Positions 1-54,447 of a DNA stretch of 54,447 nt are shown in pieces. Under the pieces are notes generated by a model, which saw nothing but the letters and a program-made list of their open reading frames with translations, did not search any database and was not told the DNA's origin. Both the position numbers and the translations under genes were made by a program. The number at the start of each line of letters is the position of its first letter. The first letter of the stretch is position 1. Source of the DNA: a virus; IMG/VR virus record IMGVR_UViG_3300045579_000282, positions 1-54,447 of that record; one strand, written 5' to 3'.

Positions 1-1122
1 ATGGCTACAGGTCAAGGCGGCAACGGTGCCGTGGAATTCAACGATATTCAACAGGTCGCTGAGATCCCCAAAGCGGATGCGCTGGTAGGCGTGAACATTG
101 CTGGGCGTTGGCGGCTTGATGAGAAGTTTCACGAGGGGAAGCAAGAGTCTGGAGGTAATTTTGGCATTGGCTACACCGCGACAGACCTTGACGATGGCTC
201 GCGAAGGTTCGTTAAGGTTGTGGACTTCCGCAGTCGCATGAGTGATTTGAGTCAGTTGCGTCAACTGCTCGAATTGGCAGAGTTTGAGGTGGTCATGCAT
301 AAGGCGTGCATGCGAATGTCTAAAGTCGTTCGCATGGTTGGTCACGGTCAACTGGCATTTCAAACTCCCACAAATCCAGATCCTTACAACTATCTCTGTC
401 TCGTGCTAGAGCGTGGCGATGGCGACATAAAAAGTCATGTCGATTTCCGTCCTGACCGGAGTCCGTACTGGAAGCTGTGGGTGTTGAGAGAGGTTGCGCT
501 TGCCATCGTACAGATGGAGCGCGCTCAGCTCGCGCACAACGATATCAAGCCTTCAAATGTCATTCGGTTTCCGAGCAATGGAGTCTCACACAATATCAAG
601 CTGGGTGACCTGGGCCGGGCAGTAACCAAATCTGGGACAGGGCCTTTCGATGGATATGGATGGGCAGGCGATCCAAGGCACAAGCCGCTGGAAGTGCTCT
701 ATGGCTGGGAGGAGCCGGAATGGCAAAACCGTAGGACTGCAGCTGACGCTTACATGCTCGGAAACCTCGTGAGTTTCCTTTTTTCTGGGGCGTCCCTAAC
801 TGAGCGCGTGACGAACTCGCTGCCGCCTGAATACCGGCATGGAGCCGGTGGCTTTGTTGGACCTTATCGTGAGTTGCTGGACATCATCCGTTACACACGC
901 AATAGTGTGCTCGAAAACCAGGTCATTCCAACTTTTCCCGCCGAATTGCGCCAAGAGCTGGGTGATATCGTCCGTTGGTTAACTGAGCCTGATCCGAAGT
1001 TACGTGGTGAGCCAAGTGCACGGCGTGCTGGCTCCGTCGGCATCGACAGAATTCAGTCTCGCTTGGAGCGTCTCGCCCAGCGGGCACAACTATATGAGCG
1101 CCTCAGCGTGAAACCCAAATGA
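1..1122 (+). CDS. Ser/Thr protein kinase-like protein
   Basis: This 373-aa protein has the core of a eukaryotic-type protein kinase. A glycine-rich stretch (GGNFGIG, about residues 51-57) is followed by a candidate ATP-binding Lys72. The catalytic loop HNDIKPSN spans residues 179-186, with Asp181 and Lys183. GDLGRA at 202-207 stands where DFG is expected. HRD is replaced by HND and DFG by DLG, but the key Asp and Lys residues remain, so activity is plausible. No signal peptide or membrane helix is seen, so it should be cytoplasmic. Its stop overlaps the start of the TPR gene by 4 bases (ATGA), which implies translational coupling and a shared role. The window begins exactly at this ATG, so an upstream start or promoter cannot be judged. 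The substrate is unknown; a defence or signalling role is inference. Confidence 0.75.
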   Translation: MATGQGGNGAVEFNDIQQVAEIPKADALVGVNIAGRWRLDEKFHEGKQESGGNFGIGYTATDLDDGSRRFVKVVDFRSRMSDLSQLRQLLELAEFEVVMHKACMRMSKVVRMVGHGQLAFQTPTNPDPYNYLCLVLERGDGDIKSHVDFRPDRSPYWKLWVLREVALAIVQMERAQLAHNDIKPSNVIRFPSNGVSHNIKLGDLGRAVTKSGTGPFDGYGWAGDPRHKPLEVLYGWEEPEWQNRRTAADAYMLGNLVSFLFSGASLTERVTNSLPPEYRHGAGGFVGPYRELLDIIRYTRNSVLENQVIPTFPAELRQELGDIVRWLTEPDPKLRGEPSARRAGSVGIDRIQSRLERLAQRAQLYERLSVKPK

Positions 1123-2738
1123 ACAGGTTACTCCCCACTCGCAGGCTCATTCCCAAGTGGCGCAAGGCTCGGTTTTCCTTGAACCAGCCGGAAATGCTCG
1201 GGCTCGTCCAGTCTGTTAAGTCATTTGTACCTATTCCAACAAGCGATGAGGCTGTCGATATTGCAATATGGACATGGGAGCAAAGCAAGTCTATCGGTGA
1301 CCTTGCAGATCTTCTCGCGTTCGGCATGGATACCCGCCAGCATGTTCGCCTCGTACCTGCAGCTGAGGCAGCGCTGAAGTCACCACAAGCCACCTCGGCA
1401 ATGAAGCTCGTAGCCCAGGAAATTCTTAAGTCAGGTGCTAGCGAAGCGTTTCTGTGGCGCGACTCAGAAGTGGCCAAGAGCGTTCGTGGTTTGAGAGCTC
1501 TGTTGAGCAACACGCCTAATGACGTAATTGCGCTTGTGGATCTGGCTCAGCACCACCTTGCAGTGGGAAAGCAGCGCGCAGCCCATCGCGCACTGATGGT
1601 AGCGCATCAAATTTCTCCCGATTCCGTGCATGTACTTCGTGCTGTAACGCGCTATTGGATTCATGTTGGCATGCCCGACAAGGCCCATGCCTTCATTAAG
1701 AAGGCGCCACGCACCGCAGCTGATCCCTGGCTTATGGCTTCGGAGATTGCAACGGCGCAGATTACGGGGTCTCCGTCTACTCAGCTCCGTAAAGCTCAGC
1801 GAGCCCTGGCCATCAAATCTTTCAAAAGTAGAGACGTTACGGAGCTCGCTGGCGCAGTTGGAGGTGCAGAGCTATATCAGGGTAACTTCAAGGAAGCGAG
1901 AAAGCTATTTCGTCTTGCACTTGAATATCCCACCGACAATGTGTTGGCACAAGCTATAACGAATCAAGACCACCTTCAGATTGAGATTAATGACTCGCTG
2001 CTTCAGAAGGCCCCGAATGGGGTATTTGAAGGCCGTGCGCTGCAAGCACTTCTACGCACAGACTTCGAAGAGGTGGGGCAGCTCACGGAATTTTGGGCTG
2101 AAGAGGAGGCTTTCTCCAGTCGTCCGCGCCTTCTGCAGTCGTTTGTTCATGGTGCAATGGGCAACTACGAGCGAGCCCTCGAAGCAGCTGAAGCTGGTCT
2201 TTTGACAGATCCGAAGGACACGAGCTTACGAGGCAATCGTGCGTACGCGCTCGCTTTGATGAAACGATTTGATGAGGCTGAGGCCGAACTAAAACTGATC
2301 GATGCGCAAGGGGATGAAGAAAACCGTCCGTTGACGCTTGCTACCATGGGGGCTGTAAAGCTTCTGGTTGGAGAACATGAACTGGGAAGCGCGCTCTATG
2401 AGGATGCTTTGACCGAGTTCGCGCGAAAGAAAGCTGAACTGCAGTATTCAGACTGCCTCGCCTTTTATGCCAGAACGGCAATGAATGCTGAAAGTCCCAT
2501 AAGTTCTGAGTTGCTTCAACGAGCGGTTGACCGCTTCTTGAAAGTGCCGTCACACGCGGCGGCCGTAGTTCTGCGCTCCCTGAACCAGGAAGCCAAAATC
2601 AAAGATAACGAGCCAATGCGCCGTGTAACTCAATGGGAGTGGAATAAGACAGCGAACACCCTCACGCAAAAGCACGGACTGACGAAAAGGGGTGCGCCGG
2701 CCGTGGTGATATCGAACAACGAAAGAAATAGCAAGTAG
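1119..2738 (+). CDS. Tetratricopeptide-repeat protein partnered with the kinase
   Basis: This 539-aa protein is almost wholly alpha-helical and shows TPR-like repeats. Examples are near residues 140-185 (ALVDLAQHHLAVGKQRAAHRAL) read in part, 345-385 (MGNYERALEAAEAGLLTDP) and 370-400 (GNRAYALALMKRFDEAEAEL). Such repeats usually form protein-binding superhelices. The start overlaps the kinase stop by 4 bases, so the two are almost certainly one operon. The TPR protein may be the kinase's partner or substrate, but no known system is recognised. The pair's base composition is lower in GC than the phage genes to the right, consistent with separate acquisition. No catalytic motif or signal peptide was seen. 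Confidence 0.7.
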   Translation: MNRLLPTRRLIPKWRKARFSLNQPEMLGLVQSVKSFVPIPTSDEAVDIAIWTWEQSKSIGDLADLLAFGMDTRQHVRLVPAAEAALKSPQATSAMKLVAQEILKSGASEAFLWRDSEVAKSVRGLRALLSNTPNDVIALVDLAQHHLAVGKQRAAHRALMVAHQISPDSVHVLRAVTRYWIHVGMPDKAHAFIKKAPRTAADPWLMASEIATAQITGSPSTQLRKAQRALAIKSFKSRDVTELAGAVGGAELYQGNFKEARKLFRLALEYPTDNVLAQAITNQDHLQIEINDSLLQKAPNGVFEGRALQALLRTDFEEVGQLTEFWAEEEAFSSRPRLLQSFVHGAMGNYERALEAAEAGLLTDPKDTSLRGNRAYALALMKRFDEAEAELKLIDAQGDEENRPLTLATMGAVKLLVGEHELGSALYEDALTEFARKKAELQYSDCLAFYARTAMNAESPISSELLQRAVDRFLKVPSHAAAVVLRSLNQEAKIKDNEPMRRVTQWEWNKTANTLTQKHGLTKRGAPAVVISNNERNSK

Positions 2739-2895
2739 CGCTAGTTGCGAGATGGTGCGTTTAACACGCTTCGATTGCTTTATGCCATTCTGGAGCGCCA
2801 ACGGATCTTGGCAGGACGTGTCGCACGAACGAAGAGCCTTCGAATGATCGCGTGGTCTTCGCCGTTTTCGCATGAAAAATCTATTGGTATGGGGT

Positions 2896-4320
2896 TCACA
2901 GTTTGGAACGCCTTGACTTATTTTTCTGCACAGGCAGACCTGTAGCCAGCATCCTGCTCAGACCTGCAAAATCCAGCGCAATTTCAAGTTCATCTTGATC
3001 TGGAAAGAGGGTTACTCTGGCCACTAACTCCAGGATGATGAGGGACTTTACTGGCTCCCAATAGTCTCCCCAAATTTCCTCGGTCCTGGCGAGGTGTTTG
3101 ATCACATGCGCAGGCTCAAATTGCGGCAAGTCTTTGAGTTCACCGGGTAAGTTGTCCAGCAAGCCTTGAGGGTTCTTGAATTGTTCAAGAAGGTACGTGA
3201 TGACCACGTCGTGAATGTCTGCAGCGCGTATGGTGGGCGGACCTGTGTCCGTCGCTTTTTCTTGTGGCGTTGCTACGCCTTTGTAGTAGCGATAGCGCAA
3301 CCCGTTCCGATTACTGGATTCGTACATCTTGTACGGTCGACCGTCATGCCAGTAGAGCCGATCGCCCAACGGGAAGAAGATCCAGCGCTCTTCAGTTGTT
3401 GGAACACCCTTGCGTCTTGCGCGTCGGTCCAAGATTTCGTGGACCCGGTCCCATAGGCCCTGCTCGATGATCGGCTGGTGTTTGCTGGCTTGCCATTCCT
3501 GCCGGTAGAACAACTCGCCGAGGTACATGCGGTTGTTCAGAATCCGATACAGACCGTTGCGGTCAATCGGTTTGCCGCCAGCCCTGTTGCCTTGCTGGCT
3601 GACGCGGACTTTGGATCGGTACCCCTGATCTGCTAGCTCGATGATCAGGGCATCGACGGATGCAGCTTCTGTGAAACGCTGAAAAATGTCTTTCACGATC
3701 GCCGCTTCAGTTGCATCGACCTGCAATTCCTGACGCTGATCTTGGTAGTAACCGAGGGGAACGCCGTTGTGCTGCCATTTGCCATTGGCGCGAGCGGCTG
3801 AAATTTTCTCCCGTGTGCGTTCACCTGACTGCTCTCGTTCGAACTGAGCAAACGAGGTGAGCGTGTTGATCATCAGCCGCCCCTGTGGCGATTCCGTGTC
3901 TAGCGACTGGTTGACACTGACCAAGGCAATGCCGGGAATAGTGAATAAAGGAATGATGTCGCAGATGTCTAGGACGTTGCGGCAAACGCGGTCAAGGCGT
4001 TGAATGACCACCGCATCAATCTTGCCGTCCTCCATGTCCTGAAAAAGCTGTTGGAGGGCAGGGCGGTTCATGCTGCCGCCTGAGTACCCGTCGTCGGCAT
4101 AAACGGGTTCAATCAGCTCCCACCCCATGCCTTTCTGGGAGTGAACATAAGCCTTGCAGGACTCGATTTGAGCCTCAATAGAACTCAGCGGTGTGTCGTC
4201 TCGGCTGCTGGACGACACACGTGCATAGACGGCACACCGTCGAATTTTGGTCGAGGTACTTTCGCAGGTGGGATCCGCTGGTTCCAGTTCGCCGGATAGC
4301 TGGTTCATGCCCTCCATCAT
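2896..4320 (-). CDS. Large serine recombinase (first copy)
   Basis: This 474-aa protein belongs to the large serine recombinase family. The resolvase domain begins near residue 27 with YARVSS; Ser36 is the expected nucleophile. It continues with DDGYSGG, VIQRLDRVCRN and SFAQFEREQSGERTREK. A Recombinase (DUF4900-type region) domain follows. The place where most relatives carry a CxxC zinc ribbon (about residues 315-345) has no cysteines, as in the second recombinase at 11887-13230. It could move or excise the neighbouring Fic/NTPase island or be a relic of another element. The start is uncertain among several Met codons near the N-terminus. It points leftward, convergent with the TPR gene. Confidence 0.85.
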   Translation of the reverse strand: MMEGMNQLSGELEPADPTCESTSTKIRRCAVYARVSSSSRDDTPLSSIEAQIESCKAYVHSQKGMGWELIEPVYADDGYSGGSMNRPALQQLFQDMEDGKIDAVVIQRLDRVCRNVLDICDIIPLFTIPGIALVSVNQSLDTESPQGRLMINTLTSFAQFEREQSGERTREKISAARANGKWQHNGVPLGYYQDQRQELQVDATEAAIVKDIFQRFTEAASVDALIIELADQGYRSKVRVSQQGNRAGGKPIDRNGLYRILNNRMYLGELFYRQEWQASKHQPIIEQGLWDRVHEILDRRARRKGVPTTEERWIFFPLGDRLYWHDGRPYKMYESSNRNGLRYRYYKGVATPQEKATDTGPPTIRAADIHDVVITYLLEQFKNPQGLLDNLPGELKDLPQFEPAHVIKHLARTEEIWGDYWEPVKSLIILELVARVTLFPDQDELEIALDFAGLSRMLATGLPVQKNKSRRSKL

Positions 4321-4421
4321 CTCAAACTTGGGAGCCAGTCGAAGTCAGGAGAGCAAAGCGAGTTCCCCCTTTGCTGGGGAGATGGCCGATTTGTCTCAGC
4401 CAGAACCAGAGTGCCGGTGCA

Positions 4422-5162
4422 TCAATGGGCCCGTTTGTTGTCCAGTTGATACCCCCGGCGGCGTTCGAACTCCTGATATTCCTTTGTGATCGCAGGGTCG
4501 GAATAGCCTGCGGAGACATCTGATTCCGCGTCGATTCCGTCCAGGCCAGGTAGGCTTGAGACAGACTGCAACCAGTTTTCGCGCGGAATCTGAGGTTCAA
4601 TAAACGGTTTCAGGTACGTATCTAGATGACCATCGTTGGGGGCCTGGATTTCTTTGGTGAGTGCATCCAGATAGGGTTGCTTGCTGGTTCGCATCCAGTT
4701 CACCGACATGTTGGCGCGAAAGCAAAGCTCGGCATGAACGAGCAACATCGTTCTCCCATTGCCATCAAGAAATGGATGGCCGTATGCAAACATGCCCATG
4801 ATGAAGCCGGGGCGTTTGTCCATCTGCTTTTTATCTTGGGCCACAGACAAACCCTCTGAGACTGCCAACCGGCAGTCGCGTGGATGGCAGAAATAAAGCG
4901 CTCCCTTTTTGACCGCGCTGTTAGGCAAAACTTCTGCCCGGTCTTTTCCAGCCCAAGGGTAAAGACCTTCGAACAAGATGCGATGCACCTCTAAGAAATC
5001 GGCGTACTCAATCTGCTTTCTCTTGGCCAGAAAATCCAGCGCGGCTGGAAGCTGTGCACGAAAGAGTTCATGCTCAGCGATCTTGACGATCTCCAGATCT
5101 TTTTCTTTGTCGAAGTTGCGCAGGTACCCTTCGGTCGCAAAATCACCAAACGGGTCAAACAC
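4422..5162 (-). CDS. Fic family protein (probable AMP-transferase toxin)
   Basis: This 246-aa protein carries the Fic core motif HPFLDGNGRT at residues 129-138. The invariant His129 deprotonates the target hydroxyl, and GNGR binds the nucleotide phosphates. Fic enzymes usually transfer AMP or another phosphate-containing group to a protein. The motif is intact, so the enzyme is probably active. It starts at a GTG that overlaps the upstream winged-helix gene by 8 bases, indicating coupled translation. That gene is AbiEi-like, so it may be the antitoxin or transcriptional regulator. No obvious S/TxxxE(G/N) inhibitory helix was found in the Fic protein, though this was a visual check only. A toxin-antitoxin role is inferred from the arrangement. 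Confidence 0.85.
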   Translation of the reverse strand: MFDPFGDFATEGYLRNFDKEKDLEIVKIAEHELFRAQLPAALDFLAKRKQIEYADFLEVHRILFEGLYPWAGKDRAEVLPNSAVKKGALYFCHPRDCRLAVSEGLSVAQDKKQMDKRPGFIMGMFAYGHPFLDGNGRTMLLVHAELCFRANMSVNWMRTSKQPYLDALTKEIQAPNDGHLDTYLKPFIEPQIPRENWLQSVSSLPGLDGIDAESDVSAGYSDPAITKEYQEFERRRGYQLDNKRAH

Positions 5163-5658
5163 GGGCCAGATTCCGATGGTGCGCGATGACCAGCCGGGTC
5201 ATGTCGCGCGGGGAGAGTTTGCCTGCACGTGTCAGTGCAACCAAGAGGTCATCTGTTTTGTCGCTTTTGACCTCGTCGCCAGCCAGCTTCGTCACGGCTT
5301 TGGCCCAAAGGTCTGCAAAAGTTGGGGCAAACACAATGCCCTCGCGCTTGGCCAGTTGACGCACATAAATGGCGGTGGGGTCGCTGCGACGTCGCCGGGC
5401 TCGCTTGAGGTCTTGTGTTCGCTGGTGTTCCATTTTGGCCATGGCCTGCTCAAGCAACGCCTGTCGCCCGATCTGCTCGACCTTGTCAGGTTTGGCATAG
5501 ACGCCGCGATCAAGTCGGGTGATGAGGCCCTTTTCGACCAAAGCTTTGAGCGCGGCAGAAACCTGGGTGGGGCCCCCGAAGTCATTGACGTCTGAGCGCA
5601 GCAGAACGCCATCCCGCCGAGGGCGGAGTGATTGCAAGATGCGTCCTTCGATGTCCAT
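5155..5658 (-). CDS. DUF6088 / AbiEi-like winged-helix protein (putative antitoxin)
   Basis: This 167-aa protein has an N-terminal winged helix-turn-helix, about residues 1-60. It includes LKALVEKGLITRLDRGVYA, a hallmark of DUF6088 and AbiEi-type antitoxin regulators. A basic stretch with RRRR follows near residue 90. I chose the ATG at 5658 (MDIEGR) rather than an upstream in-frame Met, because a promoter-like element overlaps the upstream region. Its last 8 bases overlap the GTG start of the Fic gene. The probable role is transcriptional autoregulation and neutralisation of the Fic protein. A second AbiEi-like protein in this window (18491-19084) is paired with a nucleotidyltransferase toxin instead. 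Confidence 0.75.
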   Translation of the reverse strand: MDIEGRILQSLRPRRDGVLLRSDVNDFGGPTQVSAALKALVEKGLITRLDRGVYAKPDKVEQIGRQALLEQAMAKMEHQRTQDLKRARRRRSDPTAIYVRQLAKREGIVFAPTFADLWAKAVTKLAGDEVKSDKTDDLLVALTRAGKLSPRDMTRLVIAHHRNLARV

Positions 5659-5665
5659 GTGGTTT

Positions 5666-5694
5666 ATTGTATAGGGCAAGAAAAATCTATGCAA
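5666..5694 (-). promoter_or_regulatory. Sigma70-like promoter for DUF6088-Fic operon
   Basis: On the minus strand a TTGCAT (-35) is followed by 17 bases and TACAAT (-10). The -10 box ends 7 bases before the ATG at 5658, so transcription would start at or next to that A. The predicted mRNA would be leaderless. No Shine-Dalgarno sequence is visible before this ATG, which fits. The site is an in silico prediction from sequence only. Confidence 0.5.
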
Positions 5695-5776
5695 ATCAAT
5701 TATTTATGGAGATATTTATGCCGGTAGAGCGAGCTCTTGTGGACGGCTCTTCATATTCGGAGTGCCCACCATACAC

Positions 5777-5806
5777 GGGGGACAGATTTTCTCTGTCCCC
5801 CTTTTT
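5777..5806 (+). terminator. Strong rho-independent terminator
   Basis: GGGGGACAGA (5777-5786) and TCTGTCCCCC (5792-5801) form a perfect 10-bp stem with a 5-nt loop, followed directly by five T. No rightward gene is seen just upstream, so it may end a small RNA or insulate the NTPase gene from readthrough. Confidence 0.8.
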
Positions 5807-5812
5807 CTTTCC

Positions 5813-5848
5813 CGGAAGGCCCTGTTTCTGCGGGCCTCCGCGTTTTTT
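5813..5848 (+). terminator. Second tandem rho-independent terminator
   Basis: A stem with one bulged A (CGGaAGGCCC with GGGCCTCCG, 9-nt loop) is followed by CG and six T. It lies only 6 bases after the first terminator, making a double terminator. Confidence 0.65.
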
Positions 5849-6180
5849 CTTGTGGACGCGACGGGTCAGATTTCCCCGCTTTTTGTCCTTAGAGACCACA
5901 TTTCTCTCTTTTTTCTCTCCTGGCTTGTGGACGTGTCCATGAGCTGAGCCTAGTATTCATGCGGGTTCCAGGGATTGGGTTGGACCTTGTCGCTGCACGT
6001 GCATGAGGGATTTGAACTGATTAAAAGACTGCTTCAGGCTGGGAGTAGCCGACCAGCTTAGGCTGGTGTAAAAAGGCCTAAATCCGAAACCAGTCACTCA
6101 AGGCGACCAAAGATTCATGATCGCTATTCACTTATGCTCTGATTGGATGACTCGCCGCGTGGCGGGGAAAGCATTTATAG

Positions 6181-9100
6181 ATGAGCACGAAGAAAGACAC
6201 CAACCGCGAACCACTCCAAGGCACCCAATTGATGAGCACCGTTGCTACGGGGGGCGGTGGTGGCGTCTTCCAAGCGCGTGTTGGTGCTCTCTATCTGACC
6301 AACATGCTCACAGGCCTGCCAACGGCATTCTGCCTACATGGTGCCCGAGTAGAGGAACTTCGCTTCGAAGCGCGCTATACCGGCGCGCACACTGACGATA
6401 TCTACTGTCGGCTGAGCGATGCGAAAGGCTCCCATCTACAGCTCATCCAGTGCAAACGAGGCCTCAATGCTACTGCAGGTGACAAGGATTTCATTGACGG
6501 GCTGCAAGGCGCTTGGCGCGACTTTCTTGGCATTGAGAAGAGTCCGTTTGACCGCGCCTGCGACGTCTTGGTTCTAGCAACCATATCCCCTGCAAAGATC
6601 GCAAACCAAGCGGCGAAACGCCTATGCGAGCTAGCCCGTGCCTCGGTCGACTTGGATGACTTCTTGCAGAAGCTTGAGTCCAAGCTCTTCGACAAGAAGC
6701 ACAAGGACACATGGAACGCCTTTAAGACGGTCTCGAAGGAAACACTGACAGATAAGTACACGGAGGAGCTCGTCTTCAAGCTTCTTCGGCGCTTACGTGT
6801 CGACATTCACGACCTTGGCACGGACTCCTCGCAGGAACTCAGCCTCGTCCAAGCACTTCTGGCTTCAAGGCAGCCTTGCGACTCAGGCGAACTGGTGTGG
6901 GATGGCCTTGTTTCCTATGTGCAGGAGCAAGGCATCACCGCAGGCACCATAACTCGGTCGACTTGGCCTGATACTGCCAAGGAGGGACTGCGAGCGGCCA
7001 TAAGCCGTCTGACGTCATCACGCGGGCTAGGCAGCATCGCTGAGCGCTTGAGCGATCAGGCCAAGCTTCAGCTCTCTCTCCTGTCGACAAACTTACCCAA
7101 CGGGATACATGTCACCCGCAGCGAGTGTGTGGGGCGTGTGCTGGCAGGGTTTGACGAACGTCAGCTCGTGATCATCACTGGCGGCCCGGGCACCGGCAAA
7201 TCGGCTGTTGTGTCAGAGCTCGCCCCGCTGCTGCTGGAGTCTGGTCCATTGTTCTTCTTCAAGGCGGAGGACCTCGGGGAGCCCAGCTTGGCTGCGATGC
7301 AGTCCTTAAACGGTCTTTCCGACCCGGTGCTGGGAATCGACACTCTTCTTAGCACAGCGCAACCGACAGTCATCATTGACTCGCTTGAGAAGGCACTTGA
7401 AGCCCAGAATCCGGGTGCACTTGAAGAGCTGTTGGCACTCGTTCACAAGAACAAGGGGACACGACTTTGTATCACGACGCGCTCTTATGCCCTAAATGGC
7501 CTGTACACCAACTTCCTGTCCAGCTTCTCCAGTCAGATCGTTGATATCCCGCTACTCACCGACTCGGAGATCTCTGCTGCGGTAGCAGGTAGTCCCCTTG
7601 AGGAACTTATTGCCAAAGACTCTGGTGTGAAGGAGGTCCTGCGCGCTCCGTATTACTTGCAGCTTGCCTTCAAGTCCATCGCCGCGGGCGCTGTACTACC
7701 CAGCGTTTCAGGCAACGACCTCAAGCGGACGCTTTGGATAGAGAGGGTTGCGCCCAGTAAGGGCCTGCCGCGGGGGCTAGGCCAGAGACGTCGAACGGCG
7801 TTCGACGCGGTGTGCTACTTGCGCACGGAGCGGTTTGCGCAGTTCGTGGAGGCACCGACAGACGCTGAGGCAGTCACCTCCCTCTTGCAGGACGCAGTGT
7901 TAGTACAAGATGCGGCAGACAGGGTTGCCCCAGCGCACGATGTCTTGGAGGACTGGTCGCTCTTCTTTCAAGTTGAACGCGAGGTTCGCTCTGCCGAGCA
8001 AGACTGGACTGTTTTGTTTACAAAGCTCGGGGCACATGCAGGCATGCGGCGAGCTCTGCGCTCATGGACTGCGCAAAAGTCAGCCGAAAACGACGAAGAC
8101 GCCTACGCGCTAATGCAGGCTGCATTCCGGCCCGAGCCGACTATCCCGCAGTTGTGGCGTGACGAAGTGGCTATAGGACTCTTAAGATCGGAGCGGGTCG
8201 AGGATTTAGTCGCAAAGCTTGGGGGCAATGGCGCCTTCGACAATGTGGCTCTGCTCCAGCGTCTGAGCCATCTGCTGCGGGTCGCTTGCAAAGGCCCAAC
8301 GTCTATCGACTACTCGCACCTGGCAGACGACCCTGCGAACAAGGAATTCATTGCCCGCATTGGGATGGCTGCGCCGGTGGGCAAGGCGTGGGACGTGATG
8401 ATTGAGTTGGTCGCAATGGCATTTCCGACGTTGCCACCCGAAGCCCACTCGTGGGTCGCCCAGCTCGCCGAGGACGCTGTCGCACACGATGACAACTGGT
8501 ATCAGCCTAGCCAACGGGTAGTTGATGTCTTCAACATCGCAGAACAATATTGCAGGCGAGACAGCGGAAGCTGGTATAGGGGGCGGTCCGTTGGCAAGCG
8601 GTTCTACGCGCTACTGTGCCGATGTTCTGGGGCAGACCCCTCTAGATTCAATGTTTTTGTTGACACGCTCCTAGAGCGGATCTCTGGAGACACCAAAGGC
8701 CGAGACCTGTACGCCGAGGAGCGCCTCGAGTTTCTAACGAACGTCAAACACTGTAGAGAACCTTCTTACTTTAGCCCAGACGCGGTGCACAAGGCGTTCC
8801 GCGCGCTCTACGTCGAGGACAAACCTCGGGAAGCAGCTCGTCGCCATTACTCTACCGGTTGGGAGGCGTCACTAGGCCTTAGTGAGCGTGCGGATCACAA
8901 GTTCTTTCCACCCTCCACGCTGCAAGGCCCATTTCGATCTCTATTGCTCTACTCGTTTGCGAAGAGCGTGCGCTTTGTCGTTGAGCTTTGCAATCATGCC
9001 GCAGCATCGTTTGCGAAGTGCCATTCGGAAGAAATTTCGATCGTTCCGCCTGAAAAAAGTCCAAACGGCCGGCCACACATCCACGGCGGTCGACTCTGGG

Positions 9101-11265
9101 TAGCTTACCGTGGACACTCCGTCTCAAGCTATGTCTTGAAGTGCGCGTTGATGGCGTTAGAGGAACGGTTGCTCATTGAGGCAAAGGTGCAGCCGGACTT
9201 CATCTCGAAGGTTCTTGAGCTTATTCTGGAGATCGGCGACTCGAGCTTCACGACCGGGCTCGTAGCTGGCGTGCTTATTGCGCATCCGGCCCTCGTCACA
9301 GAGAAGCTTCTGTCGGTCTTTAAGTGTCCTGAGTTCTTTGGCAGCGACATTGCGCGCACCGTGAGTGAGGCTACCGCTCTGGCTATTCACGGCGGCCACG
9401 ACGGGTTGGACGAAGAGAGGCAAAAAGAACGTTTCGCTAGCAACCATTTGCCGCACAGGCAGCAACACCTAGAAATACTTGTGCTCCAGTTGCAGTTCAT
9501 CCGACCGGATCTACGTGAAGGCATCTCAACCATCCTGGATAAGCATATTGAAGACCTCAGAAAGGCGTCAGATGTGCCAGATGGCTGGCGAATGAGCCTC
9601 AAGCGCATGGACGCTCGAGGTTTGAAGTTTGGTGAGCCGGTCGGCGGAGAGGGACTCGTACCCCTCGAAATTGCAGAGCTTGAGCCCGACTTGAAGGAAA
9701 TAAGTGACAGAGCTGAGTTGAGCACCCGACTCATGAGCCGGTTGGCGACTGTGCGGCTTTGGGCGGCGGCGATAACACAACCGACGCTGTCCTCAGCACA
9801 AGGGGCGGCCGACCGTTTCTCGTCTCCTAGCGAGGTTTACGAGGAGTTCACTCGTCTACGCGTTGAGTTCAAAGGGCACGAGGAAGCAATGCTCATTGGC
9901 TTGGACGATGAAGTACCGTGTGCACTGATTCAGCAGTGGCCGAACGATACCTCTGATGCGCTGCATTGGGCTAAAGAGTATCTCCTTGATGTCACTGCGC
10001 AGCGTCTGGACAACGACGCCTGGGTCCGATCCGGCCACATGACTGGAGAGTTGCGTGCCAAGACGCTCATCCTGCTCGCTAGCATCGACCCGACCCTCCC
10101 GAAGTTGGACGCTGCTCTCGCCAACATCATTACGGAGCCAGTCTGGAAGGTTCGTCGATCCGCGGCGCTCGCCATCTCTGGGATCTTGCGTCCTAAGCAA
10201 CCCATCGTCGCCGAGATACTTACCACGGCACTGGCGCAGTACGCTGAAGCGTTAAACACCACGACTGAAGCAGGTCACCGGCGGCGTCAGCTCGACTTCC
10301 TTGGCGAAGCACGGGAGGCCACTTGTAAGGCGGTGGTGTTAGCCCTTGCGAATGGGAAGTCAGGACATCGACCGACGCCCAGAGGCCTGGCCGCGATAAA
10401 GGAATGGACGATAGCGCTCGATGCTGCCCGCAGCGAGATGCCGGAGACCTGGCGAGTACAAGCACTCACCACCATTGCGCGCTTGATGGCCGATCACGAA
10501 GACAAGCCGACGGTAGACCGATATGACGCCGACGATGTCGACTTCGAAGCACGTTGGGAGGTGGGAGACCTCTTGGCGACTGAGCTGTTGGCGCAGTCAA
10601 CGGAACAGACCATCATTTATGAAGTTCTCGACTATTGCATCGAGAACGCCCCAGAGCTCAGTGAGAGGATTTTGGAGTCAACTCTCAGCGGCTGCTTGAA
10701 GCAAGAGTACGCCAACGCCGACGCATTCTGGCGTGTCTGGGACCGCGCTGCTACAAAGATACTGCCTGATGAGTCTCTCCGCACGTCATCTCGACGTTTG
10801 TACACCAAATATGAGAAACCATTGGCTGTGCTTCTTCTGCGGACCATGCGATGGCCAACGATTTGGCATGACTTGCCGCTCTTGCATCGTAGGCCCAACT
10901 TCCTGGCTGACTGTCTTGCGTCAGCCGGCGACAGTCGGCACGCGCTGGAGCATCTGTTGGCTCTCATGACGGGTGTTGGCCGGACTACTGCAATCCCCTC
11001 GGCCTTGGTTCAGCTAAGGGACGCGCTATACCTTGCTCCAGTTGATTTTTTCGACAACGGGGATGCTCTTTGGAATGCAGAGACTGTGTGTCATGTGGCA
11101 GTTCATGACCACCGTCAAGCGCTTATCCGAGATGTCAATCTTCGTAGGGCAACCTTGGACATACTCGACTTACTGGTCAACGCTGGGTCATCGCTGGCGT
11201 TCCAGTTGCGAGATTATTTGGCGGCAAGTCCGACCGCACCCCTCAACCTCGAATTTAGTTCCTGA
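6181..11265 (+). CDS. Large PD-(D/E)XK-like nuclease / P-loop NTPase, probable Avs/STAND-type anti-phage protein
   Basis: This 1694-aa protein has three visible parts. Residues about 25-130 contain a glycine-rich start, then TDDIYC (Asp72/73) and LQLIQCKRG (Gln90, Lys92). This order matches a PD-(D/E)XK or Cap4/Mrr-like nuclease. A P-loop NTPase follows, with Walker A GGPGTGKS at 334-341, Walker B TVIID at 396-400 and a sensor-like TTRS near 432-435. The remaining roughly 1150 residues are helical and look like HEAT/TPR-type sensor repeats. Nuclease-NTPase-repeat order and size fit Avs-type STAND immune proteins, which recognise phage proteins and then cut DNA. It is a single-gene unit behind a double terminator. 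Alternatives are another NACHT-like NTPase or a DUF4297-type protein. Family membership is inferred from layout and motifs. Confidence 0.7.
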   Translation: MSTKKDTNREPLQGTQLMSTVATGGGGGVFQARVGALYLTNMLTGLPTAFCLHGARVEELRFEARYTGAHTDDIYCRLSDAKGSHLQLIQCKRGLNATAGDKDFIDGLQGAWRDFLGIEKSPFDRACDVLVLATISPAKIANQAAKRLCELARASVDLDDFLQKLESKLFDKKHKDTWNAFKTVSKETLTDKYTEELVFKLLRRLRVDIHDLGTDSSQELSLVQALLASRQPCDSGELVWDGLVSYVQEQGITAGTITRSTWPDTAKEGLRAAISRLTSSRGLGSIAERLSDQAKLQLSLLSTNLPNGIHVTRSECVGRVLAGFDERQLVIITGGPGTGKSAVVSELAPLLLESGPLFFFKAEDLGEPSLAAMQSLNGLSDPVLGIDTLLSTAQPTVIIDSLEKALEAQNPGALEELLALVHKNKGTRLCITTRSYALNGLYTNFLSSFSSQIVDIPLLTDSEISAAVAGSPLEELIAKDSGVKEVLRAPYYLQLAFKSIAAGAVLPSVSGNDLKRTLWIERVAPSKGLPRGLGQRRRTAFDAVCYLRTERFAQFVEAPTDAEAVTSLLQDAVLVQDAADRVAPAHDVLEDWSLFFQVEREVRSAEQDWTVLFTKLGAHAGMRRALRSWTAQKSAENDEDAYALMQAAFRPEPTIPQLWRDEVAIGLLRSERVEDLVAKLGGNGAFDNVALLQRLSHLLRVACKGPTSIDYSHLADDPANKEFIARIGMAAPVGKAWDVMIELVAMAFPTLPPEAHSWVAQLAEDAVAHDDNWYQPSQRVVDVFNIAEQYCRRDSGSWYRGRSVGKRFYALLCRCSGADPSRFNVFVDTLLERISGDTKGRDLYAEERLEFLTNVKHCREPSYFSPDAVHKAFRALYVEDKPREAARRHYSTGWEASLGLSERADHKFFPPSTLQGPFRSLLLYSFAKSVRFVVELCNHAAASFAKCHSEEISIVPPEKSPNGRPHIHGGRLWVAYRGHSVSSYVLKCALMALEERLLIEAKVQPDFISKVLELILEIGDSSFTTGLVAGVLIAHPALVTEKLLSVFKCPEFFGSDIARTVSEATALAIHGGHDGLDEERQKERFASNHLPHRQQHLEILVLQLQFIRPDLREGISTILDKHIEDLRKASDVPDGWRMSLKRMDARGLKFGEPVGGEGLVPLEIAELEPDLKEISDRAELSTRLMSRLATVRLWAAAITQPTLSSAQGAADRFSSPSEVYEEFTRLRVEFKGHEEAMLIGLDDEVPCALIQQWPNDTSDALHWAKEYLLDVTAQRLDNDAWVRSGHMTGELRAKTLILLASIDPTLPKLDAALANIITEPVWKVRRSAALAISGILRPKQPIVAEILTTALAQYAEALNTTTEAGHRRRQLDFLGEAREATCKAVVLALANGKSGHRPTPRGLAAIKEWTIALDAARSEMPETWRVQALTTIARLMADHEDKPTVDRYDADDVDFEARWEVGDLLATELLAQSTEQTIIYEVLDYCIENAPELSERILESTLSGCLKQEYANADAFWRVWDRAATKILPDESLRTSSRRLYTKYEKPLAVLLLRTMRWPTIWHDLPLLHRRPNFLADCLASAGDSRHALEHLLALMTGVGRTTAIPSALVQLRDALYLAPVDFFDNGDALWNAETVCHVAVHDHRQALIRDVNLRRATLDILDLLVNAGSSLAFQLRDYLAASPTAPLNLEFSS

Positions 11266-11461
11266 CGGCGACAGTGAATTGCCCCTCATATCGAAATTGC
11301 AAGTTTGCTGGTATCGGTTTTCGAAGCTGATCGACATGGGTGGTCTGGTTCCTATCGAGTTACAAGAAGTGCCGTCTGAATGAATAAACCTATTTCAAAG
11401 AAATGCTCCATAGAGCTGGATGAGTCTTGCTTTGATAGGGAGGCTTGGCGTCAGCCCCTTT

Positions 11462-11890
11462 TTATTGATCCAGAGGAAACTGCTCGTGCCACAAGTCGGG
11501 CAGCGCATTGCGCGTAAACCACACCATGCTGACCTCCTGAGGCTGCCTTCCTTGCAGAATGTCCATTACCAACGATGGGTCCAGCAACGTCAGCCTCAGC
11601 AGTTCATTGACTGTGCTCGGGTCAAGCCCTTCCAGTTGGGCAATTTCTGAGCCGCTGCGGACTTCGCCTGCAGCTAAGAGCCGTTGCCAGTAGTGGGCCC
11701 GAGCGAGTCCCTGGAGCAGGGCAATTTGGCTGCTCTTGTCCATGGCCTCGCCATTCAATTTACCCTCAGCCGTTTCGGATGCCATCACAACTGATTTGAT
11801 GCCTGGACGGCGCTTGAGCTTGAAGGGGGTGCGCGTGGTGATCCGAAAAGTGTCTCCGCTAATGTCGTCGCTGGTGCTCGTTTCGCTCAT
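11462..11890 (-). CDS. ParB/KorB-like HTH protein of the recombinase operon
   Basis: This 142-aa protein has a basic N-terminal segment (about residues 15-35). A helix-turn-helix-like region follows at about 75-125, including EIAQLEGLDPSTVNELLRL and then VMDILQGRQP. This pattern recurs in small proteins encoded beside DUF2924-associated serine recombinases and resembles ParB/KorB DNA-binding helices. Its ATG overlaps the recombinase stop by 4 bases (ATGA), so the two are coupled. A likely role is DNA binding that assists or directs recombination, for example as a directionality factor. That is inference from context. Confidence 0.6.
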   Translation of the reverse strand: MSETSTSDDISGDTFRITTRTPFKLKRRPGIKSVVMASETAEGKLNGEAMDKSSQIALLQGLARAHYWQRLLAAGEVRSGSEIAQLEGLDPSTVNELLRLTLLDPSLVMDILQGRQPQEVSMVWFTRNALPDLWHEQFPLDQ

Positions 11891-13230
11891 GCTGGCATCT
11901 CCGTTTCCAGTAACTCTGCGCCGACCGTTTTGGGCTTCATGGTCTCCAGCAGAGGTATCCAGTTATCTGTGCGCCAGCTTACTTCAACCGTATCGTCCTC
12001 ATGGAGCGTGATCCGTTCCACCAGGCTTCGGATGATGTGACTTTTCACCTGATCAAAGTAGTTGTCCCAGATCTTTGCGGTGCGCTGCAAGATGAGCACG
12101 ACCGCCTGCGGTTCTGCAATGCCGGGGTTGATGGACTGAATGCGGTGCCAGTATTGGGTGAGCATCGTGCCCGAGCGCAGGAAATCCAGCACCTGCTTGG
12201 TCACCTCTTGTTCGAGGGGTTCTGCCGGTTGATTCGGAATGCTGCTCTGGCTGGCGCCTTCGTGCATCTTCTTGTTATGCACGTAGTAACGATAGACCTT
12301 CCCAGATTTTTTTTGTGTTGCCATTGGCAGGTATAGGTCACCGCCAGGGCTGTAGATCAGACCACGCAACAGGAACTCGGTGCGCGCCTTCATGGCCCAG
12401 GTGGCCTGGCTCTTGGCATCGCTTGTGCGTGCCATCATCTCTTGCACGCAGTCCCATTTGGCCTGGTCAATCAAGGGCTGGTGGGCCCCAGCGTAGAACT
12501 GCCCCTTGTGCGAAATCATCCCGAGGTAAACCCGGTTTTTCAGGACCTTGTGGAGTGATTGTTTGCAGAAATGCCGACCTGATTTCGTCAAGCGGTTTTG
12601 CTCCTTCATTTGCTGGACCATCAGCGTGGTGGAACCAGTGCTGACATATGAGTCAAAGATCCAGTTCACGGTTTCCGACTCTTGTGGGTCAATCAACAGC
12701 TGACGGTCTTCAACCCGATAGCCCAGCGGCACCACGCCCCCCATCCACAAACCTTTGCGCTTTGAGGCGGCAATTTTGTCTCGTATACGCTCGCCAGTCA
12801 CTTCACGTTCGAACTGAGCAAACGACAGCAGCATGTTGAGCATCAGGCGACCGGTTGATGTGGCCGAGTTGATCTGCTGGGTCACCGAGCTGAAGCTGAC
12901 CTGGTGCTTGTCAAAGACCTCCACCATCTTTGCGAAGTCAGCCAAGGAGCGGGAGAGGCGGTCGATCTTGTAGACCACCACCATGTCTACCTTGCCAGCC
13001 TTGATGTCAGCCATCAAGCGCTTGAGAGCCGGGCGCTCCATGTTCCCACCCGAGTATCCCGGGTCCTCGTAGGTGTCTTGCACAGGGACCCAGCCCTCGT
13101 TGCGCTGACTGAGGACATAGGACAAGCCCGATTCGCGTTGTGCATCAATAGAGTTGAACGATTGGTCCAGTCGTTCATCAGAGGAAACACGGCAGTAGAC
13201 CGCACACCGTTTGGTTATCAGTAAGCTCAT
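11887..13230 (-). CDS. Large serine recombinase (second copy), likely prophage integrase
   Basis: I place the start at the ATG at 13230 (MSLLITKR), which overlaps the DUF2924 stop by 4 bases, giving 447 aa. The resolvase domain has VYCRVSS with Ser16 as nucleophile. DPGYSGG, VVYKIDRLSRS and SFAQFEREVTGERIRDK follow. The recombinase domain contains HQPLIDQAKWD, matching the first recombinase (HQPIIEQGLWD). The region expected to hold a zinc ribbon reads GLIYSPGGDLYLP and has no cysteines. Being next to the phage genes and operonic with DUF2924, it is the best integrase candidate in a window that lacks a tyrosine integrase. Attachment sites could not be identified by eye. Confidence 0.9.
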   Translation of the reverse strand: MSLLITKRCAVYCRVSSDERLDQSFNSIDAQRESGLSYVLSQRNEGWVPVQDTYEDPGYSGGNMERPALKRLMADIKAGKVDMVVVYKIDRLSRSLADFAKMVEVFDKHQVSFSSVTQQINSATSTGRLMLNMLLSFAQFEREVTGERIRDKIAASKRKGLWMGGVVPLGYRVEDRQLLIDPQESETVNWIFDSYVSTGSTTLMVQQMKEQNRLTKSGRHFCKQSLHKVLKNRVYLGMISHKGQFYAGAHQPLIDQAKWDCVQEMMARTSDAKSQATWAMKARTEFLLRGLIYSPGGDLYLPMATQKKSGKVYRYYVHNKKMHEGASQSSIPNQPAEPLEQEVTKQVLDFLRSGTMLTQYWHRIQSINPGIAEPQAVVLILQRTAKIWDNYFDQVKSHIIRSLVERITLHEDDTVEVSWRTDNWIPLLETMKPKTVGAELLETEMPA

Positions 13231-13709
13231 GCTTCCCCCTTGGCTTTCAGGCCGAAGAAGGCAGGTCCAGACCACTGTGTGCCGGTGATGGTCTTGGCGA
13301 TGGCAGACAAGCTGCCGTAAATCTGCCGGTTGTATTCGTAGCGACCATCGGCCAGCACCTCAACCCGATATTCCTGGCCATCGAATTCCCGAACCAGAGT
13401 TGCGCCGGGCATGGCCACCGCTTTGAGTGGGGATTTGCTTTTGATCTTGGAGAGTTGCTGGCCATAGTCGGCCAGCCTTTCCCGTGTGGACTGGGGAAGG
13501 GTGCCAAAGGCCAGTTCTTGAAATCGGTGAGACAGACGAGATGTCAAGAACTTGCGGTTGGGGTGAACCGGGCGGCGCGGAAAGTGCACATCCCAGACTT
13601 TCCAGAGCTCGGGCATTTTCAAGTCGTCAAGGGCTGCGACCTTGCGCTGGATGGCATTGAGTTGGTCGAGGCTGCGCTGCTCACGCGGGGTGATGGATCG
13701 TGTTTTCAT
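13227..13709 (-). CDS. DUF2924 domain protein
   Basis: This 160-aa protein matches the DUF2924 family. A helical N-terminus with LWKVWDVHFPRRP and LTSRLSHRFQELAFG is followed by a small beta region (LVREFDGQEYRVEVLADGRY) and an SAIAKTITG-type end. The family is habitually encoded next to large serine recombinases, and its biochemical role is unknown. The ATG at 13709 is preceded by an AAGGAG site, so the upstream in-frame Met is not used. Its stop overlaps the recombinase start (ATGA), and its start overlaps the stop of a small upstream gene. Confidence 0.85.
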   Translation of the reverse strand: MKTRSITPREQRSLDQLNAIQRKVAALDDLKMPELWKVWDVHFPRRPVHPNRKFLTSRLSHRFQELAFGTLPQSTRERLADYGQQLSKIKSKSPLKAVAMPGATLVREFDGQEYRVEVLADGRYEYNRQIYGSLSAIAKTITGTQWSGPAFFGLKAKGEA

Positions 13710-13945
13710 GGGTGAACTCCTTGTTGTGTAGACGGGTTCACATTCACGCTCTGCCATGCATGGAAGTCCACGAACTCGTCGAGATCAGTGGCGTAAAGCT
13801 GACTGCTGTGGATTTCGCGCAGCTTTTGGTGTTGACTGACAGCGCCTTGCGCCATCAGTTCACTGATCTGCGACAGGGAGAGAAATCCGCTCTTTTCGGA
13901 GCGGTTGCTGGTGTGATTTGTGGAGGGGTTCAGATGGCCTGTCAT
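13706..13945 (-). CDS. Small hypothetical protein at head of recombinase operon
   Basis: This protein is about 79 aa if it starts at the ATG at 13945; a GTG at 14035 would give 109 aa. The sequence has a helical middle (SLSQISELMAQGAVSQHQKLREI) that could be DNA-binding. Its stop overlaps the DUF2924 start by 4 bases, which supports it as a real first gene of the operon. The ribosome-binding site is weak for both starts. No family is recognised. Confidence 0.45.
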   Translation of the reverse strand: MTGHLNPSTNHTSNRSEKSGFLSLSQISELMAQGAVSQHQKLREIHSSQLYATDLDEFVDFHAWQSVNVNPSTQQGVHP

Positions 13946-14107
13946 TGGTAGGGGATTTGGTGAAAAAACCGTCCATAAATCGTATGAGCGAGCTCCTCCA
14001 GAGGTAACGTGTTTTGGCGGGCCAATGAGGGACACGAGCTGGAAACCTGCATAAATACTGAACTTTTGAAGTCGAGGCCTGCAGCCAAGCGGCTCGCGAA
14101 TGCGGTT

Positions 14108-14135
14108 TTGACAAACCCGTAAAAAGCTGTATATT
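14108..14135 (+). promoter_or_regulatory. Sigma70-like promoter for the 14.2-16.4 kb gene pair
   Basis: TTGACA at 14108-14113 is a consensus -35 box. After 16 bases comes TATATT at 14130-14135 as -10. The predicted start of transcription is about 95 bases before the ATG at 14236. The leader is A-rich and ends in an AAAGGAG ribosome site. It lies in the divergent gap between the recombinase operon and the two unknown genes. Confidence 0.6.
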
Positions 14136-14235
14136 TATCCAGCAACCTGGCAAAACTCATCCCAAGCCCCCGGTCAACAGATCAGGGGTTGAGACGCCTC
14201 ATTGCCAAAACAAACAACAACAAAGGAGACAAAGA

Positions 14236-15477
14236 ATGAGCCGCACTCAGACCTACGCCGACATCTTGCTGAACCTGCCTGTCGACGACACCCTTAAAAC
14301 CTTCATCGAGCGCCACACCCTGCCTTTGCCCGAGGGCTGGATTTGGCATGACTCCATCCAGGCCTCCAAGAGCCTGGTTGGGTTGATTCAGCTGCATCCG
14401 AATGTCGCCATGCGTGACCGCATCGTGGCCGGTTTGCACGCCTGTACGCTGTTGGCTCACCCCTTGGGTAAGCAGGCCATGTTTCAGGCTGCACATGACC
14501 GACCGTCGGAATTGATGGGGCTCATTGCCTGCAAGAGCGACCTGCACCGGGCGTTTTGGTTGTATATCCATCACCCGGCGCTGTTTGAAGCGGCGGCCGA
14601 AATCGAATATCTGGACCACCATGGTCAGCAAGCCCAACAGCACGATCTTGGGATCAAGCATCCCATAAAGCGCGACGAGAGCTCGATTGCTGCATTCAGT
14701 GATGCCATCAAAGGTTTCTACCAGCGGGAGTTGGGGTGCGGAGAGGTTTGCGTGGTCAATCTGCTGGACCGGGCGCGTGGCACGCAATTGATCTCTATCC
14801 ACGCCAAGGACCTGGCCACTGCCAAGCTGGAGTTCGAGGGCAGTCAGTTGCAGCGACGGGTGGGCAGCCCAAACATTCACATGGTGCTGGAATACGCCCA
14901 GACCACTGGGGTGGCTCGCACCATCATCCGGGGCGGGGCGAAGTACCACGCCATGCTTTGCGAGGCATTTGCCAAGCACTTATTGGGCGTGGATGCCGAT
15001 GCGCAGCGAATCCAAACACCTCGGCTTAATTTGTCCAACTTGCGCTTGGGCATGAATATTCCGCAGGCGATCGATGACGGTTTCGTTGGCCTGCAGGTCA
15101 AGAGTGTGACTGTCGTCAGTGGCTGTGGCCAACTCAAAATGGAATGCACCGCCAGTGCGGCCAGCGATCAGCGCTGCGTGACGGATCTGCTGGCTGACTA
15201 CTTTGGCTCAGAAAACCCACTCACCCGAGGGTGGTTGATTCAGGCTGCGGTGCTCAATTTCTACCTTGCACCCATGCAGGGCAAGAGCCGCTGCTCAGTG
15301 GTCAGTTTGGAGATCACAAGCAAGGGGCGCCTGAACCTGCACAAGTTCGATGAAAAGCTCCGATCTCAACTCGAGGGCTATCTGGTGCAGCTCGGCATCC
15401 TGAAAGGTCAGCAGGTGCTCCAACCTGATCCAGAGACTGCAAAGCAGAAGGTCCTGGTTGGTGGTTTGTTTGAGTAA
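14236..15477 (+). CDS. Hypothetical 413-aa protein, recombinase neighbour
   Basis: I do not recognise this 413-aa protein. It has a helical N-terminal half and a middle stretch of mixed alpha/beta character (VCVVNLLDRARGTQLISIH, about residues 172-190). Near 215-245 it carries NIHMVLEYAQTTGVARTIIRGG. No membrane helix, signal peptide or clear catalytic motif is seen. It has a strong AAAGGAG site and a good upstream promoter, so it should be well expressed. The next gene follows after 9 bases, suggesting an operon. The pair is divergent from the serine recombinase operon and may belong to the same mobile module. Confidence 0.6.
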   Translation: MSRTQTYADILLNLPVDDTLKTFIERHTLPLPEGWIWHDSIQASKSLVGLIQLHPNVAMRDRIVAGLHACTLLAHPLGKQAMFQAAHDRPSELMGLIACKSDLHRAFWLYIHHPALFEAAAEIEYLDHHGQQAQQHDLGIKHPIKRDESSIAAFSDAIKGFYQRELGCGEVCVVNLLDRARGTQLISIHAKDLATAKLEFEGSQLQRRVGSPNIHMVLEYAQTTGVARTIIRGGAKYHAMLCEAFAKHLLGVDADAQRIQTPRLNLSNLRLGMNIPQAIDDGFVGLQVKSVTVVSGCGQLKMECTASAASDQRCVTDLLADYFGSENPLTRGWLIQAAVLNFYLAPMQGKSRCSVVSLEITSKGRLNLHKFDEKLRSQLEGYLVQLGILKGQQVLQPDPETAKQKVLVGGLFE

Positions 15478-15486
15478 GGGGTTTGA

Positions 15487-16440
15487 ATGGAAATCACGTT
15501 GAACCAGCAAGCCATCAATCTAGCGGCCCTATTTTTCGTGCGAGGCGGTGTCTCCATGGAGAGCGGCCTGCATGATGGAGAAATCCAGGCGCTGCATGTT
15601 CTCAAGGAAGCCAAAGCAGTAGTTACAGGCCAGATCAGCACCCGTGATGCCATGTGCGCATTTTGTGGTCTGTACCGAGGGCCGATCTTCCGAAACGACG
15701 ATGGCCTCATGGTGCAGTGTCCGGACTGTGGTCCGTTTCGGCTGGACCCGGCCAGTCAGCGCAGTTGGCAGTTGGACGATGAATGGCTGATCCGCAGGTT
15801 GCGCGGCGCGCTGGACATTGCTGCGCACTCAACGGTATCGCCCATCGCGGAGGGTGTTTGGGACATTGGGCGGTACAAGAAACGGCCGGTGGTGTTGGCT
15901 CGTCGGATTGATCTGGTCGAGCGCCACGGGCTGCGGATTTTTCATGGCCCTGAGCCACGCAACCAAAGCTGGGTGATCACGCCAAGACCGCTGGGACGGC
16001 TGACCCAGGATCCGTTAGCTGGTACTGCCACCTGGTGGCATCTGGAAGACCGGTTTGCGCTGCACGGGATGGCACTACGGCTTCGTGATGACGATCAAGA
16101 GGTGAGTACCGATTCGGCGGGCATCGTCATACCGGTGGCTGTCCATGGGCCATTCAGCGACGATTTCATTTGGGTGCATCTTGAGGATTGGCCGCATGGC
16201 CCAATCCGGTTAACCGAAGCCCAAGCACACTTGTTTGCTTCTTTCTGGAAGCACCGGTACAAAGCCCAGTCAGCTGAATTTCTCATGAGAGAAGCAGGGT
16301 TAAACAGCGAACGCCCCATGGACCTATTTAAGCTAAAGGCACCGAATCGTGGTAATCCAAAATATGAAGGTCCGCTTTATGTATATAAAAAATTAGTGAT
16401 ACGTCAGCGACGTCAAGGTTTGTATCGTTTGGCATTGTGA
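15487..16440 (+). CDS. Hypothetical 317-aa protein with N-terminal zinc ribbon
   Basis: This 317-aa protein has two CxxC pairs, CAFCG at about residues 57-61 and CPDCG at about 78-82. They probably bind one zinc ion in a ribbon. The rest is unassigned, with a Trp-rich middle and a C-terminal basic segment (KKLVIRQRRQGLYRL). An AAGGGG site precedes the ATG. It follows the 413-aa gene by 9 bases and is convergent with the HEPN-like gene. The zinc ribbon suggests nucleic-acid or protein binding. No known family is recognised. Confidence 0.6.
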   Translation: MEITLNQQAINLAALFFVRGGVSMESGLHDGEIQALHVLKEAKAVVTGQISTRDAMCAFCGLYRGPIFRNDDGLMVQCPDCGPFRLDPASQRSWQLDDEWLIRRLRGALDIAAHSTVSPIAEGVWDIGRYKKRPVVLARRIDLVERHGLRIFHGPEPRNQSWVITPRPLGRLTQDPLAGTATWWHLEDRFALHGMALRLRDDDQEVSTDSAGIVIPVAVHGPFSDDFIWVHLEDWPHGPIRLTEAQAHLFASFWKHRYKAQSAEFLMREAGLNSERPMDLFKLKAPNRGNPKYEGPLYVYKKLVIRQRRQGLYRLAL

Positions 16441-16531
16441 ACCACAGAAATTGTCCTGTTACTGTCGGTGACTCTTCTGAAACAAAATGCTCAATGTTGA
16501 AGTTAACCGACAAGTAGTGACGAATGACACG

Positions 16532-17383
16532 TTAGATTGATATCCTGAGAACGTGGGCTACTTCCGTGGGCGTCGCACGCAATGCGTAAAGCTCGAGAGC
16601 ACGTTTCTTAATTTTGCGAATACGCTTACCGGCAACAACCGGACTTCTAGCCTTTAGCTCAGGCCGATGAGTAAGAAGCTCTCGATCTAAAAGTCTAAGG
16701 ATTCGCTCAGCATCGAGTTCCTTTGCCACAAAGTTATCGATCTCCTCTACGCAAATTCGAGCAAGTTTGATCAAAGAAATTGTTTCATTCGCCGTGAACA
16801 TGCGAACAGTGTCAGATGAGAAATCAATCTCAGAAATTGTTGTCTTAGATTGCCAAAATTTCTGAAGTGCTGGACCGTCATACTTCAAAGTCTTGACCAG
16901 TTCTGAGGTCAACACAGAAGACGCATGGATGACGTGATTTCTGCGTAGACGGAGATATTTGATCGTCTTGATCAGATTGGGTTCGATGGCGTGCTTCGCA
17001 ATTTTGGTCACCGAATTTTTCAAGCAATCGTCGATTGGTTCGGTGACTTGAGAGGAGACGCCGTTCACCACGGACCAGTGTCGGATCACTGTCTCAATAT
17101 AGAGAATCAATTGCTCTACTGCGAATGCAAAGCTAACTCCCAGAACAGTTACCACTTGTTCGGCTCGGAACTTCGGAAGACGCTCGACAGGCACATAGAT
17201 ACGTTCGGCGAACGCATTGTCTGGGAAGACCGTCGGGGTAAAGTCGGTGGGTCTGTCCAGCGCAAGTCGCTGAAATTCAGGCCCTACATGTGAATCAAGA
17301 AAAAGCACAAAGCAGACTTGATCATTTACTCGAGCCAAGGCGCTCAATGATTCATTGCGGTGTGGCGTCTTTGCAGCGTGCAT
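16532..17383 (-). CDS. HEPN-motif protein with C-terminal HTH (putative RNase toxin)
   Basis: This 283-aa protein contains RNHVIH at residues 148-153. It fits the HEPN catalytic signature R-polar-x3-H and sits in a helical region (LIKTIKYLRLRRNHVIHASS). HEPN proteins are commonly metal-independent RNases in defence and toxin systems. The last 30 residues (KRALELYALRATPTEVAHVLRI) resemble a helix-turn-helix. The gene is noticeably AT-richer than the phage genes. It lies about 100 bases downstream of AbiEii in the same direction, with an AT-rich gap that could hold its own promoter. It may be an extra effector of the AbiE locus or an independent unit. The HEPN call rests on one motif and predicted helices. 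Confidence 0.55.
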   Translation of the reverse strand: MHAAKTPHRNESLSALARVNDQVCFVLFLDSHVGPEFQRLALDRPTDFTPTVFPDNAFAERIYVPVERLPKFRAEQVVTVLGVSFAFAVEQLILYIETVIRHWSVVNGVSSQVTEPIDDCLKNSVTKIAKHAIEPNLIKTIKYLRLRRNHVIHASSVLTSELVKTLKYDGPALQKFWQSKTTISEIDFSSDTVRMFTANETISLIKLARICVEEIDNFVAKELDAERILRLLDRELLTHRPELKARSPVVAGKRIRKIKKRALELYALRATPTEVAHVLRISI

Positions 17384-17484
17384 TTGTAATTTAAATTTAT
17401 GCCAAGGCTGTCTTACGAACTAGGAAGTAGCCAGTCATCATCGGCAATCATTCTTGCTCCCAATTTGATGTTCCAAAGCAGCCG

Positions 17485-18498
17485 TCATTTATTGATATTT
17501 TTTTGCAATTCAGCGCATGTGTTGATGATTTCGGAAAAACTAGGTTGGTGCGTCGCAAGCAATCCATCTTCCAGCATGGCGACGTAGTCTTTCTCGAGCG
17601 CCTCTAGAGCACTTCCATCTGGGATGATCTGAATTTCAGTGCTGACGGCTGCCTTGTAGTCAATTGAGTTTTTGCTGGCATCTTTTTCCGCAAAAAACAT
17701 GGACTTGTGCTCAGCTACTGCATTGGCAAGTTCTAGGTCAGCGATCGCAGTTTGGGCATGTCCCGAGTTGGCCATGGCGGCCAGGTCGTACCAATGCCTT
17801 GAATAACGCTCACCGCGCAATCGACCTTGGCGGCAGTACACATGCGCCGCTGTGGCTTTTTCCCAGAAAGTGCGTTCAGCGGCCATTACCAAAGGCTGCG
17901 CCTTCGGGAACACAATTTCATTGATTGCCGGTGCCATGTCGCAGGTGACGGCATGACGCTGGTGAGGCTCACCTGTGGCACGCCCACCAAATTCCAGCTG
18001 AATGGTGGATGCCGCATATCCGGTACCTACCTTGATGGCCTCATAGGCCAGGATCAGCTTTTCATTTTCATTCCCTGCAAGCGACAGGGTGGCCTTCAGA
18101 CCATCTTTTTGCATGGCTGTAAGAAGGATCGGAAGTACTTTGCCCTCAATCCAATGTGGCAATCGTTCACGAACCCGGTCGGTGATTTTTTTTGCTTGAC
18201 TGGGTGAGGCAGGGATCGGATTGCCATCGCGCAGAAGTTCTGGAACCACCTCGCGGATGTCGTAGGTCAGATCAATGTCTTCTGAGAAACGGTCGATGAT
18301 CTTGTAGACCTTGGACAGCGAGGTGCCACCTTTGAAGGTCAATTTTTCCGCAAGGGCTGACCCGTAGATTGCAGACAGAGTCCATACCACCCAGATGTCT
18401 TTTTCCAGAAGGTGAGGCGGTCGGCCGGTCTGAGCTGCCGCGACTTCGAGTGCTTCAGCCTGATCTTCGCGGCTGAGAGTGAACCATGAATCAGCCAA
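17485..18498 (-). CDS. AbiEii/AbiGii family nucleotidyltransferase toxin
   Basis: This 337-aa protein has the AbiEii nucleotidyltransferase signature. KGGTSLSKVY lies at residues 56-65 and RFSEDIDL at 70-77, with the metal-binding acidic residues Asp74 and Asp76. Farther on, RTFWEKATAAH and ERYSRHWYDL (about residues 205-240) match the later conserved motifs with Lys and Asp. AbiEii-type toxins transfer nucleotides to targets such as tRNA and stop growth, giving abortive phage infection. It starts at a TTG with a good GAGGTGG site and overlaps the antitoxin gene by 8 bases. Length and motifs look complete, so it should be active. Confidence 0.92.
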   Translation of the reverse strand: MADSWFTLSREDQAEALEVAAAQTGRPPHLLEKDIWVVWTLSAIYGSALAEKLTFKGGTSLSKVYKIIDRFSEDIDLTYDIREVVPELLRDGNPIPASPSQAKKITDRVRERLPHWIEGKVLPILLTAMQKDGLKATLSLAGNENEKLILAYEAIKVGTGYAASTIQLEFGGRATGEPHQRHAVTCDMAPAINEIVFPKAQPLVMAAERTFWEKATAAHVYCRQGRLRGERYSRHWYDLAAMANSGHAQTAIADLELANAVAEHKSMFFAEKDASKNSIDYKAAVSTEIQIIPDGSALEALEKDYVAMLEDGLLATHQPSFSEIINTCAELQKNINK

Positions 18499-19084
18499 TT
18501 GCCACCTCGCTTACTGCTTTTGCCATCCAGCTCGGCAATCTCGCGCGAGCCTGGCGCATGGCCTCCCATTCCTGAGTAGGAAGCTTGCTTCTGAGCACTT
18601 CCAGGATCATGGGGGCTTGTTCAGGGCCGAGCCAAATGAGAGCACGAATGGCTTTGCCTGCAGGGCGTTTGCCCAGCAGCATTTGCCAGCGGTTGCCGTG
18701 CTTGAGCTCTACCTCTCTATTTCCCAGTTTCAGTCGCCGGGAAGGACCAGAAGTGAGGTAGACCTCCCGTGTGGGGACCTGTGTGGTCAGCCCCAGCGAA
18801 TTGGCCTCTGCAGCGCCGCTGGCCACCACAGTCTCTCCACTGGTGGACTCAATCGCTTCCATCACGGATTCTGTAGAGGGAGGGCGAACGCCAAACCGGC
18901 CCTGAATTGGCAGGGAATAGGCACCTCGGCCAACTCTGAGCAACTTTCCTTCGCGAGCCATGCGAGAGAGGGTCTGATCAATCGCAGCTCGAGAACCTAG
19001 GTGCAGGAACTCCTTGGGCGAAAGCAGTCCTCCCTCGGGGAGAGATTGCGCTTGCGAGAGGATTGAGTGGGCGAGTTGGCTCAT
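18491..19084 (-). CDS. AbiEi-type antitoxin (winged-helix regulator)
   Basis: This 197-aa protein has an N-terminal winged helix (SRMAREGKLLRVGRGAYSLP, about residues 39-58). It is followed by a C-terminal domain of the AbiEi type. Antitoxins of this family both counteract AbiEii and repress their own promoter through the winged helix. It overlaps the toxin gene by 8 bases. A perfect 10-bp inverted repeat lies 13 bases upstream of the ATG and is its likely operator. It belongs to the same broad family as the DUF6088 protein at 5155-5658 but shares little sequence outside the winged helix. Confidence 0.9.
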   Translation of the reverse strand: MSQLAHSILSQAQSLPEGGLLSPKEFLHLGSRAAIDQTLSRMAREGKLLRVGRGAYSLPIQGRFGVRPPSTESVMEAIESTSGETVVASGAAEANSLGLTTQVPTREVYLTSGPSRRLKLGNREVELKHGNRWQMLLGKRPAGKAIRALIWLGPEQAPMILEVLRSKLPTQEWEAMRQARARLPSWMAKAVSEVAIG

Positions 19085-19096
19085 GACTAGGCTCTA

Positions 19097-19128
19097 TTTG
19101 TCAGAAGTTTACTAGATTTTCTGACAAA
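19097..19128 (-). promoter_or_regulatory. Inverted-repeat operator upstream of AbiEi
   Basis: TTTGTCAGAA (19097-19106) and TTCTGACAAA (19119-19128) form perfect 10-nt arms around a 12-nt AT-rich spacer. The position, just before the AbiEi ATG at 19084, is where AbiEi autoregulators bind. Binding by this AbiEi is inferred from the family. Confidence 0.7.
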
Positions 19129-19180
19129 AAGGCAAGCCACGGTCAACAGAGAGGAGAACAGGCCTCCCCAGCTAGGGATT

Positions 19181-19231
19181 AAGGAACTGGAGATATCGCC
19201 AAAGTTCCTTGATCAGTTCCTTATCAGTTCC
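19181..19231. repeat. AGTTCC repeat cluster upstream of early phage operon
   Basis: AAGGAACT at 19181-19188 and AGTTCCTT at 19203-19210 form an inverted repeat. AGTTCC recurs at 19203, 19215 and 19226, spaced 12 and 11 bases, about one helical turn. The cluster lies between AbiEi and the first early gene and looks like a binding array for a regulator. No phage repressor gene was identified. Confidence 0.5.
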
Positions 19232-19287
19232 CTATTGATTTTTTGAAATAGCAGCGTTGTCCCTCAACTCTCTGAAAGGAGTGACCC

Positions 19288-19557
19288 ATGCTGCTAGCAA
19301 CACCAGCACGTTCAACGCTCAACCCTTTGAGCGTCATGGCTCCAGAGCCACCCATGCCCCCACGGCAAATCCTTAGTGAGGCCGATCTGGCCTCGCGTTG
19401 GGGCATGAGCCCCAAGACCCTTCAACGCTGGCGAATGGAGGGGCGCGGACCTCACTACTTGAAGCTCGGCAAGCGGGTGAACTACCCCCTCAATGCCGTG
19501 ATCGCCTTTGAGAACTGCGTCCAGCACGTCTCCACCTCGCAACGTTCCACCACCTGA
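19288..19557 (+). CDS. Small HTH DNA-binding protein (excisionase/AlpA-like)
   Basis: This 89-aa protein has an HTH_17-type (MerR-like/AlpA) domain over about residues 30-75. It includes EADLASRWGMSPKTLQRWRM followed by GPHYLKLGKRVNYPLNAV, the typical helix-turn-helix and wing. Such proteins act as excisionases or transcription activators in phages. A strong AAAGGAG site precedes the ATG. It is the first gene of the rightward early operon, right behind the AGTTCC repeat cluster. It may control integration together with the serine recombinase or early transcription; which one cannot be told from sequence. Confidence 0.75.
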   Translation: MLLATPARSTLNPLSVMAPEPPMPPRQILSEADLASRWGMSPKTLQRWRMEGRGPHYLKLGKRVNYPLNAVIAFENCVQHVSTSQRSTT

Positions 19558-19567
19558 GGAGTCCTCC

Positions 19568-20053
19568 ATGAACCACCTTCAATTGCAACAGGCGGCGTTG
19601 CCCGACCTCTCCGAGAACCAGATTAGCCGTCTGCCCAAAGACCAGCTGGCCCATTTCAGCAACGCAGTGCAGCAGCTCCATGACTGGACGCTGCAGATGC
19701 GTGGCCGGATCAACCGGGGCATGGAAATCCGCTACGCCGACCAGATCCGTCATGCCGCAACGCTTGGTCAGGAAGAAGCTGCCAGATTCCGCATCGACGA
19801 TGGTGACCTGCAGGTCGATGTATCGCAGCCTCAAGAAATCGTCTGGGACCAGAAGCATCTGTCTGAAATCGCTGAACGGATGGTCGTTGCCGGTGACCGC
19901 GTACAGGACTTCATGCAGGTCCAGTTCTCGGTGGCCGAGCAGGACTACGCCCGCTGGCATCCACTACTGCGCGCGGCATTTCAGCCCGCCCGCAAGGAAC
20001 TTATTACCGAGCCCACCTTCCAGATCCGCTGGGTAGGTGATGTCCAGCTCTGA
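19568..20053 (+). CDS. Hypothetical early phage protein
   Basis: This 161-aa protein starts at the ATG at 19568, which has a GAGGAG site; the longer in-frame start upstream is unlikely. The N-terminal half is helical and glutamine-rich. The middle (RIDDGDLQVDVSQPQEIVWD, about residues 77-96) is acidic. No domain is recognised. It lies between the HTH gene and the DUF669-like gene, a place where phages often keep recombination or DNA-maintenance proteins. Confidence 0.6.
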   Translation: MNHLQLQQAALPDLSENQISRLPKDQLAHFSNAVQQLHDWTLQMRGRINRGMEIRYADQIRHAATLGQEEAARFRIDDGDLQVDVSQPQEIVWDQKHLSEIAERMVVAGDRVQDFMQVQFSVAEQDYARWHPLLRAAFQPARKELITEPTFQIRWVGDVQL

Positions 20054-20107
20054 GTGCCCAAAGCCTTCATCTTCGCCTAAACACCACCAATCAAAGGAGA
20101 TTTCTCA

Positions 20108-20785
20108 ATGAACAACGACAACCACCACCAGGCTGCATGGTCTGATTTCAATGACGCCGATGCCCAGCAAGGCGAGTTCAACCTGATCCCCAAAGGCACC
20201 CAGGCCCTGGTCCGCATGGCCATCAAACCCGGCGGTCATGACGACGTCAGCAAGGGCTGGACGGGTGGCTATGCCACGGCATCGGATGAAACGGGCGCAG
20301 TGTTCCTGTCCTGCGAGTTCGTGTTGCTCACAGGCCCATTTGCCAAGCGCAAGATCTGGAGCAATGTGGGCTTGCATTCCAACAAGGGGCCAACTTGGGC
20401 GCAGATGGGGCGCAGCTTTATCAAGGCGGTACTCAACAGTTCGCGCAACATCCACCCGGATGACAACTCACCGGAGGCACAACGCGCTCGCCAGATTCGA
20501 AGCTTTGGTGACCTCGATGGTGCTGAATTTGCCGCGCGCATCGGTATTGAAAAAGATGGCCAAGGCGAGTACCGCAACATCATCAGGCTGGTGATTGAGC
20601 CTGACCACAAGGAATACGCAGAGCTGATGCAGGCCAAGCTGCAACGTGATGGAGGAACGGGTGGGGGCTCTGGCGGGGCCCCAGCGACTGCCGTACCCAC
20701 ATCAGCAGCGCAAGCTCCTCAGCCGGGGGCCAGCTACACCCCCCGTCCCGGCAACGTGCAGGGTCGGCCTGCGTGGGCGCAGTGA
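20108..20785 (+). CDS. DUF669-like protein, candidate ssDNA-binding protein
   Basis: This 225-aa protein has a beta-rich body with the layout LIPKGTQALVRM, then FLSCEFVLLTGPFAKRKIW, and finally ARIGIEKDGQGEYRNIIRLVI. That order (short strand, substrate-facing strand, GR-like loop, YxNxI) resembles DUF669, a family of small phage proteins thought to bind single-stranded DNA. Its last 50 residues are Gly/Ala/Pro-rich and disordered. It sits just upstream of the primase, which supports a replication role. The assignment is tentative, because no catalytic motif defines the family. Confidence 0.5.
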   Translation: MNNDNHHQAAWSDFNDADAQQGEFNLIPKGTQALVRMAIKPGGHDDVSKGWTGGYATASDETGAVFLSCEFVLLTGPFAKRKIWSNVGLHSNKGPTWAQMGRSFIKAVLNSSRNIHPDDNSPEAQRARQIRSFGDLDGAEFAARIGIEKDGQGEYRNIIRLVIEPDHKEYAELMQAKLQRDGGTGGGSGGAPATAVPTSAAQAPQPGASYTPRPGNVQGRPAWAQ

Positions 20786-20797
20786 TGGCGAGGCTGC

Positions 20798-21226
20798 ATG
20801 AAGTGCTGGGTGTGCTCCCGTCAGGCCAGAGGATTTGGCCATGTGGATCTGCGCTTCAAGGTGGGGCATCCCAAGCGGTACCCCATCGACTGGATCTTCT
20901 GTTCAAGGCGTTGCCAAGATTGTTTCCATCGGCTTTACGCGGCCGGTGTGCGCTATCTCGAACGCGAGGGCGCATTGCCGACGGGAGTGGGCGTGATAGA
21001 TCCGACTGAAGCAGAAATCGCCGCCATGCAGCAATGCCTCAAGCCTTTGGGCGAAGCCGCCAGCGAGATCGGAATGGATCGCCCGCTGTCGAGCTACACC
21101 CAGCAAGAAGCTCTGCAGCTGATCAACGCCGTGGTCACGACCTATGTCGAGGCCATGGTTCAAGAACACGAACGCAGCAAGTACCCCAGCGTTCGTATGC
21201 AACTGGATGCCCAGCCAATCAACTGA
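20798..21226 (+). CDS. DUF6511 zinc-finger-like protein
   Basis: This 142-aa protein opens with CWVCSRQARGFGH (CxxC). It has a second pair in FCSRRCQDCFH at about residues 34-44, so it probably binds zinc. The pattern (CWVC ... DLRF ... RYPIDWIFCS.RCQ) is that of DUF6511, a family found in prophages with unknown function. The C-terminal half is helical. It follows the DUF669-like gene by 12 bases in the early operon. Confidence 0.75.
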   Translation: MKCWVCSRQARGFGHVDLRFKVGHPKRYPIDWIFCSRRCQDCFHRLYAAGVRYLEREGALPTGVGVIDPTEAEIAAMQQCLKPLGEAASEIGMDRPLSSYTQQEALQLINAVVTTYVEAMVQEHERSKYPSVRMQLDAQPIN

Positions 21227-21300
21227 GCTGAGCGTCCTTCCAACCTTTACCAACCAACTGATGCAGACGGCGAAAACCGTCTGCAGGGATGACTTTTTAC

Positions 21301-21588
21301 ATGAAAAAAACCAAACCAATGATTTCTCCAATGAGGCAGCCAGCACATATGGCCGCTGATTTCGCGGAGGACTTTCTCGTCACGGCCGAGCAGGCTTCTG
21401 CAGCGCTGAATTTGCCGCTGTACTACTTCATCGACGCTCGCAAGCGCGCTGAGTTGGGAATCCCGTACTACTCCATCAATCGCATGGTGCGCTATCGGAT
21501 CCGGGAACTTCACAAATGGCAAGTGAGGTACGCCGCCGAGCAGGTCAAGCAGCCAGATGCATCTGAAACGGGAGGTGCGCATGCTTGA
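21301..21588 (+). CDS. Small HTH/excisionase-like protein
   Basis: This small protein is about 95 aa. The region from residue 25 to 75 (LVTAEQASAALNLPLYYF, then GIPYYSINRMVRYRIRELHKW) looks like a MerR/AlpA-type winged helix. The start is unsure: ATG at 21301 or at 21289, and neither has an ideally spaced ribosome site. The stop overlaps the primase start by 8 bases, which supports it as a real gene of the replication operon. Its likely job is DNA binding. Confidence 0.6.
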   Translation: MKKTKPMISPMRQPAHMAADFAEDFLVTAEQASAALNLPLYYFIDARKRAELGIPYYSINRMVRYRIRELHKWQVRYAAEQVKQPDASETGGAHA

Positions 21589-23899
21589 TTTCAACGATGT
21601 CCCCAGCGGCAACGCGCGCAAGGCAGCTGAGAGCAGTACCGACACGGCGCGCGAGAAAGATGAAATCCGCTCAGCCCTCAACGAACAACTGGCCTTGCTG
21701 GTACTGGATATCTGGCCATCGGGCAAACGTCGCCAGAACAAGTACCTGGTTGGCGATGTGATGGGCGGCCCAGGCGATAGTTTGGAACTCCTACTTTCGG
21801 GCCCTAAAGCAGGCTTGTGGACCGACCGCGCCACGGGTGAAGGCGGTGACATCCTCGACCTTATCGCCCGTTACTACAGCCTCGATGTGCAGGCCCAATT
21901 TCCCCAGGTGCTCGAGCGGGCCAAGGGCTGGCTTGGCCGAGTCTCAGACATGCCCGCAAGCAGCGTGGTAGCCAGTAAAGCCAAAGCACCTGCAGTCGAT
22001 GAGCTCGGCCCTGCAACGGCCAAGTGGGATTACCAGGACGCCAGCGGAAAACTCATCGCTGTGGTTTACCGCTACGACCCCGATCCCGGGCGCAAGGAGT
22101 TCAGGCCTTGGGATGTGCGCCGCCGCAAGATGGCACCTCCCGAGCCGCGTCCTCTGTACAACCAGCCGGGCATGCTCAAGTCTGAGCAGGTCGTGATGGT
22201 GGAGGGCGAGAAGTGCGCCCAGGCATTGATTGACCTGGGGGTGTGCTCCACCACGGCCATGCATGGAGCCAACGCTCCCGTCGATAAAACTGACTGGTCT
22301 CCCTTGACTGGCAAGCACGTCTTGATCTGGCCGGATCGGGATAAGCCCGGCTGGCAATACGCAGACCATGCATCGCAGGCCATCATGCAGGCGGGGGCCA
22401 AGTCGTGCGTGATCTTGCAGCCACCGGCAGAGAAGCCTGAGGGTTGGGATGTGGCCGATGCCGTGCAGGACGGCTTTGACATTACCGGCTTTCTGGCCGT
22501 GGGCGAGAGGGTTCCTGTGGTTCATCAGATCGATGCGCATGCGCCCATGCAGTTGGTTGATGGTGTTGACTACACGAACGAGGATGGTCTGGCCATGGCC
22601 TTTTCTCACCAGTTCGCCGAGGACTGGCGCTACTGCGCGCCGTGGAGCAAGTGGCTCGTGTGGAATGGTGTGCGCTGGAACATCGACAAAGCCTTGTATG
22701 TGATGCACCTGTGTCGCTTGATCTGCAGGGCTGCTTCGGTACAAGCGGATGGCACCAAGCTCAAAGGTCGCTTGGCCAGCTCTGGAACGATCTCGGCGAT
22801 CGAGCGCATTGTGCGTTCGGAGCCGCGTCACAGCGCCACGGTTGAAGAGTGGGACTCCAGCGTGTGGCTCTTGAACACGCCCGGTGGCATTGTGGACTTG
22901 CGCACTGGTGCACGTGGCCCGCACGATCGGGATCGCCGCATGACCAAGGTCACCACGGCCACGCCGCAAGGCGATTGCCCGGTCTGGCGCAATTTTCTGG
23001 TGAACGTCACAGGGGGTGATGAAGAGCTTCAGGACTACCTGCAACGCGTGGTGGGTTACTGCCTGACGGGCGACATCAGCACCCACGCGCTCTTCTTCCT
23101 GTACGGCACGGGAGCCAATGGCAAGTCGGTCTTCGTGAACGTGATCTCCACGGTGCTGGGGGACTACGCTGCCAACGCACCCATGGACACTTTCATGGAA
23201 TCACGCTCGGATCGGCACCCCACCGACCTGGCTGGACTGCGTGGTGCCCGCTTTGTCTCGGCAACCGAGACGGAGCAGGGAAGGCGCTGGAACGAATCCA
23301 AGATCAAGGCGATCACGGGGGGTGACGACATCACGGCGCGCCTGATGCACCAGGACTTCTTCACCTACCGGCCGCAGTTCAAGCTGCTCATTGCAGGTAA
23401 TCACAAACCTGCGATCCGCAACATCGATGAGGCCATGCGCCGCCGCATGCACCTGATTCCATTCACGATCACTGTCCCTCCAGAAAAGCGTGATCCGCTC
23501 CTGACCGAGAAGCTACTTGCCGAGCGCGACGGAATCATGGCCTGGGCGGTGCAGGGCTGCCTGCTTTGGCAAACCCAGGGCCTGGTCCAGCCCAAGTCCG
23601 TGGTGAGTGCGACCGAAGAGTACTTCGAGGCTGAGGACGCCATGGGGCGGTGGATGAGTGAGCGCTGCAACCTGGGCGTCAACCACAAGGCATTGACAGC
23701 CACCCTCTTCAACGACTGGAAGCAGTGGGCCGAACTCAGTGGTGAGTACATAGGCACGCAACGCCGGTTCTCGGACGCCTTGCTGGCCAGACGGTTCGAG
23801 AAGTGGCGCAACTCCATGGGCGTGCGTGGCTATCAGGGGATCGACCTCAAACAGCCCACTTCCTTGCCTGCCCGGTCCTATCCATACAACGATGATTGA
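21581..23899 (+). CDS. P4-type phage primase-helicase (D5-like)
   Basis: This 772-aa protein starts at the ATG at 21581 behind a GGAGGT site. Its N-terminal half has a toprim-like region (VMVEGEKCAQALIDLGV, near residue 205), followed by KHVLIWPDRDKPGWQYA. The C-terminal half is a superfamily 3 helicase: Walker A YGTGANGKSVF near residue 508, FVSATETEQGRRW, and LLIAGNHKPAIR as motif C. This is the architecture of the P4 alpha protein and poxvirus D5 family. It would prime and unwind DNA at the phage origin. No phage DNA polymerase was found, so the host replisome is probably used. Length and motifs look complete. Confidence 0.92.
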   Translation: MLDFNDVPSGNARKAAESSTDTAREKDEIRSALNEQLALLVLDIWPSGKRRQNKYLVGDVMGGPGDSLELLLSGPKAGLWTDRATGEGGDILDLIARYYSLDVQAQFPQVLERAKGWLGRVSDMPASSVVASKAKAPAVDELGPATAKWDYQDASGKLIAVVYRYDPDPGRKEFRPWDVRRRKMAPPEPRPLYNQPGMLKSEQVVMVEGEKCAQALIDLGVCSTTAMHGANAPVDKTDWSPLTGKHVLIWPDRDKPGWQYADHASQAIMQAGAKSCVILQPPAEKPEGWDVADAVQDGFDITGFLAVGERVPVVHQIDAHAPMQLVDGVDYTNEDGLAMAFSHQFAEDWRYCAPWSKWLVWNGVRWNIDKALYVMHLCRLICRAASVQADGTKLKGRLASSGTISAIERIVRSEPRHSATVEEWDSSVWLLNTPGGIVDLRTGARGPHDRDRRMTKVTTATPQGDCPVWRNFLVNVTGGDEELQDYLQRVVGYCLTGDISTHALFFLYGTGANGKSVFVNVISTVLGDYAANAPMDTFMESRSDRHPTDLAGLRGARFVSATETEQGRRWNESKIKAITGGDDITARLMHQDFFTYRPQFKLLIAGNHKPAIRNIDEAMRRRMHLIPFTITVPPEKRDPLLTEKLLAERDGIMAWAVQGCLLWQTQGLVQPKSVVSATEEYFEAEDAMGRWMSERCNLGVNHKALTATLFNDWKQWAELSGEYIGTQRRFSDALLARRFEKWRNSMGVRGYQGIDLKQPTSLPARSYPYNDD

Positions 23900-23911
23900 G
23901 AGGGAATTTCA

Positions 23912-24112
23912 ATGAAAAAGGTTTCAGATATTGGCTCTTTGACACAACTGACGAGTCATTACATTGGTTCTTTACGCGGGCGCGTAGACGCGCATAAAGA
24001 GAAGGAGTGTTTTGTACCGTCAATAGCGTCAGATCCATTGTCAAAACCGGACAAGTCCGTTTTTGATTTCCCAGCGGCGCATCGGAATATTTCGTTTGGA
24101 GGGCAGGTATGA
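23912..24112 (+). CDS. Small hypothetical protein after the primase
   Basis: This 66-aa protein has a GAGAGGGAA ribosome site, and its stop overlaps the next gene's ATG by 4 bases (ATGA). Both facts argue for a real gene. The sequence is hydrophilic with no recognisable domain. It is probably a phage accessory protein of the replication operon. Confidence 0.5.
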   Translation: MKKVSDIGSLTQLTSHYIGSLRGRVDAHKEKECFVPSIASDPLSKPDKSVFDFPAAHRNISFGGQV

Positions 24113-24351
24113 AGATCCCTCCAGCACGTTACCCATCGCCCCTTGGGCGCATGCAGCCCACTCCTGTGGATGTCGAAGCCACCAAGCGCCAGGGATGGCG
24201 CGAGCAACACATCCTGGTCATCTCGGAAGAGGACGAGCGCCTGGACTTCCTGGAGCGCCAACTCATTCGCACCATTGGTGAGCGGCTCTACGGACAAGGT
24301 CAGGGCCAAAACCATGGTCACTCTCAATCCAAGGGAGGTGGCCATGGTTGA
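24109..24351 (+). CDS. Small hypothetical protein with His/Gly-rich tail
   Basis: This 80-aa protein has a good GGAGGGCAG ribosome site. The middle (EEDERLDFLERQLIRTIGERL) is a charged helix that could pair with a partner. The last 18 residues are Gly/Gln/His-rich (GQGQGQNHGHSQSKGGGHG). It overlaps both the preceding gene (4 bases) and the DUF6362 gene (8 bases). No family is recognised. Confidence 0.55.
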   Translation: MKIPPARYPSPLGRMQPTPVDVEATKRQGWREQHILVISEEDERLDFLERQLIRTIGERLYGQGQGQNHGHSQSKGGGHG

Positions 24352-24739
24352 AACCTGGACAGTCGAAGCGGTGGCAGAGCGCTTTGTCGATGCGGCGAGA
24401 ACTGCCAGGCGCCTGCCACGTGTGGCGGTACAGGGTTACGCCAGCACCTGGCCCATCGTTATCTTGCCAAGCGACGCCTACCCGGATCCGCACAGGGTGT
24501 ATCGAATGGCACCTCCATCCCCACAGGATGTCGAGCGGATGCTCGAAGTCATGCGCTGGGTGCAGATGCTTGAACTCGATGAGCGGCACTTGGTGTGGAT
24601 GCGGGCCAAGCGATTTGACTGGGTGGAGATCAGCAAGCGCTTTGCTTGTGACCGCACCACAGCATGGAGACGCTGGAAGCGAGACATGCAAGTGGTGGCC
24701 GATCTCCTCAACCGGCAGGCCGCGCAACCGAAACAGTGA
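24344..24739 (+). CDS. DUF6362 family protein
   Basis: This 131-aa protein starts at the ATG at 24344 with an AAGGGAGGTG site; a longer in-frame start upstream is not credible. The sequence matches DUF6362. It begins with TWTVEAVAERFVDAARTARRLP, then GYASTWP. The C-terminal HTH-like part has DWVEISKRFACDRTTAWRRWK, which resembles a sigma70 region 4 or terminase-small-like DNA-binding helix. It is the last gene of the rightward replication operon. It may be a DNA-binding regulator. Confidence 0.75.
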   Translation: MVETWTVEAVAERFVDAARTARRLPRVAVQGYASTWPIVILPSDAYPDPHRVYRMAPPSPQDVERMLEVMRWVQMLELDERHLVWMRAKRFDWVEISKRFACDRTTAWRRWKRDMQVVADLLNRQAAQPKQ

Positions 24740-24762
24740 GGATTCGAACCAGAGAGGAAATT

Positions 24763-24838
24763 AGCGTGTTTTGGCGTGCATGCGCGGCGCAATTCAAATT
24801 CAAAAGTGAATGCGCGGTTTTTGGGGCCAAAACACGCT
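24763..24838. repeat. 76-nt nested imperfect palindrome after the replication operon
   Basis: AGCGTGTTTTGG (24763-24774) and CCAAAACACGCT (24827-24838) are perfect 12-bp inverted arms. Between them GCGCaATTCA and TGAATGCGC form a second inverted pair with one bulge. ATGCGCGG occurs twice (24780 and 24810). The element could be a replication origin, a regulator site or a transcription stop. It has no T-run, so a simple terminator is unlikely. Confidence 0.55.
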
Positions 24839-24956
24839 GCAACATTTGGGCGATTTGCAGCTACATTTTCATCTACGGTGGACAAACGAGTGCAAAGACA
24901 GTGATGACAGTCACACACAGTCGATGACATCGACGTCCACTGACGATGTTCGACTC

Positions 24957-25178
24957 CTATCGATGAACTTCGATTTCCCCTGCGGCCTCGTACTGAGCCA
25001 GCTTTTCCAGCGGCAGGTACACGGTTGGTTTTCCCTCGCGGAGAACCTCCAGACGGCTGTTGATTTCTGATCCCACTTCGTAGAGCCCGGCAACCAGCGG
25101 CGTAAAGCCCGCTCCGGATGCTGTGGCCTCAGTCGGGCTTTTGCGGGCCAGAACCCCGCGAATTACTTTGATTTGCAC
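24957..25178 (-). CDS. Possible small leftward hypothetical protein
   Basis: A 73-aa frame runs leftward, starting at a GTG at 25178. The sequence (GLYEVGSEINSRLEVLREG, then VYLPLEKLAQYEAAGEIEVHR) is low-complexity-free and looks protein-like, with a helical middle. It is divergent from the methyltransferase. No strong ribosome site is seen and no family is recognised, so it could be spurious. Confidence 0.4.
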   Translation of the reverse strand: MQIKVIRGVLARKSPTEATASGAGFTPLVAGLYEVGSEINSRLEVLREGKPTVYLPLEKLAQYEAAGEIEVHR

Positions 25179-25222
25179 TGCAAGACATTCTCGTTTTGCG
25201 TGCCATTTTATCGGTCACCCCT

Positions 25223-26479
25223 ATGAATCATCCTGAGATCCGCATGGTCCCAGTGGACGTGCTCGTCCCCTATGCACGCAATGCCCGCACCCACAGCGAT
25301 GCCCAGGTGGCACAAATCGCGGCTTCGATCACCGAGTTCGGCTGGACCAACCCGATCCTCACGGACGGTGCCAAGGGCCTGATCGCGGGTCACGGCCGTC
25401 TGATGGCGGCGCGCAAGTTGGGGATCAAGGAGGTGCCGGTCATCGAGCTGGGGCACCTGACGCCCGAACAGAAGAAGGCCTACATCCTGGCCGACAACCG
25501 TCTGGCCGAAAACGCAGGCTGGGACGATGAGCTCCTGAAACTCGAGTTGGCTGAACTCAAAGCGGCCGACTTCGATCTCGACTTGATGGGTTTCACAGAC
25601 AAGGAGCTTGAAGAGCTTCTCAACGGTGACGAATCAGGCGGTGGTTTGACTGAAGATGACGCAATCCCAGAAGCACCAGTAGACCCGGTATCCAGACCTG
25701 GGGACTTGTGGATTCTCGGCAACCACCGCCTCCTTTGTGGCGACTCAACGATCCTGTCGGACGTGGAGCGCCTCATGGGCGGCCAATTGGCTGACATGGC
25801 CTTCACCGATCCACCCTACAACGTGGACTACGGTAACAGCGCCAAGGACAAGATGCGCGGCAAAGACCGGCGCATCATGAATGATGATCTAGGTGAGGGG
25901 TTCTTCCAGTTCCTCTACGACGCCTGTCTGAACCTGCTTGTGGTCACCAAGGGCGCCTGCTATGTGTGCATGAGCTCATCGGAGCTGCACACCTTGCAAA
26001 AGGCCTGGCTCAAGGCAGGCGGTAAGTGGTCTACCTTCATCATCTGGTCCAAGAACACCTTCACGCTTGGGCGCGCGGATTACCAGCGCCAGTACGAACC
26101 TATCCTGTACGGATGGAAACAGGGCTCGGATCACTTCTGGTGCGGGGACCGCGACCAGTCGGACATCTGGAACTACAACAAGCCCCGGGTCAACGACTTG
26201 CACCCGACCATGAAACCGGTCGAGTTGGTCGAGCGGGCTATCAAGAATTCATCGAAGAGCCGGGACATCGTGCTGGATCTGTTTGGCGGCTCCGGCACCA
26301 CCTTGATCGCCAGTGAGAAAACCGGACGTCAGGCCCGTCTCATTGAACTCGATCCCAAGTTCGTGGATGTGATCATCAAGCGCTGGGAGGACTACACCGG
26401 CCAGCAGGCAGTGCGCGAGGACGATGGAATTAAATTCGGTGAGTTATCGCAGAATGGTCAGCCAAGCCGTGCGCAATAG
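25223..26479 (+). CDS. ParB-N-terminal DNA methyltransferase (N4/N6 type)
   Basis: This protein is about 418 aa from the ATG at 25223; an upstream TTG is also possible. The N-terminal 100 residues are a ParB/Srx-like nuclease-fold domain (PYARNARTHSDAQVAQIAAS, then LIAGHGRLMAARKLGI). The C-terminal methyltransferase has DPPYNVDY near residue 195 and, after it, LFGGSGTTLIA near residue 353. The order DPPY before FGGSGT marks a beta-class N6-adenine or N4-cytosine enzyme. Such ParB-methyltransferase fusions are common in phages and probably protect phage DNA or adjust gene expression. No cognate restriction enzyme is adjacent. The recognition sequence is unknown. Confidence 0.9.
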   Translation: MNHPEIRMVPVDVLVPYARNARTHSDAQVAQIAASITEFGWTNPILTDGAKGLIAGHGRLMAARKLGIKEVPVIELGHLTPEQKKAYILADNRLAENAGWDDELLKLELAELKAADFDLDLMGFTDKELEELLNGDESGGGLTEDDAIPEAPVDPVSRPGDLWILGNHRLLCGDSTILSDVERLMGGQLADMAFTDPPYNVDYGNSAKDKMRGKDRRIMNDDLGEGFFQFLYDACLNLLVVTKGACYVCMSSSELHTLQKAWLKAGGKWSTFIIWSKNTFTLGRADYQRQYEPILYGWKQGSDHFWCGDRDQSDIWNYNKPRVNDLHPTMKPVELVERAIKNSSKSRDIVLDLFGGSGTTLIASEKTGRQARLIELDPKFVDVIIKRWEDYTGQQAVREDDGIKFGELSQNGQPSRAQ

Positions 26480-26817
26480 CGACCGTAGTCCGACCCAGAG
26501 GGATCGATGAAGAGGTAAGGGCGACCGGGTGCATGCACTTCGACGCACAGCCTGCCATCTCCGTAATAGCCACCCTTGCCATTGAGCCAGTCGCGAGACT
26601 GGAGCAGGTTCACTGCAAAGCTGTCGAACTCTGCTGGATCCATCACGCGGGTCTCGGTGATGTAGACGGTGCAGTCTTCGCTGCCAGCGATCTCGCTCAT
26701 GGTGGCGGGCTTGCGGCCAAAGGGCAGACGGATGCCGAGCTCATCGACTTGCATGTCCTTGCCATCGAAGTGGATGGTCAGAGGCTTGCGTTCAATCGTG
26801 ATGGTCATGATTTTCAT
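26458..26817 (-). CDS. Small hypothetical phage protein of leftward cassette
   Basis: This 119-aa protein starts at the ATG at 26817, which has a GAGGTG site, so the longer in-frame start is not needed. It is beta-rich (MTITIERKPLTIHFDGKDM) with a conserved-looking GYYGDGRLCVEV segment near residue 85. It ends 22 bases inside the 3' end of the methyltransferase, a convergent overlap. It is third in the leftward cassette with DUF3489 and DUF6900. Function is unknown. Confidence 0.6.
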   Translation of the reverse strand: MKIMTITIERKPLTIHFDGKDMQVDELGIRLPFGRKPATMSEIAGSEDCTVYITETRVMDPAEFDSFAVNLLQSRDWLNGKGGYYGDGRLCVEVHAPGRPYLFIDPSGSDYGRYCARLG

Positions 26818-26824
26818 GTGCACC

Positions 26825-27268
26825 TCAGGCAGCTTGGTTGGTGATTCGGTAGATGCGGTCTGCACCGGTTTGCTTTTCTGAAGTGATCTCCAGGCCCAGC
26901 TTCTTCTTGAGTGATCCGGCCATGGCGCCTCGCACCGTGTGGACTTGCCAGCCCGTGGCCTCGGTCATCTGGGGCAGCGTGGCACCTTCTGCGCGTGTGA
27001 GCAGCTCAATCAGTACGGCTTGCTTGGTGCCTTCGCGTTTGGCGCGCGGCGCTTGACTCGTGAAGCCAATCGCCTGCAGTCCTGTGGCTGTGGCCACGTA
27101 CACCTCAGGCTCTGCGGCGCTTGGCTCGATGAGCTCTGCGTTGTGCATCGAGGTCAGCACCTTGATGCGAGCCCCGCCTTTGAGGGTGTCGGGGAAGTTG
27201 GTCAGTTTCTTTTGTGGATGCTGCGCAGCCGCTTCGAGCAGCGCGCGTTGGGTGTCCGTGAGTTTCAT
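26825..27268 (-). CDS. DUF3489 domain protein
   Basis: This 147-aa protein contains the DUF3489 signature in its C-terminal half: KQAVLIELLTRAEGATLPQM, then ATGWQVHTVRGAMAGSLKKK and RIYRI. It resembles a small winged-helix fold used for DNA binding in phages and plasmids. The N-terminal part has a second helical unit. The ATG overlaps the DUF6900 stop by 4 bases. It is encoded against the direction of the surrounding phage genes. The exact role is unknown; a transcription regulator is plausible. Confidence 0.85.
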   Translation of the reverse strand: MKLTDTQRALLEAAAQHPQKKLTNFPDTLKGGARIKVLTSMHNAELIEPSAAEPEVYVATATGLQAIGFTSQAPRAKREGTKQAVLIELLTRAEGATLPQMTEATGWQVHTVRGAMAGSLKKKLGLEITSEKQTGADRIYRITNQAA

Positions 27269-27471
27269 TGTTTGCCTTTCGATGTTGTTGATGTGTTTTT
27301 TCCTGCTTCGATCCCTGCGGCGTAAGCAGCCTCCAGTGCGCTCTTGACGGCCCAGACCGAGACGTCGTGAAAGTCCAGGCGATCGCTGTGCTGTGTCTCT
27401 AGCGTTTCGATAAAGAAATGCTTCAGAGCGATCTGCTCAAGCAGCTTGTTCAGGTCCTTGTTTTGTTTCAT
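27265..27471 (-). CDS. DUF6900 domain protein
   Basis: This 68-aa protein matches DUF6900: LLEQIALKHFFIETLETQ, then SDRLDFHDVSVWAVKSALEAAY. The family is small, of unknown function, and often accompanies DUF3489. It has a GGAAG ribosome site. It is first in the leftward three-gene cassette and is divergent from the HNH nuclease. The region between (27472-27578) has a weak ATCCA/TGGAT inverted repeat at 27492-27507 that could be an operator. Confidence 0.8.
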   Translation of the reverse strand: MKQNKDLNKLLEQIALKHFFIETLETQHSDRLDFHDVSVWAVKSALEAAYAAGIEAGKNTSTTSKGKQ

Positions 27472-27578
27472 TGGCTTGCTTCCTTTCGTTCATCCAATGT
27501 GATGGATTGACGCTCTGAATCAAGGTGAAGCCAAGTCAATTTTTGAAGCTGTCGCTTATTCCTTGAAAGACGATTGAG

Positions 27579-27947
27579 ATGCCGCGAAGTGCGCCCACTC
27601 CATGCCGATATCCAGGTTGCGCACAGGTGCTCAACGTGCCTGGTTACTGCGCCAATCACCAGTCGCAAGTGCACCGTGAATACGGGCGTGCGCGCAGAGG
27701 GTTTGATACGGAGCTGGGCTTTTATCAATCGGCCAGGTGGCGCAACACCCGTGCAGCGGTGTTACGGGATAACCCGCTTTGCTGCAGGTGCCAGGCCAAG
27801 GGGCTGTTGCAAGCGGCCAAGGTCGTTGACCACATCGTTCCAGTCAAAGACGGCGGTGAGCGCTTTGAGCGAGCGAACCTGCAGAGCCTGTGCGTGCCCT
27901 GTCACAACGCGAAGACCGCGTCAGAGACCGCGTCCTCGCGCCAGTGA
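27579..27947 (+). CDS. HNH endonuclease adjoining terminase
   Basis: This 122-aa protein has an HNH nuclease core, VVDHIVPVKDGGERF, then LQSLCVPCHNAKT. The CRCQ and CVPC cysteine pairs support a structural zinc ion. Small HNH proteins encoded just upstream of terminase are known in HK97-like phages, where they stimulate specific cos cleavage by the terminase. The position fits that role. Its stop lies 160 bases before the small terminase gene, in a GC-rich stretch that may contain cos. Confidence 0.88.
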   Translation: MPRSAPTPCRYPGCAQVLNVPGYCANHQSQVHREYGRARRGFDTELGFYQSARWRNTRAAVLRDNPLCCRCQAKGLLQAAKVVDHIVPVKDGGERFERANLQSLCVPCHNAKTASETASSRQ

Positions 27948-28041
27948 CCCCGTCCTGAGGGGGTAGGGGGGATGAATCTCTACAGACTGCCGCCCAAGAT
28001 GCGTTGGCCTGCGCAAATTTTTGTGCGTGCAAATTGAACAA

Positions 28042-28055
28042 GGGGGGTATCCCCC
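28042..28055. other. GC-rich palindrome near terminase, weak cos candidate
   Basis: GGGGGGTATCCCCC is a 5-bp GC stem with a 4-nt loop, and has no T-run. It lies between the HNH and small terminase genes, where phages of this type often place cos. A second G-rich stretch lies near 27955-27972. Position alone suggests cos, and direct evidence is lacking. Confidence 0.3.
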
Positions 28056-28110
28056 AAAGCCTGCAGAAAAGGCCGTGCATCAGATGAACATCAAACCAAG
28101 CGGGTGATTT

Positions 28111-28572
28111 ATGGGTGGACGCAAGCCGCTACCGACTCAAGTCAAACAGATCAAAGGGACCTTGCAGCCATGCCGGACCAACTACCACGAGCCTGTCCCA
28201 GAGGGCTTGCTGGTCGAGCCCCCGGACTACATGCCAGAGGGTGCCAAAGCCGCTTGGCGCTACGCACTTGAATGTGCTCCGCCCACGCTGATCCGCAAGC
28301 TCGACATGTCCGTGCTGGAGATCTGGGCTTGTGCAGCAGATCTCTACCGGCAGGCCCAGACGGGCATCGGCAAAACCGGTCTCTTGGTAAAGGCGCCTCA
28401 CAGCGGCGTGCCCATGCAGTCCCCTTACCTGGCCATTGCGAACAAGCAAGCCCAGATCATGACCAAAGCTGCGATCGAGATGGGATTTACCCCGGCATCT
28501 CGCTCGCGCATCTCCATTCCAAACGAACGCCCGGGCGAGGAGCTCGATCTCTGGGAGGACATCGTGGGTTGA
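28111..28572 (+). CDS. Terminase small subunit (P27 family)
   Basis: This 153-aa protein begins with GGRKPLPTQVKQIKGTLQPC, the typical opening of P27-type phage small terminases. It then has helical DNA-binding segments and ends with a SRSRISIPNE-type tail. It recognises the packaging site and feeds DNA to the large subunit. It is followed after 16 bases by the large terminase. It is the first gene of the late structural operon; a ribosome site is only weakly visible. Confidence 0.9.
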   Translation: MGGRKPLPTQVKQIKGTLQPCRTNYHEPVPEGLLVEPPDYMPEGAKAAWRYALECAPPTLIRKLDMSVLEIWACAADLYRQAQTGIGKTGLLVKAPHSGVPMQSPYLAIANKQAQIMTKAAIEMGFTPASRSRISIPNERPGEELDLWEDIVG

Positions 28573-28588
28573 CCCAAAGGGACACAGG

Positions 28589-30295
28589 ATGAGCACATAC
28601 GCCGCGAGCGCCAAACAATATGCCGAGCGCGTTGTCTCTCATGAGATCCTGACCTGCGAGTGGGTCCAGAAAGCCTGCAAACGCCAGCTCGATGACCTGA
28701 TCCGCTTCAAACGCAAGAGCAGTCTCTACCAGTTCAACCCGGAACTGCTGGACCGCTACGGCAGGCCCTACAGGCCAGCGGACAACCTTTGCGCCTTCAT
28801 TGAGCGACTGCCCCACGTCAAAGGCCCACTGGCCAGCAAGATGATCGTTCTGGAGCCCTGGCAGGTGTTCATCCTGTCCACGGTCTTTGGGTGGGTTAAA
28901 TCGGACGGCAAGCGCCGCTTCAGGCGCTCCTACATCGAGGTGCCTCGGGGCAACGCCAAGTCCACCCTCTCCTCGGCGGTTGGCCTGTACATGCTGGCGG
29001 CCGACCGCGAGGGCGGGGCTGAGGTGTATTCGCTGGCCACCACCCGCGATCAGGCCCGCATCGTCTTTGGCGATGCCCAGACCATGGCGCGCCTGAGCCC
29101 GGGTTTTAGGAACCGTTTTGCCGTGAATGTCGGGGCGCACAACATGCATGTCTTGCAAACCGGCTCCAAGTTCGAGGCGCTCTCGGCAGAAGGCTCCACG
29201 CTCGACGGCTTGAACATCCACTTCGGTTGCATCGACGAGTTGCACGCCCACAAGACCCGAACGGTCTATGACGTGGTGGAGACCGGTACCGGTAAGCGGG
29301 ACAACTCACTGCTGTGGGTCATCACCACGGCTGGCAGCAACCGATCGGGCATTTGCTATGAGGTCCGAAGCTTTGTCACCAAGCTGCTCAACCGGGTGTT
29401 CGAAGACGACTCCCAGTTCGGAATCATCTACGGGCTCGATGAAGGTGATGACTGGGCGGCCAAGGACTCGCTCATCAAAGCCAACCCCAACTGGGGAATC
29501 TCGGTGCGCGAGGAGATTCTGGTGCCCCTGCAGGCCAAGGCCATGCAGTTGCCCAGCGCGGTCAACAACTTCAAGACCAAGCACCTCAACGAATGGGTGA
29601 GTGCAGACACGGCCTGGATGGACATGCGGTCCTGGGACGCCAGTGCCAACCCCGATCTCGAGCTCGATCAGTTCCTGGGCCAGCCCTGCTGGCTTGGTCT
29701 GGATCTGGCCAGCAAGACGGACATCGCAGCGCTCGTCATGGTGTTCGAGCACCCTGACACACCAGACGCATACGCGGTGTTTTGCAAGTACTACCTGCCT
29801 GAGGACACGGTTCAAGCAGCGGGTAACAGCCAATACGAGGGCTGGGCCCATACAGGACGCCTCTCGGTGACGCCGGGCAACGTGATCGACTTCAGCTGGA
29901 TTGAGGCCGATCTGCTGGACATTTCGTCGCGGTTTTCTGTGCAAGCTGTGGCCTTTGACCCGTTCCAGGCCACGCAGCTGTCCACACGGATGTTGTCCGA
30001 GGGCCTGCCCATGATTGAAGTGCGCCCCACGGTGCTGAACTTCAGCGAGCCGATGAAGACGCTTGAGGCCTTGGTCCTGCAAAAGAAGCTCGTTCATGAC
30101 GGGGACCCGGTGCTCGCCTGGATGGCCAGCAACGTGGTTGCCCACACGGACGTCAAAGACAACATCTATCCAAGGAAGGAAAGACCAGAAAACAAGATAG
30201 ACGGCATCGTGGCACTGATCATGGCCCTCTCACGGGCGATCAAACCGGGCGAATCGGTGGTGCTGGGATCCGACTACGAGTTGATGGTGCTCTGA
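28589..30295 (+). CDS. Terminase large subunit
   Basis: This 568-aa protein has the ATPase and nuclease parts of a phage terminase. VPRGNAKSTLSSAVG (about residues 117-131) is the Walker A-type motif, and HFGCIDELHAH (about 211-221) is Walker B with the catalytic Glu. The C-terminal nuclease has LDLASKTD near residue 372 and AVAFDPF near 452, which carry metal-binding Asp residues. It drives DNA into the prohead and cuts the concatemer. Length is normal for the HK97/P27-linked group. Confidence 0.95.
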   Translation: MSTYAASAKQYAERVVSHEILTCEWVQKACKRQLDDLIRFKRKSSLYQFNPELLDRYGRPYRPADNLCAFIERLPHVKGPLASKMIVLEPWQVFILSTVFGWVKSDGKRRFRRSYIEVPRGNAKSTLSSAVGLYMLAADREGGAEVYSLATTRDQARIVFGDAQTMARLSPGFRNRFAVNVGAHNMHVLQTGSKFEALSAEGSTLDGLNIHFGCIDELHAHKTRTVYDVVETGTGKRDNSLLWVITTAGSNRSGICYEVRSFVTKLLNRVFEDDSQFGIIYGLDEGDDWAAKDSLIKANPNWGISVREEILVPLQAKAMQLPSAVNNFKTKHLNEWVSADTAWMDMRSWDASANPDLELDQFLGQPCWLGLDLASKTDIAALVMVFEHPDTPDAYAVFCKYYLPEDTVQAAGNSQYEGWAHTGRLSVTPGNVIDFSWIEADLLDISSRFSVQAVAFDPFQATQLSTRMLSEGLPMIEVRPTVLNFSEPMKTLEALVLQKKLVHDGDPVLAWMASNVVAHTDVKDNIYPRKERPENKIDGIVALIMALSRAIKPGESVVLGSDYELMVL

Positions 30296-30299
30296 CGTC

Positions 30300-31772
30300 A
30301 TGGGATTTTTTAACTTCTTTGACCGCTTCAGAGCTTCCACGAGCGATCGCTCACCCTGGGGGGACTTCTATTTCGAACCTGTTTCGGCTCGAAGCATCTC
30401 GGGCATGCGTGTCTCGGCCGATTCGGCCATGCGCCTGGCTGCGGTCTACGCTTGCGTGCGCATTCTCTCGGAGACCATGGCGTCGCTCCCCCTGGTGGTC
30501 TACCGGCCCCGCAAGGACGGCGGCAAGGACCGGGTGACGGACCACTGGCTCTACCAGTTGTTGGGCAAACGGCCCAACCGATACCAGAACCCATTCGAGT
30601 GGCGCGAGATGTTGCAGGGGCATCTGGCCTTGAGGGGTAACGCCTTCTGTCAGATCCTGGCCAACAGCCGGGGAGAGATTACCGAGCTGATCCCGATTCA
30701 CCCCGACCGGGTGCGGATGGAGCTGATGTCCTCTGGCGACTACCGCTACCGCATCCGGGATCAGGCAAGCTCCGAGATCGTCCTGCCGCGTGGGGAAATC
30801 TGGCATCTGAGGGGCCTGTCTTCGGATGGGCTGATTGGCCTGAGTCCCATTGAGCTATCGCGGGAAAGCCTGGGTATGGCGCTGGCCGCGCAGGACTACG
30901 GGGCTCGGTTTTTTTCCAACGATGCCAAACCCACAGGGGGCTGGATCGAGTTCCCAGGCAACTTCAAGGACCCGGAGGCCAAGCGGGTGTTTCGGGAGTC
31001 TTACCAGGCTGCTCAGTCCGGATCGAACCGGGGCAAGGTCCTGGTGCTTGAGAACGGCATGAAGTTCCATGAGGTGGGCGTCACGAACAAGGACGCACAG
31101 TTCCTGGAGCTGCGCAAATTCCAGATCACGGACATCGCCCGATTGTTCAGAGTGCCGCCACACATGATTGCGGATCTGGACCGGGCAACGTTTTCCAACA
31201 TCGAGCAGCAAAGCTTGGAATTCGTCATGCACACCATGACGCCCTGGGCTGAGCGCTGGGAGGCATCCATCGAATCTGACCTACTCCCAGATGGAGACGC
31301 CCTGGAGATCGAGTTTGACTTTGCCAATCTGATGCGAGGGGATGCGGCCAGCCGCTCGGCGTACTACCAAAGCGGCATCCAGAACGGCTGGCTCACCCGA
31401 AACGAGGCCCGCATCTCGGAAAACCTCAACCCGATCGCAGGGCTCGATCAACCGCTGCGGCCGCTGAACATGGTTGAAGAGGATGACGCAGAGGACGCGG
31501 AAATCGAATCTCAGGATTCCGACACCAATGCCAGTCCCGAGCCGGACCAGCAGCTGAGCCTGCGTCTTAGAAATCTGGTCGAGTCCAACGCCCAGCGACT
31601 GGCCCGTCGGATCTGCAAAAAAGGTGCGCTGGGCTCCAACGAAATCAACCTGATCGCCCAGACCTTCAGCCTTCCTCCATCGGCCGTGCAGGACTGGGCG
31701 CAGGGCGCTCCATCACTCGAGGATGAACCGGCGCTGTCCCGGTCCCTCATTCAATTGGGAATACACAAATGA
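30300..31772 (+). CDS. Portal protein (HK97 family)
   Basis: This 490-aa protein matches HK97-type portals. Markers include SADSAMRLAAVYACVRILSE (about residues 39-58), GNAFCQILANSRGEITELIP and FRVPPHMIAD. Twelve copies form the ring through which DNA enters the head and to which the connector binds. The C-terminal 90 residues are acidic and Gln/Ser-rich and probably disordered. The stop overlaps the protease start by 4 bases (ATGA). Confidence 0.95.
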   Translation: MGFFNFFDRFRASTSDRSPWGDFYFEPVSARSISGMRVSADSAMRLAAVYACVRILSETMASLPLVVYRPRKDGGKDRVTDHWLYQLLGKRPNRYQNPFEWREMLQGHLALRGNAFCQILANSRGEITELIPIHPDRVRMELMSSGDYRYRIRDQASSEIVLPRGEIWHLRGLSSDGLIGLSPIELSRESLGMALAAQDYGARFFSNDAKPTGGWIEFPGNFKDPEAKRVFRESYQAAQSGSNRGKVLVLENGMKFHEVGVTNKDAQFLELRKFQITDIARLFRVPPHMIADLDRATFSNIEQQSLEFVMHTMTPWAERWEASIESDLLPDGDALEIEFDFANLMRGDAASRSAYYQSGIQNGWLTRNEARISENLNPIAGLDQPLRPLNMVEEDDAEDAEIESQDSDTNASPEPDQQLSLRLRNLVESNAQRLARRICKKGALGSNEINLIAQTFSLPPSAVQDWAQGAPSLEDEPALSRSLIQLGIHK

Positions 31773-32710
31773 ACAGACAACTCCTGCTCTCCGAATTTTT
31801 GACCACCCCCTGGGCCCTGATGCCCGAGCGGCTGCAGGCCATGGCCGGGGTCTTGACCCGCTGGTCTGCGGGCGAGCCGCCAACTGACGAAGCCATGTTT
31901 CAGATCCAGTCGGACCGGGTGCTGCGCGATACCCGCAAACAGATGGCTGCTGCAAATGCTGGCTCTGGCATTGCCGTGCTGCCCCTGTATGGCGTGGTCA
32001 CGCAGCGGGGCAACATGATTGATGACATCTCTGGCCCTGGCAGCACCAGCACCCAGCAATTCACCTCGGCCTTGCGCCAGGTCCTGGCCGACGACACGGT
32101 GGGCCAGATCCTGATCGACATTGATAGCCCTGGCGGCAGCGTTTATGGCGTGGCCGAACTGGCCTCGGAGATCGTCAAAGCCCGAGCCCAGAAACCTGTG
32201 GTTGCCGTGGCTAACAGCCTGGCTGCCTCGGCGGCTTACTGGATTGGCTGTTCTGCCAGTGAGTTCTATGTCACCCCAGGAGGTGAGGTGGGCTCCATTG
32301 GCGTGTGGCAGGCGCACTTTGACTATTCCAAAGCACTGGAAGAAGAGGGCGTCAAAACCACCCTGGTCTCGGCTGGCAAGTTCAAGGTCGAGGGCAACCC
32401 CTATGTGCCGCTGGACCCGCAGGCCCAGGCCTTCATGCAGTCCCGCGTGGACGACTACTACAACGCCTTCATCCAGGCTGTGGCTGTCGGCCGGGGCGTG
32501 TCGGTCGACGATGTCCGAAACGGCATGGGCGAAGGCCGGGTGCTCGGCGCTGATGCTGCCCTGGCGCAGCGCATGGTCGATGGCATCGCGTCCTTCGACG
32601 ACGTTCTGGCCCGTATGCAGGCCAAGGTCACAGGCAACGCCGTTCGCAGCCAGCCTCTGAAAAGCCATTCCCGCCTGAAACAGGCGCGGGACGCTCTCGC
32701 ACTGGTTTGA
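31769..32710 (+). CDS. S49 family head maturation protease
   Basis: This 313-aa protein is an S49/SppA-type serine protease. It has the clp-like fold segment ILIDIDSPGGSVYG, the likely Ser nucleophile in LAASAAYWIG and a Lys in SAGKFKVEGNPY that would act as base. Phage enzymes of this family (lambda C-like) process the scaffold and capsid in the prohead. It lies between portal and capsid, as expected, and overlaps the portal gene by 4 bases. Both catalytic residues are present. Confidence 0.92.
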   Translation: MNRQLLLSEFLTTPWALMPERLQAMAGVLTRWSAGEPPTDEAMFQIQSDRVLRDTRKQMAAANAGSGIAVLPLYGVVTQRGNMIDDISGPGSTSTQQFTSALRQVLADDTVGQILIDIDSPGGSVYGVAELASEIVKARAQKPVVAVANSLAASAAYWIGCSASEFYVTPGGEVGSIGVWQAHFDYSKALEEEGVKTTLVSAGKFKVEGNPYVPLDPQAQAFMQSRVDDYYNAFIQAVAVGRGVSVDDVRNGMGEGRVLGADAALAQRMVDGIASFDDVLARMQAKVTGNAVRSQPLKSHSRLKQARDALALV

Positions 32711-32794
32711 TGCTGGTCTGATTTCAACCCTTTTCCTTGCGGCCCTCCGTTGAGGGCTGCGCCCCCCTGCGACCCGTTGGTCGTGATCCCTATC

Positions 32795-32828
32795 GCCGCC
32801 TTGAGTCTTTTCGACCAGGCGGCTTTTT
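32795..32828 (+). terminator. Terminator-like hairpin just before the capsid gene
   Basis: GCCGCCT (32795-32801) pairs with AGGCGGC (32817-32823), with partly paired inner bases, and five T follow. It ends 20 bases before the capsid ATG. It may terminate some transcripts, or act as an RNA processing or stability element, and so shape capsid expression. Confidence 0.65.
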
Positions 32829-32847
32829 CATTTCTGGAGATAAACCA

Positions 32848-34164
32848 ATGAGCAAGCAATTGCGTGAGCTTCAAGCTCGCAAAGCCACCCTGGTCAAGGA
32901 CGCACGCGCCCTGACCGATATCGCTGCCGCTGAGCAGCGCGACATGAACGACGAAGAGGTCGCAGCCTTCGAAGCCCTCAAGGCCAAGATCGAAGCGACA
33001 TCAAACGCCATTGACCGGGAATCTGCTCTGATCTTTGAGGAGGCGCAGATGAACCATCCCTCTCAACTGACCACGGCCTCCGTGATCACGGTGGTGGACA
33101 ACGCTGCCGCTGACCCCAAGCACGGCTTCAAGAGCGTGGGCGACTTCCTCAAGACCGTGCGCCAAGCGCAAAACCCCGGCGCCTCCATCGATGAGCGCCT
33201 GCTGATCGGCTCGGGCCGAAACGCTGTGGCGCCTGCCACCTTCGGCAATGAAGGCTCGGCCCAGGACGGCGGCTTTCTGGTGCCGCCTCAGTTCGCCCAG
33301 GAAATCTTCCAGTTGTCTCTGGGCGAGGACTCCCTGCTGCCCATGACCGACAACGTGGAGATCACGGGCAACACCATGGCCTTCCCCAAGGACGAGAGCA
33401 CGCCCTGGGGCACCAACGGCATCCGTGCCTACTGGCAAGGTGAGGCCGCTTCGGCCAACGGTACCAAGCCGGTGCTTGGCCTGTCGACCCTGCGCCTCAA
33501 AAAGCTCATGGCCTTGGTGCCAGTGACCGACGAGTTGCTGGACGACACCAATGCCCTGTCGACCTACCTGCCCGACAAAATCGCCACTTCCATTCGCTGG
33601 AAGACCAACGAGTCGATCCTGTTCGGCTCGGGCACTGGCCTGCCGGTGGGCTGCATGAGCAACGCCACCACAGTGACCGTGGCCAAGGAATCGGGTCAGG
33701 CCACGCAGACGCTGCTGGCGCAGAACCTGGCCAAGATGATCTCGCGCCTGCCACCCGGCTCGTTTGGCAAGTCGGTCTGGATCGTCAACAACGACGTGCT
33801 CCCGGCGCTCTTCACGCTGACCCTGGGCAACTACCCGATCTACCTGCCCACCGGCATGAACCCGGGTGGCATTCAGGTCTCGCCCTACGGCACGCTGCTC
33901 GGCCGTCCGGTGATCGTCTCCCAGCACGCCAACACCTTCTCCTCTGCAGGCGATGTGCTCCTGGCGGACCTGTCGTACTACCAGACCATCACCAAGGCGG
34001 GGGGCATGCAGACAGCCACTTCCATGCACCTGTACTTCGATGCGGACCTCACGGCTTTCCGCACCACGTTCCGCATGGATGGCCAATCCAAGATCGCTGC
34101 GCCGATCACCCCCGCCAAGGGCAACACGACCCTGTCGCCCTTTGTCCAACTGGGCGCTCGCTGA
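32848..34164 (+). CDS. Major capsid protein (HK97 fold)
   Basis: This 438-aa protein starts at the ATG at 32848 with a GGAGAT site; a longer in-frame start is unlikely because it would cross the hairpin. Residues 1-55 are a charged coiled-coil resembling the HK97 delta (scaffold) domain. The body has the HK97 capsid pattern, for example SAQDGGFLVPPQFAQEI, LMALVPVTDELLDD and LLGRPVIVSQ. The N-terminal domain is probably removed by the adjacent protease. It is the main shell protein. Confidence 0.95.
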   Translation: MSKQLRELQARKATLVKDARALTDIAAAEQRDMNDEEVAAFEALKAKIEATSNAIDRESALIFEEAQMNHPSQLTTASVITVVDNAAADPKHGFKSVGDFLKTVRQAQNPGASIDERLLIGSGRNAVAPATFGNEGSAQDGGFLVPPQFAQEIFQLSLGEDSLLPMTDNVEITGNTMAFPKDESTPWGTNGIRAYWQGEAASANGTKPVLGLSTLRLKKLMALVPVTDELLDDTNALSTYLPDKIATSIRWKTNESILFGSGTGLPVGCMSNATTVTVAKESGQATQTLLAQNLAKMISRLPPGSFGKSVWIVNNDVLPALFTLTLGNYPIYLPTGMNPGGIQVSPYGTLLGRPVIVSQHANTFSSAGDVLLADLSYYQTITKAGGMQTATSMHLYFDADLTAFRTTFRMDGQSKIAAPITPAKGNTTLSPFVQLGAR

Positions 34165-34194
34165 GCTGGCGCCTGACCATCAAGGAGAAATCAC

Positions 34195-34644
34195 ATGTTT
34201 CCCAATGCAAAAGGCAGCGAGCTGTTCTCGGTTCTGGCCACCATCGACCCGGCCAGCCAGGCCGTCGGCACCACCTCGACCGGCTGGATCTCGGCCGGTA
34301 ACCACCACAACCTGCTGGCGCTCATCCAAAGCGGCGCTCTGGGCACCAACGCCACGCTGGATGCCAAGCTCCAGCAGGCTCAGGACGCCTCGGGCACCGG
34401 TGCCAAGGACCTGACCGGCAAGGCCATTTCGCAGCTCACCCAGGCTGCCAGTGGCTCGGCCAAGCAGGCGCTGATCAACCTGCGCCCGGATGACCTGGAT
34501 GTGACCAACGGCTATGCCTTTGTGCGACTGTCGGTGACCGTGGGCGTGGCCGCCAGTCTGACGGCAGCCCAGGTGTTTGGCGTCAATCCCCGGTTTGCGC
34601 CGGGCGACGCCAATAACCAGGCCGCTGTGGTCCAGGTGGTCTAA
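34195..34644 (+). CDS. Hypothetical head protein, possibly decoration
   Basis: This 149-aa protein has a strong AAGGAG site and lies directly after the capsid gene, where head-decoration or head-vertex proteins are often found. The sequence is rich in Ala, Gly, Ser and Thr, with a beta-rich C-terminus (AFVRLSVTVGVAASLTAAQ). No known family is recognised. It could also be a head-fibre or chaperone. Confidence 0.6.
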   Translation: MFPNAKGSELFSVLATIDPASQAVGTTSTGWISAGNHHNLLALIQSGALGTNATLDAKLQQAQDASGTGAKDLTGKAISQLTQAASGSAKQALINLRPDDLDVTNGYAFVRLSVTVGVAASLTAAQVFGVNPRFAPGDANNQAAVVQVV

Positions 34645-34664
34645 GGCATCGGGGAGAGCAATGC

Positions 34665-35288
34665 ATGCCTATGCAGTTGATCACCCCGCCTGCAGGAGAG
34701 CCGGTTTCGCTTGCCGAAGCCAAGCTCCACCTGCGGGTGGACTTCGATGACGACGACAGCCTGATCCAGGTCCTGATCTCGGCTGCCCGACAGGCAGCCG
34801 AGACGCTGACCAATCGGCAACTTGTCACGGCGCGCTGGCGGATGGTGCTCGACAGCTTTCCTGGACCCAGCCTGATGGGTGTGCCCGCAGGGCAGACATT
34901 CACGCTCCCTGGACATGCTGTTCTGCTGCCCAAGTCGCCCGTGCAGTCGGTGGTGGAAATCCGCTATCTGGACATGGCCGGTGCCTGGCAGGTCATGCCA
35001 GCAGCGAACTACACCGTTGACAGTGCCTGCGAGCCTGCCCGCATCACCCCCGTGTTCGGGCAGATCTGGCCGATTTCCCTGCCTCAGATCGGGGCCGTGA
35101 GCGTGATCTTTGATGCCGGATATGGCGATGCTTCGGCCGTGCCCGAGGGCATCAAGACCTGGATCAAGCTGCGCCTGGGCTCTCTGTACGTTCACCGCGA
35201 GGAGGTGGCATCGATGACGCGAGGGCGCATTGACCCCTTGCCCTTCATCGATGGCCTGCTCGATCCCTACAAGGTACCTTGGATATGA
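34665..35288 (+). CDS. Head-tail connector (gp6/phiE125 gp8-like)
   Basis: This 207-aa protein fits the phage connector family. It starts MPMQLITPPAGEPVSLAEAK, followed by LRVDFDDDDSLIQVLISAAR and a helical C-terminus ending with VHREEVA. Such proteins form a ring under the portal. It overlaps no neighbour but stands 8 bases from the head-closure gene. Two in-frame Met codons are possible at the start. Confidence 0.85.
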   Translation: MPMQLITPPAGEPVSLAEAKLHLRVDFDDDDSLIQVLISAARQAAETLTNRQLVTARWRMVLDSFPGPSLMGVPAGQTFTLPGHAVLLPKSPVQSVVEIRYLDMAGAWQVMPAANYTVDSACEPARITPVFGQIWPISLPQIGAVSVIFDAGYGDASAVPEGIKTWIKLRLGSLYVHREEVASMTRGRIDPLPFIDGLLDPYKVPWI

Positions 35289-35295
35289 GGCCTCT

Positions 35296-35646
35296 ATGAA
35301 CCCGATCGGAGCCGGAACGCTGGGCCGCCGCATCAAGATCCAGCGCCCCAGTACCGTCAAAGACAGCCTGGGCGCGCCCAGCCGCTCATGGATCGATGTG
35401 GCCACGATGTGGGCAGACATCCAGCCTTTGTCCGGACGAGAGGCTGTGATTGCCAGCCGGATCTCGGCCGAACTCACGCACCAGATCACGGTGCGCTACC
35501 AGAGCATTTTTGACAACCCTCAGCTGGTCGCCCAGTACAGGGTGCTCTACAGGTCGCGGATCTTCAACATCCACTCGGCCTTGAACGAGGACGAGAAACG
35601 CGTCCTGGTCATCCTGCTGGCCAGCGAGGGTCTGGACGATGGCTAA
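35296..35646 (+). CDS. Head closure / head-tail adaptor protein
   Basis: This 116-aa protein starts at the ATG at 35296. It matches the SPP1 gp16-type head closure family: IGAGTLGRRIKIQRPS, WIDVATMWADIQPLSGREA and then HQITVRY, RIFNIHSAL. It closes the head after packaging and joins the tail. It overlaps the HK97 gp10-like gene by 8 bases. Confidence 0.88.
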   Translation: MNPIGAGTLGRRIKIQRPSTVKDSLGAPSRSWIDVATMWADIQPLSGREAVIASRISAELTHQITVRYQSIFDNPQLVAQYRVLYRSRIFNIHSALNEDEKRVLVILLASEGLDDG

Positions 35647-36139
35647 GCATGAACGCTTCAAGGTGGAGGGCTTGGCTGAATTGGCCCAAGCCCTGCGCGA
35701 ATTGCCTGATCGGGTGGCCAAGAACGGCCTGCGCGTCTCGGTCTATGCCGGGGCCAAGGTCATCCGCGATGAAGCCCGCATGCGTGCACCCAAAGCGGCC
35801 GTAGTCCTGGGACCGAATCAGCCGCCACCGGGCACGCTCAAGCGCTCGGTGATCATGAAACAGATCCCTGAGCTCTCCAACCTCACGCGCCAGACCTTCT
35901 TTGTGACGGTGCGCCACGGCAAGAAGTACCGCAAGCAGGGTAAGAAGGGCAACCTCTCCCAAGATGCCTGGTACTGGCGTTTCGTGGAATTTGGTACCCG
36001 AAAAATGCGCGCACGCCCATTCCTGAGGCCTGCCCTGGAAGCCAAGCGGCGCGAAGCGGTACAGGCCATGAAGGACCGGTTGAGTGAGCGCATCGAGATC
36101 GAAGCCAAGAACCTTTACAGAGGTCAACAGAGGAAGTAG
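35639..36139 (+). CDS. HK97 gp10-like tail/head joining protein
   Basis: This 166-aa protein belongs to the HK97-gp10 family. It begins with the helical KVEGLAELAQALRELPDRV. It has a basic middle (KKYRKQGKKG) and the WRFVEFGTRKMRARPFLRPAL motif. It takes part in head-tail joining and tail completion. It sits between head closure and the tail terminator, the usual order. Confidence 0.9.
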   Translation: MAKHERFKVEGLAELAQALRELPDRVAKNGLRVSVYAGAKVIRDEARMRAPKAAVVLGPNQPPPGTLKRSVIMKQIPELSNLTRQTFFVTVRHGKKYRKQGKKGNLSQDAWYWRFVEFGTRKMRARPFLRPALEAKRREAVQAMKDRLSERIEIEAKNLYRGQQRK

Positions 36140-36141
36140 CC

Positions 36142-36492
36142 GTGCAGGATTTCTTTGACGCCATCAAGGATCTGGCTGGGGGTGAGGTCTACGCGCTTGT
36201 CGCTGCAGAAAACACCCAGTACCCGGCCATCGTCTACACGCCCATCGTGCAGGAGCACATCTTTGGCATCGATGGACCGCATGGCCTGCAGCGCGTGCGC
36301 GTGCAGGTCGACACCTACGCCAGAACGTACCAGGAAGCCTTGCACTTGCAAGACCAGGTCCTGGCTGCGCTGCTGGCGGACAAGAGCACCGTCGCCGATG
36401 TGCGCATGGGGCTCAGTGAATTTGAAGATCAGGCCCGGCTGTACCGGGTGAGCGTGGACTACACCTACCACCGGCCGGTGGGTTCACCGTGA
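36142..36492 (+). CDS. DUF3168-like tail terminator protein
   Basis: This 116-aa protein starts at a GTG at 36142. It has the DUF3168/gp17-like layout with DLAGGEVYALVAAEN, then YPAIVYTPI and RVRVQVDTYARTYQEALHLQ. It probably caps the growing tail tube. It is two bases after the preceding stop and precedes the tail tube gene. Confidence 0.85.
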   Translation: MQDFFDAIKDLAGGEVYALVAAENTQYPAIVYTPIVQEHIFGIDGPHGLQRVRVQVDTYARTYQEALHLQDQVLAALLADKSTVADVRMGLSEFEDQARLYRVSVDYTYHRPVGSP

Positions 36493-36508
36493 AACAAGGA
36501 GCATCTGC

Positions 36509-36919
36509 ATGAGCAGCACCGCAATCACCGCGCAGGGCATTGCCATTGCCCGGTTTGGCACCACCGCCTTTGAAACCATCCCTAACGTGGTCTCGTTTCA
36601 AGGCCCTGGCGGGCAGGCCGCCGTGATCGACGTGACCAATCTGGCGTCTACCGCCAAGGAAAAGCGCGTGGGCCTGCGTGACGAGGGTCAGTTGTCTCTG
36701 ACCCTGCACTACAACCCCGACGATCTGGTGCACCAAGGCCTGAGAACCGATCGTGCCAACCGGGTACGACGTCAGTTCAAGATCACTTTCACCGACACCA
36801 ACCCTGCCACCTGGACCTTCTACGGCTATGTCACGCACTTCAGCGTGCAAGGCGGTGTGGATGCGGTTGTGCAGGCCTCCGTGACCATCGAAATCGATGG
36901 CGACATCACCGAAACTTAA
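36509..36919 (+). CDS. Major tail tube protein
   Basis: This 136-aa protein is beta-rich, with segments such as ISLxxP-type loops and RRQFKITFTDTNPATWTFYG. It is small compared with lambda V, but matches short tail tube proteins of siphoviruses. It has a good AGGAG site. It is followed by the chaperone genes and tape measure, the usual order. Hexamers stack to form the tail tube. Confidence 0.85.
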   Translation: MSSTAITAQGIAIARFGTTAFETIPNVVSFQGPGGQAAVIDVTNLASTAKEKRVGLRDEGQLSLTLHYNPDDLVHQGLRTDRANRVRRQFKITFTDTNPATWTFYGYVTHFSVQGGVDAVVQASVTIEIDGDITET

Positions 36920-36933
36920 AGAGAGACACCCCC

Positions 36934-37272
36934 ATGTTGACCCGTGAACAAATCCTGCAGAGCGACGATCTGCCCCGTGAAACTGTCCAAGTCCCGGAGT
37001 GGGGCGGTGAGGTGCAGGTGCGCACCATGACCGGTACCGACCGTGATGCCTTTGAGGCCAGCTTGATTGGCAAGGAAGGCCGCCTTGAGAACGTCCGTGC
37101 CCGCCTGGTCTCGCTCACCTTGTGTGATGAGACTGGCAACCGTCTTTTCAGCGATGGTGATATCACGGCGCTCGGTGGCAAGAGCGCGAAGGCACTGGAC
37201 CGTGTGTTTGCCGTGTCCCAGCGTCTGAACGGCATTGGCGCTGATCAGGTGGATAGCGCAAAAAACGCCTGA
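36934..37272 (+). CDS. Tail assembly chaperone, frame 0 product (lambda G-like)
   Basis: This 112-aa protein is acidic and helical. It lies right after the tail tube gene and right before the tape measure, the standard place for the tail assembly chaperone. It ends DSAKNA. The last codons read gcA AAA AAC, which is a perfect -1 slippery heptamer A_AAA_AAC in the correct phase (37260-37266). A small fraction of ribosomes should slip and make the fused product. The short and fused forms would together load the tape measure protein, as in lambda G and GT. Confidence 0.88.
   Translation: MLTREQILQSDDLPRETVQVPEWGGEVQVRTMTGTDRDAFEASLIGKEGRLENVRARLVSLTLCDETGNRLFSDGDITALGGKSAKALDRVFAVSQRLNGIGADQVDSAKNA
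37260..37266 (+). promoter_or_regulatory. -1 programmed ribosomal frameshift site A_AAA_AAC
   Basis: Codons gcA(37258-37260), AAA and AAC match the X_XXY_YYZ heptamer exactly. A slip of -1 leads to CGC CTG ATC in the frame of the downstream gene (37266-37610). A structure downstream cannot be confirmed by eye. Confidence 0.85.
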
Positions 37273-37610
37273 TCGCCCATCCTTCGCGGCGCTTTGTGTT
37301 TCGGCTGGCGCTGGCTTTGGGCCTGCCGGTGCGCGAGATGCTCGCATCGATGGGATCGGATGAGTTGACCGAGTGGATGGCGTACTACCAACTCGAGCCC
37401 TTTGGGGACTACCGGGCCGACTACAGGTCCGGCGTGGTGGCCTCCACCGTTGCCAATGCCCACCGGGCCAAGGATGCGGGGCCGTTTCGGCCAGAGGACT
37501 TCATGCCATTCCTCGAAAAACCGCAACACACACAACCTCAAGACGAAACACAGCTCAATGTGGCCCGGTTCAAGGCCATGTTCGCGCATAAGGTGATGAA
37601 GCATGGCTGA
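37266..37610 (+). CDS. Frameshifted extension of the chaperone (DUF4035-like, lambda T part)
   Basis: This frame continues the chaperone after the -1 slip: N then RLIAHPSRRFVFRLALALG. The C-terminal part contains GLPVREMLASMGSDELTEWM and FGDYRADYRSG, as in DUF4035 tail-assembly proteins. A Met at 37296 exists but has no ribosome site, which supports expression through frameshift. The fused protein would be about 225 aa. Its stop overlaps the tape measure start (37603) by 8 bases. It should bind the tape measure and tail tube proteins. Confidence 0.85.
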   Translation, partial: RLIAHPSRRFVFRLALALGLPVREMLASMGSDELTEWMAYYQLEPFGDYRADYRSGVVASTVANAHRAKDAGPFRPEDFMPFLEKPQHTQPQDETQLNVARFKAMFAHKVMKHG

Positions 37611-40050
37611 TATCGGCTCCCTCGTGGTCAAACTCGCAGCAGAAACGGCCGAGTTCCGCGAAGACCTGGGCAAGAGTGCGCTGCTGTTGGAGCGCCACGC
37701 CGAATCCATGCGTGGTTCCTTGGAGAAGGTAGCCGAGGTCGCAAAGACCACCTTTGCCATCGCCATTGGCGTCGAATCGGTTGGTGCACTCAAGGAGTTG
37801 GTGGCCCACACATTGGAAACGGTGGCCGCACTGCAGGATCTGGCCGAGCAGACCGGGGCGAGTGCCACGGCTCTGTCTGGCTTTGCACCGGTGGCCACCA
37901 TTTCAGGTGTGGCCATGGAGCAAATCGGCGTGGGCCTGACCAAGCTCTCCAAAGGGCTGGCAGGAGTCGATGATGAAACCAAGGGGGCCTCACAGGCCCT
38001 GCAGTATTTGGGCGTGAAGGCCAAGGATGCGGGGGGCAACCTGCGTGATCCGGCTGAGGTCATGAACGACATTGCCCTCAAGCTCTCGAACTTCGAGGAC
38101 GGGGCGGGCAAGACGGCCATTGCGCTTGAACTGTTCGGCAAGTCTGGAGCTGGGCTGCTGCCCTTCCTCAAGGACCTGGCTGCCAACCAGGATCTGAACA
38201 TCCGGCTCACTGAAGCAGAGATCGAATCTGCTGAAAAAGCCTCGAAGGCGCTGGGCCGCATGCGGGCCGAGCACAACTTCGTCGCCCAGACCATCGTCAC
38301 GGCCGCGCTTCCTGCCCTCGAAGAGCTGGTGGGTGAGCTCAAGGCCGTGATGCTGGGCACGCACAACACGGCTGAGGCCATGGTCAAGCTGCGAGACGAC
38401 GGCACGCTCAAGACCTGGGCGCAGGACACGGCCTATGGCATTGCCATCGTGATCGATGCGCTGCGCGGTGTGATCCAGATGGCCAAGGCGGTGATGGGCA
38501 GCTTCGAGGCGGTCTGGGCCGATATTGAGTTGCTTGGCACTTTCCTCGCTGGTGGCAAGGGACTGAACCCATTTTCTGAGGAGAACCAGGCCACCCTCAA
38601 GACCGCATTGGAAAAACGCAATGCGATCGTTGAAAAGGCCAACCAGACCTACGTTGACCTCTGGAAGATGCCGCTTCTGGCCGATGCGGTCAAGGAGCGC
38701 TTTGATGCCATCAACCGAGGCGAGACCGAAGCGGCCGGTGAAGCCGCCAAGCCCAAGCTGAACTACAACTCGGCCACTGGCGCGCTCACTGCAGCGGCCA
38801 TGGCCAAGATTGAGAGCGACATCAAGCAGCTGCAGGGTCTGACCGATGTGGAAACGGGCCTTCTGAAGGACCGGCAAAAGATCATCGACCTCTATGAGGG
38901 GCAGGGTTACATCAGCTACAAGGAGGCCAGTGAGGCCCGGCTGAACGCCCAGCAGGAATTCACGGACCGCCTGGGTGAGTTGTATGCGCAGGAAGAGTCC
39001 ATCTTGAAGCGTGGTCTGGCCACCGTGGCCAAGACAGCCCAAGACAAATTGAAGCTGCAGGACAAGCTTTCGGAAATCACCCTGCGCCGAGAAAAGCTCG
39101 AGCGTGAAGCCCAACAGTCCAACCTCGAGCGCGAGATCAAGCTGCCGGGTGAAACACTCAAAGACCTGCAGGAGCAGGTGGCCAGGAGCCAGGGGCAGCT
39201 TCGATCGACCGAAGAGCAGATCAAGGTCCTGCGTGAGACCGGATCGATCAGCGAGATCGATGCGCTCAAACGACTGTCGGCTGCCAGGCGCTCAAGTGCT
39301 GATGAACTGGCGGATTTCGCTGCCAAGGCCAGAGAGCTGGTGGAGGCCACACCTGGCAATGACAAATTGGCCGAATCGTTTCGGCGCATCGAGGAGGCGG
39401 CCCGTCAAGCAGCCGATGGAGCAACCTTGCTGGGGCAACGAGCCCTTGAGTTGTCAGACCCCGGTGCAGGATTCTCAAAGGCGCTGCGCACCCTGGGTGA
39501 AGAAACCGAGCAGGTAGGCAAGCAGATGGAGGCGGTGACCAGCAAGGCCTTCAATGGGATGAAGGATGCGCTCACCAATTTCGTGATGACGGGCAAGCTC
39601 GACTTCAGGTCACTGGCCACCTCCATCATCTCTGACCTGATCCGCATTCAGATCCAGCGTGCCATCACGCTGCCCATAGCCAAGGCGCTGGGCAGCATGT
39701 TCGGGTTTGCCGACGGCGGGATCATGACCTCGTCAGGCCCCTTGCCTTTGCGGGCCTACGCCAGTGGCGGAGTGGCCACCACGCCTCAGTTGGCGGTCTT
39801 TGGCGAGGGCTCCATGGCCGAGGCCTATGTGCCGCTGCCCGATGGCCGCTCGATCCCCGTCACCATGAACCAGTCCTCGTCCGGGGGCGGTGATGTATTC
39901 AACATCTCGGTCAACGTAGCCGAGGGTGGGGTGACCAGCAGCGCAGGTCAGGGCAAAGACCTGGGGCGGGCGATTTCCAGCGCTGTGCGCCAGGAGCTTC
40001 TCAGCCAGAAGCGGGCCGGTGGTCTGCTCGACCCCCGAAGAACTGGATGA
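37603..40050 (+). CDS. Tail tape measure protein
   Basis: This 815-aa protein starts with a hydrophilic region (GSLVVKLAAETAEFREDLGK). Two helical stretches follow, including coiled-coil segments such as KLQDKLSEITLRREKLE near residue 490. There are hydrophobic Ala/Gly-rich patches near 60-110 (ETVAALQDLAEQTGA) and 290-330. The C-terminus carries a lambda-type tape measure region, ITLPIAKALGSMFGFADGG. Length sets tail length. The downstream genes are lambda-type tail-tip genes. Confidence 0.92.
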   Translation: MADIGSLVVKLAAETAEFREDLGKSALLLERHAESMRGSLEKVAEVAKTTFAIAIGVESVGALKELVAHTLETVAALQDLAEQTGASATALSGFAPVATISGVAMEQIGVGLTKLSKGLAGVDDETKGASQALQYLGVKAKDAGGNLRDPAEVMNDIALKLSNFEDGAGKTAIALELFGKSGAGLLPFLKDLAANQDLNIRLTEAEIESAEKASKALGRMRAEHNFVAQTIVTAALPALEELVGELKAVMLGTHNTAEAMVKLRDDGTLKTWAQDTAYGIAIVIDALRGVIQMAKAVMGSFEAVWADIELLGTFLAGGKGLNPFSEENQATLKTALEKRNAIVEKANQTYVDLWKMPLLADAVKERFDAINRGETEAAGEAAKPKLNYNSATGALTAAAMAKIESDIKQLQGLTDVETGLLKDRQKIIDLYEGQGYISYKEASEARLNAQQEFTDRLGELYAQEESILKRGLATVAKTAQDKLKLQDKLSEITLRREKLEREAQQSNLEREIKLPGETLKDLQEQVARSQGQLRSTEEQIKVLRETGSISEIDALKRLSAARRSSADELADFAAKARELVEATPGNDKLAESFRRIEEAARQAADGATLLGQRALELSDPGAGFSKALRTLGEETEQVGKQMEAVTSKAFNGMKDALTNFVMTGKLDFRSLATSIISDLIRIQIQRAITLPIAKALGSMFGFADGGIMTSSGPLPLRAYASGGVATTPQLAVFGEGSMAEAYVPLPDGRSIPVTMNQSSSGGGDVFNISVNVAEGGVTSSAGQGKDLGRAISSAVRQELLSQKRAGGLLDPRRTG

Positions 40051-40064
40051 ATTAAGAGGTCCGT

Positions 40065-40403
40065 ATGGCGTCATTCACATGGATTGCATCGATTGGCGCA
40101 TCCCTCACCCTCAAACCCAATGTCCGCAAGGTCTCCTTTGGGGACGGGTACGAGCAGCGCATGGCCTTTGGCATCAACACCCAACCGGAGATCTGGTCCC
40201 TGGAGTTCAGGGGCAAATCAACGGCCGAGGCTGCTGCCATCGACAACTTCCTGCGTGCCCGTGGAGCGGTTCAGTCATTCGACTGGACTACCCCGAGCGG
40301 CATTGCGGGCAAATTTCTGTGCGAGGAGTGGAGTCGCACGGTGGAAGAACCCAATCTGGAAAACATCCGAGCCACGTTCAGGCAGGTGTTTGATCTCTCA
40401 TGA
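40065..40403 (+). CDS. Minor tail protein M-like (lambda gpM)
   Basis: This 112-aa protein has a good AAGAGGT ribosome site. It is built of short beta strands such as VRKVSFGDGYEQRM and WSLEFRGKSTAEA, with DWTTPSGIAGKFLC near the end. It precedes the L-like gene, as lambda M does, and overlaps it by 4 bases. It helps form the tail tip with L, I, K and J. Confidence 0.88.
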   Translation: MASFTWIASIGASLTLKPNVRKVSFGDGYEQRMAFGINTQPEIWSLEFRGKSTAEAAAIDNFLRARGAVQSFDWTTPSGIAGKFLCEEWSRTVEEPNLENIRATFRQVFDLS

Positions 40404-41104
40404 CAGCACAAGCCATTACCTCAGAAATTCAGCAACTTTCCCCGAGTGCTGTCATCGAGCTTTTCGTGATGGACCTGACCCTCTTCAATGAGGGGGTGGT
40501 TCGATTTCATGCGGGCACCAACGAGCTGCGCCGTCAGGTGGTCTGGCAAGGCAACACCTATGAGCCGTTCCCTATCCAGGCTGAAGGCTTTGAGTTCAAC
40601 GGCAACGGCCAGGTGCCGCGTCCCAAACTCAAGGTGGCCAACGTCACGGGCAGCATCACTGCGCTGATCCTCTCCTACCAGGACCTGGTGGGGGCTCGGG
40701 TCACGCGAAAACGCACGCTGCTCAAGTACCTTGATGCCGTGAATTTCGGGACCGGTACCAATCCGACTGCAGACCCGACTGCCGAGTTTGCCGACGATGT
40801 GTATTTCATTGATCGAAAGTCACGAGAGACCCGGGATGTGGTCGAGTTTGAGTTGGCAGCCTCTTTCGATCTCGAAGGAGTGTCCTTGCCTAGGCGGCAG
40901 ATTGTTCAGAACGTCTGCCCCTGGAGCTACCGGAGCTCGGAGTGCGGCTATACCGGGACGGCCTATTTCAACGCCAACGATGAAACGGTGACTAGCCGGG
41001 TTCAGGATGTCTGCGGCAAAAGGCTCGCGTCCTGCCAGAAGCGCTTTGGCTCGAATGCCGAGTTGCCCTTTGGCGGGTTCCCAGCGGCGGGCTTGATCCG
41101 ATGA
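40400..41104 (+). CDS. Minor tail protein L-like (lambda gpL), Fe-S type
   Basis: This 234-aa protein has the lambda L arrangement. Its C-terminal third holds four cysteines: NVCPWSYRSSECGY and then DVCGKRLASCQKRFG. In lambda L these bind an iron-sulphur cluster, and the spacing here matches. The N-terminal part is beta-rich. It overlaps the K-like gene by 4 bases. It is a tail-tip component. Confidence 0.9.
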   Translation: MTAQAITSEIQQLSPSAVIELFVMDLTLFNEGVVRFHAGTNELRRQVVWQGNTYEPFPIQAEGFEFNGNGQVPRPKLKVANVTGSITALILSYQDLVGARVTRKRTLLKYLDAVNFGTGTNPTADPTAEFADDVYFIDRKSRETRDVVEFELAASFDLEGVSLPRRQIVQNVCPWSYRSSECGYTGTAYFNANDETVTSRVQDVCGKRLASCQKRFGSNAELPFGGFPAAGLIR

Positions 41105-41832
41105 TGGACTCCGTCAACCAATCGCTGGCGCTGGCCCATGCTGCTCGGGAGTTTCCCCGTGAAGCCTGTGGCCTGCTCGTCATTCACAAGGGCCGGGAGA
41201 CCTATGTCCCATGCCGCAACATTGGCGTGGGTACCGACCAGTTCGTGATCCACCCCGAGGACTATGTCCGGGCCGATCGGCTTGGAGAGATCGTGGGGGT
41301 GTTCCATTCCCATCCGAATCTGCCCGCCGAGCCCAGCCAGGCCGACAAAGTGGCCTGCGAAGCTTCCGGCTTGCCCTGGTTCATTCTGTCCTTCCCCTCT
41401 GGACAGTGGCATGAGACGCAGCCATCTGGCTACATCGCTCCCTTGGTCGGTCGGGCATGGGCCCACGGCGTACTCGATTGCTACTCGGTGATCCGGGACT
41501 GGTATCGGGCAGAGCGGGGCATTGACCTGCCGAACTTTGACCGCTTTGACGAATGGTGGAAGCGCGGCCAGAGCCTGTACCTCGACAACTTCGGCTCGGC
41601 AGGCTTTGAGGCGCTGGGCTCCGTTCAATCCCAAGACATGGAAGTCGGCGATGTGCTCCTGATGCAGGTGGCTTCGCCCGTTCCCAACCATGCCGCCATT
41701 TACCTGGGTGACGGTCTGATCCTGCATCACCTGCAGGGCAGGCTTTCCAGCCGGGATGTGTATGGCGGCTACTGGCAAAAGATCACGACGCACATCTTGA
41801 GACATCGCACAGAAACAAACAACCCTCCATGA
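41101..41832 (+). CDS. Tail protein K-like: JAMM plus NlpC/P60 peptidase
   Basis: This 243-aa protein has two domains. Residues 1-110 carry a JAMM/MPN metalloprotease motif: Glu21, FHSHPN with His69 and His71, and Asp82. Residues about 120-230 carry an NlpC/P60 peptidase, with the Cys in VLDCYSVIRDWYRAERG near residue 129 and His in PNHAAIYLGD. The order matches lambda K. The enzyme may cut murein or process tail proteins at the tip. It overlaps L and I by 4 bases each. Confidence 0.92.
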   Translation: MMDSVNQSLALAHAAREFPREACGLLVIHKGRETYVPCRNIGVGTDQFVIHPEDYVRADRLGEIVGVFHSHPNLPAEPSQADKVACEASGLPWFILSFPSGQWHETQPSGYIAPLVGRAWAHGVLDCYSVIRDWYRAERGIDLPNFDRFDEWWKRGQSLYLDNFGSAGFEALGSVQSQDMEVGDVLLMQVASPVPNHAAIYLGDGLILHHLQGRLSSRDVYGGYWQKITTHILRHRTETNNPP

Positions 41833-42422
41833 CCACCATCATCCTTCTCGGCGAGCTGGGCAAGCGCTTCGGGCGCAGGCACAAGATGGCTGTGGCCACT
41901 GCTGCGGAAGCGGTGCGTGCCCTGTGCGCGAACTTTCCCACCTTTGAGCGAGAGCTCGTGGCTTCAGGTGAGCGAGGTGTGGGCTACCGGGTGCTGGCCG
42001 GGCGGGACGCCTTGAATCTTGATCGGCTGCATGAGCCCACGGGCCAGCAGCACATCACGATTGCACCTGTAATCTCCGGTGCTGGGGGCAATGGGCTGGG
42101 CCAGATCCTTTTGGGGGCGGCTCTGATCGCTGTGTCCTGGTGGAACCCGATGGGCTGGGCTGCGGCGGGATCGTTTCTCTCGCAAGCCACGCTCTATTCG
42201 GTGGGTACGTCCATGATTTTGGGAGGCGTGGCCCAGATGATTGCTCCGACGGCCAAGTCTTCTGACCCTTCCGAGCGACCAGAAAACCAGCCGAGCTACG
42301 TTTTCAACGGCGCTGTGAACACCACGGCCCAGGGGCATCCCGTGCCTGTGGGTTATGGGCGGCTGATTGTGGGGTCTGCCGTGATCAGCGCAGGCATTGA
42401 TGTGGATGAGATCGCTGTATGA
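41829..42422 (+). CDS. Tail assembly protein I-like (lambda gpI)
   Basis: This 197-aa protein has a ubiquitin-like N-terminal domain (ILLGELGKRFGRRHKMAVAT), then a loop with a Gly-rich hydrophobic segment (VISGAGGNGLGQILLGAALIA). The C-terminal part contains YVFNGAVNTTAQGHPVPVGYGRL, a hallmark of the lambda I family. It overlaps K and J by 4 bases each. It is needed for tail tip assembly. Confidence 0.88.
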   Translation: MTTIILLGELGKRFGRRHKMAVATAAEAVRALCANFPTFERELVASGERGVGYRVLAGRDALNLDRLHEPTGQQHITIAPVISGAGGNGLGQILLGAALIAVSWWNPMGWAAAGSFLSQATLYSVGTSMILGGVAQMIAPTAKSSDPSERPENQPSYVFNGAVNTTAQGHPVPVGYGRLIVGSAVISAGIDVDEIAV

Positions 42423-45400
42423 GCACCCAGAGCACTTCTCTGATCATTGGCGCAGGTGGTGGAAAAGGTGGGGGCGGCAGCGCTCGCGTGGCCCAGGAAG
42501 CGCCCGACAGCCTGCGCTCCAAGGCTTATGCCCGGGTGGTTGACCTCGTCTGCGAGGGTGAGATCGAGGGCTTGGCCGCTGGCCTGCAATCCGTCTACCT
42601 GGACGACACGCCTATCCAAAATTCGGATGGCTCGTACAACTTCACCGGCGTGACGCTGGAGGCGCGCACAGGCACCCAGCAGCAAAGTTATATCCCCGGC
42701 TTTTCCTCTGTGGAAAACGAGGTCTCGGTCGGGGTGGAATGCAAATTCGGTCAGCCCGTGGTGCGCTCCATCACCGACCCGGATGTGGACGCTGTGCGCA
42801 TCAAGGTCAGCATCCCGACGCTAACGCTGCAGGACACGACCAATGGTGACCTGAGCGGTACTTCGGTCACTTATGCGATCGACCTGCAGTCCCGGGGAGC
42901 CGGGTACGTGCAGATCCTGCAGGACACGGTTTCAGGCAAGACCTCATCGCGCTACCAGCGCAGTTACTACGTTCCTTTGTCCGGGACTGGTCCTTGGGAT
43001 GTGCGCCTGCGTCGCATCACGGCCGACTCGACGCAGACCAGCCTGCAAAACAAGACCTTCCTCGAGTCCTACACTGAGGTGATCGAGAGCAAGCTGCGCT
43101 ACCCCAACAGCGCGCTGATGGCCTTGCGGGTTGACGCCTCCCAGTTCACCTCGATTCCCAGGCGCAGCTATGACTTGAAGCTCCTTCGGGTTCGCATCCC
43201 GACGAACTACTTTCCCGAGACTCGCTCCTATGCCGGTGTCTGGGATGGTAGCTTCAAGGTCGCCTGGGCGGACAACCCGGCCTGGTGTTTCTATGACCTG
43301 GTGACCAATACCCGCTACGGTCTTGGCAACTACATCCCAGAGTCGCAGGTCGACAAATGGGCGCTGTACCGGGTGGCCAAGTACTGTGACGAGTTCGTAC
43401 CCAACGGGCTGGGTGGCTATGAGCCACGCTTTACCTGCAACCTGTACCTGCAGACCCGGGAGCAGGCCTACAAGGTGGTGCAGGACATGGCCTCGGTCTT
43501 TCGGGGCATGGCTTACTGGTCGGGTGGTGCCATCACGGTCACGCAGGATGCGCCGCAGGATCCGGTTTACCAGTTCACCGCTGCCAATGTCGTCGATGGC
43601 GAGTTCGCCTATCAGGGGTCCTCTGCCAAGGCTCGGCACACGGTGGCGCTGGTCAGCTGGGTGGATCCGGACGATTTCTACCGCCAGAAGGTGGAATACG
43701 TCGAGGACCTCGCAGGCATCGCCCGTTATGGGGTGGTGCAAGCCGATGTGGTGGCCATGGGGTGCACCTCTCGTGGTCAGGCCAACCGGGTGGGCAAATG
43801 GCTGCTGTACTCCGAGCAGTCTGAGTCGGAGATCATCACTTTCCGCACTGGACTCGAGGGAGCAGTGGTCCGACCTGGCGATGTGGTCAAGGTGGCTGAT
43901 GCCAGCCGGGGTGGCATGCGACTGGGTGGACGCATTGCTGCGGCCACAACCGTGAACGTCACGCTCGATCAGGACTTGCCAGCAGGATCCTGGCGGATCT
44001 CCGTGGTGCTGCCCACGGGCGTCGTTGAAGAGCGACAAGTGGGGTCGCTCTCCGGCCAGACAGTGGGGGTGACCAGCGCGTTTTCGATGACCCCCCAGGT
44101 GGGCGCGATCTGGGTGCTGTCTTCTACGCTGGTGGAGGCTCAGCTCTTTCGGGTGGTGCAAGTCGCTGAAAGCGAACCCGGCATCCACGAAATCACGGCG
44201 CTGGCGCACAACCCCAGCAAGTACGTAGCCATTGAGCAGGGCTTGGCCTTGCAGCCTCGTGCCATCACGGTGCTCTCGACCACGCCAGCGGCCCCGACGG
44301 GGCTGACCGTGACCGAGAGCCTTTACCGGGTCAAGGATCAGGCGCTGGTGCTGATCCAGCTCGGCTGGGAGCAGGTCTTTGGGGCACTGGAGTACCAGGT
44401 CACCTACCGCGTCAACGGCGGCAACACCGTCACACTGCCCAAAGTCTCCAGCACCTATCTGGAGATCCGAAACGCTGAGGCCGGTGACTATGTCTTCACG
44501 GTCCGATCTGTGGGGGTATCGGGCAAGCTGGGCAACTCCGCAAGCCTGAGCCAGAGCATTCTGGGCAAGCTCCAGCCGCCAGATGATGTGCAGGACTTTG
44601 TGGTGCTGCGCCGCACGACCGATCTACTCCTGAGCTGGAGTGCCAACACCGATGCCGACCTCTCGGGGTATGAGGTCAGGGTGGGCACAGGGTGGGATTC
44701 GGGTGTGCTGGTGGGGCAGACGGCGGGCACGCAGTTGGTGCACGACCAAAGCGAGTCGGGTCAGTACAACTATCACATCCGTGCCTTTGACACTTCCGGA
44801 AAGTACAGCCAACACGTCACCACCTTCCAGCTCACCTTGCTCGCTCCCTCATCGGTGCGGCAATTCGATGTGGTGCAGTCAGCCAACCGGCTGGAGTTTC
44901 GTTGGCTGCCCAATCCCGAGCCTGAGGTCGTGGCCTATGAGTTGCGAGAGGGGGGTGCCTGGGACACCTCGATCTTCATCGCCGAGGTCAAGTCCAGCAG
45001 TTTCACGCTGCCCTCAGGCTTTGATGGGGAGCGCAAGTTCTGGATCAAGGCAATCGCATCGCCCGGCATTTATTCGGAAGAAGCCACCTTCGTCTCCACC
45101 GTGGTGGCGCAGCCCCAGAACGCCAATCTGCTGGTGACAGTGGATGCGCAGGCGACCCGATTCCCCGGAGTGAAGCATTTCGCTTCGGTCGAATCAGTCA
45201 ACAGCCTGGATGTGCTGCGCATGGACAGCGGGGTGACCCAGTCCGAGTACCTGTTTGAGGTGAATTTGCCCACCAGTTACCGGGCACAAAACACCTTGCT
45301 GGCCAGCATCGGTGCGACTCTGGACGACCGCGAGACCTGGACCTCTGCCAATTACGCCTGGATCAGCTCGGCTGCCAGGCGGCAATGGACCTATGACGGT

Positions 45401-45937
45401 GCACTCAAAAGCATCGAAGCGAGGTTTCAGATGGCCCGTGAGGATGCGCTGCAAGCGGGTGAGCTCTACGGGTGGCGACTCAATGGGGTGCTCGGTGGCT
45501 ACGGAAATCCCGTGAGCGCTGAAGCCATTGGCGTGGGCTATGGCGATGGGCGCTACGGCAGTGGTGTGCTGGTCAAGGACACGACCAAGGTGTCCTGGGG
45601 GGTGAGTATTCCGGGTGTCTTTCATGTGAGCTTCTGGTTCATCCCGAACCAGATCACCACATCGGTCATCTGGACTGCGACAGGGGGAGGTGTAGGTACA
45701 GGGGTGAGCCTCCTCGTCGGCTATGACTCGGTGGCAGGAACCTTCTTTCTGGAGGACCAGCTCTTTAACCGGGTGGTTGTGGCTTACCCCGTGAACGTGG
45801 CTGATCGCATCTGCATCGGTGTGTGCCAGACAGCAACAGAGCGCAGGCTTTTCATCGGAAAGATGGGAGGCGAGGTCCAAAGCGCAAGCCAACCTCTGGC
45901 ACCGACAGCGGGGTATTCGACCCTCAAGCTGTACTGA
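42419..45937 (+). CDS. Host specificity / tail tip protein J-like (lambda gpJ)
   Basis: This 1172-aa protein has the central gpJ sequence, for example KAYARVVDLVCEGEIEGLAA near residue 38 and the WDVRLRRIT-type core. Fibronectin type III-like repeats follow from about residue 620 (APTGLTVTESL, VTYRVNG, DYVFTVRSVG). The last 150 residues are beta-rich and likely bind the host surface. It forms the central tail fibre. The C-terminus would determine host range and is expected to vary. It starts at ATG overlapping I by 4 bases. Confidence 0.92.
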   Translation: MSTQSTSLIIGAGGGKGGGGSARVAQEAPDSLRSKAYARVVDLVCEGEIEGLAAGLQSVYLDDTPIQNSDGSYNFTGVTLEARTGTQQQSYIPGFSSVENEVSVGVECKFGQPVVRSITDPDVDAVRIKVSIPTLTLQDTTNGDLSGTSVTYAIDLQSRGAGYVQILQDTVSGKTSSRYQRSYYVPLSGTGPWDVRLRRITADSTQTSLQNKTFLESYTEVIESKLRYPNSALMALRVDASQFTSIPRRSYDLKLLRVRIPTNYFPETRSYAGVWDGSFKVAWADNPAWCFYDLVTNTRYGLGNYIPESQVDKWALYRVAKYCDEFVPNGLGGYEPRFTCNLYLQTREQAYKVVQDMASVFRGMAYWSGGAITVTQDAPQDPVYQFTAANVVDGEFAYQGSSAKARHTVALVSWVDPDDFYRQKVEYVEDLAGIARYGVVQADVVAMGCTSRGQANRVGKWLLYSEQSESEIITFRTGLEGAVVRPGDVVKVADASRGGMRLGGRIAAATTVNVTLDQDLPAGSWRISVVLPTGVVEERQVGSLSGQTVGVTSAFSMTPQVGAIWVLSSTLVEAQLFRVVQVAESEPGIHEITALAHNPSKYVAIEQGLALQPRAITVLSTTPAAPTGLTVTESLYRVKDQALVLIQLGWEQVFGALEYQVTYRVNGGNTVTLPKVSSTYLEIRNAEAGDYVFTVRSVGVSGKLGNSASLSQSILGKLQPPDDVQDFVVLRRTTDLLLSWSANTDADLSGYEVRVGTGWDSGVLVGQTAGTQLVHDQSESGQYNYHIRAFDTSGKYSQHVTTFQLTLLAPSSVRQFDVVQSANRLEFRWLPNPEPEVVAYELREGGAWDTSIFIAEVKSSSFTLPSGFDGERKFWIKAIASPGIYSEEATFVSTVVAQPQNANLLVTVDAQATRFPGVKHFASVESVNSLDVLRMDSGVTQSEYLFEVNLPTSYRAQNTLLASIGATLDDRETWTSANYAWISSAARRQWTYDGALKSIEARFQMAREDALQAGELYGWRLNGVLGGYGNPVSAEAIGVGYGDGRYGSGVLVKDTTKVSWGVSIPGVFHVSFWFIPNQITTSVIWTATGGGVGTGVSLLVGYDSVAGTFFLEDQLFNRVVVAYPVNVADRICIGVCQTATERRLFIGKMGGEVQSASQPLAPTAGYSTLKLY

Positions 45938-45972
45938 CAGATCAGTTCAGACAAATCAATCAACCTGAGTAC

Positions 45973-46008
45973 AGGCGTTGCACCCAATGGGGCAGCGCCT
46001 ATTTTTTT
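45973..46008 (+). terminator. Terminator-like hairpin after J
   Basis: AGGCGTTGC (45973-45981) and GCAGCGCCT (45992-46000) make a 9-bp stem with one wobble pair, and inner CCC/GGG can extend it. After one A come seven T. It ends 11 bases before the ATG of the next gene, so its GGAG ribosome site follows directly. Confidence 0.75.
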
Positions 46009-46019
46009 GGAGAAATCCC

Positions 46020-46466
46020 ATGATGGATGAAGGTATGCAAATCAAAGGCTCGCTCACGCTGGTGCTGGCCAAGCCCAGTGGCGAAGTCGAGGTAGTCCAC
46101 AAGGACAACATCATCGTCAACGGCGGCTTTGACTTCGTGGCCGATGCGATTGGCAACTCTGGCAGCCGCCCTGGAGTGATGGGCTGGATTGCGGTGGGGA
46201 CGGGCACGACAGCCGCAGCATCCACCCAGACCGCCCTGGTCACTGAGATCAAACGCAACGCCTCGACCTACGCCCACACGGCAGGCACCAAGGTGTTCAC
46301 CTTTACGGCCAGTTATGCGGCGGGTGACGCCACAGGTGCATTGACCGAAGCGGGTGTGTTCAACGCAGCCTCGGCCGGAACCATGTTCGATCGTGTGGTG
46401 TTCCCGGTGGTCAATAAGGGTGTGGATGACAGCCTGACCGCAGTTTTTACCTTCACGATGAGCTGA
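46020..46466 (+). CDS. Tail-associated protein, hypothetical
   Basis: This 148-aa protein starts at the ATG at 46020 (MMDEGMQIKG) just after a hairpin and a GGAG site. It is beta-rich, with GWIAVGTGTTAAASTQTALV near residue 59 and a repeat-like FTFTASYAAGD segment. Such GTGTTxAxxxxTAL stretches occur in phage distal tail proteins. It lies between J and the repeat-rich tail protein, so a virion role is likely. Confidence 0.6.
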   Translation: MMDEGMQIKGSLTLVLAKPSGEVEVVHKDNIIVNGGFDFVADAIGNSGSRPGVMGWIAVGTGTTAAASTQTALVTEIKRNASTYAHTAGTKVFTFTASYAAGDATGALTEAGVFNAASAGTMFDRVVFPVVNKGVDDSLTAVFTFTMS

Positions 46467-46479
46467 TCGGGCGAATGAC

Positions 46480-47670
46480 ATGGCCGAGACCGTCAATGTC
46501 TCAAGCTCGCCGGGGGCCAATTACACCTGGACCACTGGCAAGTTTGCATGGAGCAGCGCCACAGCCGGTAAGAACTGGACGAGTGCATTTCCGGCGGTCT
46601 ACAGCCTGAGCGTGGCCACGGACATCGGTTTCACGGAATTGATCCAGAAGCTGGGCATCAAGCGAAGCTCCGAAACCATTGCCTTTGCTGAGAAACAAGG
46701 CAAAGGGCTGGTATTGAACAAGTTCGAGGTCATGAGTTTCGCGGAGACCTACACGGACCTCATTGCCTTCGTTCTGAGGTTTGTCGAATCCTTTGCGTTG
46801 GCAGAAAAGAGCGGGCTTTCCAACACCAAGCGGGTGTTTGAGGTGTTTCAGGTGGCCGAGGGGTTGGCACGGCAGATTGCACTGAGAAAATTCGAGACGC
46901 TGGCGCTGGCTGAGACCTACACCGACCTCATTGCGTTCATCTTGCGCGTGGGCGAAAGCTTCAGCTTTACCGAGAAACCATCGAAGGCTCTCACTAAGCC
47001 ACAGGCAGAGAGCTTCAGGTTCACTGAGATGCTGTCCAGGTCGCAGGTCAAACGGATCTCTGAGGCGTTTGTGTTCGCTGAGGTTTTCGGACGGACTGTT
47101 GCCTACCGCAAGGCCATCAGCGAAGGGTTCGCGATGGGCGAGGCGCTGCGGCGTGCGCAGACCTTGAAGTTGGCCGAGGCCTTGAACCTGGCTGAGCAAT
47201 ACCGAAGGCGAGCCAACGGGGTCATCAGCGACATGATCGTCGCCAGCACCGAGATTACTGAGCAGGACTTCATGGACATCCTGGAGTCAGGTCACCCACC
47301 GGGCTACACCAACTTCCGGGACTTCATTCAGGGCGACTACACCTACCAGCGGGCGCTGTTCAGGGCGATTCTGACCTCCAGCAATGCTGATCGGGGCTAC
47401 ATCGATGGCCTGCGCGTCACGGTCGATGTGCCCGATGTCTTTGACCGTGGAACTGCCCAGGTGAGCAATGCTGCCAATGGCGTGATGGTTGTCTTTTCCC
47501 GGCAGTTTCGTGTCTCGCCAGAGGTCACGCTCACCTTCAAGGGGGGCACCACGGTGGCCGTCCCCCGAATCCTGGGTGCGGTTTCGACCACCGGCTTCAC
47601 CGCAGTTCTTGAAAACACCTCTGGTACCCGGGTCACAGGGGCCATTTCTTGGGTTGCTCAAGGATATTGA
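46480..47670 (+). CDS. Repeat-containing distal tail protein
   Basis: This 396-aa protein contains about eleven tandem units of 18-20 residues between residues 46 and 245. The consensus is xE(S/T/A)FxFAE followed by a variable helical arm, for example AESFRFTEMLSRSQVKRI and GESFSFTEKPSKALTKPQ. Two units (about 82-101 and 138-157) are nearly identical (AETYTDLIAF), 168 bases apart, a sign of recent duplication. The C-terminal 120 residues form a globular domain with TVDVPDVFDRGTAQVSNAAN. It is probably a tail shaft or fibre connector. Confidence 0.65.
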   Translation: MAETVNVSSSPGANYTWTTGKFAWSSATAGKNWTSAFPAVYSLSVATDIGFTELIQKLGIKRSSETIAFAEKQGKGLVLNKFEVMSFAETYTDLIAFVLRFVESFALAEKSGLSNTKRVFEVFQVAEGLARQIALRKFETLALAETYTDLIAFILRVGESFSFTEKPSKALTKPQAESFRFTEMLSRSQVKRISEAFVFAEVFGRTVAYRKAISEGFAMGEALRRAQTLKLAEALNLAEQYRRRANGVISDMIVASTEITEQDFMDILESGHPPGYTNFRDFIQGDYTYQRALFRAILTSSNADRGYIDGLRVTVDVPDVFDRGTAQVSNAANGVMVVFSRQFRVSPEVTLTFKGGTTVAVPRILGAVSTTGFTAVLENTSGTRVTGAISWVAQGY

Positions 47671-47681
47671 TAGGGCATTAA

Positions 47682-48605
47682 ATGCAGAACTACACCGAAA
47701 TTCCATCCTCAACGACGCTGTCTGACTCGTTGTCTCAGATCCTGAACAACGACAAGACGGCGCTCTCACTCTCGAGCGGAACGTCTTTCCCGACGGTCAA
47801 CCTGCAACTGGGCATGCCGTGTTTCAGGACCGACGAGCAAAAGCTCTACATCCTCACGGTGGTCAGCCCTGCTTCGTGGAAGATGGTCATTGACCTCTCG
47901 GCCACTGTCGGCAAGGTGGCCAATGCGGACCTGCTCGATGGCATCGATTCCACCGGCTTTGCCTTGTCGGGGCACAACCATGACGCAGCTTATGCCGCGC
48001 TGGCCCACAACCACAATGCCGCCTATCTGGGCATCACGGCCAAGGCTGCTGATGCTGACAAGCTCGATGGCTATGACTCGACAGCCTTTGTGCGATCAGT
48101 CAACGGTTACGGGCCTGATGCCAATGGCAACTCCAGTGTGCCCATTGATCTTTCGAGCCGTGTGGCCAAGTCCGGCGACACCATGACTGGCACCCTCACG
48201 GCGCCCAGGCTGCAAATTGCAGGCACGGCCAATTATCTGGACATGGTGGATCAGGACTGGGGCACCCGGTATCTGCACCACAACCAGGGGCTCATGGGAT
48301 TTTTGAAATCCGATGGCAACTGGGACATGTACATGAACAACAGCGGTCAGATGTGGACAGCCAACTACGGATGGCTGCACGACTACTTCTTCAGCACCAT
48401 CGCTAACTGTTTCATCGGCAACTGCCCAGGCAACACGGGCAATTGCAGCCCAGTGGGCAACAACGCGACTTCTGTGGTTTCGAACTGCGGTAGCGCATCT
48501 TTTGTCCGCGATGAGCTGGTGGACAACGGCAGCCAGATTTCTGTTCGAAGAACCCAATACAACTTCAACTGCAACTGCAATTGCAACTGTGATTGCTACT
48601 GCTGA
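47682..48605 (+). CDS. Tail fibre with Cys/Asn-rich C-terminal tail
   Basis: This 307-aa protein starts at the ATG at 47682. The N-terminal 80 residues match phage tail-fibre attachment sequences. Repeats with HNH triplets follow (GHNHDAAYAALAHNHNAAY), then DADKLDGYDS; such HxH motifs often bind iron in trimeric fibres. From residue 243 to the end there are ten cysteines, eight of them preceded by Asn. The last six alternate: C297, 299, 301, 303, 305 and 307. This tail has no match to known fibre tips that I recall. The next three genes include a likely oxygenase and a radical SAM enzyme, which suggests the tail is modified. The fibre call is sound; modification is inference. Confidence 0.7.
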   Translation: MQNYTEIPSSTTLSDSLSQILNNDKTALSLSSGTSFPTVNLQLGMPCFRTDEQKLYILTVVSPASWKMVIDLSATVGKVANADLLDGIDSTGFALSGHNHDAAYAALAHNHNAAYLGITAKAADADKLDGYDSTAFVRSVNGYGPDANGNSSVPIDLSSRVAKSGDTMTGTLTAPRLQIAGTANYLDMVDQDWGTRYLHHNQGLMGFLKSDGNWDMYMNNSGQMWTANYGWLHDYFFSTIANCFIGNCPGNTGNCSPVGNNATSVVSNCGSASFVRDELVDNGSQISVRRTQYNFNCNCNCNCDCYC

Positions 48606-48618
48606 TCCGGGGAAACAA

Positions 48619-49197
48619 ATGAGCGATTTGACCAAAATTTTCCCCGCTCCGGTGCTTCGCATCCAGGAGCTGTTGAGCCCCACTGAGGTTGAGCAGGCGA
48701 CCGAGCTGGCCATCAAGGCCAACGAGCGCCTCAATGACCATCAGGTCCCGTACTCCCGCACCTACCGAGACAGCCTGGACTTCATGTTCCCGGAGTTCTT
48801 CAAGCCCATATTCCGACGCCTGCGCCGCAGCATCGAGGACGAGTTCAAGTGCAGCGTCAGCAACATGGTGGGGCGCGAATCCATATTTCGCTACGGCCAG
48901 CACCTGCCTTTCCACACCGAGCCGCACGCTGATATTTCTTGCGTGCTGTGGCTGGACTTCCCCGCAAAACCCGATCCATCCAGGCGCGACTATTCGGGCA
49001 TGTTCTGCCTGCACAACCCGCACCTCCTGTTTGGTGGCCGCGCAACAGCCGTGTTTGGCAACATCAACCACATGGAAATGCCATCGCCTGGTGATGCCTT
49101 CGTTTTTCCCTCCCACATGCCGCACTTTGTGTTCCCGTACAACGGTGAGCGCCCTGGCGTGGAACTTCACTTTGAGATGCTTGCGGAGGCTGCATGA
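48619..49197 (+). CDS. 2OG-Fe(II) oxygenase-like protein
   Basis: This 192-aa protein starts at the ATG at 48619, 13 bases after the fibre stop. It has the pattern of 2-oxoglutarate-dependent Fe(II) oxygenases. PFHTEPHADIS gives H99-x-E101, or alternatively H103-x-D105, as the first metal pair. FPSHMPHFVFPYNGERPGVELHF gives His169 and Arg178, the latter for 2OG binding. The family hydroxylates proteins or small molecules. Placed between a Cys/Asn-rich fibre and a radical SAM enzyme, its target is plausibly the fibre tail. It overlaps the next gene by 4 bases. Substrate is unproven. Confidence 0.7.
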   Translation: MSDLTKIFPAPVLRIQELLSPTEVEQATELAIKANERLNDHQVPYSRTYRDSLDFMFPEFFKPIFRRLRRSIEDEFKCSVSNMVGRESIFRYGQHLPFHTEPHADISCVLWLDFPAKPDPSRRDYSGMFCLHNPHLLFGGRATAVFGNINHMEMPSPGDAFVFPSHMPHFVFPYNGERPGVELHFEMLAEAA

Positions 49198-49895
49198 AGC
49201 TCGTTACCTTCAATGTCAGCGTCGATGAAGAAAAGGCGGTGCGTGTAGAGCAAACCGCTGACGGCTACACAGTTTCCTTTGCTGGCGCATCCATCAACAT
49301 CGGCGTGCAACTTTTCAAGCAGGGCGAGCTGCAGTTCCTGATGTATGGCAAGCAGTATCAGAGCGAGGTTATTGGCATCGTTTCTCAGCGCGAATATGTC
49401 GACAGCCGAGATGGTCTGACGATCCTGGCTCAGCACGGCCTGACCGATGGCCTGGGCTGGTTCTACTTCGGTGAGACCGCCGAAGAGGCCTGTCTGTGCA
49501 TCACCAAAGCCATGACGACGCAATGCCCATTCGGCATCGTGCAGCCGGGTAAGCCCCGTGATGTTCTGCCAGGCATCTTCCCCGACAGCGAAAGGCTGGG
49601 GGTTCGGAACCTAGCAAAGATCGCGCTGCTGCGCAAACTCAACCCGCTCGACAGCCTTGCCGCCCTGGAAAAACAGGTCGACTTGCTCAGTTCCCTGGTC
49701 ATCCAACTGGCCAACCTGGTGCCTGGCCAAGAAGACATCGCCTTGATTAACCACCTCCAGCACATCATCAACGATGCCAGCGCCAATGCGGGCAAGAGCG
49801 ACGATCAAACCGTCGCCAGCGTGTTGTCCTTCAAGATGGCCCTGCGCCAGGCGCAGGCCGATTACTTCGCTGCACGCGACGGAGCCACATCATGA
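49194..49895 (+). CDS. Hypothetical protein of the fibre-modification operon
   Basis: I do not recognise this 233-aa protein. The N-terminal half has short strands (LVTFNVSVDEEKAVRVEQ, then YTVSFAGASINIGVQLF) and the C-terminal half is helical (LDSLAALEKQVDLLSSLVIQ). It overlaps both the oxygenase and the radical SAM gene by 4 bases, so all three should be co-translated. It could be a substrate-recognition or scaffold partner of the modification enzymes. A virion part is also possible. Confidence 0.6.
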   Translation: MKLVTFNVSVDEEKAVRVEQTADGYTVSFAGASINIGVQLFKQGELQFLMYGKQYQSEVIGIVSQREYVDSRDGLTILAQHGLTDGLGWFYFGETAEEACLCITKAMTTQCPFGIVQPGKPRDVLPGIFPDSERLGVRNLAKIALLRKLNPLDSLAALEKQVDLLSSLVIQLANLVPGQEDIALINHLQHIINDASANAGKSDDQTVASVLSFKMALRQAQADYFAARDGATS

Positions 49896-51265
49896 CCAAA
49901 TTCATCGTCACTACCATCAACCCCGACAACGAACAACTTACCCGTTTTCACTATGACAATGCAACCAGCGAATTGACCCGCGAATCTGGTGAGCCTGTGG
50001 TTCATGCGGTCGAAGTCGCTGAGCGCGTAGAGGCTCCAGCAGTCTCCAAGCAGGCACCGCTGAACAAAACCAGCCCCCGCATCCTCAAAATTAGCCTTGG
50101 CCTGTCTTGCAACTACGAGTGCGAATACTGTTCGCAGCGTTTTGTTCCGCGCTCAGTCGAAACCAACCACGGCGATGTGCAGGCCTTCATCGACGGCCTC
50201 GACGCCTGGGTGACGAGCACGCCTGAGAAGGTCGAGTTCTGGGGTGGCGAGCCCCTGGTCTACATCAAGACCATGCGCCCCCTGGCCGAGGCCATCAAGG
50301 CCAAGTTCCCCAAAGCAGAGCTGTCGGTCATCACCAACGGCTCGCTGCTGAGCGATGACATCAACGAATGGCTTGACCGCATGGGTTTCAATGTCGGTAT
50401 CTCGCACGATGGCCCTGGCCAGCATGTGCGCGGCCCTGATCCCCTACAAGACCCCCAGCAGCGGGCCGCCATCATGGCGCTGTACGCCCGGTTGGCCCCG
50501 CAGCGGCGTATCAGCTTTAACGCGATGGTCAATCGCAAAAACGCATCGCGCGCCGCCATACAGCGCTTTTTCATCGAGCTGACTGGCGATCCCAGGGTGC
50601 CCATTGGTGAGGGCTGCTTTGTTGATGCCTATGACGAAGGCGGCATTGCCCTTTCGCTTCAGCCGTATGAGTTGCACGCCTACCGCAGTCAGGCCTTTCA
50701 CGAAATCCGTACTGGCCAGGCCGCCAACGTCCAAGCCGTGAATAGCAAGACGGCCAGCTTCGTCAATTCCATCCGAAGCCGCCGCCCGGTATCCAGTCTG
50801 GGCCAGAAGTGCGGCATGGATAAGTCCGACAGCATCGCAGTTGACCTGCGCGGAAACGTCCTGACCTGCCAGAACGTGAGTGCAGCCAGCACCGCACCCA
50901 ATGGCCAGGCCCACCGCATTGGCCGTGTAACTGATTTGGCTGGAGTCAAGCTCGACACGGCCACGCACTGGAGTAAGAGGGCGGACTGCCCGAATTGCCC
51001 GATGCTGCAGATTTGCCAAGGCTCCTGCATGTTCCTGGAGGGGCCCCTTTGGGATCGATCCTGCGACAACGCGTTCTCTGATGCTGTGCCCATCTTTGCC
51101 GCTGGCATCGAATTCCTGACCGGACAGGTACCGGTGCACATTGAGGGCATGTTTCGGGAGGACCGCAAAGACATCTTCGGTATCTCTGGTCAAGGGCTCA
51201 ACAACCAGGGTGCTACCCCGAAGCCAGCAAGAAAACCTTTCCCGATCCCGGTCGTCTCCGTTTAA
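49892..51265 (+). CDS. Radical SAM/SPASM enzyme encoded in the tail module
   Basis: This 457-aa protein has the radical SAM signature C73-x3-C77-x2-C80 (LSCNYECEYC) and GGEP at 118-121. The SPASM domain is complete. C307 precedes GNVLTC with C326; C366, C369, C375 and C379 follow in spacing CX2CX5CX3C; and C391 closes the set. That fits seven cysteines for two extra 4Fe-4S clusters. SPASM enzymes modify peptides and proteins, for example forming thioether or C-C links. It is unusual inside a phage tail operon. The nearby Cys-rich fibre tail is the obvious candidate substrate. Regulation would follow the late operon. Confidence 0.88.
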   Translation: MTKFIVTTINPDNEQLTRFHYDNATSELTRESGEPVVHAVEVAERVEAPAVSKQAPLNKTSPRILKISLGLSCNYECEYCSQRFVPRSVETNHGDVQAFIDGLDAWVTSTPEKVEFWGGEPLVYIKTMRPLAEAIKAKFPKAELSVITNGSLLSDDINEWLDRMGFNVGISHDGPGQHVRGPDPLQDPQQRAAIMALYARLAPQRRISFNAMVNRKNASRAAIQRFFIELTGDPRVPIGEGCFVDAYDEGGIALSLQPYELHAYRSQAFHEIRTGQAANVQAVNSKTASFVNSIRSRRPVSSLGQKCGMDKSDSIAVDLRGNVLTCQNVSAASTAPNGQAHRIGRVTDLAGVKLDTATHWSKRADCPNCPMLQICQGSCMFLEGPLWDRSCDNAFSDAVPIFAAGIEFLTGQVPVHIEGMFREDRKDIFGISGQGLNNQGATPKPARKPFPIPVVSV

Positions 51266-51287
51266 CCACTTCAACTTTTCGTTTCAC

Positions 51288-51317
51288 GGCCGCCATGGTT
51301 TGCCCTGGCGGCCTTTT
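51288..51317 (+). terminator. Terminator-like hairpin before the lysis cassette
   Basis: GGCCGCCA (51288-51295) and TGGCGGCC (51306-51313) form a perfect 8-bp stem with a 10-nt loop, followed by four T. The holin ATG follows 15 bases later. Confidence 0.65.
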
Positions 51318-51332
51318 CATTTGGAGTAATCA

Positions 51333-51716
51333 ATGCCTGAACCTACAAGCTCTGGAGTCGCAGGAGCGGCTGCCGCCTACAAAGCCATTGGGGGTGCTGC
51401 TGGAGCGGCCGCTGGTGGTGCCACCCTGGCGGCGGTTGTCGTGATGCTCATGACGCCACCCAGAACCATTCGCGAATGGACGGTCGGCTTGATCAGCACT
51501 GTCGTATCGAGCATCTGTGGCGGCGCAATCACCGTCGAGTATTTCCAGCTGCATCACTGGGCGTTTTCAACGATCGGTCTGTATGCCATGGGCGGGGTGA
51601 TCTTTGCTTGTGGCTTGCCGGGTTGGGCGATGGTGCGCTGGTTGTTCAACTTCATCGACGAGCGACGGGATGCATCGATTGACCAGGTTGCCAAAGATGT
51701 GAAGGAGCTGCTGTGA
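51333..51716 (+). CDS. Putative holin
   Basis: This 127-aa protein has about three hydrophobic stretches: residues 21-41, about 50-70 and about 75-100. It begins with a Gly/Ala-rich segment and ends in a charged tail (NFIDERRDASIDQVAKDVKEL). A GGAG site precedes the ATG. It is followed by an endolysin overlapping by 4 bases, so it should form the membrane hole in the lysis cassette. The sequence family is not identified, so the call rests on membrane segments and position. Confidence 0.65.
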   Translation: MPEPTSSGVAGAAAAYKAIGGAAGAAAGGATLAAVVVMLMTPPRTIREWTVGLISTVVSSICGGAITVEYFQLHHWAFSTIGLYAMGGVIFACGLPGWAMVRWLFNFIDERRDASIDQVAKDVKELL

Positions 51717-52177
51717 TACCTGCCGAGTTCATCATGCGGCTATCTAAGCCAGCAATGGAATCCCAGCAAAAGTCTGGGGTTCCTGCCAGCATCACGATCG
51801 CTCAGGCGGCACTTGAGTCTGCCTGGGGTGAGTCAGGCCTTGCTAAAGCTGGGAACAACCTTTTTGGGATCAAGGCCGACAGCCGGTGGAGGGGCGAAAC
51901 GCTGACCTTAAACACTCGGGAGTTCATCAAGGGGCAATGGCTTGTTGTTCCAGCCAAGTGGCGAAAGTACGCCAGTTGGCAGGCCAGCATCGATGACCAT
52001 GCTGCATTCCTCAGAGGCAATCCACGCTATCAGCCATGCTTCCTGTGCCAGACCACTGGGGCATTTGCGCGTGCGCTGCTCAAGGCTGGCTACGCGACCG
52101 ATCCCTCCTATGCAGACAAGCTGCTCGGTTTGATTGCCCAGCACAAGCTCTTGGCCTTGGATCTGGAGTCGAAATGA
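51713..52177 (+). CDS. Endolysin, GH73-type glucosaminidase
   Basis: This 154-aa protein has a FlgJ/GH73-type muramidase core. SITIAQAALESAWGESGLAKAGNNLFGIKAD contains the catalytic Glu in LESAWGES near residue 45, read in part here. KWRKYASWQASIDDHAAF follows. It cuts peptidoglycan to release phage. No signal sequence is seen, so holin release is likely. It overlaps the holin and Rz genes by 4 bases each. Confidence 0.9.
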   Translation: MIPAEFIMRLSKPAMESQQKSGVPASITIAQAALESAWGESGLAKAGNNLFGIKADSRWRGETLTLNTREFIKGQWLVVPAKWRKYASWQASIDDHAAFLRGNPRYQPCFLCQTTGAFARALLKAGYATDPSYADKLLGLIAQHKLLALDLESK

Positions 52178-52689
52178 GCTGGCTCACTCGTTTACTGATC
52201 TCCAACTGGAGCCTGGCCCTGGCTCCCATCTTGTTGCTTTTCATCTGGCTAAGTGGCGTCTGGGTAGGGGAGGGGCGCACCCAACGGGCGTGGGATGCCG
52301 AACGGCATCAGGCGGAGCTTGCTCAAGCCCGTGAGCAACAGAAGATTGCTGACATTAAACGCTCACAGGAGCAAATCAACCATGAAATCTCAAAAGAATT
52401 CAATCAACGATCTGTGCAGTTGGCTGCTGATTTGCAGTCTGGCAGCTTTGTCAGGATGCGCGGCAGCGCCGCAGACGGTGTCGGGGGCGTGTCCGCCGTT
52501 CCCGCAACCTCCGGCGCCGTTGCTCCAGCCGCCTCCAACTCTGTACCTGTTGCCCCCAGAGATGAGGGAACGATGAGCTGTGAGCGACTTGGCGAGGATG
52601 CTGCCAAGGCCACGCTCATGCTTGTTGAACTTCAAAAATGGGTTCAAGAGATGGGAGCGTTGGTCAGGGTGAATGAACCCAGCTATTAA
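52174..52689 (+). CDS. Spanin inner-membrane subunit (Rz-like)
   Basis: This 171-aa protein starts at the ATG at 52174 (MSWLTRLL), overlapping the endolysin stop by 4 bases. It has one N-terminal membrane helix (about residues 12-31). A long charged coiled-coil follows (ERHQAELAQAREQQKIADIK), as expected of Rz. The C-terminal part is probably periplasmic. An Rz1 gene is nested out of frame within it at 52382-52576. Together they fuse inner and outer membranes in lysis. Confidence 0.85.
   Translation: MSWLTRLLISNWSLALAPILLLFIWLSGVWVGEGRTQRAWDAERHQAELAQAREQQKIADIKRSQEQINHEISKEFNQRSVQLAADLQSGSFVRMRGSAADGVGGVSAVPATSGAVAPAASNSVPVAPRDEGTMSCERLGEDAAKATLMLVELQKWVQEMGALVRVNEPSY
52382..52576 (+). CDS. 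Spanin outer-membrane lipoprotein (Rz1-like), nested in Rz
   Basis: This 64-aa protein is encoded in another frame inside Rz, starting at the ATG at 52382 with an AGGAG site. It has a signal peptide ending in a lipobox LSGC (Cys near residue 25). A Pro-rich tail follows (CPPFPQPPAPLLQPPP), the classic Rz1 pattern. The lipid-linked Cys would anchor it to the outer membrane. Confidence 0.8.
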   Translation: MKSQKNSINDLCSWLLICSLAALSGCAAAPQTVSGACPPFPQPPAPLLQPPPTLYLLPPEMRER

Positions 52690-52696
52690 GTCCGTT

Positions 52697-52710
52697 CAAC
52701 TTGCAAGTTG
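52697..52710. promoter_or_regulatory. 14-bp perfect palindrome before the methyltransferase
   Basis: CAACTTGCAAGTTG is a perfect palindrome lying 8 bases after the Rz stop and 190 bases before the methyltransferase ATG. A related half-site, AACTTGCAA, recurs near 52745. It could be an operator. Confidence 0.4.
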
Positions 52711-52899
52711 TTCAAGAAAAAAACGACTCAATCAACCCGTAGAAAACTTGCAATTCATTCGATTTCAGGCCTTCATGTCCAACATAATGTCACTGGTGAA
52801 TTGCATTGTAATTTCATGATGCGAAACAAATGCTGAGCTGGTGCAAGTGTCTGCTCAGACAGTTTGCCGGGTGACAATTACTCTGCAAGATTAAATTTA

Positions 52900-54447
52900 A
52901 TGGAACAAAAAAGCGGCATCCCAGTTATTGATCTTTTCGCTGGACCAGGTGGTCTTTGCGAAGGCTTTGCATCTCTTGTTCGTGGCGGAACACGTGAGTT
53001 CGACATACGTGTTTCGATTGAAAAAGATCCCGTGGCTCACAGGACCCTTTCACTGCGGGCGCTGTTTCGGTCATTTCCGGTTGGCAAAGTACCAGAGCCG
53101 TACTACCAATACATAAGGGGAGAGATCTCTCGCAATCAGCTTGAAAACGATCCAGCGGTCAAACCATTTGTTGCCAAGGCATACAGCGAGGCTCGCTGTG
53201 CAGAGTTGGGCAAGGATGACCACAGTGAAATTGATGGATGGATCCGCGAGGGGCTTGCTGGAGCAAAGGACTGGGTCCTGATTGGTGGTCCTCCTTGTCA
53301 GGCCTATTCCCTAGCCGGTCGCGCACGGATGCGCGGCAGCAACCCCAAAGAGTTTGAAGCTGACAAGCGGCATTTCCTTTATCGCGAGTACCTTCGGATC
53401 ATCAAGGAGTTTTCTCCTTCTGTTTTCGTCATGGAGAACGTGAAGGGGATGCTGACTTCCCAGCACTCGGGGTCACCAATTTTCGACCGCATTCTTGGTG
53501 ATCTTCGGTCTCCCGGAAATGGGCATGAATATCTCATCCGCTCATTTATTGTTCCAGGTGAAATTCAGAACCCCGATGACTTCGTCATCAAGTCAGAGGA
53601 ACTTGGAATTCCGCAAAGTCGACATCGGGTGATTCTTTTTGGTATCAGGGCTGACGTTGCTGACTCCGTCCCAGACCTGATCCAACATCCCGAAAGATTC
53701 AGCCTCGCTAAGGCGCCACGAGTTACTGCACGGGAAGCACTGGATGGATTGCCTGCGCTTCGCAGCAAACTGTCAAATCGATTTGACGGAATGCCCGACT
53801 CCATTGCTAATTGGCAGAAAGCTCTCGTAAATGGCCTGAAGATCCTTGAAAAGAAAAGGAGCGGTGTGCCTATTCGGGTCCTCGAGCGAGCTCAATGGGC
53901 GGTGACTAAGTCATGGATTCACAAGTCAACTGGCGGCTTGTTTATCAAGTCAGATGTGTCAATGGGTGGAGCCCTGGCATCCTGGTATCAGGATGCCAGA
54001 ATTGGTGGGGTTACTCTGCACGAGACACGGAGCCATATGGAGTCCGATCTTCATCGGTACCTCTTTGCATCTTCATTCGCTCGTGAGGAAAAGCGATCTC
54101 CAAAACTGCGAGATTTTCCCGATGCAATGCTTCCGAGTCATGAAAACGTGAATAGTGATTCAACTCCATTTGTGGATCGATTCCGTGTCCAGCTACGCCA
54201 CCAGCCATCCACAACGATCGTGTCCCATATTGCCAAGGATGGGCACTACTACATTCATCCCGAGCCCTCGCAGTGCCGGAGCTTGACGGTTCGAGAGGCT
54301 GCGCGCTTGCAGACGTTCCCCGATAACTATTTCTTCGAGGGTAACCGAACGCAGCAGTACCACCAAGTGGGGAATGCTGTCCCGCCGCTGTTGGCCCGGA
54401 AAATCGCTGAAATTGTCCTCAGACTGTTGCAGTCGGCCCGACGTTGA
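52900..54447 (+). CDS. C5-cytosine DNA methyltransferase (orphan)
   Basis: This protein is about 515 aa from the ATG at 52900; an upstream in-frame TTG is possible and no strong ribosome site is seen. It has all core C5-MTase motifs in order. DLFAGPGGLCEGF binds SAM (residues about 9-21). GGPPCQAYSLAGR has the catalytic Cys. ENVKGM and QSRHRVILFGI follow, and QVGNAVPP closes the core. The region between the last two motifs is long, as expected of a target-recognition domain. No restriction partner is adjacent, so it is probably an orphan phage MTase that protects against host restriction. It is AT-richer than the late genes, suggesting separate acquisition. The gene ends exactly at the window edge. 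Confidence 0.93.
   Translation: MEQKSGIPVIDLFAGPGGLCEGFASLVRGGTREFDIRVSIEKDPVAHRTLSLRALFRSFPVGKVPEPYYQYIRGEISRNQLENDPAVKPFVAKAYSEARCAELGKDDHSEIDGWIREGLAGAKDWVLIGGPPCQAYSLAGRARMRGSNPKEFEADKRHFLYREYLRIIKEFSPSVFVMENVKGMLTSQHSGSPIFDRILGDLRSPGNGHEYLIRSFIVPGEIQNPDDFVIKSEELGIPQSRHRVILFGIRADVADSVPDLIQHPERFSLAKAPRVTAREALDGLPALRSKLSNRFDGMPDSIANWQKALVNGLKILEKKRSGVPIRVLERAQWAVTKSWIHKSTGGLFIKSDVSMGGALASWYQDARIGGVTLHETRSHMESDLHRYLFASSFAREEKRSPKLRDFPDAMLPSHENVNSDSTPFVDRFRVQLRHQPSTTIVSHIAKDGHYYIHPEPSQCRSLTVREAARLQTFPDNYFFEGNRTQQYHQVGNAVPPLLARKIAEIVLRLLQSARR

Follow-up and report, generated by a model that had tools for sequence, protein, structure and literature searches.

A fiber that ends in alternating cysteines

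Why would a phage tail fiber end in a run of alternating cysteines? The window, that is, the whole 54,447-base stretch of a virus record analyzed here, carries terminase, portal, and serine recombinase genes, and in its tail module it encodes a fiber whose C terminus reads ...NFNCNCNCNCDCYC (Table 1). The protein is laid out as an N-terminal attachment part, HNH/collagen-like repeats, the fiber motifs GDTMTG and WLHDYFF, and a Cys-rich C-terminal tail. Its match to phrog_8443 and its place behind the gpJ-like tip protein identify it as a tail fiber; with the gpJ-like tip and tail proteins upstream and a lysin downstream, the gene sits at the expected place of a distal fiber. The genes of the fiber, an oxygenase-like protein (P0002), a protein without a family name (P0003), and a radical SAM/SPASM enzyme (P0004) are closely spaced on the same strand.

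Table 1. Features of the fiber locus in window coordinates
Feature	Position	Strand	Match or remark
Lambda gpJ-like tail tip attachment protein	42419..45937	+	PF24801 E 2.2e-44, PF13550 E 2e-29
Tail protein directly 5' of the fiber, 396 aa	46480..47670	+	Weak H-type lectin-like end, PF09458 E 0.011, below cutoff
Tail fiber protein, 307 aa	47682..48605	+	phrog_8443 tail fiber, E 7.5e-6
Asn-Cys-rich tail, residues 243-307, ten cysteines	48408..48602	+	
Core CNCNCNCDCYC, six alternating cysteines, residues 297-307, exact C terminus	48570..48602	+	
2OG-Fe(II) oxygenase-like P0002, 192 aa from ATG 48619	48619..49197	+	phrog_81 E 3.7e-11
P0003, 233 aa, no family name	49194..49895	+	Four-base overlap with each neighbor
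Radical SAM/SPASM enzyme P0004, 457 aa	49892..51265	+	phrog_1802 E 1.6e-60
Lysin (glucosaminidase), end of tail module	51713..52177	+	PF01832 E 3.1e-38

Eleven cysteines occur in the fiber (residues 47, 243, 248, 255, 269, 297, 299, 301, 303, 305, and 307). Ten of them lie in the last 65 residues, eight (243, 248, 255, 269, 297, 299, 301, and 303) are directly preceded by Asn, and the last six alternate with single residues from 297 to 307, all exactly as an earlier, sequence-only reading of this DNA had counted them. The window contains 427 stop-bounded ORFs that reach 60 aa; of these, the fiber alone ends in C.C.C, and it alone holds at least 5 Cys within 12 residues. When its last 65 residues were shuffled, the C.C.C.C.C.C run appeared in 29 of 200,000 shuffles, and the NC pairs equaled or exceeded the observed number (7 inside the 65) in 10 of 100,000.

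The tail is read as protein. Its last 12 codons differ from those of 11 near relatives by 1 to 5 synonymous changes and by no amino acid change; these synonymous-only core changes and the mix of AAC/AAT and TGC/TGT codons bear out the codon-by-codon agreement that had been claimed for the tail DNA. Varying codons and synonymous core changes also rule out a DNA-repeat artifact, and a frame or strand error is ruled out by 307 open codons in a frame kept in homologs. A rare oddity of a single virus is likewise ruled out by the motif-, enzyme-, and body-based surveys described below. The same surveys overturn the earlier view that such Cys density is rare in virion tips, as this type of tail recurs in many unrelated fibers.

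Several other genes of the window lie outside the tail module. A C-5 cytosine DNA methylase gene occupies its right end, past the lysis genes (52864-54447; PF00145 E 8.8e-46). Two large serine recombinases on the minus strand (2896-4320 and 11887-13275; phrog_95, E 2e-85 and 3.5e-100), about 7.5 kb apart, flank a gene pair that we take to be possibly Fic-type and a very large ORF (6181-11265) that we take to be NTPase-like, perhaps a defense cargo. A further gene pair at 17485-19084, whose first gene matches only an unnamed PHROG, presumably resembles an AbiEii-type toxin and its antitoxin.

Linkage of the tail to a radical SAM/SPASM enzyme

Do the tail and the enzyme belong together? Linkage was tested from the motif, from the enzyme, and from the fiber body. 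The exact NCNCNC-stop pattern (TAA or TGA) was found in at least 120 loci of viral contigs; among the matches listed, 65 form the end of in-frame ORFs 90 aa or longer and 53 are shorter closed ORFs, taken as chance matches, with two short matches that run off their contig left out (one of them, L089, has the enzyme). Where at least 2.5 kb of downstream sequence was present, the enzyme lies 3' on the same strand for 33 of 38 long NCNCNC ORFs versus 0 of 34 chance matches among those listed (Fisher P 1.5e-15, an overstatement because near-identical contigs occur in all sets). This is the outcome of the check for co-occurrence between NC- or CxC-bearing fiber C termini and radical SAM genes proposed in the sequence-only reading. 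The other 5 of the 38 listed (L099, L110, L118, L131, and L142) are NCNCNC proteins of 184 to 202 aa with no enzyme in the available DNA; they seem to be a small number of other proteins with otherwise NC-poor ends, and they are possibly modified by an enzyme encoded elsewhere or possibly keep free cysteines.

The second test started from 180 loci picked by the enzyme alone, the window included, 146 of which have at least 4 kb upstream. A same-strand Cys-tail ORF precedes the enzyme in 125 of these 146 loci, compared with 7 of 146 on the opposite strand (all ORFs, looser rule), and in 105 of 115 loci with enzymes above 500 bits. A stricter version that required C.C.C and a greedy choice of ORFs, which drops ORFs overlapped by longer ones (e.g., L001), gave 106 of 146. 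Among the 21 loci without a tail by the rule, six (L033, L189, L276, L299, L301, and L325) show near-miss or Hint-borne cores by eye and lie outside the count of 125; the remainder do not, and they include the distant Bacteriovorax enzymes as well as loci that are cut or broken.

The third test used the fiber alignment minus its tail and covered the best 80 of 115 relatives, 75 of them with a complete ORF. Tail and enzyme are both present in 62 of the 63 that have at least 2.5 kb downstream (best 80 of 115 relatives), and the 63rd, L405, which is the contig of L299, carries the core ahead of a Hint domain, plus the enzyme. Fiber homologs without a nearby radical SAM gene, named beforehand as the observation that would speak against the substrate idea, thus number 0 of 63 among these best 80 of 115 relatives. 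The linkage persists in the marine T4-like loci L010-L028, whose fiber has no tblastn match to that of the window and whose enzyme is ~48 to 51% identical. All of these linkage counts include near-identical contigs, and the enzyme-test loci hold 88 distinct C-terminal tails. The tail and the radical SAM/SPASM enzyme are linked across very different phages, and all three tests find one feature of RiPP systems, a gene-encoded core beside a dedicated modifying enzyme.

Linkage could also arise by neighborhood only, with enzyme and fiber co-traveling as a tail-end cassette and not acting on each other. Tail-fiber regions are cassette-like, and radical SAM-related cassettes differ between the host-recognition regions of two similar pelagimyophages (PMC7029224, in part). 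However, the Cys tail recurs, together with this enzyme, at the ends of fibers that otherwise share no detected similarity, of one collagen-like ORF, and of ORFs that are very short, and a traveling cassette would not create the motif at these ends, so we regard this explanation as very improbable.

Composition and carriers of the tail

Over the 88 distinct tails, the residue before a tail Cys is Asn in 349 of 496 cases, Asp in 49, and Ala in 44. Cys is the final residue in 66 of the 88, and the last Cys lies 0 to 5 residues from the end in all 88. In some relatives from Alphaproteobacteria and Parasutterella, A, Y, S, or H precedes or separates the cysteines, indicating that Asn is not strictly required. 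The carriers vary as well, from siphovirus-like fibers of the window type to marine T4-like proteins, short ORFs, and one collagen-like ORF (L203); for short tail ORFs of 125 to 173 aa, the enzyme starts within 20 bases (among the matches listed). In Parasutterella muris (L232:2653-4977), two radical SAM genes are accompanied by three consecutive small tail-fiber-like ORFs with many CxxC repeats.

Always based on Cys, terminal in its chain, and beside one invariant SPASM enzyme, the tail is most likely a built-in RiPP-like substrate of that enzyme, judging from sequence and gene order. The sequence-only reading had offered metal binding, disulfides, or modification by neighboring enzymes as roles for the tail, and the linkage data favor the third. 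A metal- or Fe-S-binding tip, or a disulfide staple of the fiber trimer, with the radical SAM enzyme acting elsewhere, does have parallels: CxC runs serve as metal ligands in numerous proteins, and some phage needles and T4 fibers hold iron at the tip via HxH motifs. Such a tip would nevertheless leave the pairing with the enzyme unexplained (63 of 63 among the best 80 of 115 relatives; 33 of 38 among the matches listed), and a disulfide staple would need no radical SAM enzyme; we consider this alternative quite unlikely.

The enzyme and its candidate chemistry

The enzyme family shows the cluster motif of radical SAM enzymes and the auxiliary-cluster motif of SPASM proteins throughout. C73, C77, and C80 of the CX3CX2C motif (residues 73 to 80) are invariant in 22 diverse aligned members, as are the seven cysteines of the SPASM region at 307-391 (C307, C326, C366, C369, C375, C379, and C391). 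P0004 belongs to the radical SAM proteins by PF04055 (34.7 bits over a cutoff of 29.5; one marine relative scores 26.1, below it) and to the SPASM proteins by TIGR04085 (31.8 bits over 27). The family is large, with at least 558 candidate stretches in IMG/VR and 100 in GTDB genomes, and it is already catalogued as phrog_1802, "radical SAM domain-containing protein," with no assigned substrate or function. In Achromobacter phage JWF, the enzyme is annotated "anaerobic sulfatase-maturating enzyme," and the fiber is annotated for its Hint part only. Distant enzymes (32 to 35% identity) also occur in Bacteriovorax-type genomes (L222, L224, L225, and L229) with no nearby Cys tail; one of these neighborhoods holds an apparent ABC transporter, and no convincing small Cys-rich peptide was found beside the Bacteriovorax enzymes.

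What reaction might the enzyme catalyze? Curated families matched by all 22 aligned enzymes include the PapB, nif11, geopeptide, and QhpD maturases. The best NCBIfam match of the window enzyme is PapB (NF047865, 53.5 bits against a cutoff of 340; best PapB E among the 22 members, 7.8e-21), and its matches to QhpD (TIGR03906, 50.3 bits against 453) and HxsB (TIGR03978, 39.1 bits against 370) also stay below cutoff. Since the window enzyme reaches no full-length curated cutoff, the reaction is not readable from homology. Its nearest solved chains by sequence are 8vpo, 5wgg (which we take to be CteB), and an anaerobic sulfatase-maturating enzyme, with YydG among the weaker matches.

NxxcA contains a beta-thioether between Cys23 and Asn20, and freyrasin and the QhpD substrate contain Cys-Asp/Glu thioethers, those of QhpD lying in a dehydrogenase (PMC8326336, in part); PapB also joins directly adjacent residues, although incompletely (PMC9413430, in part). 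These precedents make multiple Cys-Asn/Asp thioethers the first choice, and we hold it slightly more probable than not, by analogy, that the enzyme joins the tail cysteines to Asn or Asp in this way. It may instead modify the tail by other chemistry, such as the C-alpha thioethers of sactionines, epimerization of alternate residues, or Cys oxidation of the sulfatase-maturation kind. The linkage data fit these chemistries too, the solved chains that the enzyme resembles by sequence represent several reaction types, and the two-residue alternation recalls the 1,3-epimerization pattern of polytheonamide (PMC5682303, in part). Against them, Cys is constant while its neighbor varies across the 88 tails, which favors sulfur as the reacting atom, and YydG, in which an enzyme cysteine serves as hydrogen donor (PMC5682303, in part), is among the weaker matches. 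Taken together, we view these other chemistries as a rather unlikely, minority explanation.

Oxygenase and alternative partner genes

The oxygenase is a less regular companion. The open frame of P0002 begins at 48502, and its match to PF13759 (E 9.4e-5, 23.2 bits) falls below the cutoff of 27, which is passed by the 2OG genes of L008 and L009 (40.3 and 33.9 bits). A 2OG oxygenase gene is present in 91 of the 125 tail loci, in two or three copies in 23 of them. The earlier suggestion that the tail might be a substrate of the enzymes next door is favored for the radical SAM enzyme, a constant partner absent from 0 of 63 loci among the best 80 of 115 relatives, but the oxygenase (91 of 125) is an accessory only.

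Nearly every tail locus has one of two further partners: a gene of another cluster (cluster 2), here called the middle gene, occurs in 103 of the 125 loci and the P0003 family in 17, with both in 0 and neither in 5. Their mutual exclusion suggests that the two do the same job. No kinship between them was found by profile comparison (probability 0.2%). The predicted structure of P0003 is moderate (pLDDT 74.8) and has no fold match at E 0.001. That of the middle gene is good (pLDDT 91.6), with a C-terminal Ig-like domain, and over its whole length it resembles only phage proteins without a stated function. Three middle-gene members tried against PHROG had no match, no Pfam family was matched by more than 1 of 41 members, and the alignment is too little conserved to serve as a search query.

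Additional genes surround some loci. In L084:7470-10735, fiber and enzyme are separated by two middle genes plus three 2OG oxygenases. In 7 of 151 loci, the neighborhood of the radical SAM gene includes a tryptophan-halogenase-like gene (in L186, 2196-3428, PF04820 E 3e-96), and halogenation of the fiber is conceivable. In marine T4-like loci (L010:7681-9706, L016, L024, and others), a gene for a DctP-like solute-binding protein (PF03480 E 4.8e-27; 26 of 151 loci) and another gene that weakly matches Asn synthase (28 of 151) come right after the enzyme.

Hint domains behind the core

The core of Achromobacter phages JWF and 2-1 continues into a Hint domain, CFPAGT... (PF05203 E 3e-12 in JWF). 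Hint domains also follow the core in Burkholderia paludis and JWF-like proviruses, four Rhodospirillales loci, a Magnetospirillum MAG, and L299/L301. This hedgehog/intein-like domain stands straight behind the core in 15 relatives and is absent from the window, in which we saw no sign of release of the core from the fiber. All 15 aligned relatives have their last core Cys 0 to 2 residues ahead of the Hint Cys1, and all retain Cys1 together with a His at the block-B place. A terminal His-Asn was not seen in these 15, so that hedgehog-like cleavage would be expected at the core side only. The arrangement suggests, from sequence, that Hint self-cleavage exposes the core and that the follower is removed. 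In a quick tree that covers 59 enzymes and includes 10 Hint rows (L228 left out), Hint gain or loss requires at least 3 changes, two of them forced by starred branches, indicating that the core was repeatedly placed so as to become the chain end.

A proposed route to the mature tip

How might these parts work together? With an NC tail and a dedicated enzyme of the cross-linking type beside it, the fiber tip is probably chemically rebuilt after synthesis. We infer the action of the enzyme on the tail, the type of bond, the roles of the partner and the oxygenase, and a role in receptor contact, as follows. The fiber would bear its own RiPP-like core at the C terminus, on which the radical SAM/SPASM enzyme would act posttranslationally. 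Cys sulfurs would be bonded to the beta-carbon of adjacent Asn or Asp as thioether cross-links, converting the flexible end, CNCNCNCDCYC, into a compact tip that withstands reduction. P0003 in the window, or the Ig-domain protein elsewhere, may escort the fiber tip, acting as an adaptor for the substrate, a chaperone, or an adhesin of the tip, and the 2OG-Fe(II) oxygenase, where present, may hydroxylate residues of the tail or tip. Hint autoproteolysis in some lineages may leave a C-terminal thioester, through which the core could cyclize or join a partner covalently. The mature tip likely touches the host receptor or envelope, a role proposed solely because the core sits at the distal end of the fiber. 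The full picture, a widespread and so far unrecognized viral RiPP class in which a fiber tip of poly-cross-linked Cys is matured by a radical SAM enzyme, exposed by Hint or activated as a thioester in some lineages, tuned by an oxygenase, and used for receptor binding or envelope piercing, is put forward tentatively, at somewhat less than even confidence.

Such posttranslational chemistry has been described for secreted peptides and for a small number of enzymes. If true, our reading describes a novel strategy by which a virus builds the structure that contacts its host, a tip whose chemistry goes beyond the twenty amino acids. Models of phage host recognition would change, structures predicted from sequence would not show the real tip, and natural substrate/enzyme pairs would become available by the hundreds for an enzyme whose substrate motif is very simple. 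It may also explain part of the many radical SAM genes of marine phages. The cultured Achromobacter phages JWF and 2-1 make the reading directly testable.

Comparison with known systems

In the open-access literature searched, preprints excluded, we found no report of a radical SAM enzyme acting on a phage fiber. Related observations include a T4-like genome with 12 radical SAM genes (PMC5332604, in part), the isolated Xylophilus phage Lumi, which is akin to JWF (PMC9959647, in part), and radical SAM genes in Campylobacter phages (PMC3322345, in part). Fiber modification is not discussed in the available portions of these three papers or of PMC7029224.

The closest counterparts are elsewhere. 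Ranthipeptide maturases (PapB, NxxcB, and the SCIFF maturase CteB) are likewise SPASM radical SAM enzymes with an adjoining gene-encoded, Cys-rich substrate. Here, in contrast, the candidate substrate is the end of a virion fiber and not a small peptide, the cysteines are spaced by one residue, and the thioether is a predicted one. The His-Xaa-Ser system pairs a repeat-motif substrate, HxsA, with the radical SAM enzymes HxsB and HxsC; the HxsB model matches the window enzyme weakly, and the repeat is different. We know of no phage and no alternating Cys tail in the QhpD system. Like the enzyme proposed here, however, QhpD is a radical SAM enzyme that cross-links a protein subunit and not a small antibiotic peptide (PMC8326336, in part).

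Follow-up and report, generated by a model that had tools for sequence, protein, structure and literature searches.

The closest described systems are the ranthipeptide and sactipeptide maturases (PapB, CteB of SCIFF, and NxxcB), in which a radical SAM (rSAM) enzyme with a SPASM domain lies beside a Cys-repeat substrate whose several cysteines are set in a short, regular motif. NxxcA carries a Cys–Asn thioether in an N-x-x-C motif (PMC8326336), and PapB forms several, even nested, Cys–Asp links and tolerates varied spacing (PMC9413430). RiPP biosynthesis involves a leader, a core, and a released peptide. QhpD, the maturase of quinohemoprotein amine dehydrogenase, is also an rSAM/SPASM enzyme and installs Cys thioethers that are kept in the structure of its substrate, a subunit of a bacterial periplasmic enzyme. 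Anaerobic sulfatase-maturating enzymes (anSMEs) are likewise rSAM/SPASM proteins acting on a protein Cys. Among phages, PHROGs lists phrog_1802, 'radical SAM domain-containing protein', without a function or partner, and rSAM cassettes in the fiber region of marine T4-like pelagimyophages are reported only as variable cassettes (PMC7029224).

The locus analyzed here shares with the ranthipeptide and sactipeptide systems an rSAM/SPASM enzyme encoded beside a protein in which several cysteines form a short, regular motif. Unlike the substrates of RiPP biosynthesis, which are leader–core peptides, its Cys array is the end of a full-length phage fiber, and the tail would be retained. The cassette also adds 2OG-Fe(II) oxygenases and either an Ig-like partner or a partner of unknown function. 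The proposed substrate differs from that of QhpD in being a virion fiber, and the locus differs from anSME systems in having a Gln instead of the catalytic Asp and no sulfatase motif. The enzyme falls within phrog_1802 together with phage relatives, phage 2-1 among them; the link of this family to a fiber array is new here, and its kinship to the pelagimyophage cassettes is not established. To our knowledge, there is no precedent for radical SAM peptide maturation on a virus particle, and no experiment on a fiber-tail maturation cassette is known.

Organization of the fiber–radical SAM locus

The window, by which we mean the whole 54,447-nucleotide stretch of DNA that was analyzed, derives from an IMG/VR virus record (IMGVR_UViG_3300045579_000282). 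A first-pass annotation, made from the sequence alone, had placed a fiber, an oxygenase, an unknown protein, and a radical SAM enzyme in this order between tail and lysis genes, with 4-base overlaps among the three enzyme-side genes. This observation was confirmed. The four genes lie at the coordinates given in Table 1, all on the + strand, and the overlaps fall at 49194–49197 (oxygenase/unknown) and 49892–49895 (unknown/rSAM). The fiber stop codon and the best ATG of the oxygenase (48619, behind GGGGAAACAA) are separated by a 13-base gap, without overlap. On the 5' side, the block is preceded by a lambda-like tail module comprising a tape measure, minor tail proteins, and a J-like central fiber (phrog_31, 1007 bits), and on the 3' side it is followed by an endolysin (phrog_3513) and an Rz-like spanin.

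Table 1 Features of the fiber–radical SAM block in the window
Feature	Position	Strand	Remarks
Tail fiber / receptor-binding tip protein, 307 aa	47682..48605	+	Proposed substrate; phrog_8443 tail fiber 7.5e-6
Hypervariable fiber tip, residues 241-294, with Asn-Cys dipeptides	48402..48563	+	Low identity to window among relatives
C-terminal (X-Cys)n array NCNCNCNCDCYC	48567..48602	+	Proposed modification site; protein-level conservation
2OG-Fe(II) oxygenase-like protein, 192 aa	48619..49197	+	phrog_81 2.9e-12; PF13759 22.7 bits, under gathering 27
Accessory protein, function unknown, 233 aa	49194..49895	+	Kin to same-place gene of Achromobacter phages JWF and 2-1
Radical SAM/SPASM enzyme, 457 aa, phrog_1802	49892..51265	+	PF04055 2.5e-8; TIGR04085; phrog_1802 1.6e-60
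CxxxCxxC radical SAM cluster motif, C73, C77, C80	50108..50131	+	Invariant in ten aligned members
SPASM domain, Cys C307, C326, C366, C369, C375, C379, C391	50810..51064	+	Seven Cys invariant; TIGR04085

The first gene of the block is identified as a phage tail fiber by its PHROG match (Table 1) and by its position in the tail module. Its product ends in FNCNCNCNCDCYC, where the (X-Cys)n array runs up to the stop codon. Among 24 non-redundant window-type fibers, mean identity to the window fell from 73% in the trunk to 29% in the tip and rose again to 65% in the array, showing that these proteins carry a constant tail behind a hypervariable tip. Arrays across the family span 3–10 X-Cys units, where X is Asn in 70%, Ala in 13%, and Asp in 10%. 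Asn also precedes 240 of the 271 cysteines (89%) found in the residues ahead of the array, against an Asn background of 12%. Synonymous codons are mixed in 85 of 95 arrays, and the array codons of the window's close relatives show synonymous changes only; therefore, selection acts on the peptide. An origin of the array as a DNA-level hexamer repeat was ruled out by the mixed codons, with perfect hexamers present in only two arrays. As separate observations, the N-x-x-C motif is contained within NCNC, and His clusters are also present in some tips (HHFDPHHHHNNCTNCNCNC).

The window enzyme meets the tests for membership of the radical SAM superfamily (PF04055, 34.7 bits, cut-off 29.5) and for the SPASM domain (TIGR04085, 31.8 bits, cut-off 27). 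Its cluster motifs are intact, as judged by cysteine invariance in an alignment of ten diverse members of the family. The named maturase models listed for this enzyme all scored far under their cut-offs, the best including the PapB ranthipeptide maturase (NF047865, 53.5 bits vs 340) and QhpD (TIGR03906, 50.3 bits vs 453), with the anaerobic sulfatase maturase (TIGR03942, 39.7 bits vs 349.45) ranking below both. The system resembles a ranthipeptide or sactipeptide maturase working on a retained protein tail by analogy alone, and no tested family was met beyond rSAM/SPASM. No recognized leader-binding (RRE) domain was found in the window rSAM. Full-length relatives among phage isolates were limited to JWF and 2-1; the rSAMs of Erwinia jumbo phages matched the window enzyme over a short stretch only, and a search for plasmid-borne relatives gave only generic rSAMs.

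Pairing of the Cys array with the radical SAM enzyme

The association of array and enzyme was examined from three directions. The first started from the rSAM alone and gathered 34 IMG/VR relatives, 79 loci from GTDB genomes, and 80 IMG/VR loci taken from a wider scan that confirmed at least 584. Clustering at 85% identity, with a requirement for at least 4.5 kb of upstream DNA and a profile score of at least 300, left 78 rSAM loci. A strict array was defined as C.C.C in the last 14 residues of a same-strand upstream ORF; this criterion was fixed after the first loci had been inspected, and the later scans are independent of it. A same-strand upstream array was present at 69 of the 78 loci, C-terminal in 61 and directly before a Hint domain in 8, and the remainder comprised four relaxed arrays and five loci without one. 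As a control, the opposite strand of these regions was examined, and a strict array occurred there in 2/78 (p = 3.5e-31). One of the five array-less loci (L161) looks like a fiber with a changed reading frame.

The second direction started from the tail. IMG/VR was scanned for DNA encoding N-C-N-C-N-C-stop, a search in which spurious ORFs serve as a built-in control. Where the match closed an ORF of 75 aa or more and the state could be judged, 57/63 had an rSAM gene downstream in the same orientation, against none of the 23 matches lying in spurious ORFs (<40 aa). The six exceptions, which end in NCNCNC without a nearby rSAM, are all 185–203 aa long.

The third direction started from the fiber body. 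Eighty IMG/VR relatives of the window trunk were retrieved with the tail excluded from the query, and all those with enough DNA (70/70) carry both array and rSAM, the array being C-terminal in 69 and followed by Hint in one. Array-free fibers were then sought by scanning for the tip motif QFxN(D/N)LGNYG. Where both states could be judged, seven fibers had array and rSAM, 19 had neither, and none had one alone (p = 1.5e-6). Co-occurrence of array and enzyme is shown by these data, and chance co-location is ruled out by the opposite-strand, spurious-ORF, and motif-matched controls.

The proteins that carry the array are otherwise unrelated. They include marine T4-like fibers, an NC-rich protein of ~130 aa encoded immediately upstream of the rSAM, a 1084-aa ORF, and tandem ~90-aa tip proteins with a tail on each. 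Fiber bodies and phage types vary, and the array and the enzyme stay constant; in some loci (L048, L100, and L127), the NC-rich protein is the only gene before the rSAM. The array tail is thus strongly supported by co-occurrence as the likely rSAM substrate, the modification itself being inferred.

Accessory genes and Hint domains

The cassette recurs across IMG/VR, GTDB prophages, and cultured phages, and the same gene order is conserved in marine T4-like phages, siphophages, and prophages. Five bacterial loci (two Roseobacters, Rhodoplanes, Paraburkholderia, and Magnetospirillum) resemble prophage tail regions when judged by eye. Of 98 non-redundant cassettes, 72 encode an Ig-like or similar partner, 52 a 2OG-oxygenase-like protein, and 10 a member of the window 'unknown' family, and 11 have none of these. 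The figure for oxygenases is a minimum, since automatic gene choice missed the gene behind an overlapping frame in the window's close relatives. The oxygenases are optional and, when present, occur as one to three diverse copies. The window oxygenase meets the 2OG-Fe(II) family test through phrog_81 and belongs to the same family as the oxygenases of other cassettes, a related one of which (at locus L008) scores 40.3 bits against PF13759, above the Pfam cut-off.

The Ig-like partner is ~280 aa long, and the C-terminal domain of the one that was modeled matches Ig-like folds in the PDB. The window 'unknown' gave an AlphaFold model with a mean pLDDT of 78, and a PDB search with this model returned no match better than E 0.17. 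Its homology to the Ig-like partner was considered and rejected, as no profile similarity was detected and the hhalign probability was 0.1%. No separate leader or protease was recognized among the cassette genes. On these cassette counts, the rSAM and the tail constitute the core, and oxygenases and partners are interchangeable.

The window array ends at a stop codon, and no Hint domain follows it. In the fibers of Achromobacter phages JWF and 2-1, which read ...NCNCDCNCNCSCFPAGTMVLMADGT... or nearly so, the array leads straight into a Hint domain (PF05203, 3e-12 and 5.3e-12, respectively). A similar geometry is seen in Rhodospirillaceae prophages and in loci L283 and L285; the Hint matches in L220, L283, and L285 are below Pfam gathering scores. 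Hint directly after the array is found in at least three separate places on the rSAM tree, which suggests that a free C-terminal array is wanted. We infer that self-cleavage by Hint at Cys1 would turn the array into the C-terminal end of the protein, as it is in the other phages.

Proposed maturation of the fiber tip and rival explanations

Our main reading is that the locus is a phage-encoded maturation cassette for a receptor-binding fiber, in which the rSAM modifies the array at the tip. We consider it likely, with a probability of about 0.72 in the absence of biochemical data. The rSAM/SPASM enzyme would act on the (X-Cys)n array of the fiber encoded upstream, with neighboring Asn-Cys dipeptides as probable additional targets, and would introduce several thioether cross-links from Cys sulfur to nearby residues, chiefly Asn, in a chemistry like that of sactipeptides and ranthipeptides. 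The thioether is favored by a narrow margin at best; it is a guess from distant kin, because the cut-off of no named thioether maturase family was met. The optional 2OG-Fe(II) oxygenases (1–3) would hydroxylate the same tip, and the partner, Ig-like or of the window 'unknown' type, may present or protect the substrate or join the fiber. The modified tail would stay on the virion protein and form a rigid or reactive cap beside the hypervariable tip; it could make the tip stiffer, shield it, or contribute to the receptor-binding surface. Both the target assigned to the oxygenases and a possible influence on adsorption or stability are inferred.

The first-pass annotation had suggested a dedicated system that hydroxylates or cross-links the fiber tail. 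The dedicated system is supported by the co-occurrence of array and rSAM, and the check proposed for it, whether this rSAM family repeatedly pairs with a Cys-rich fiber gene in different phages, gave a strongly positive result; the hydroxylation and cross-linking chemistry is inferred only. Its inclusion of the oxygenase and the unknown gene as parts of the system held in part, since these are variable accessories around a core of rSAM and array. The substrate can be refined to a C-terminal array of Asn-Cys type at the fiber tip; in some cases several small tip proteins in tandem carry it, or it stands just ahead of Hint. It had also raised a new kind of phage particle modification; we found no description of one, and no paper linking an rSAM to a phage fiber, in a literature search limited to open-license papers.

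The rival that survives best accepts the array as the target and holds that the product is not a thioether, being instead a formylglycine aldehyde tip, a D/L epimerization, or a carbon–carbon or other bond at Asn. The JWF enzyme carries an anSME annotation, the PDB matches of the rSAM include anSME and the epimerase YydG, and an every-second-residue pattern would suit an alternating D/L strand. However, both PDB matches arise through generic rSAM regions or are weak. Formylglycine maturation is further disfavored by the ten-member alignment, where the residue after a SPASM Cys, the invariant Gln327, occupies the position of the catalytic Asp277 of anSME (4k37, numbered by our own count), and by the lack of a CxPxR sulfatase motif. 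We regard this rival as unlikely.

A second rival sees the Cys array as an unmodified metal-binding or disulfide tail, the rSAM acting on another fiber residue, on the Ig-like partner, or on a small molecule. The (X-Cys)n pattern resembles metal-binding repeats, some tips have His clusters, and SPASM enzymes can act on residues other than Cys. Against it, array and rSAM coincide across unrelated fibers, including small proteins that share little beyond the tail, and the loci with the NC-rich protein as sole gene before the rSAM argue against another target. This explanation is improbable. The weakest rival is a moron that merely lies in the tail region and whose peptide or metabolic product has nothing to do with the virion. 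It draws on the usual metabolic reading of phage rSAM genes (PMC2853527) and on the rSAM cassettes of pelagimyophage host-recognition clusters, for which no fiber link was drawn (PMC7029224). It is all but excluded by the array being part of the fiber protein, with one order shared by marine T4-like phages, siphophages, and prophages, and by Hint following the array at three or more positions in the rSAM tree.

Returning to the maturation cassette, a bolder form of this reading, towards which we lean with reserve, is a widespread, transferable adhesin-maturation system of unrelated phages in which a C-terminal (Asn-Cys)n tag is read by a dedicated rSAM/SPASM enzyme together with interchangeable 2OG oxygenases, and receptor-binding tips are thereby decorated. 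If true, this would be, as far as is known, the first case of a virus particle being modified post-translationally by a radical SAM enzyme; the Asn-Cys chemistry may also be new, and Hint domains may help to expose the tail. The hypothesis is directly testable in the cultured Achromobacter phages JWF and 2-1 and in the culturable carriers Limnohabitans and Thalassobacter, and the array would be a compact and repetitive substrate in which to look for new radical chemistry. The hypothesis would also assign a role to the rSAM and 2OG oxygenase genes of marine, freshwater, and prophage fiber regions, which are usually read as metabolic. Fiber tips determine which bacteria are infected, and their diversification is generally thought to be sequence-based; enzymatic remodeling of the tip would, if confirmed, be an extra layer in phage host recognition.

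Tip-like proteins and genes flanking the radical SAM enzyme

In L098, L142, and L106, a single radical SAM/SPASM enzyme (rSAM) is preceded by small tip-like proteins in tandem, two or three per locus, each ~90–170 aa long and ending in its own Asn-Cys array. In marine T4-like phages (L010 and relatives among L011–L027), the genes after the rSAM encode an unknown protein of ~100 aa, a solute-binding protein of the TRAP DctP-like kind (PF03480, 4.8e-27), and an SGGIDST-type Asn-synthase/ATP-pyrophosphatase-like protein. Separately, a C5-cytosine DNA methyltransferase gene occupies the end of the window record.

Coordinates of the features described in this section
Feature	Locus	Position	Strand	Remark
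C5-cytosine DNA methyltransferase	window	52864-54447		PF00145, 8.8e-46
rSAM-downstream genes, marine T4-like phages	L010	9389-11706		plus relatives among L011-L027
JWF fibre	L155	4844-6295		Shufflon_N match just before variable tip
Tandem small tip-like proteins	L098	7111-8282	+	
Tandem small tip-like proteins	L142	9433-10242	reverse	

Unpaired arrays, missed arrays, and distant relatives

Six loci (L094, L107, L088, L099, L115, and L133) encode 185–203-aa proteins with NCNCNC at the end and no rSAM nearby; these may be exceptions to the pairing or unrelated proteins. The automatic criterion missed a further array in L228 (Magnetospirillum), which runs into a Hint-like (intein-like) domain (NCNCNCNCNCCNCGSCFPAATPVAMADG) ~3 kb upstream of the rSAM. 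Two Parasutterella muris loci, L231 and L235, carry distant rSAM relatives (28–29% identity); the proteins close by have either CxxC-type repeats (HCSYCSYCTYCSQCSNC) or an ANCNCDCRCDCDC tail, possibly representing a related gut-phage version.

Possible tip-exchange junction in the JWF fibre

Just before its variable tip, the fibre of Achromobacter phage JWF matches Shufflon_N (PF04917; 29.9 bits versus a cut-off of 27.5), the domain that forms the constant region in PilV tip adhesins. This match hints that the JWF fibre and PilV adhesins share a tip-exchange junction.
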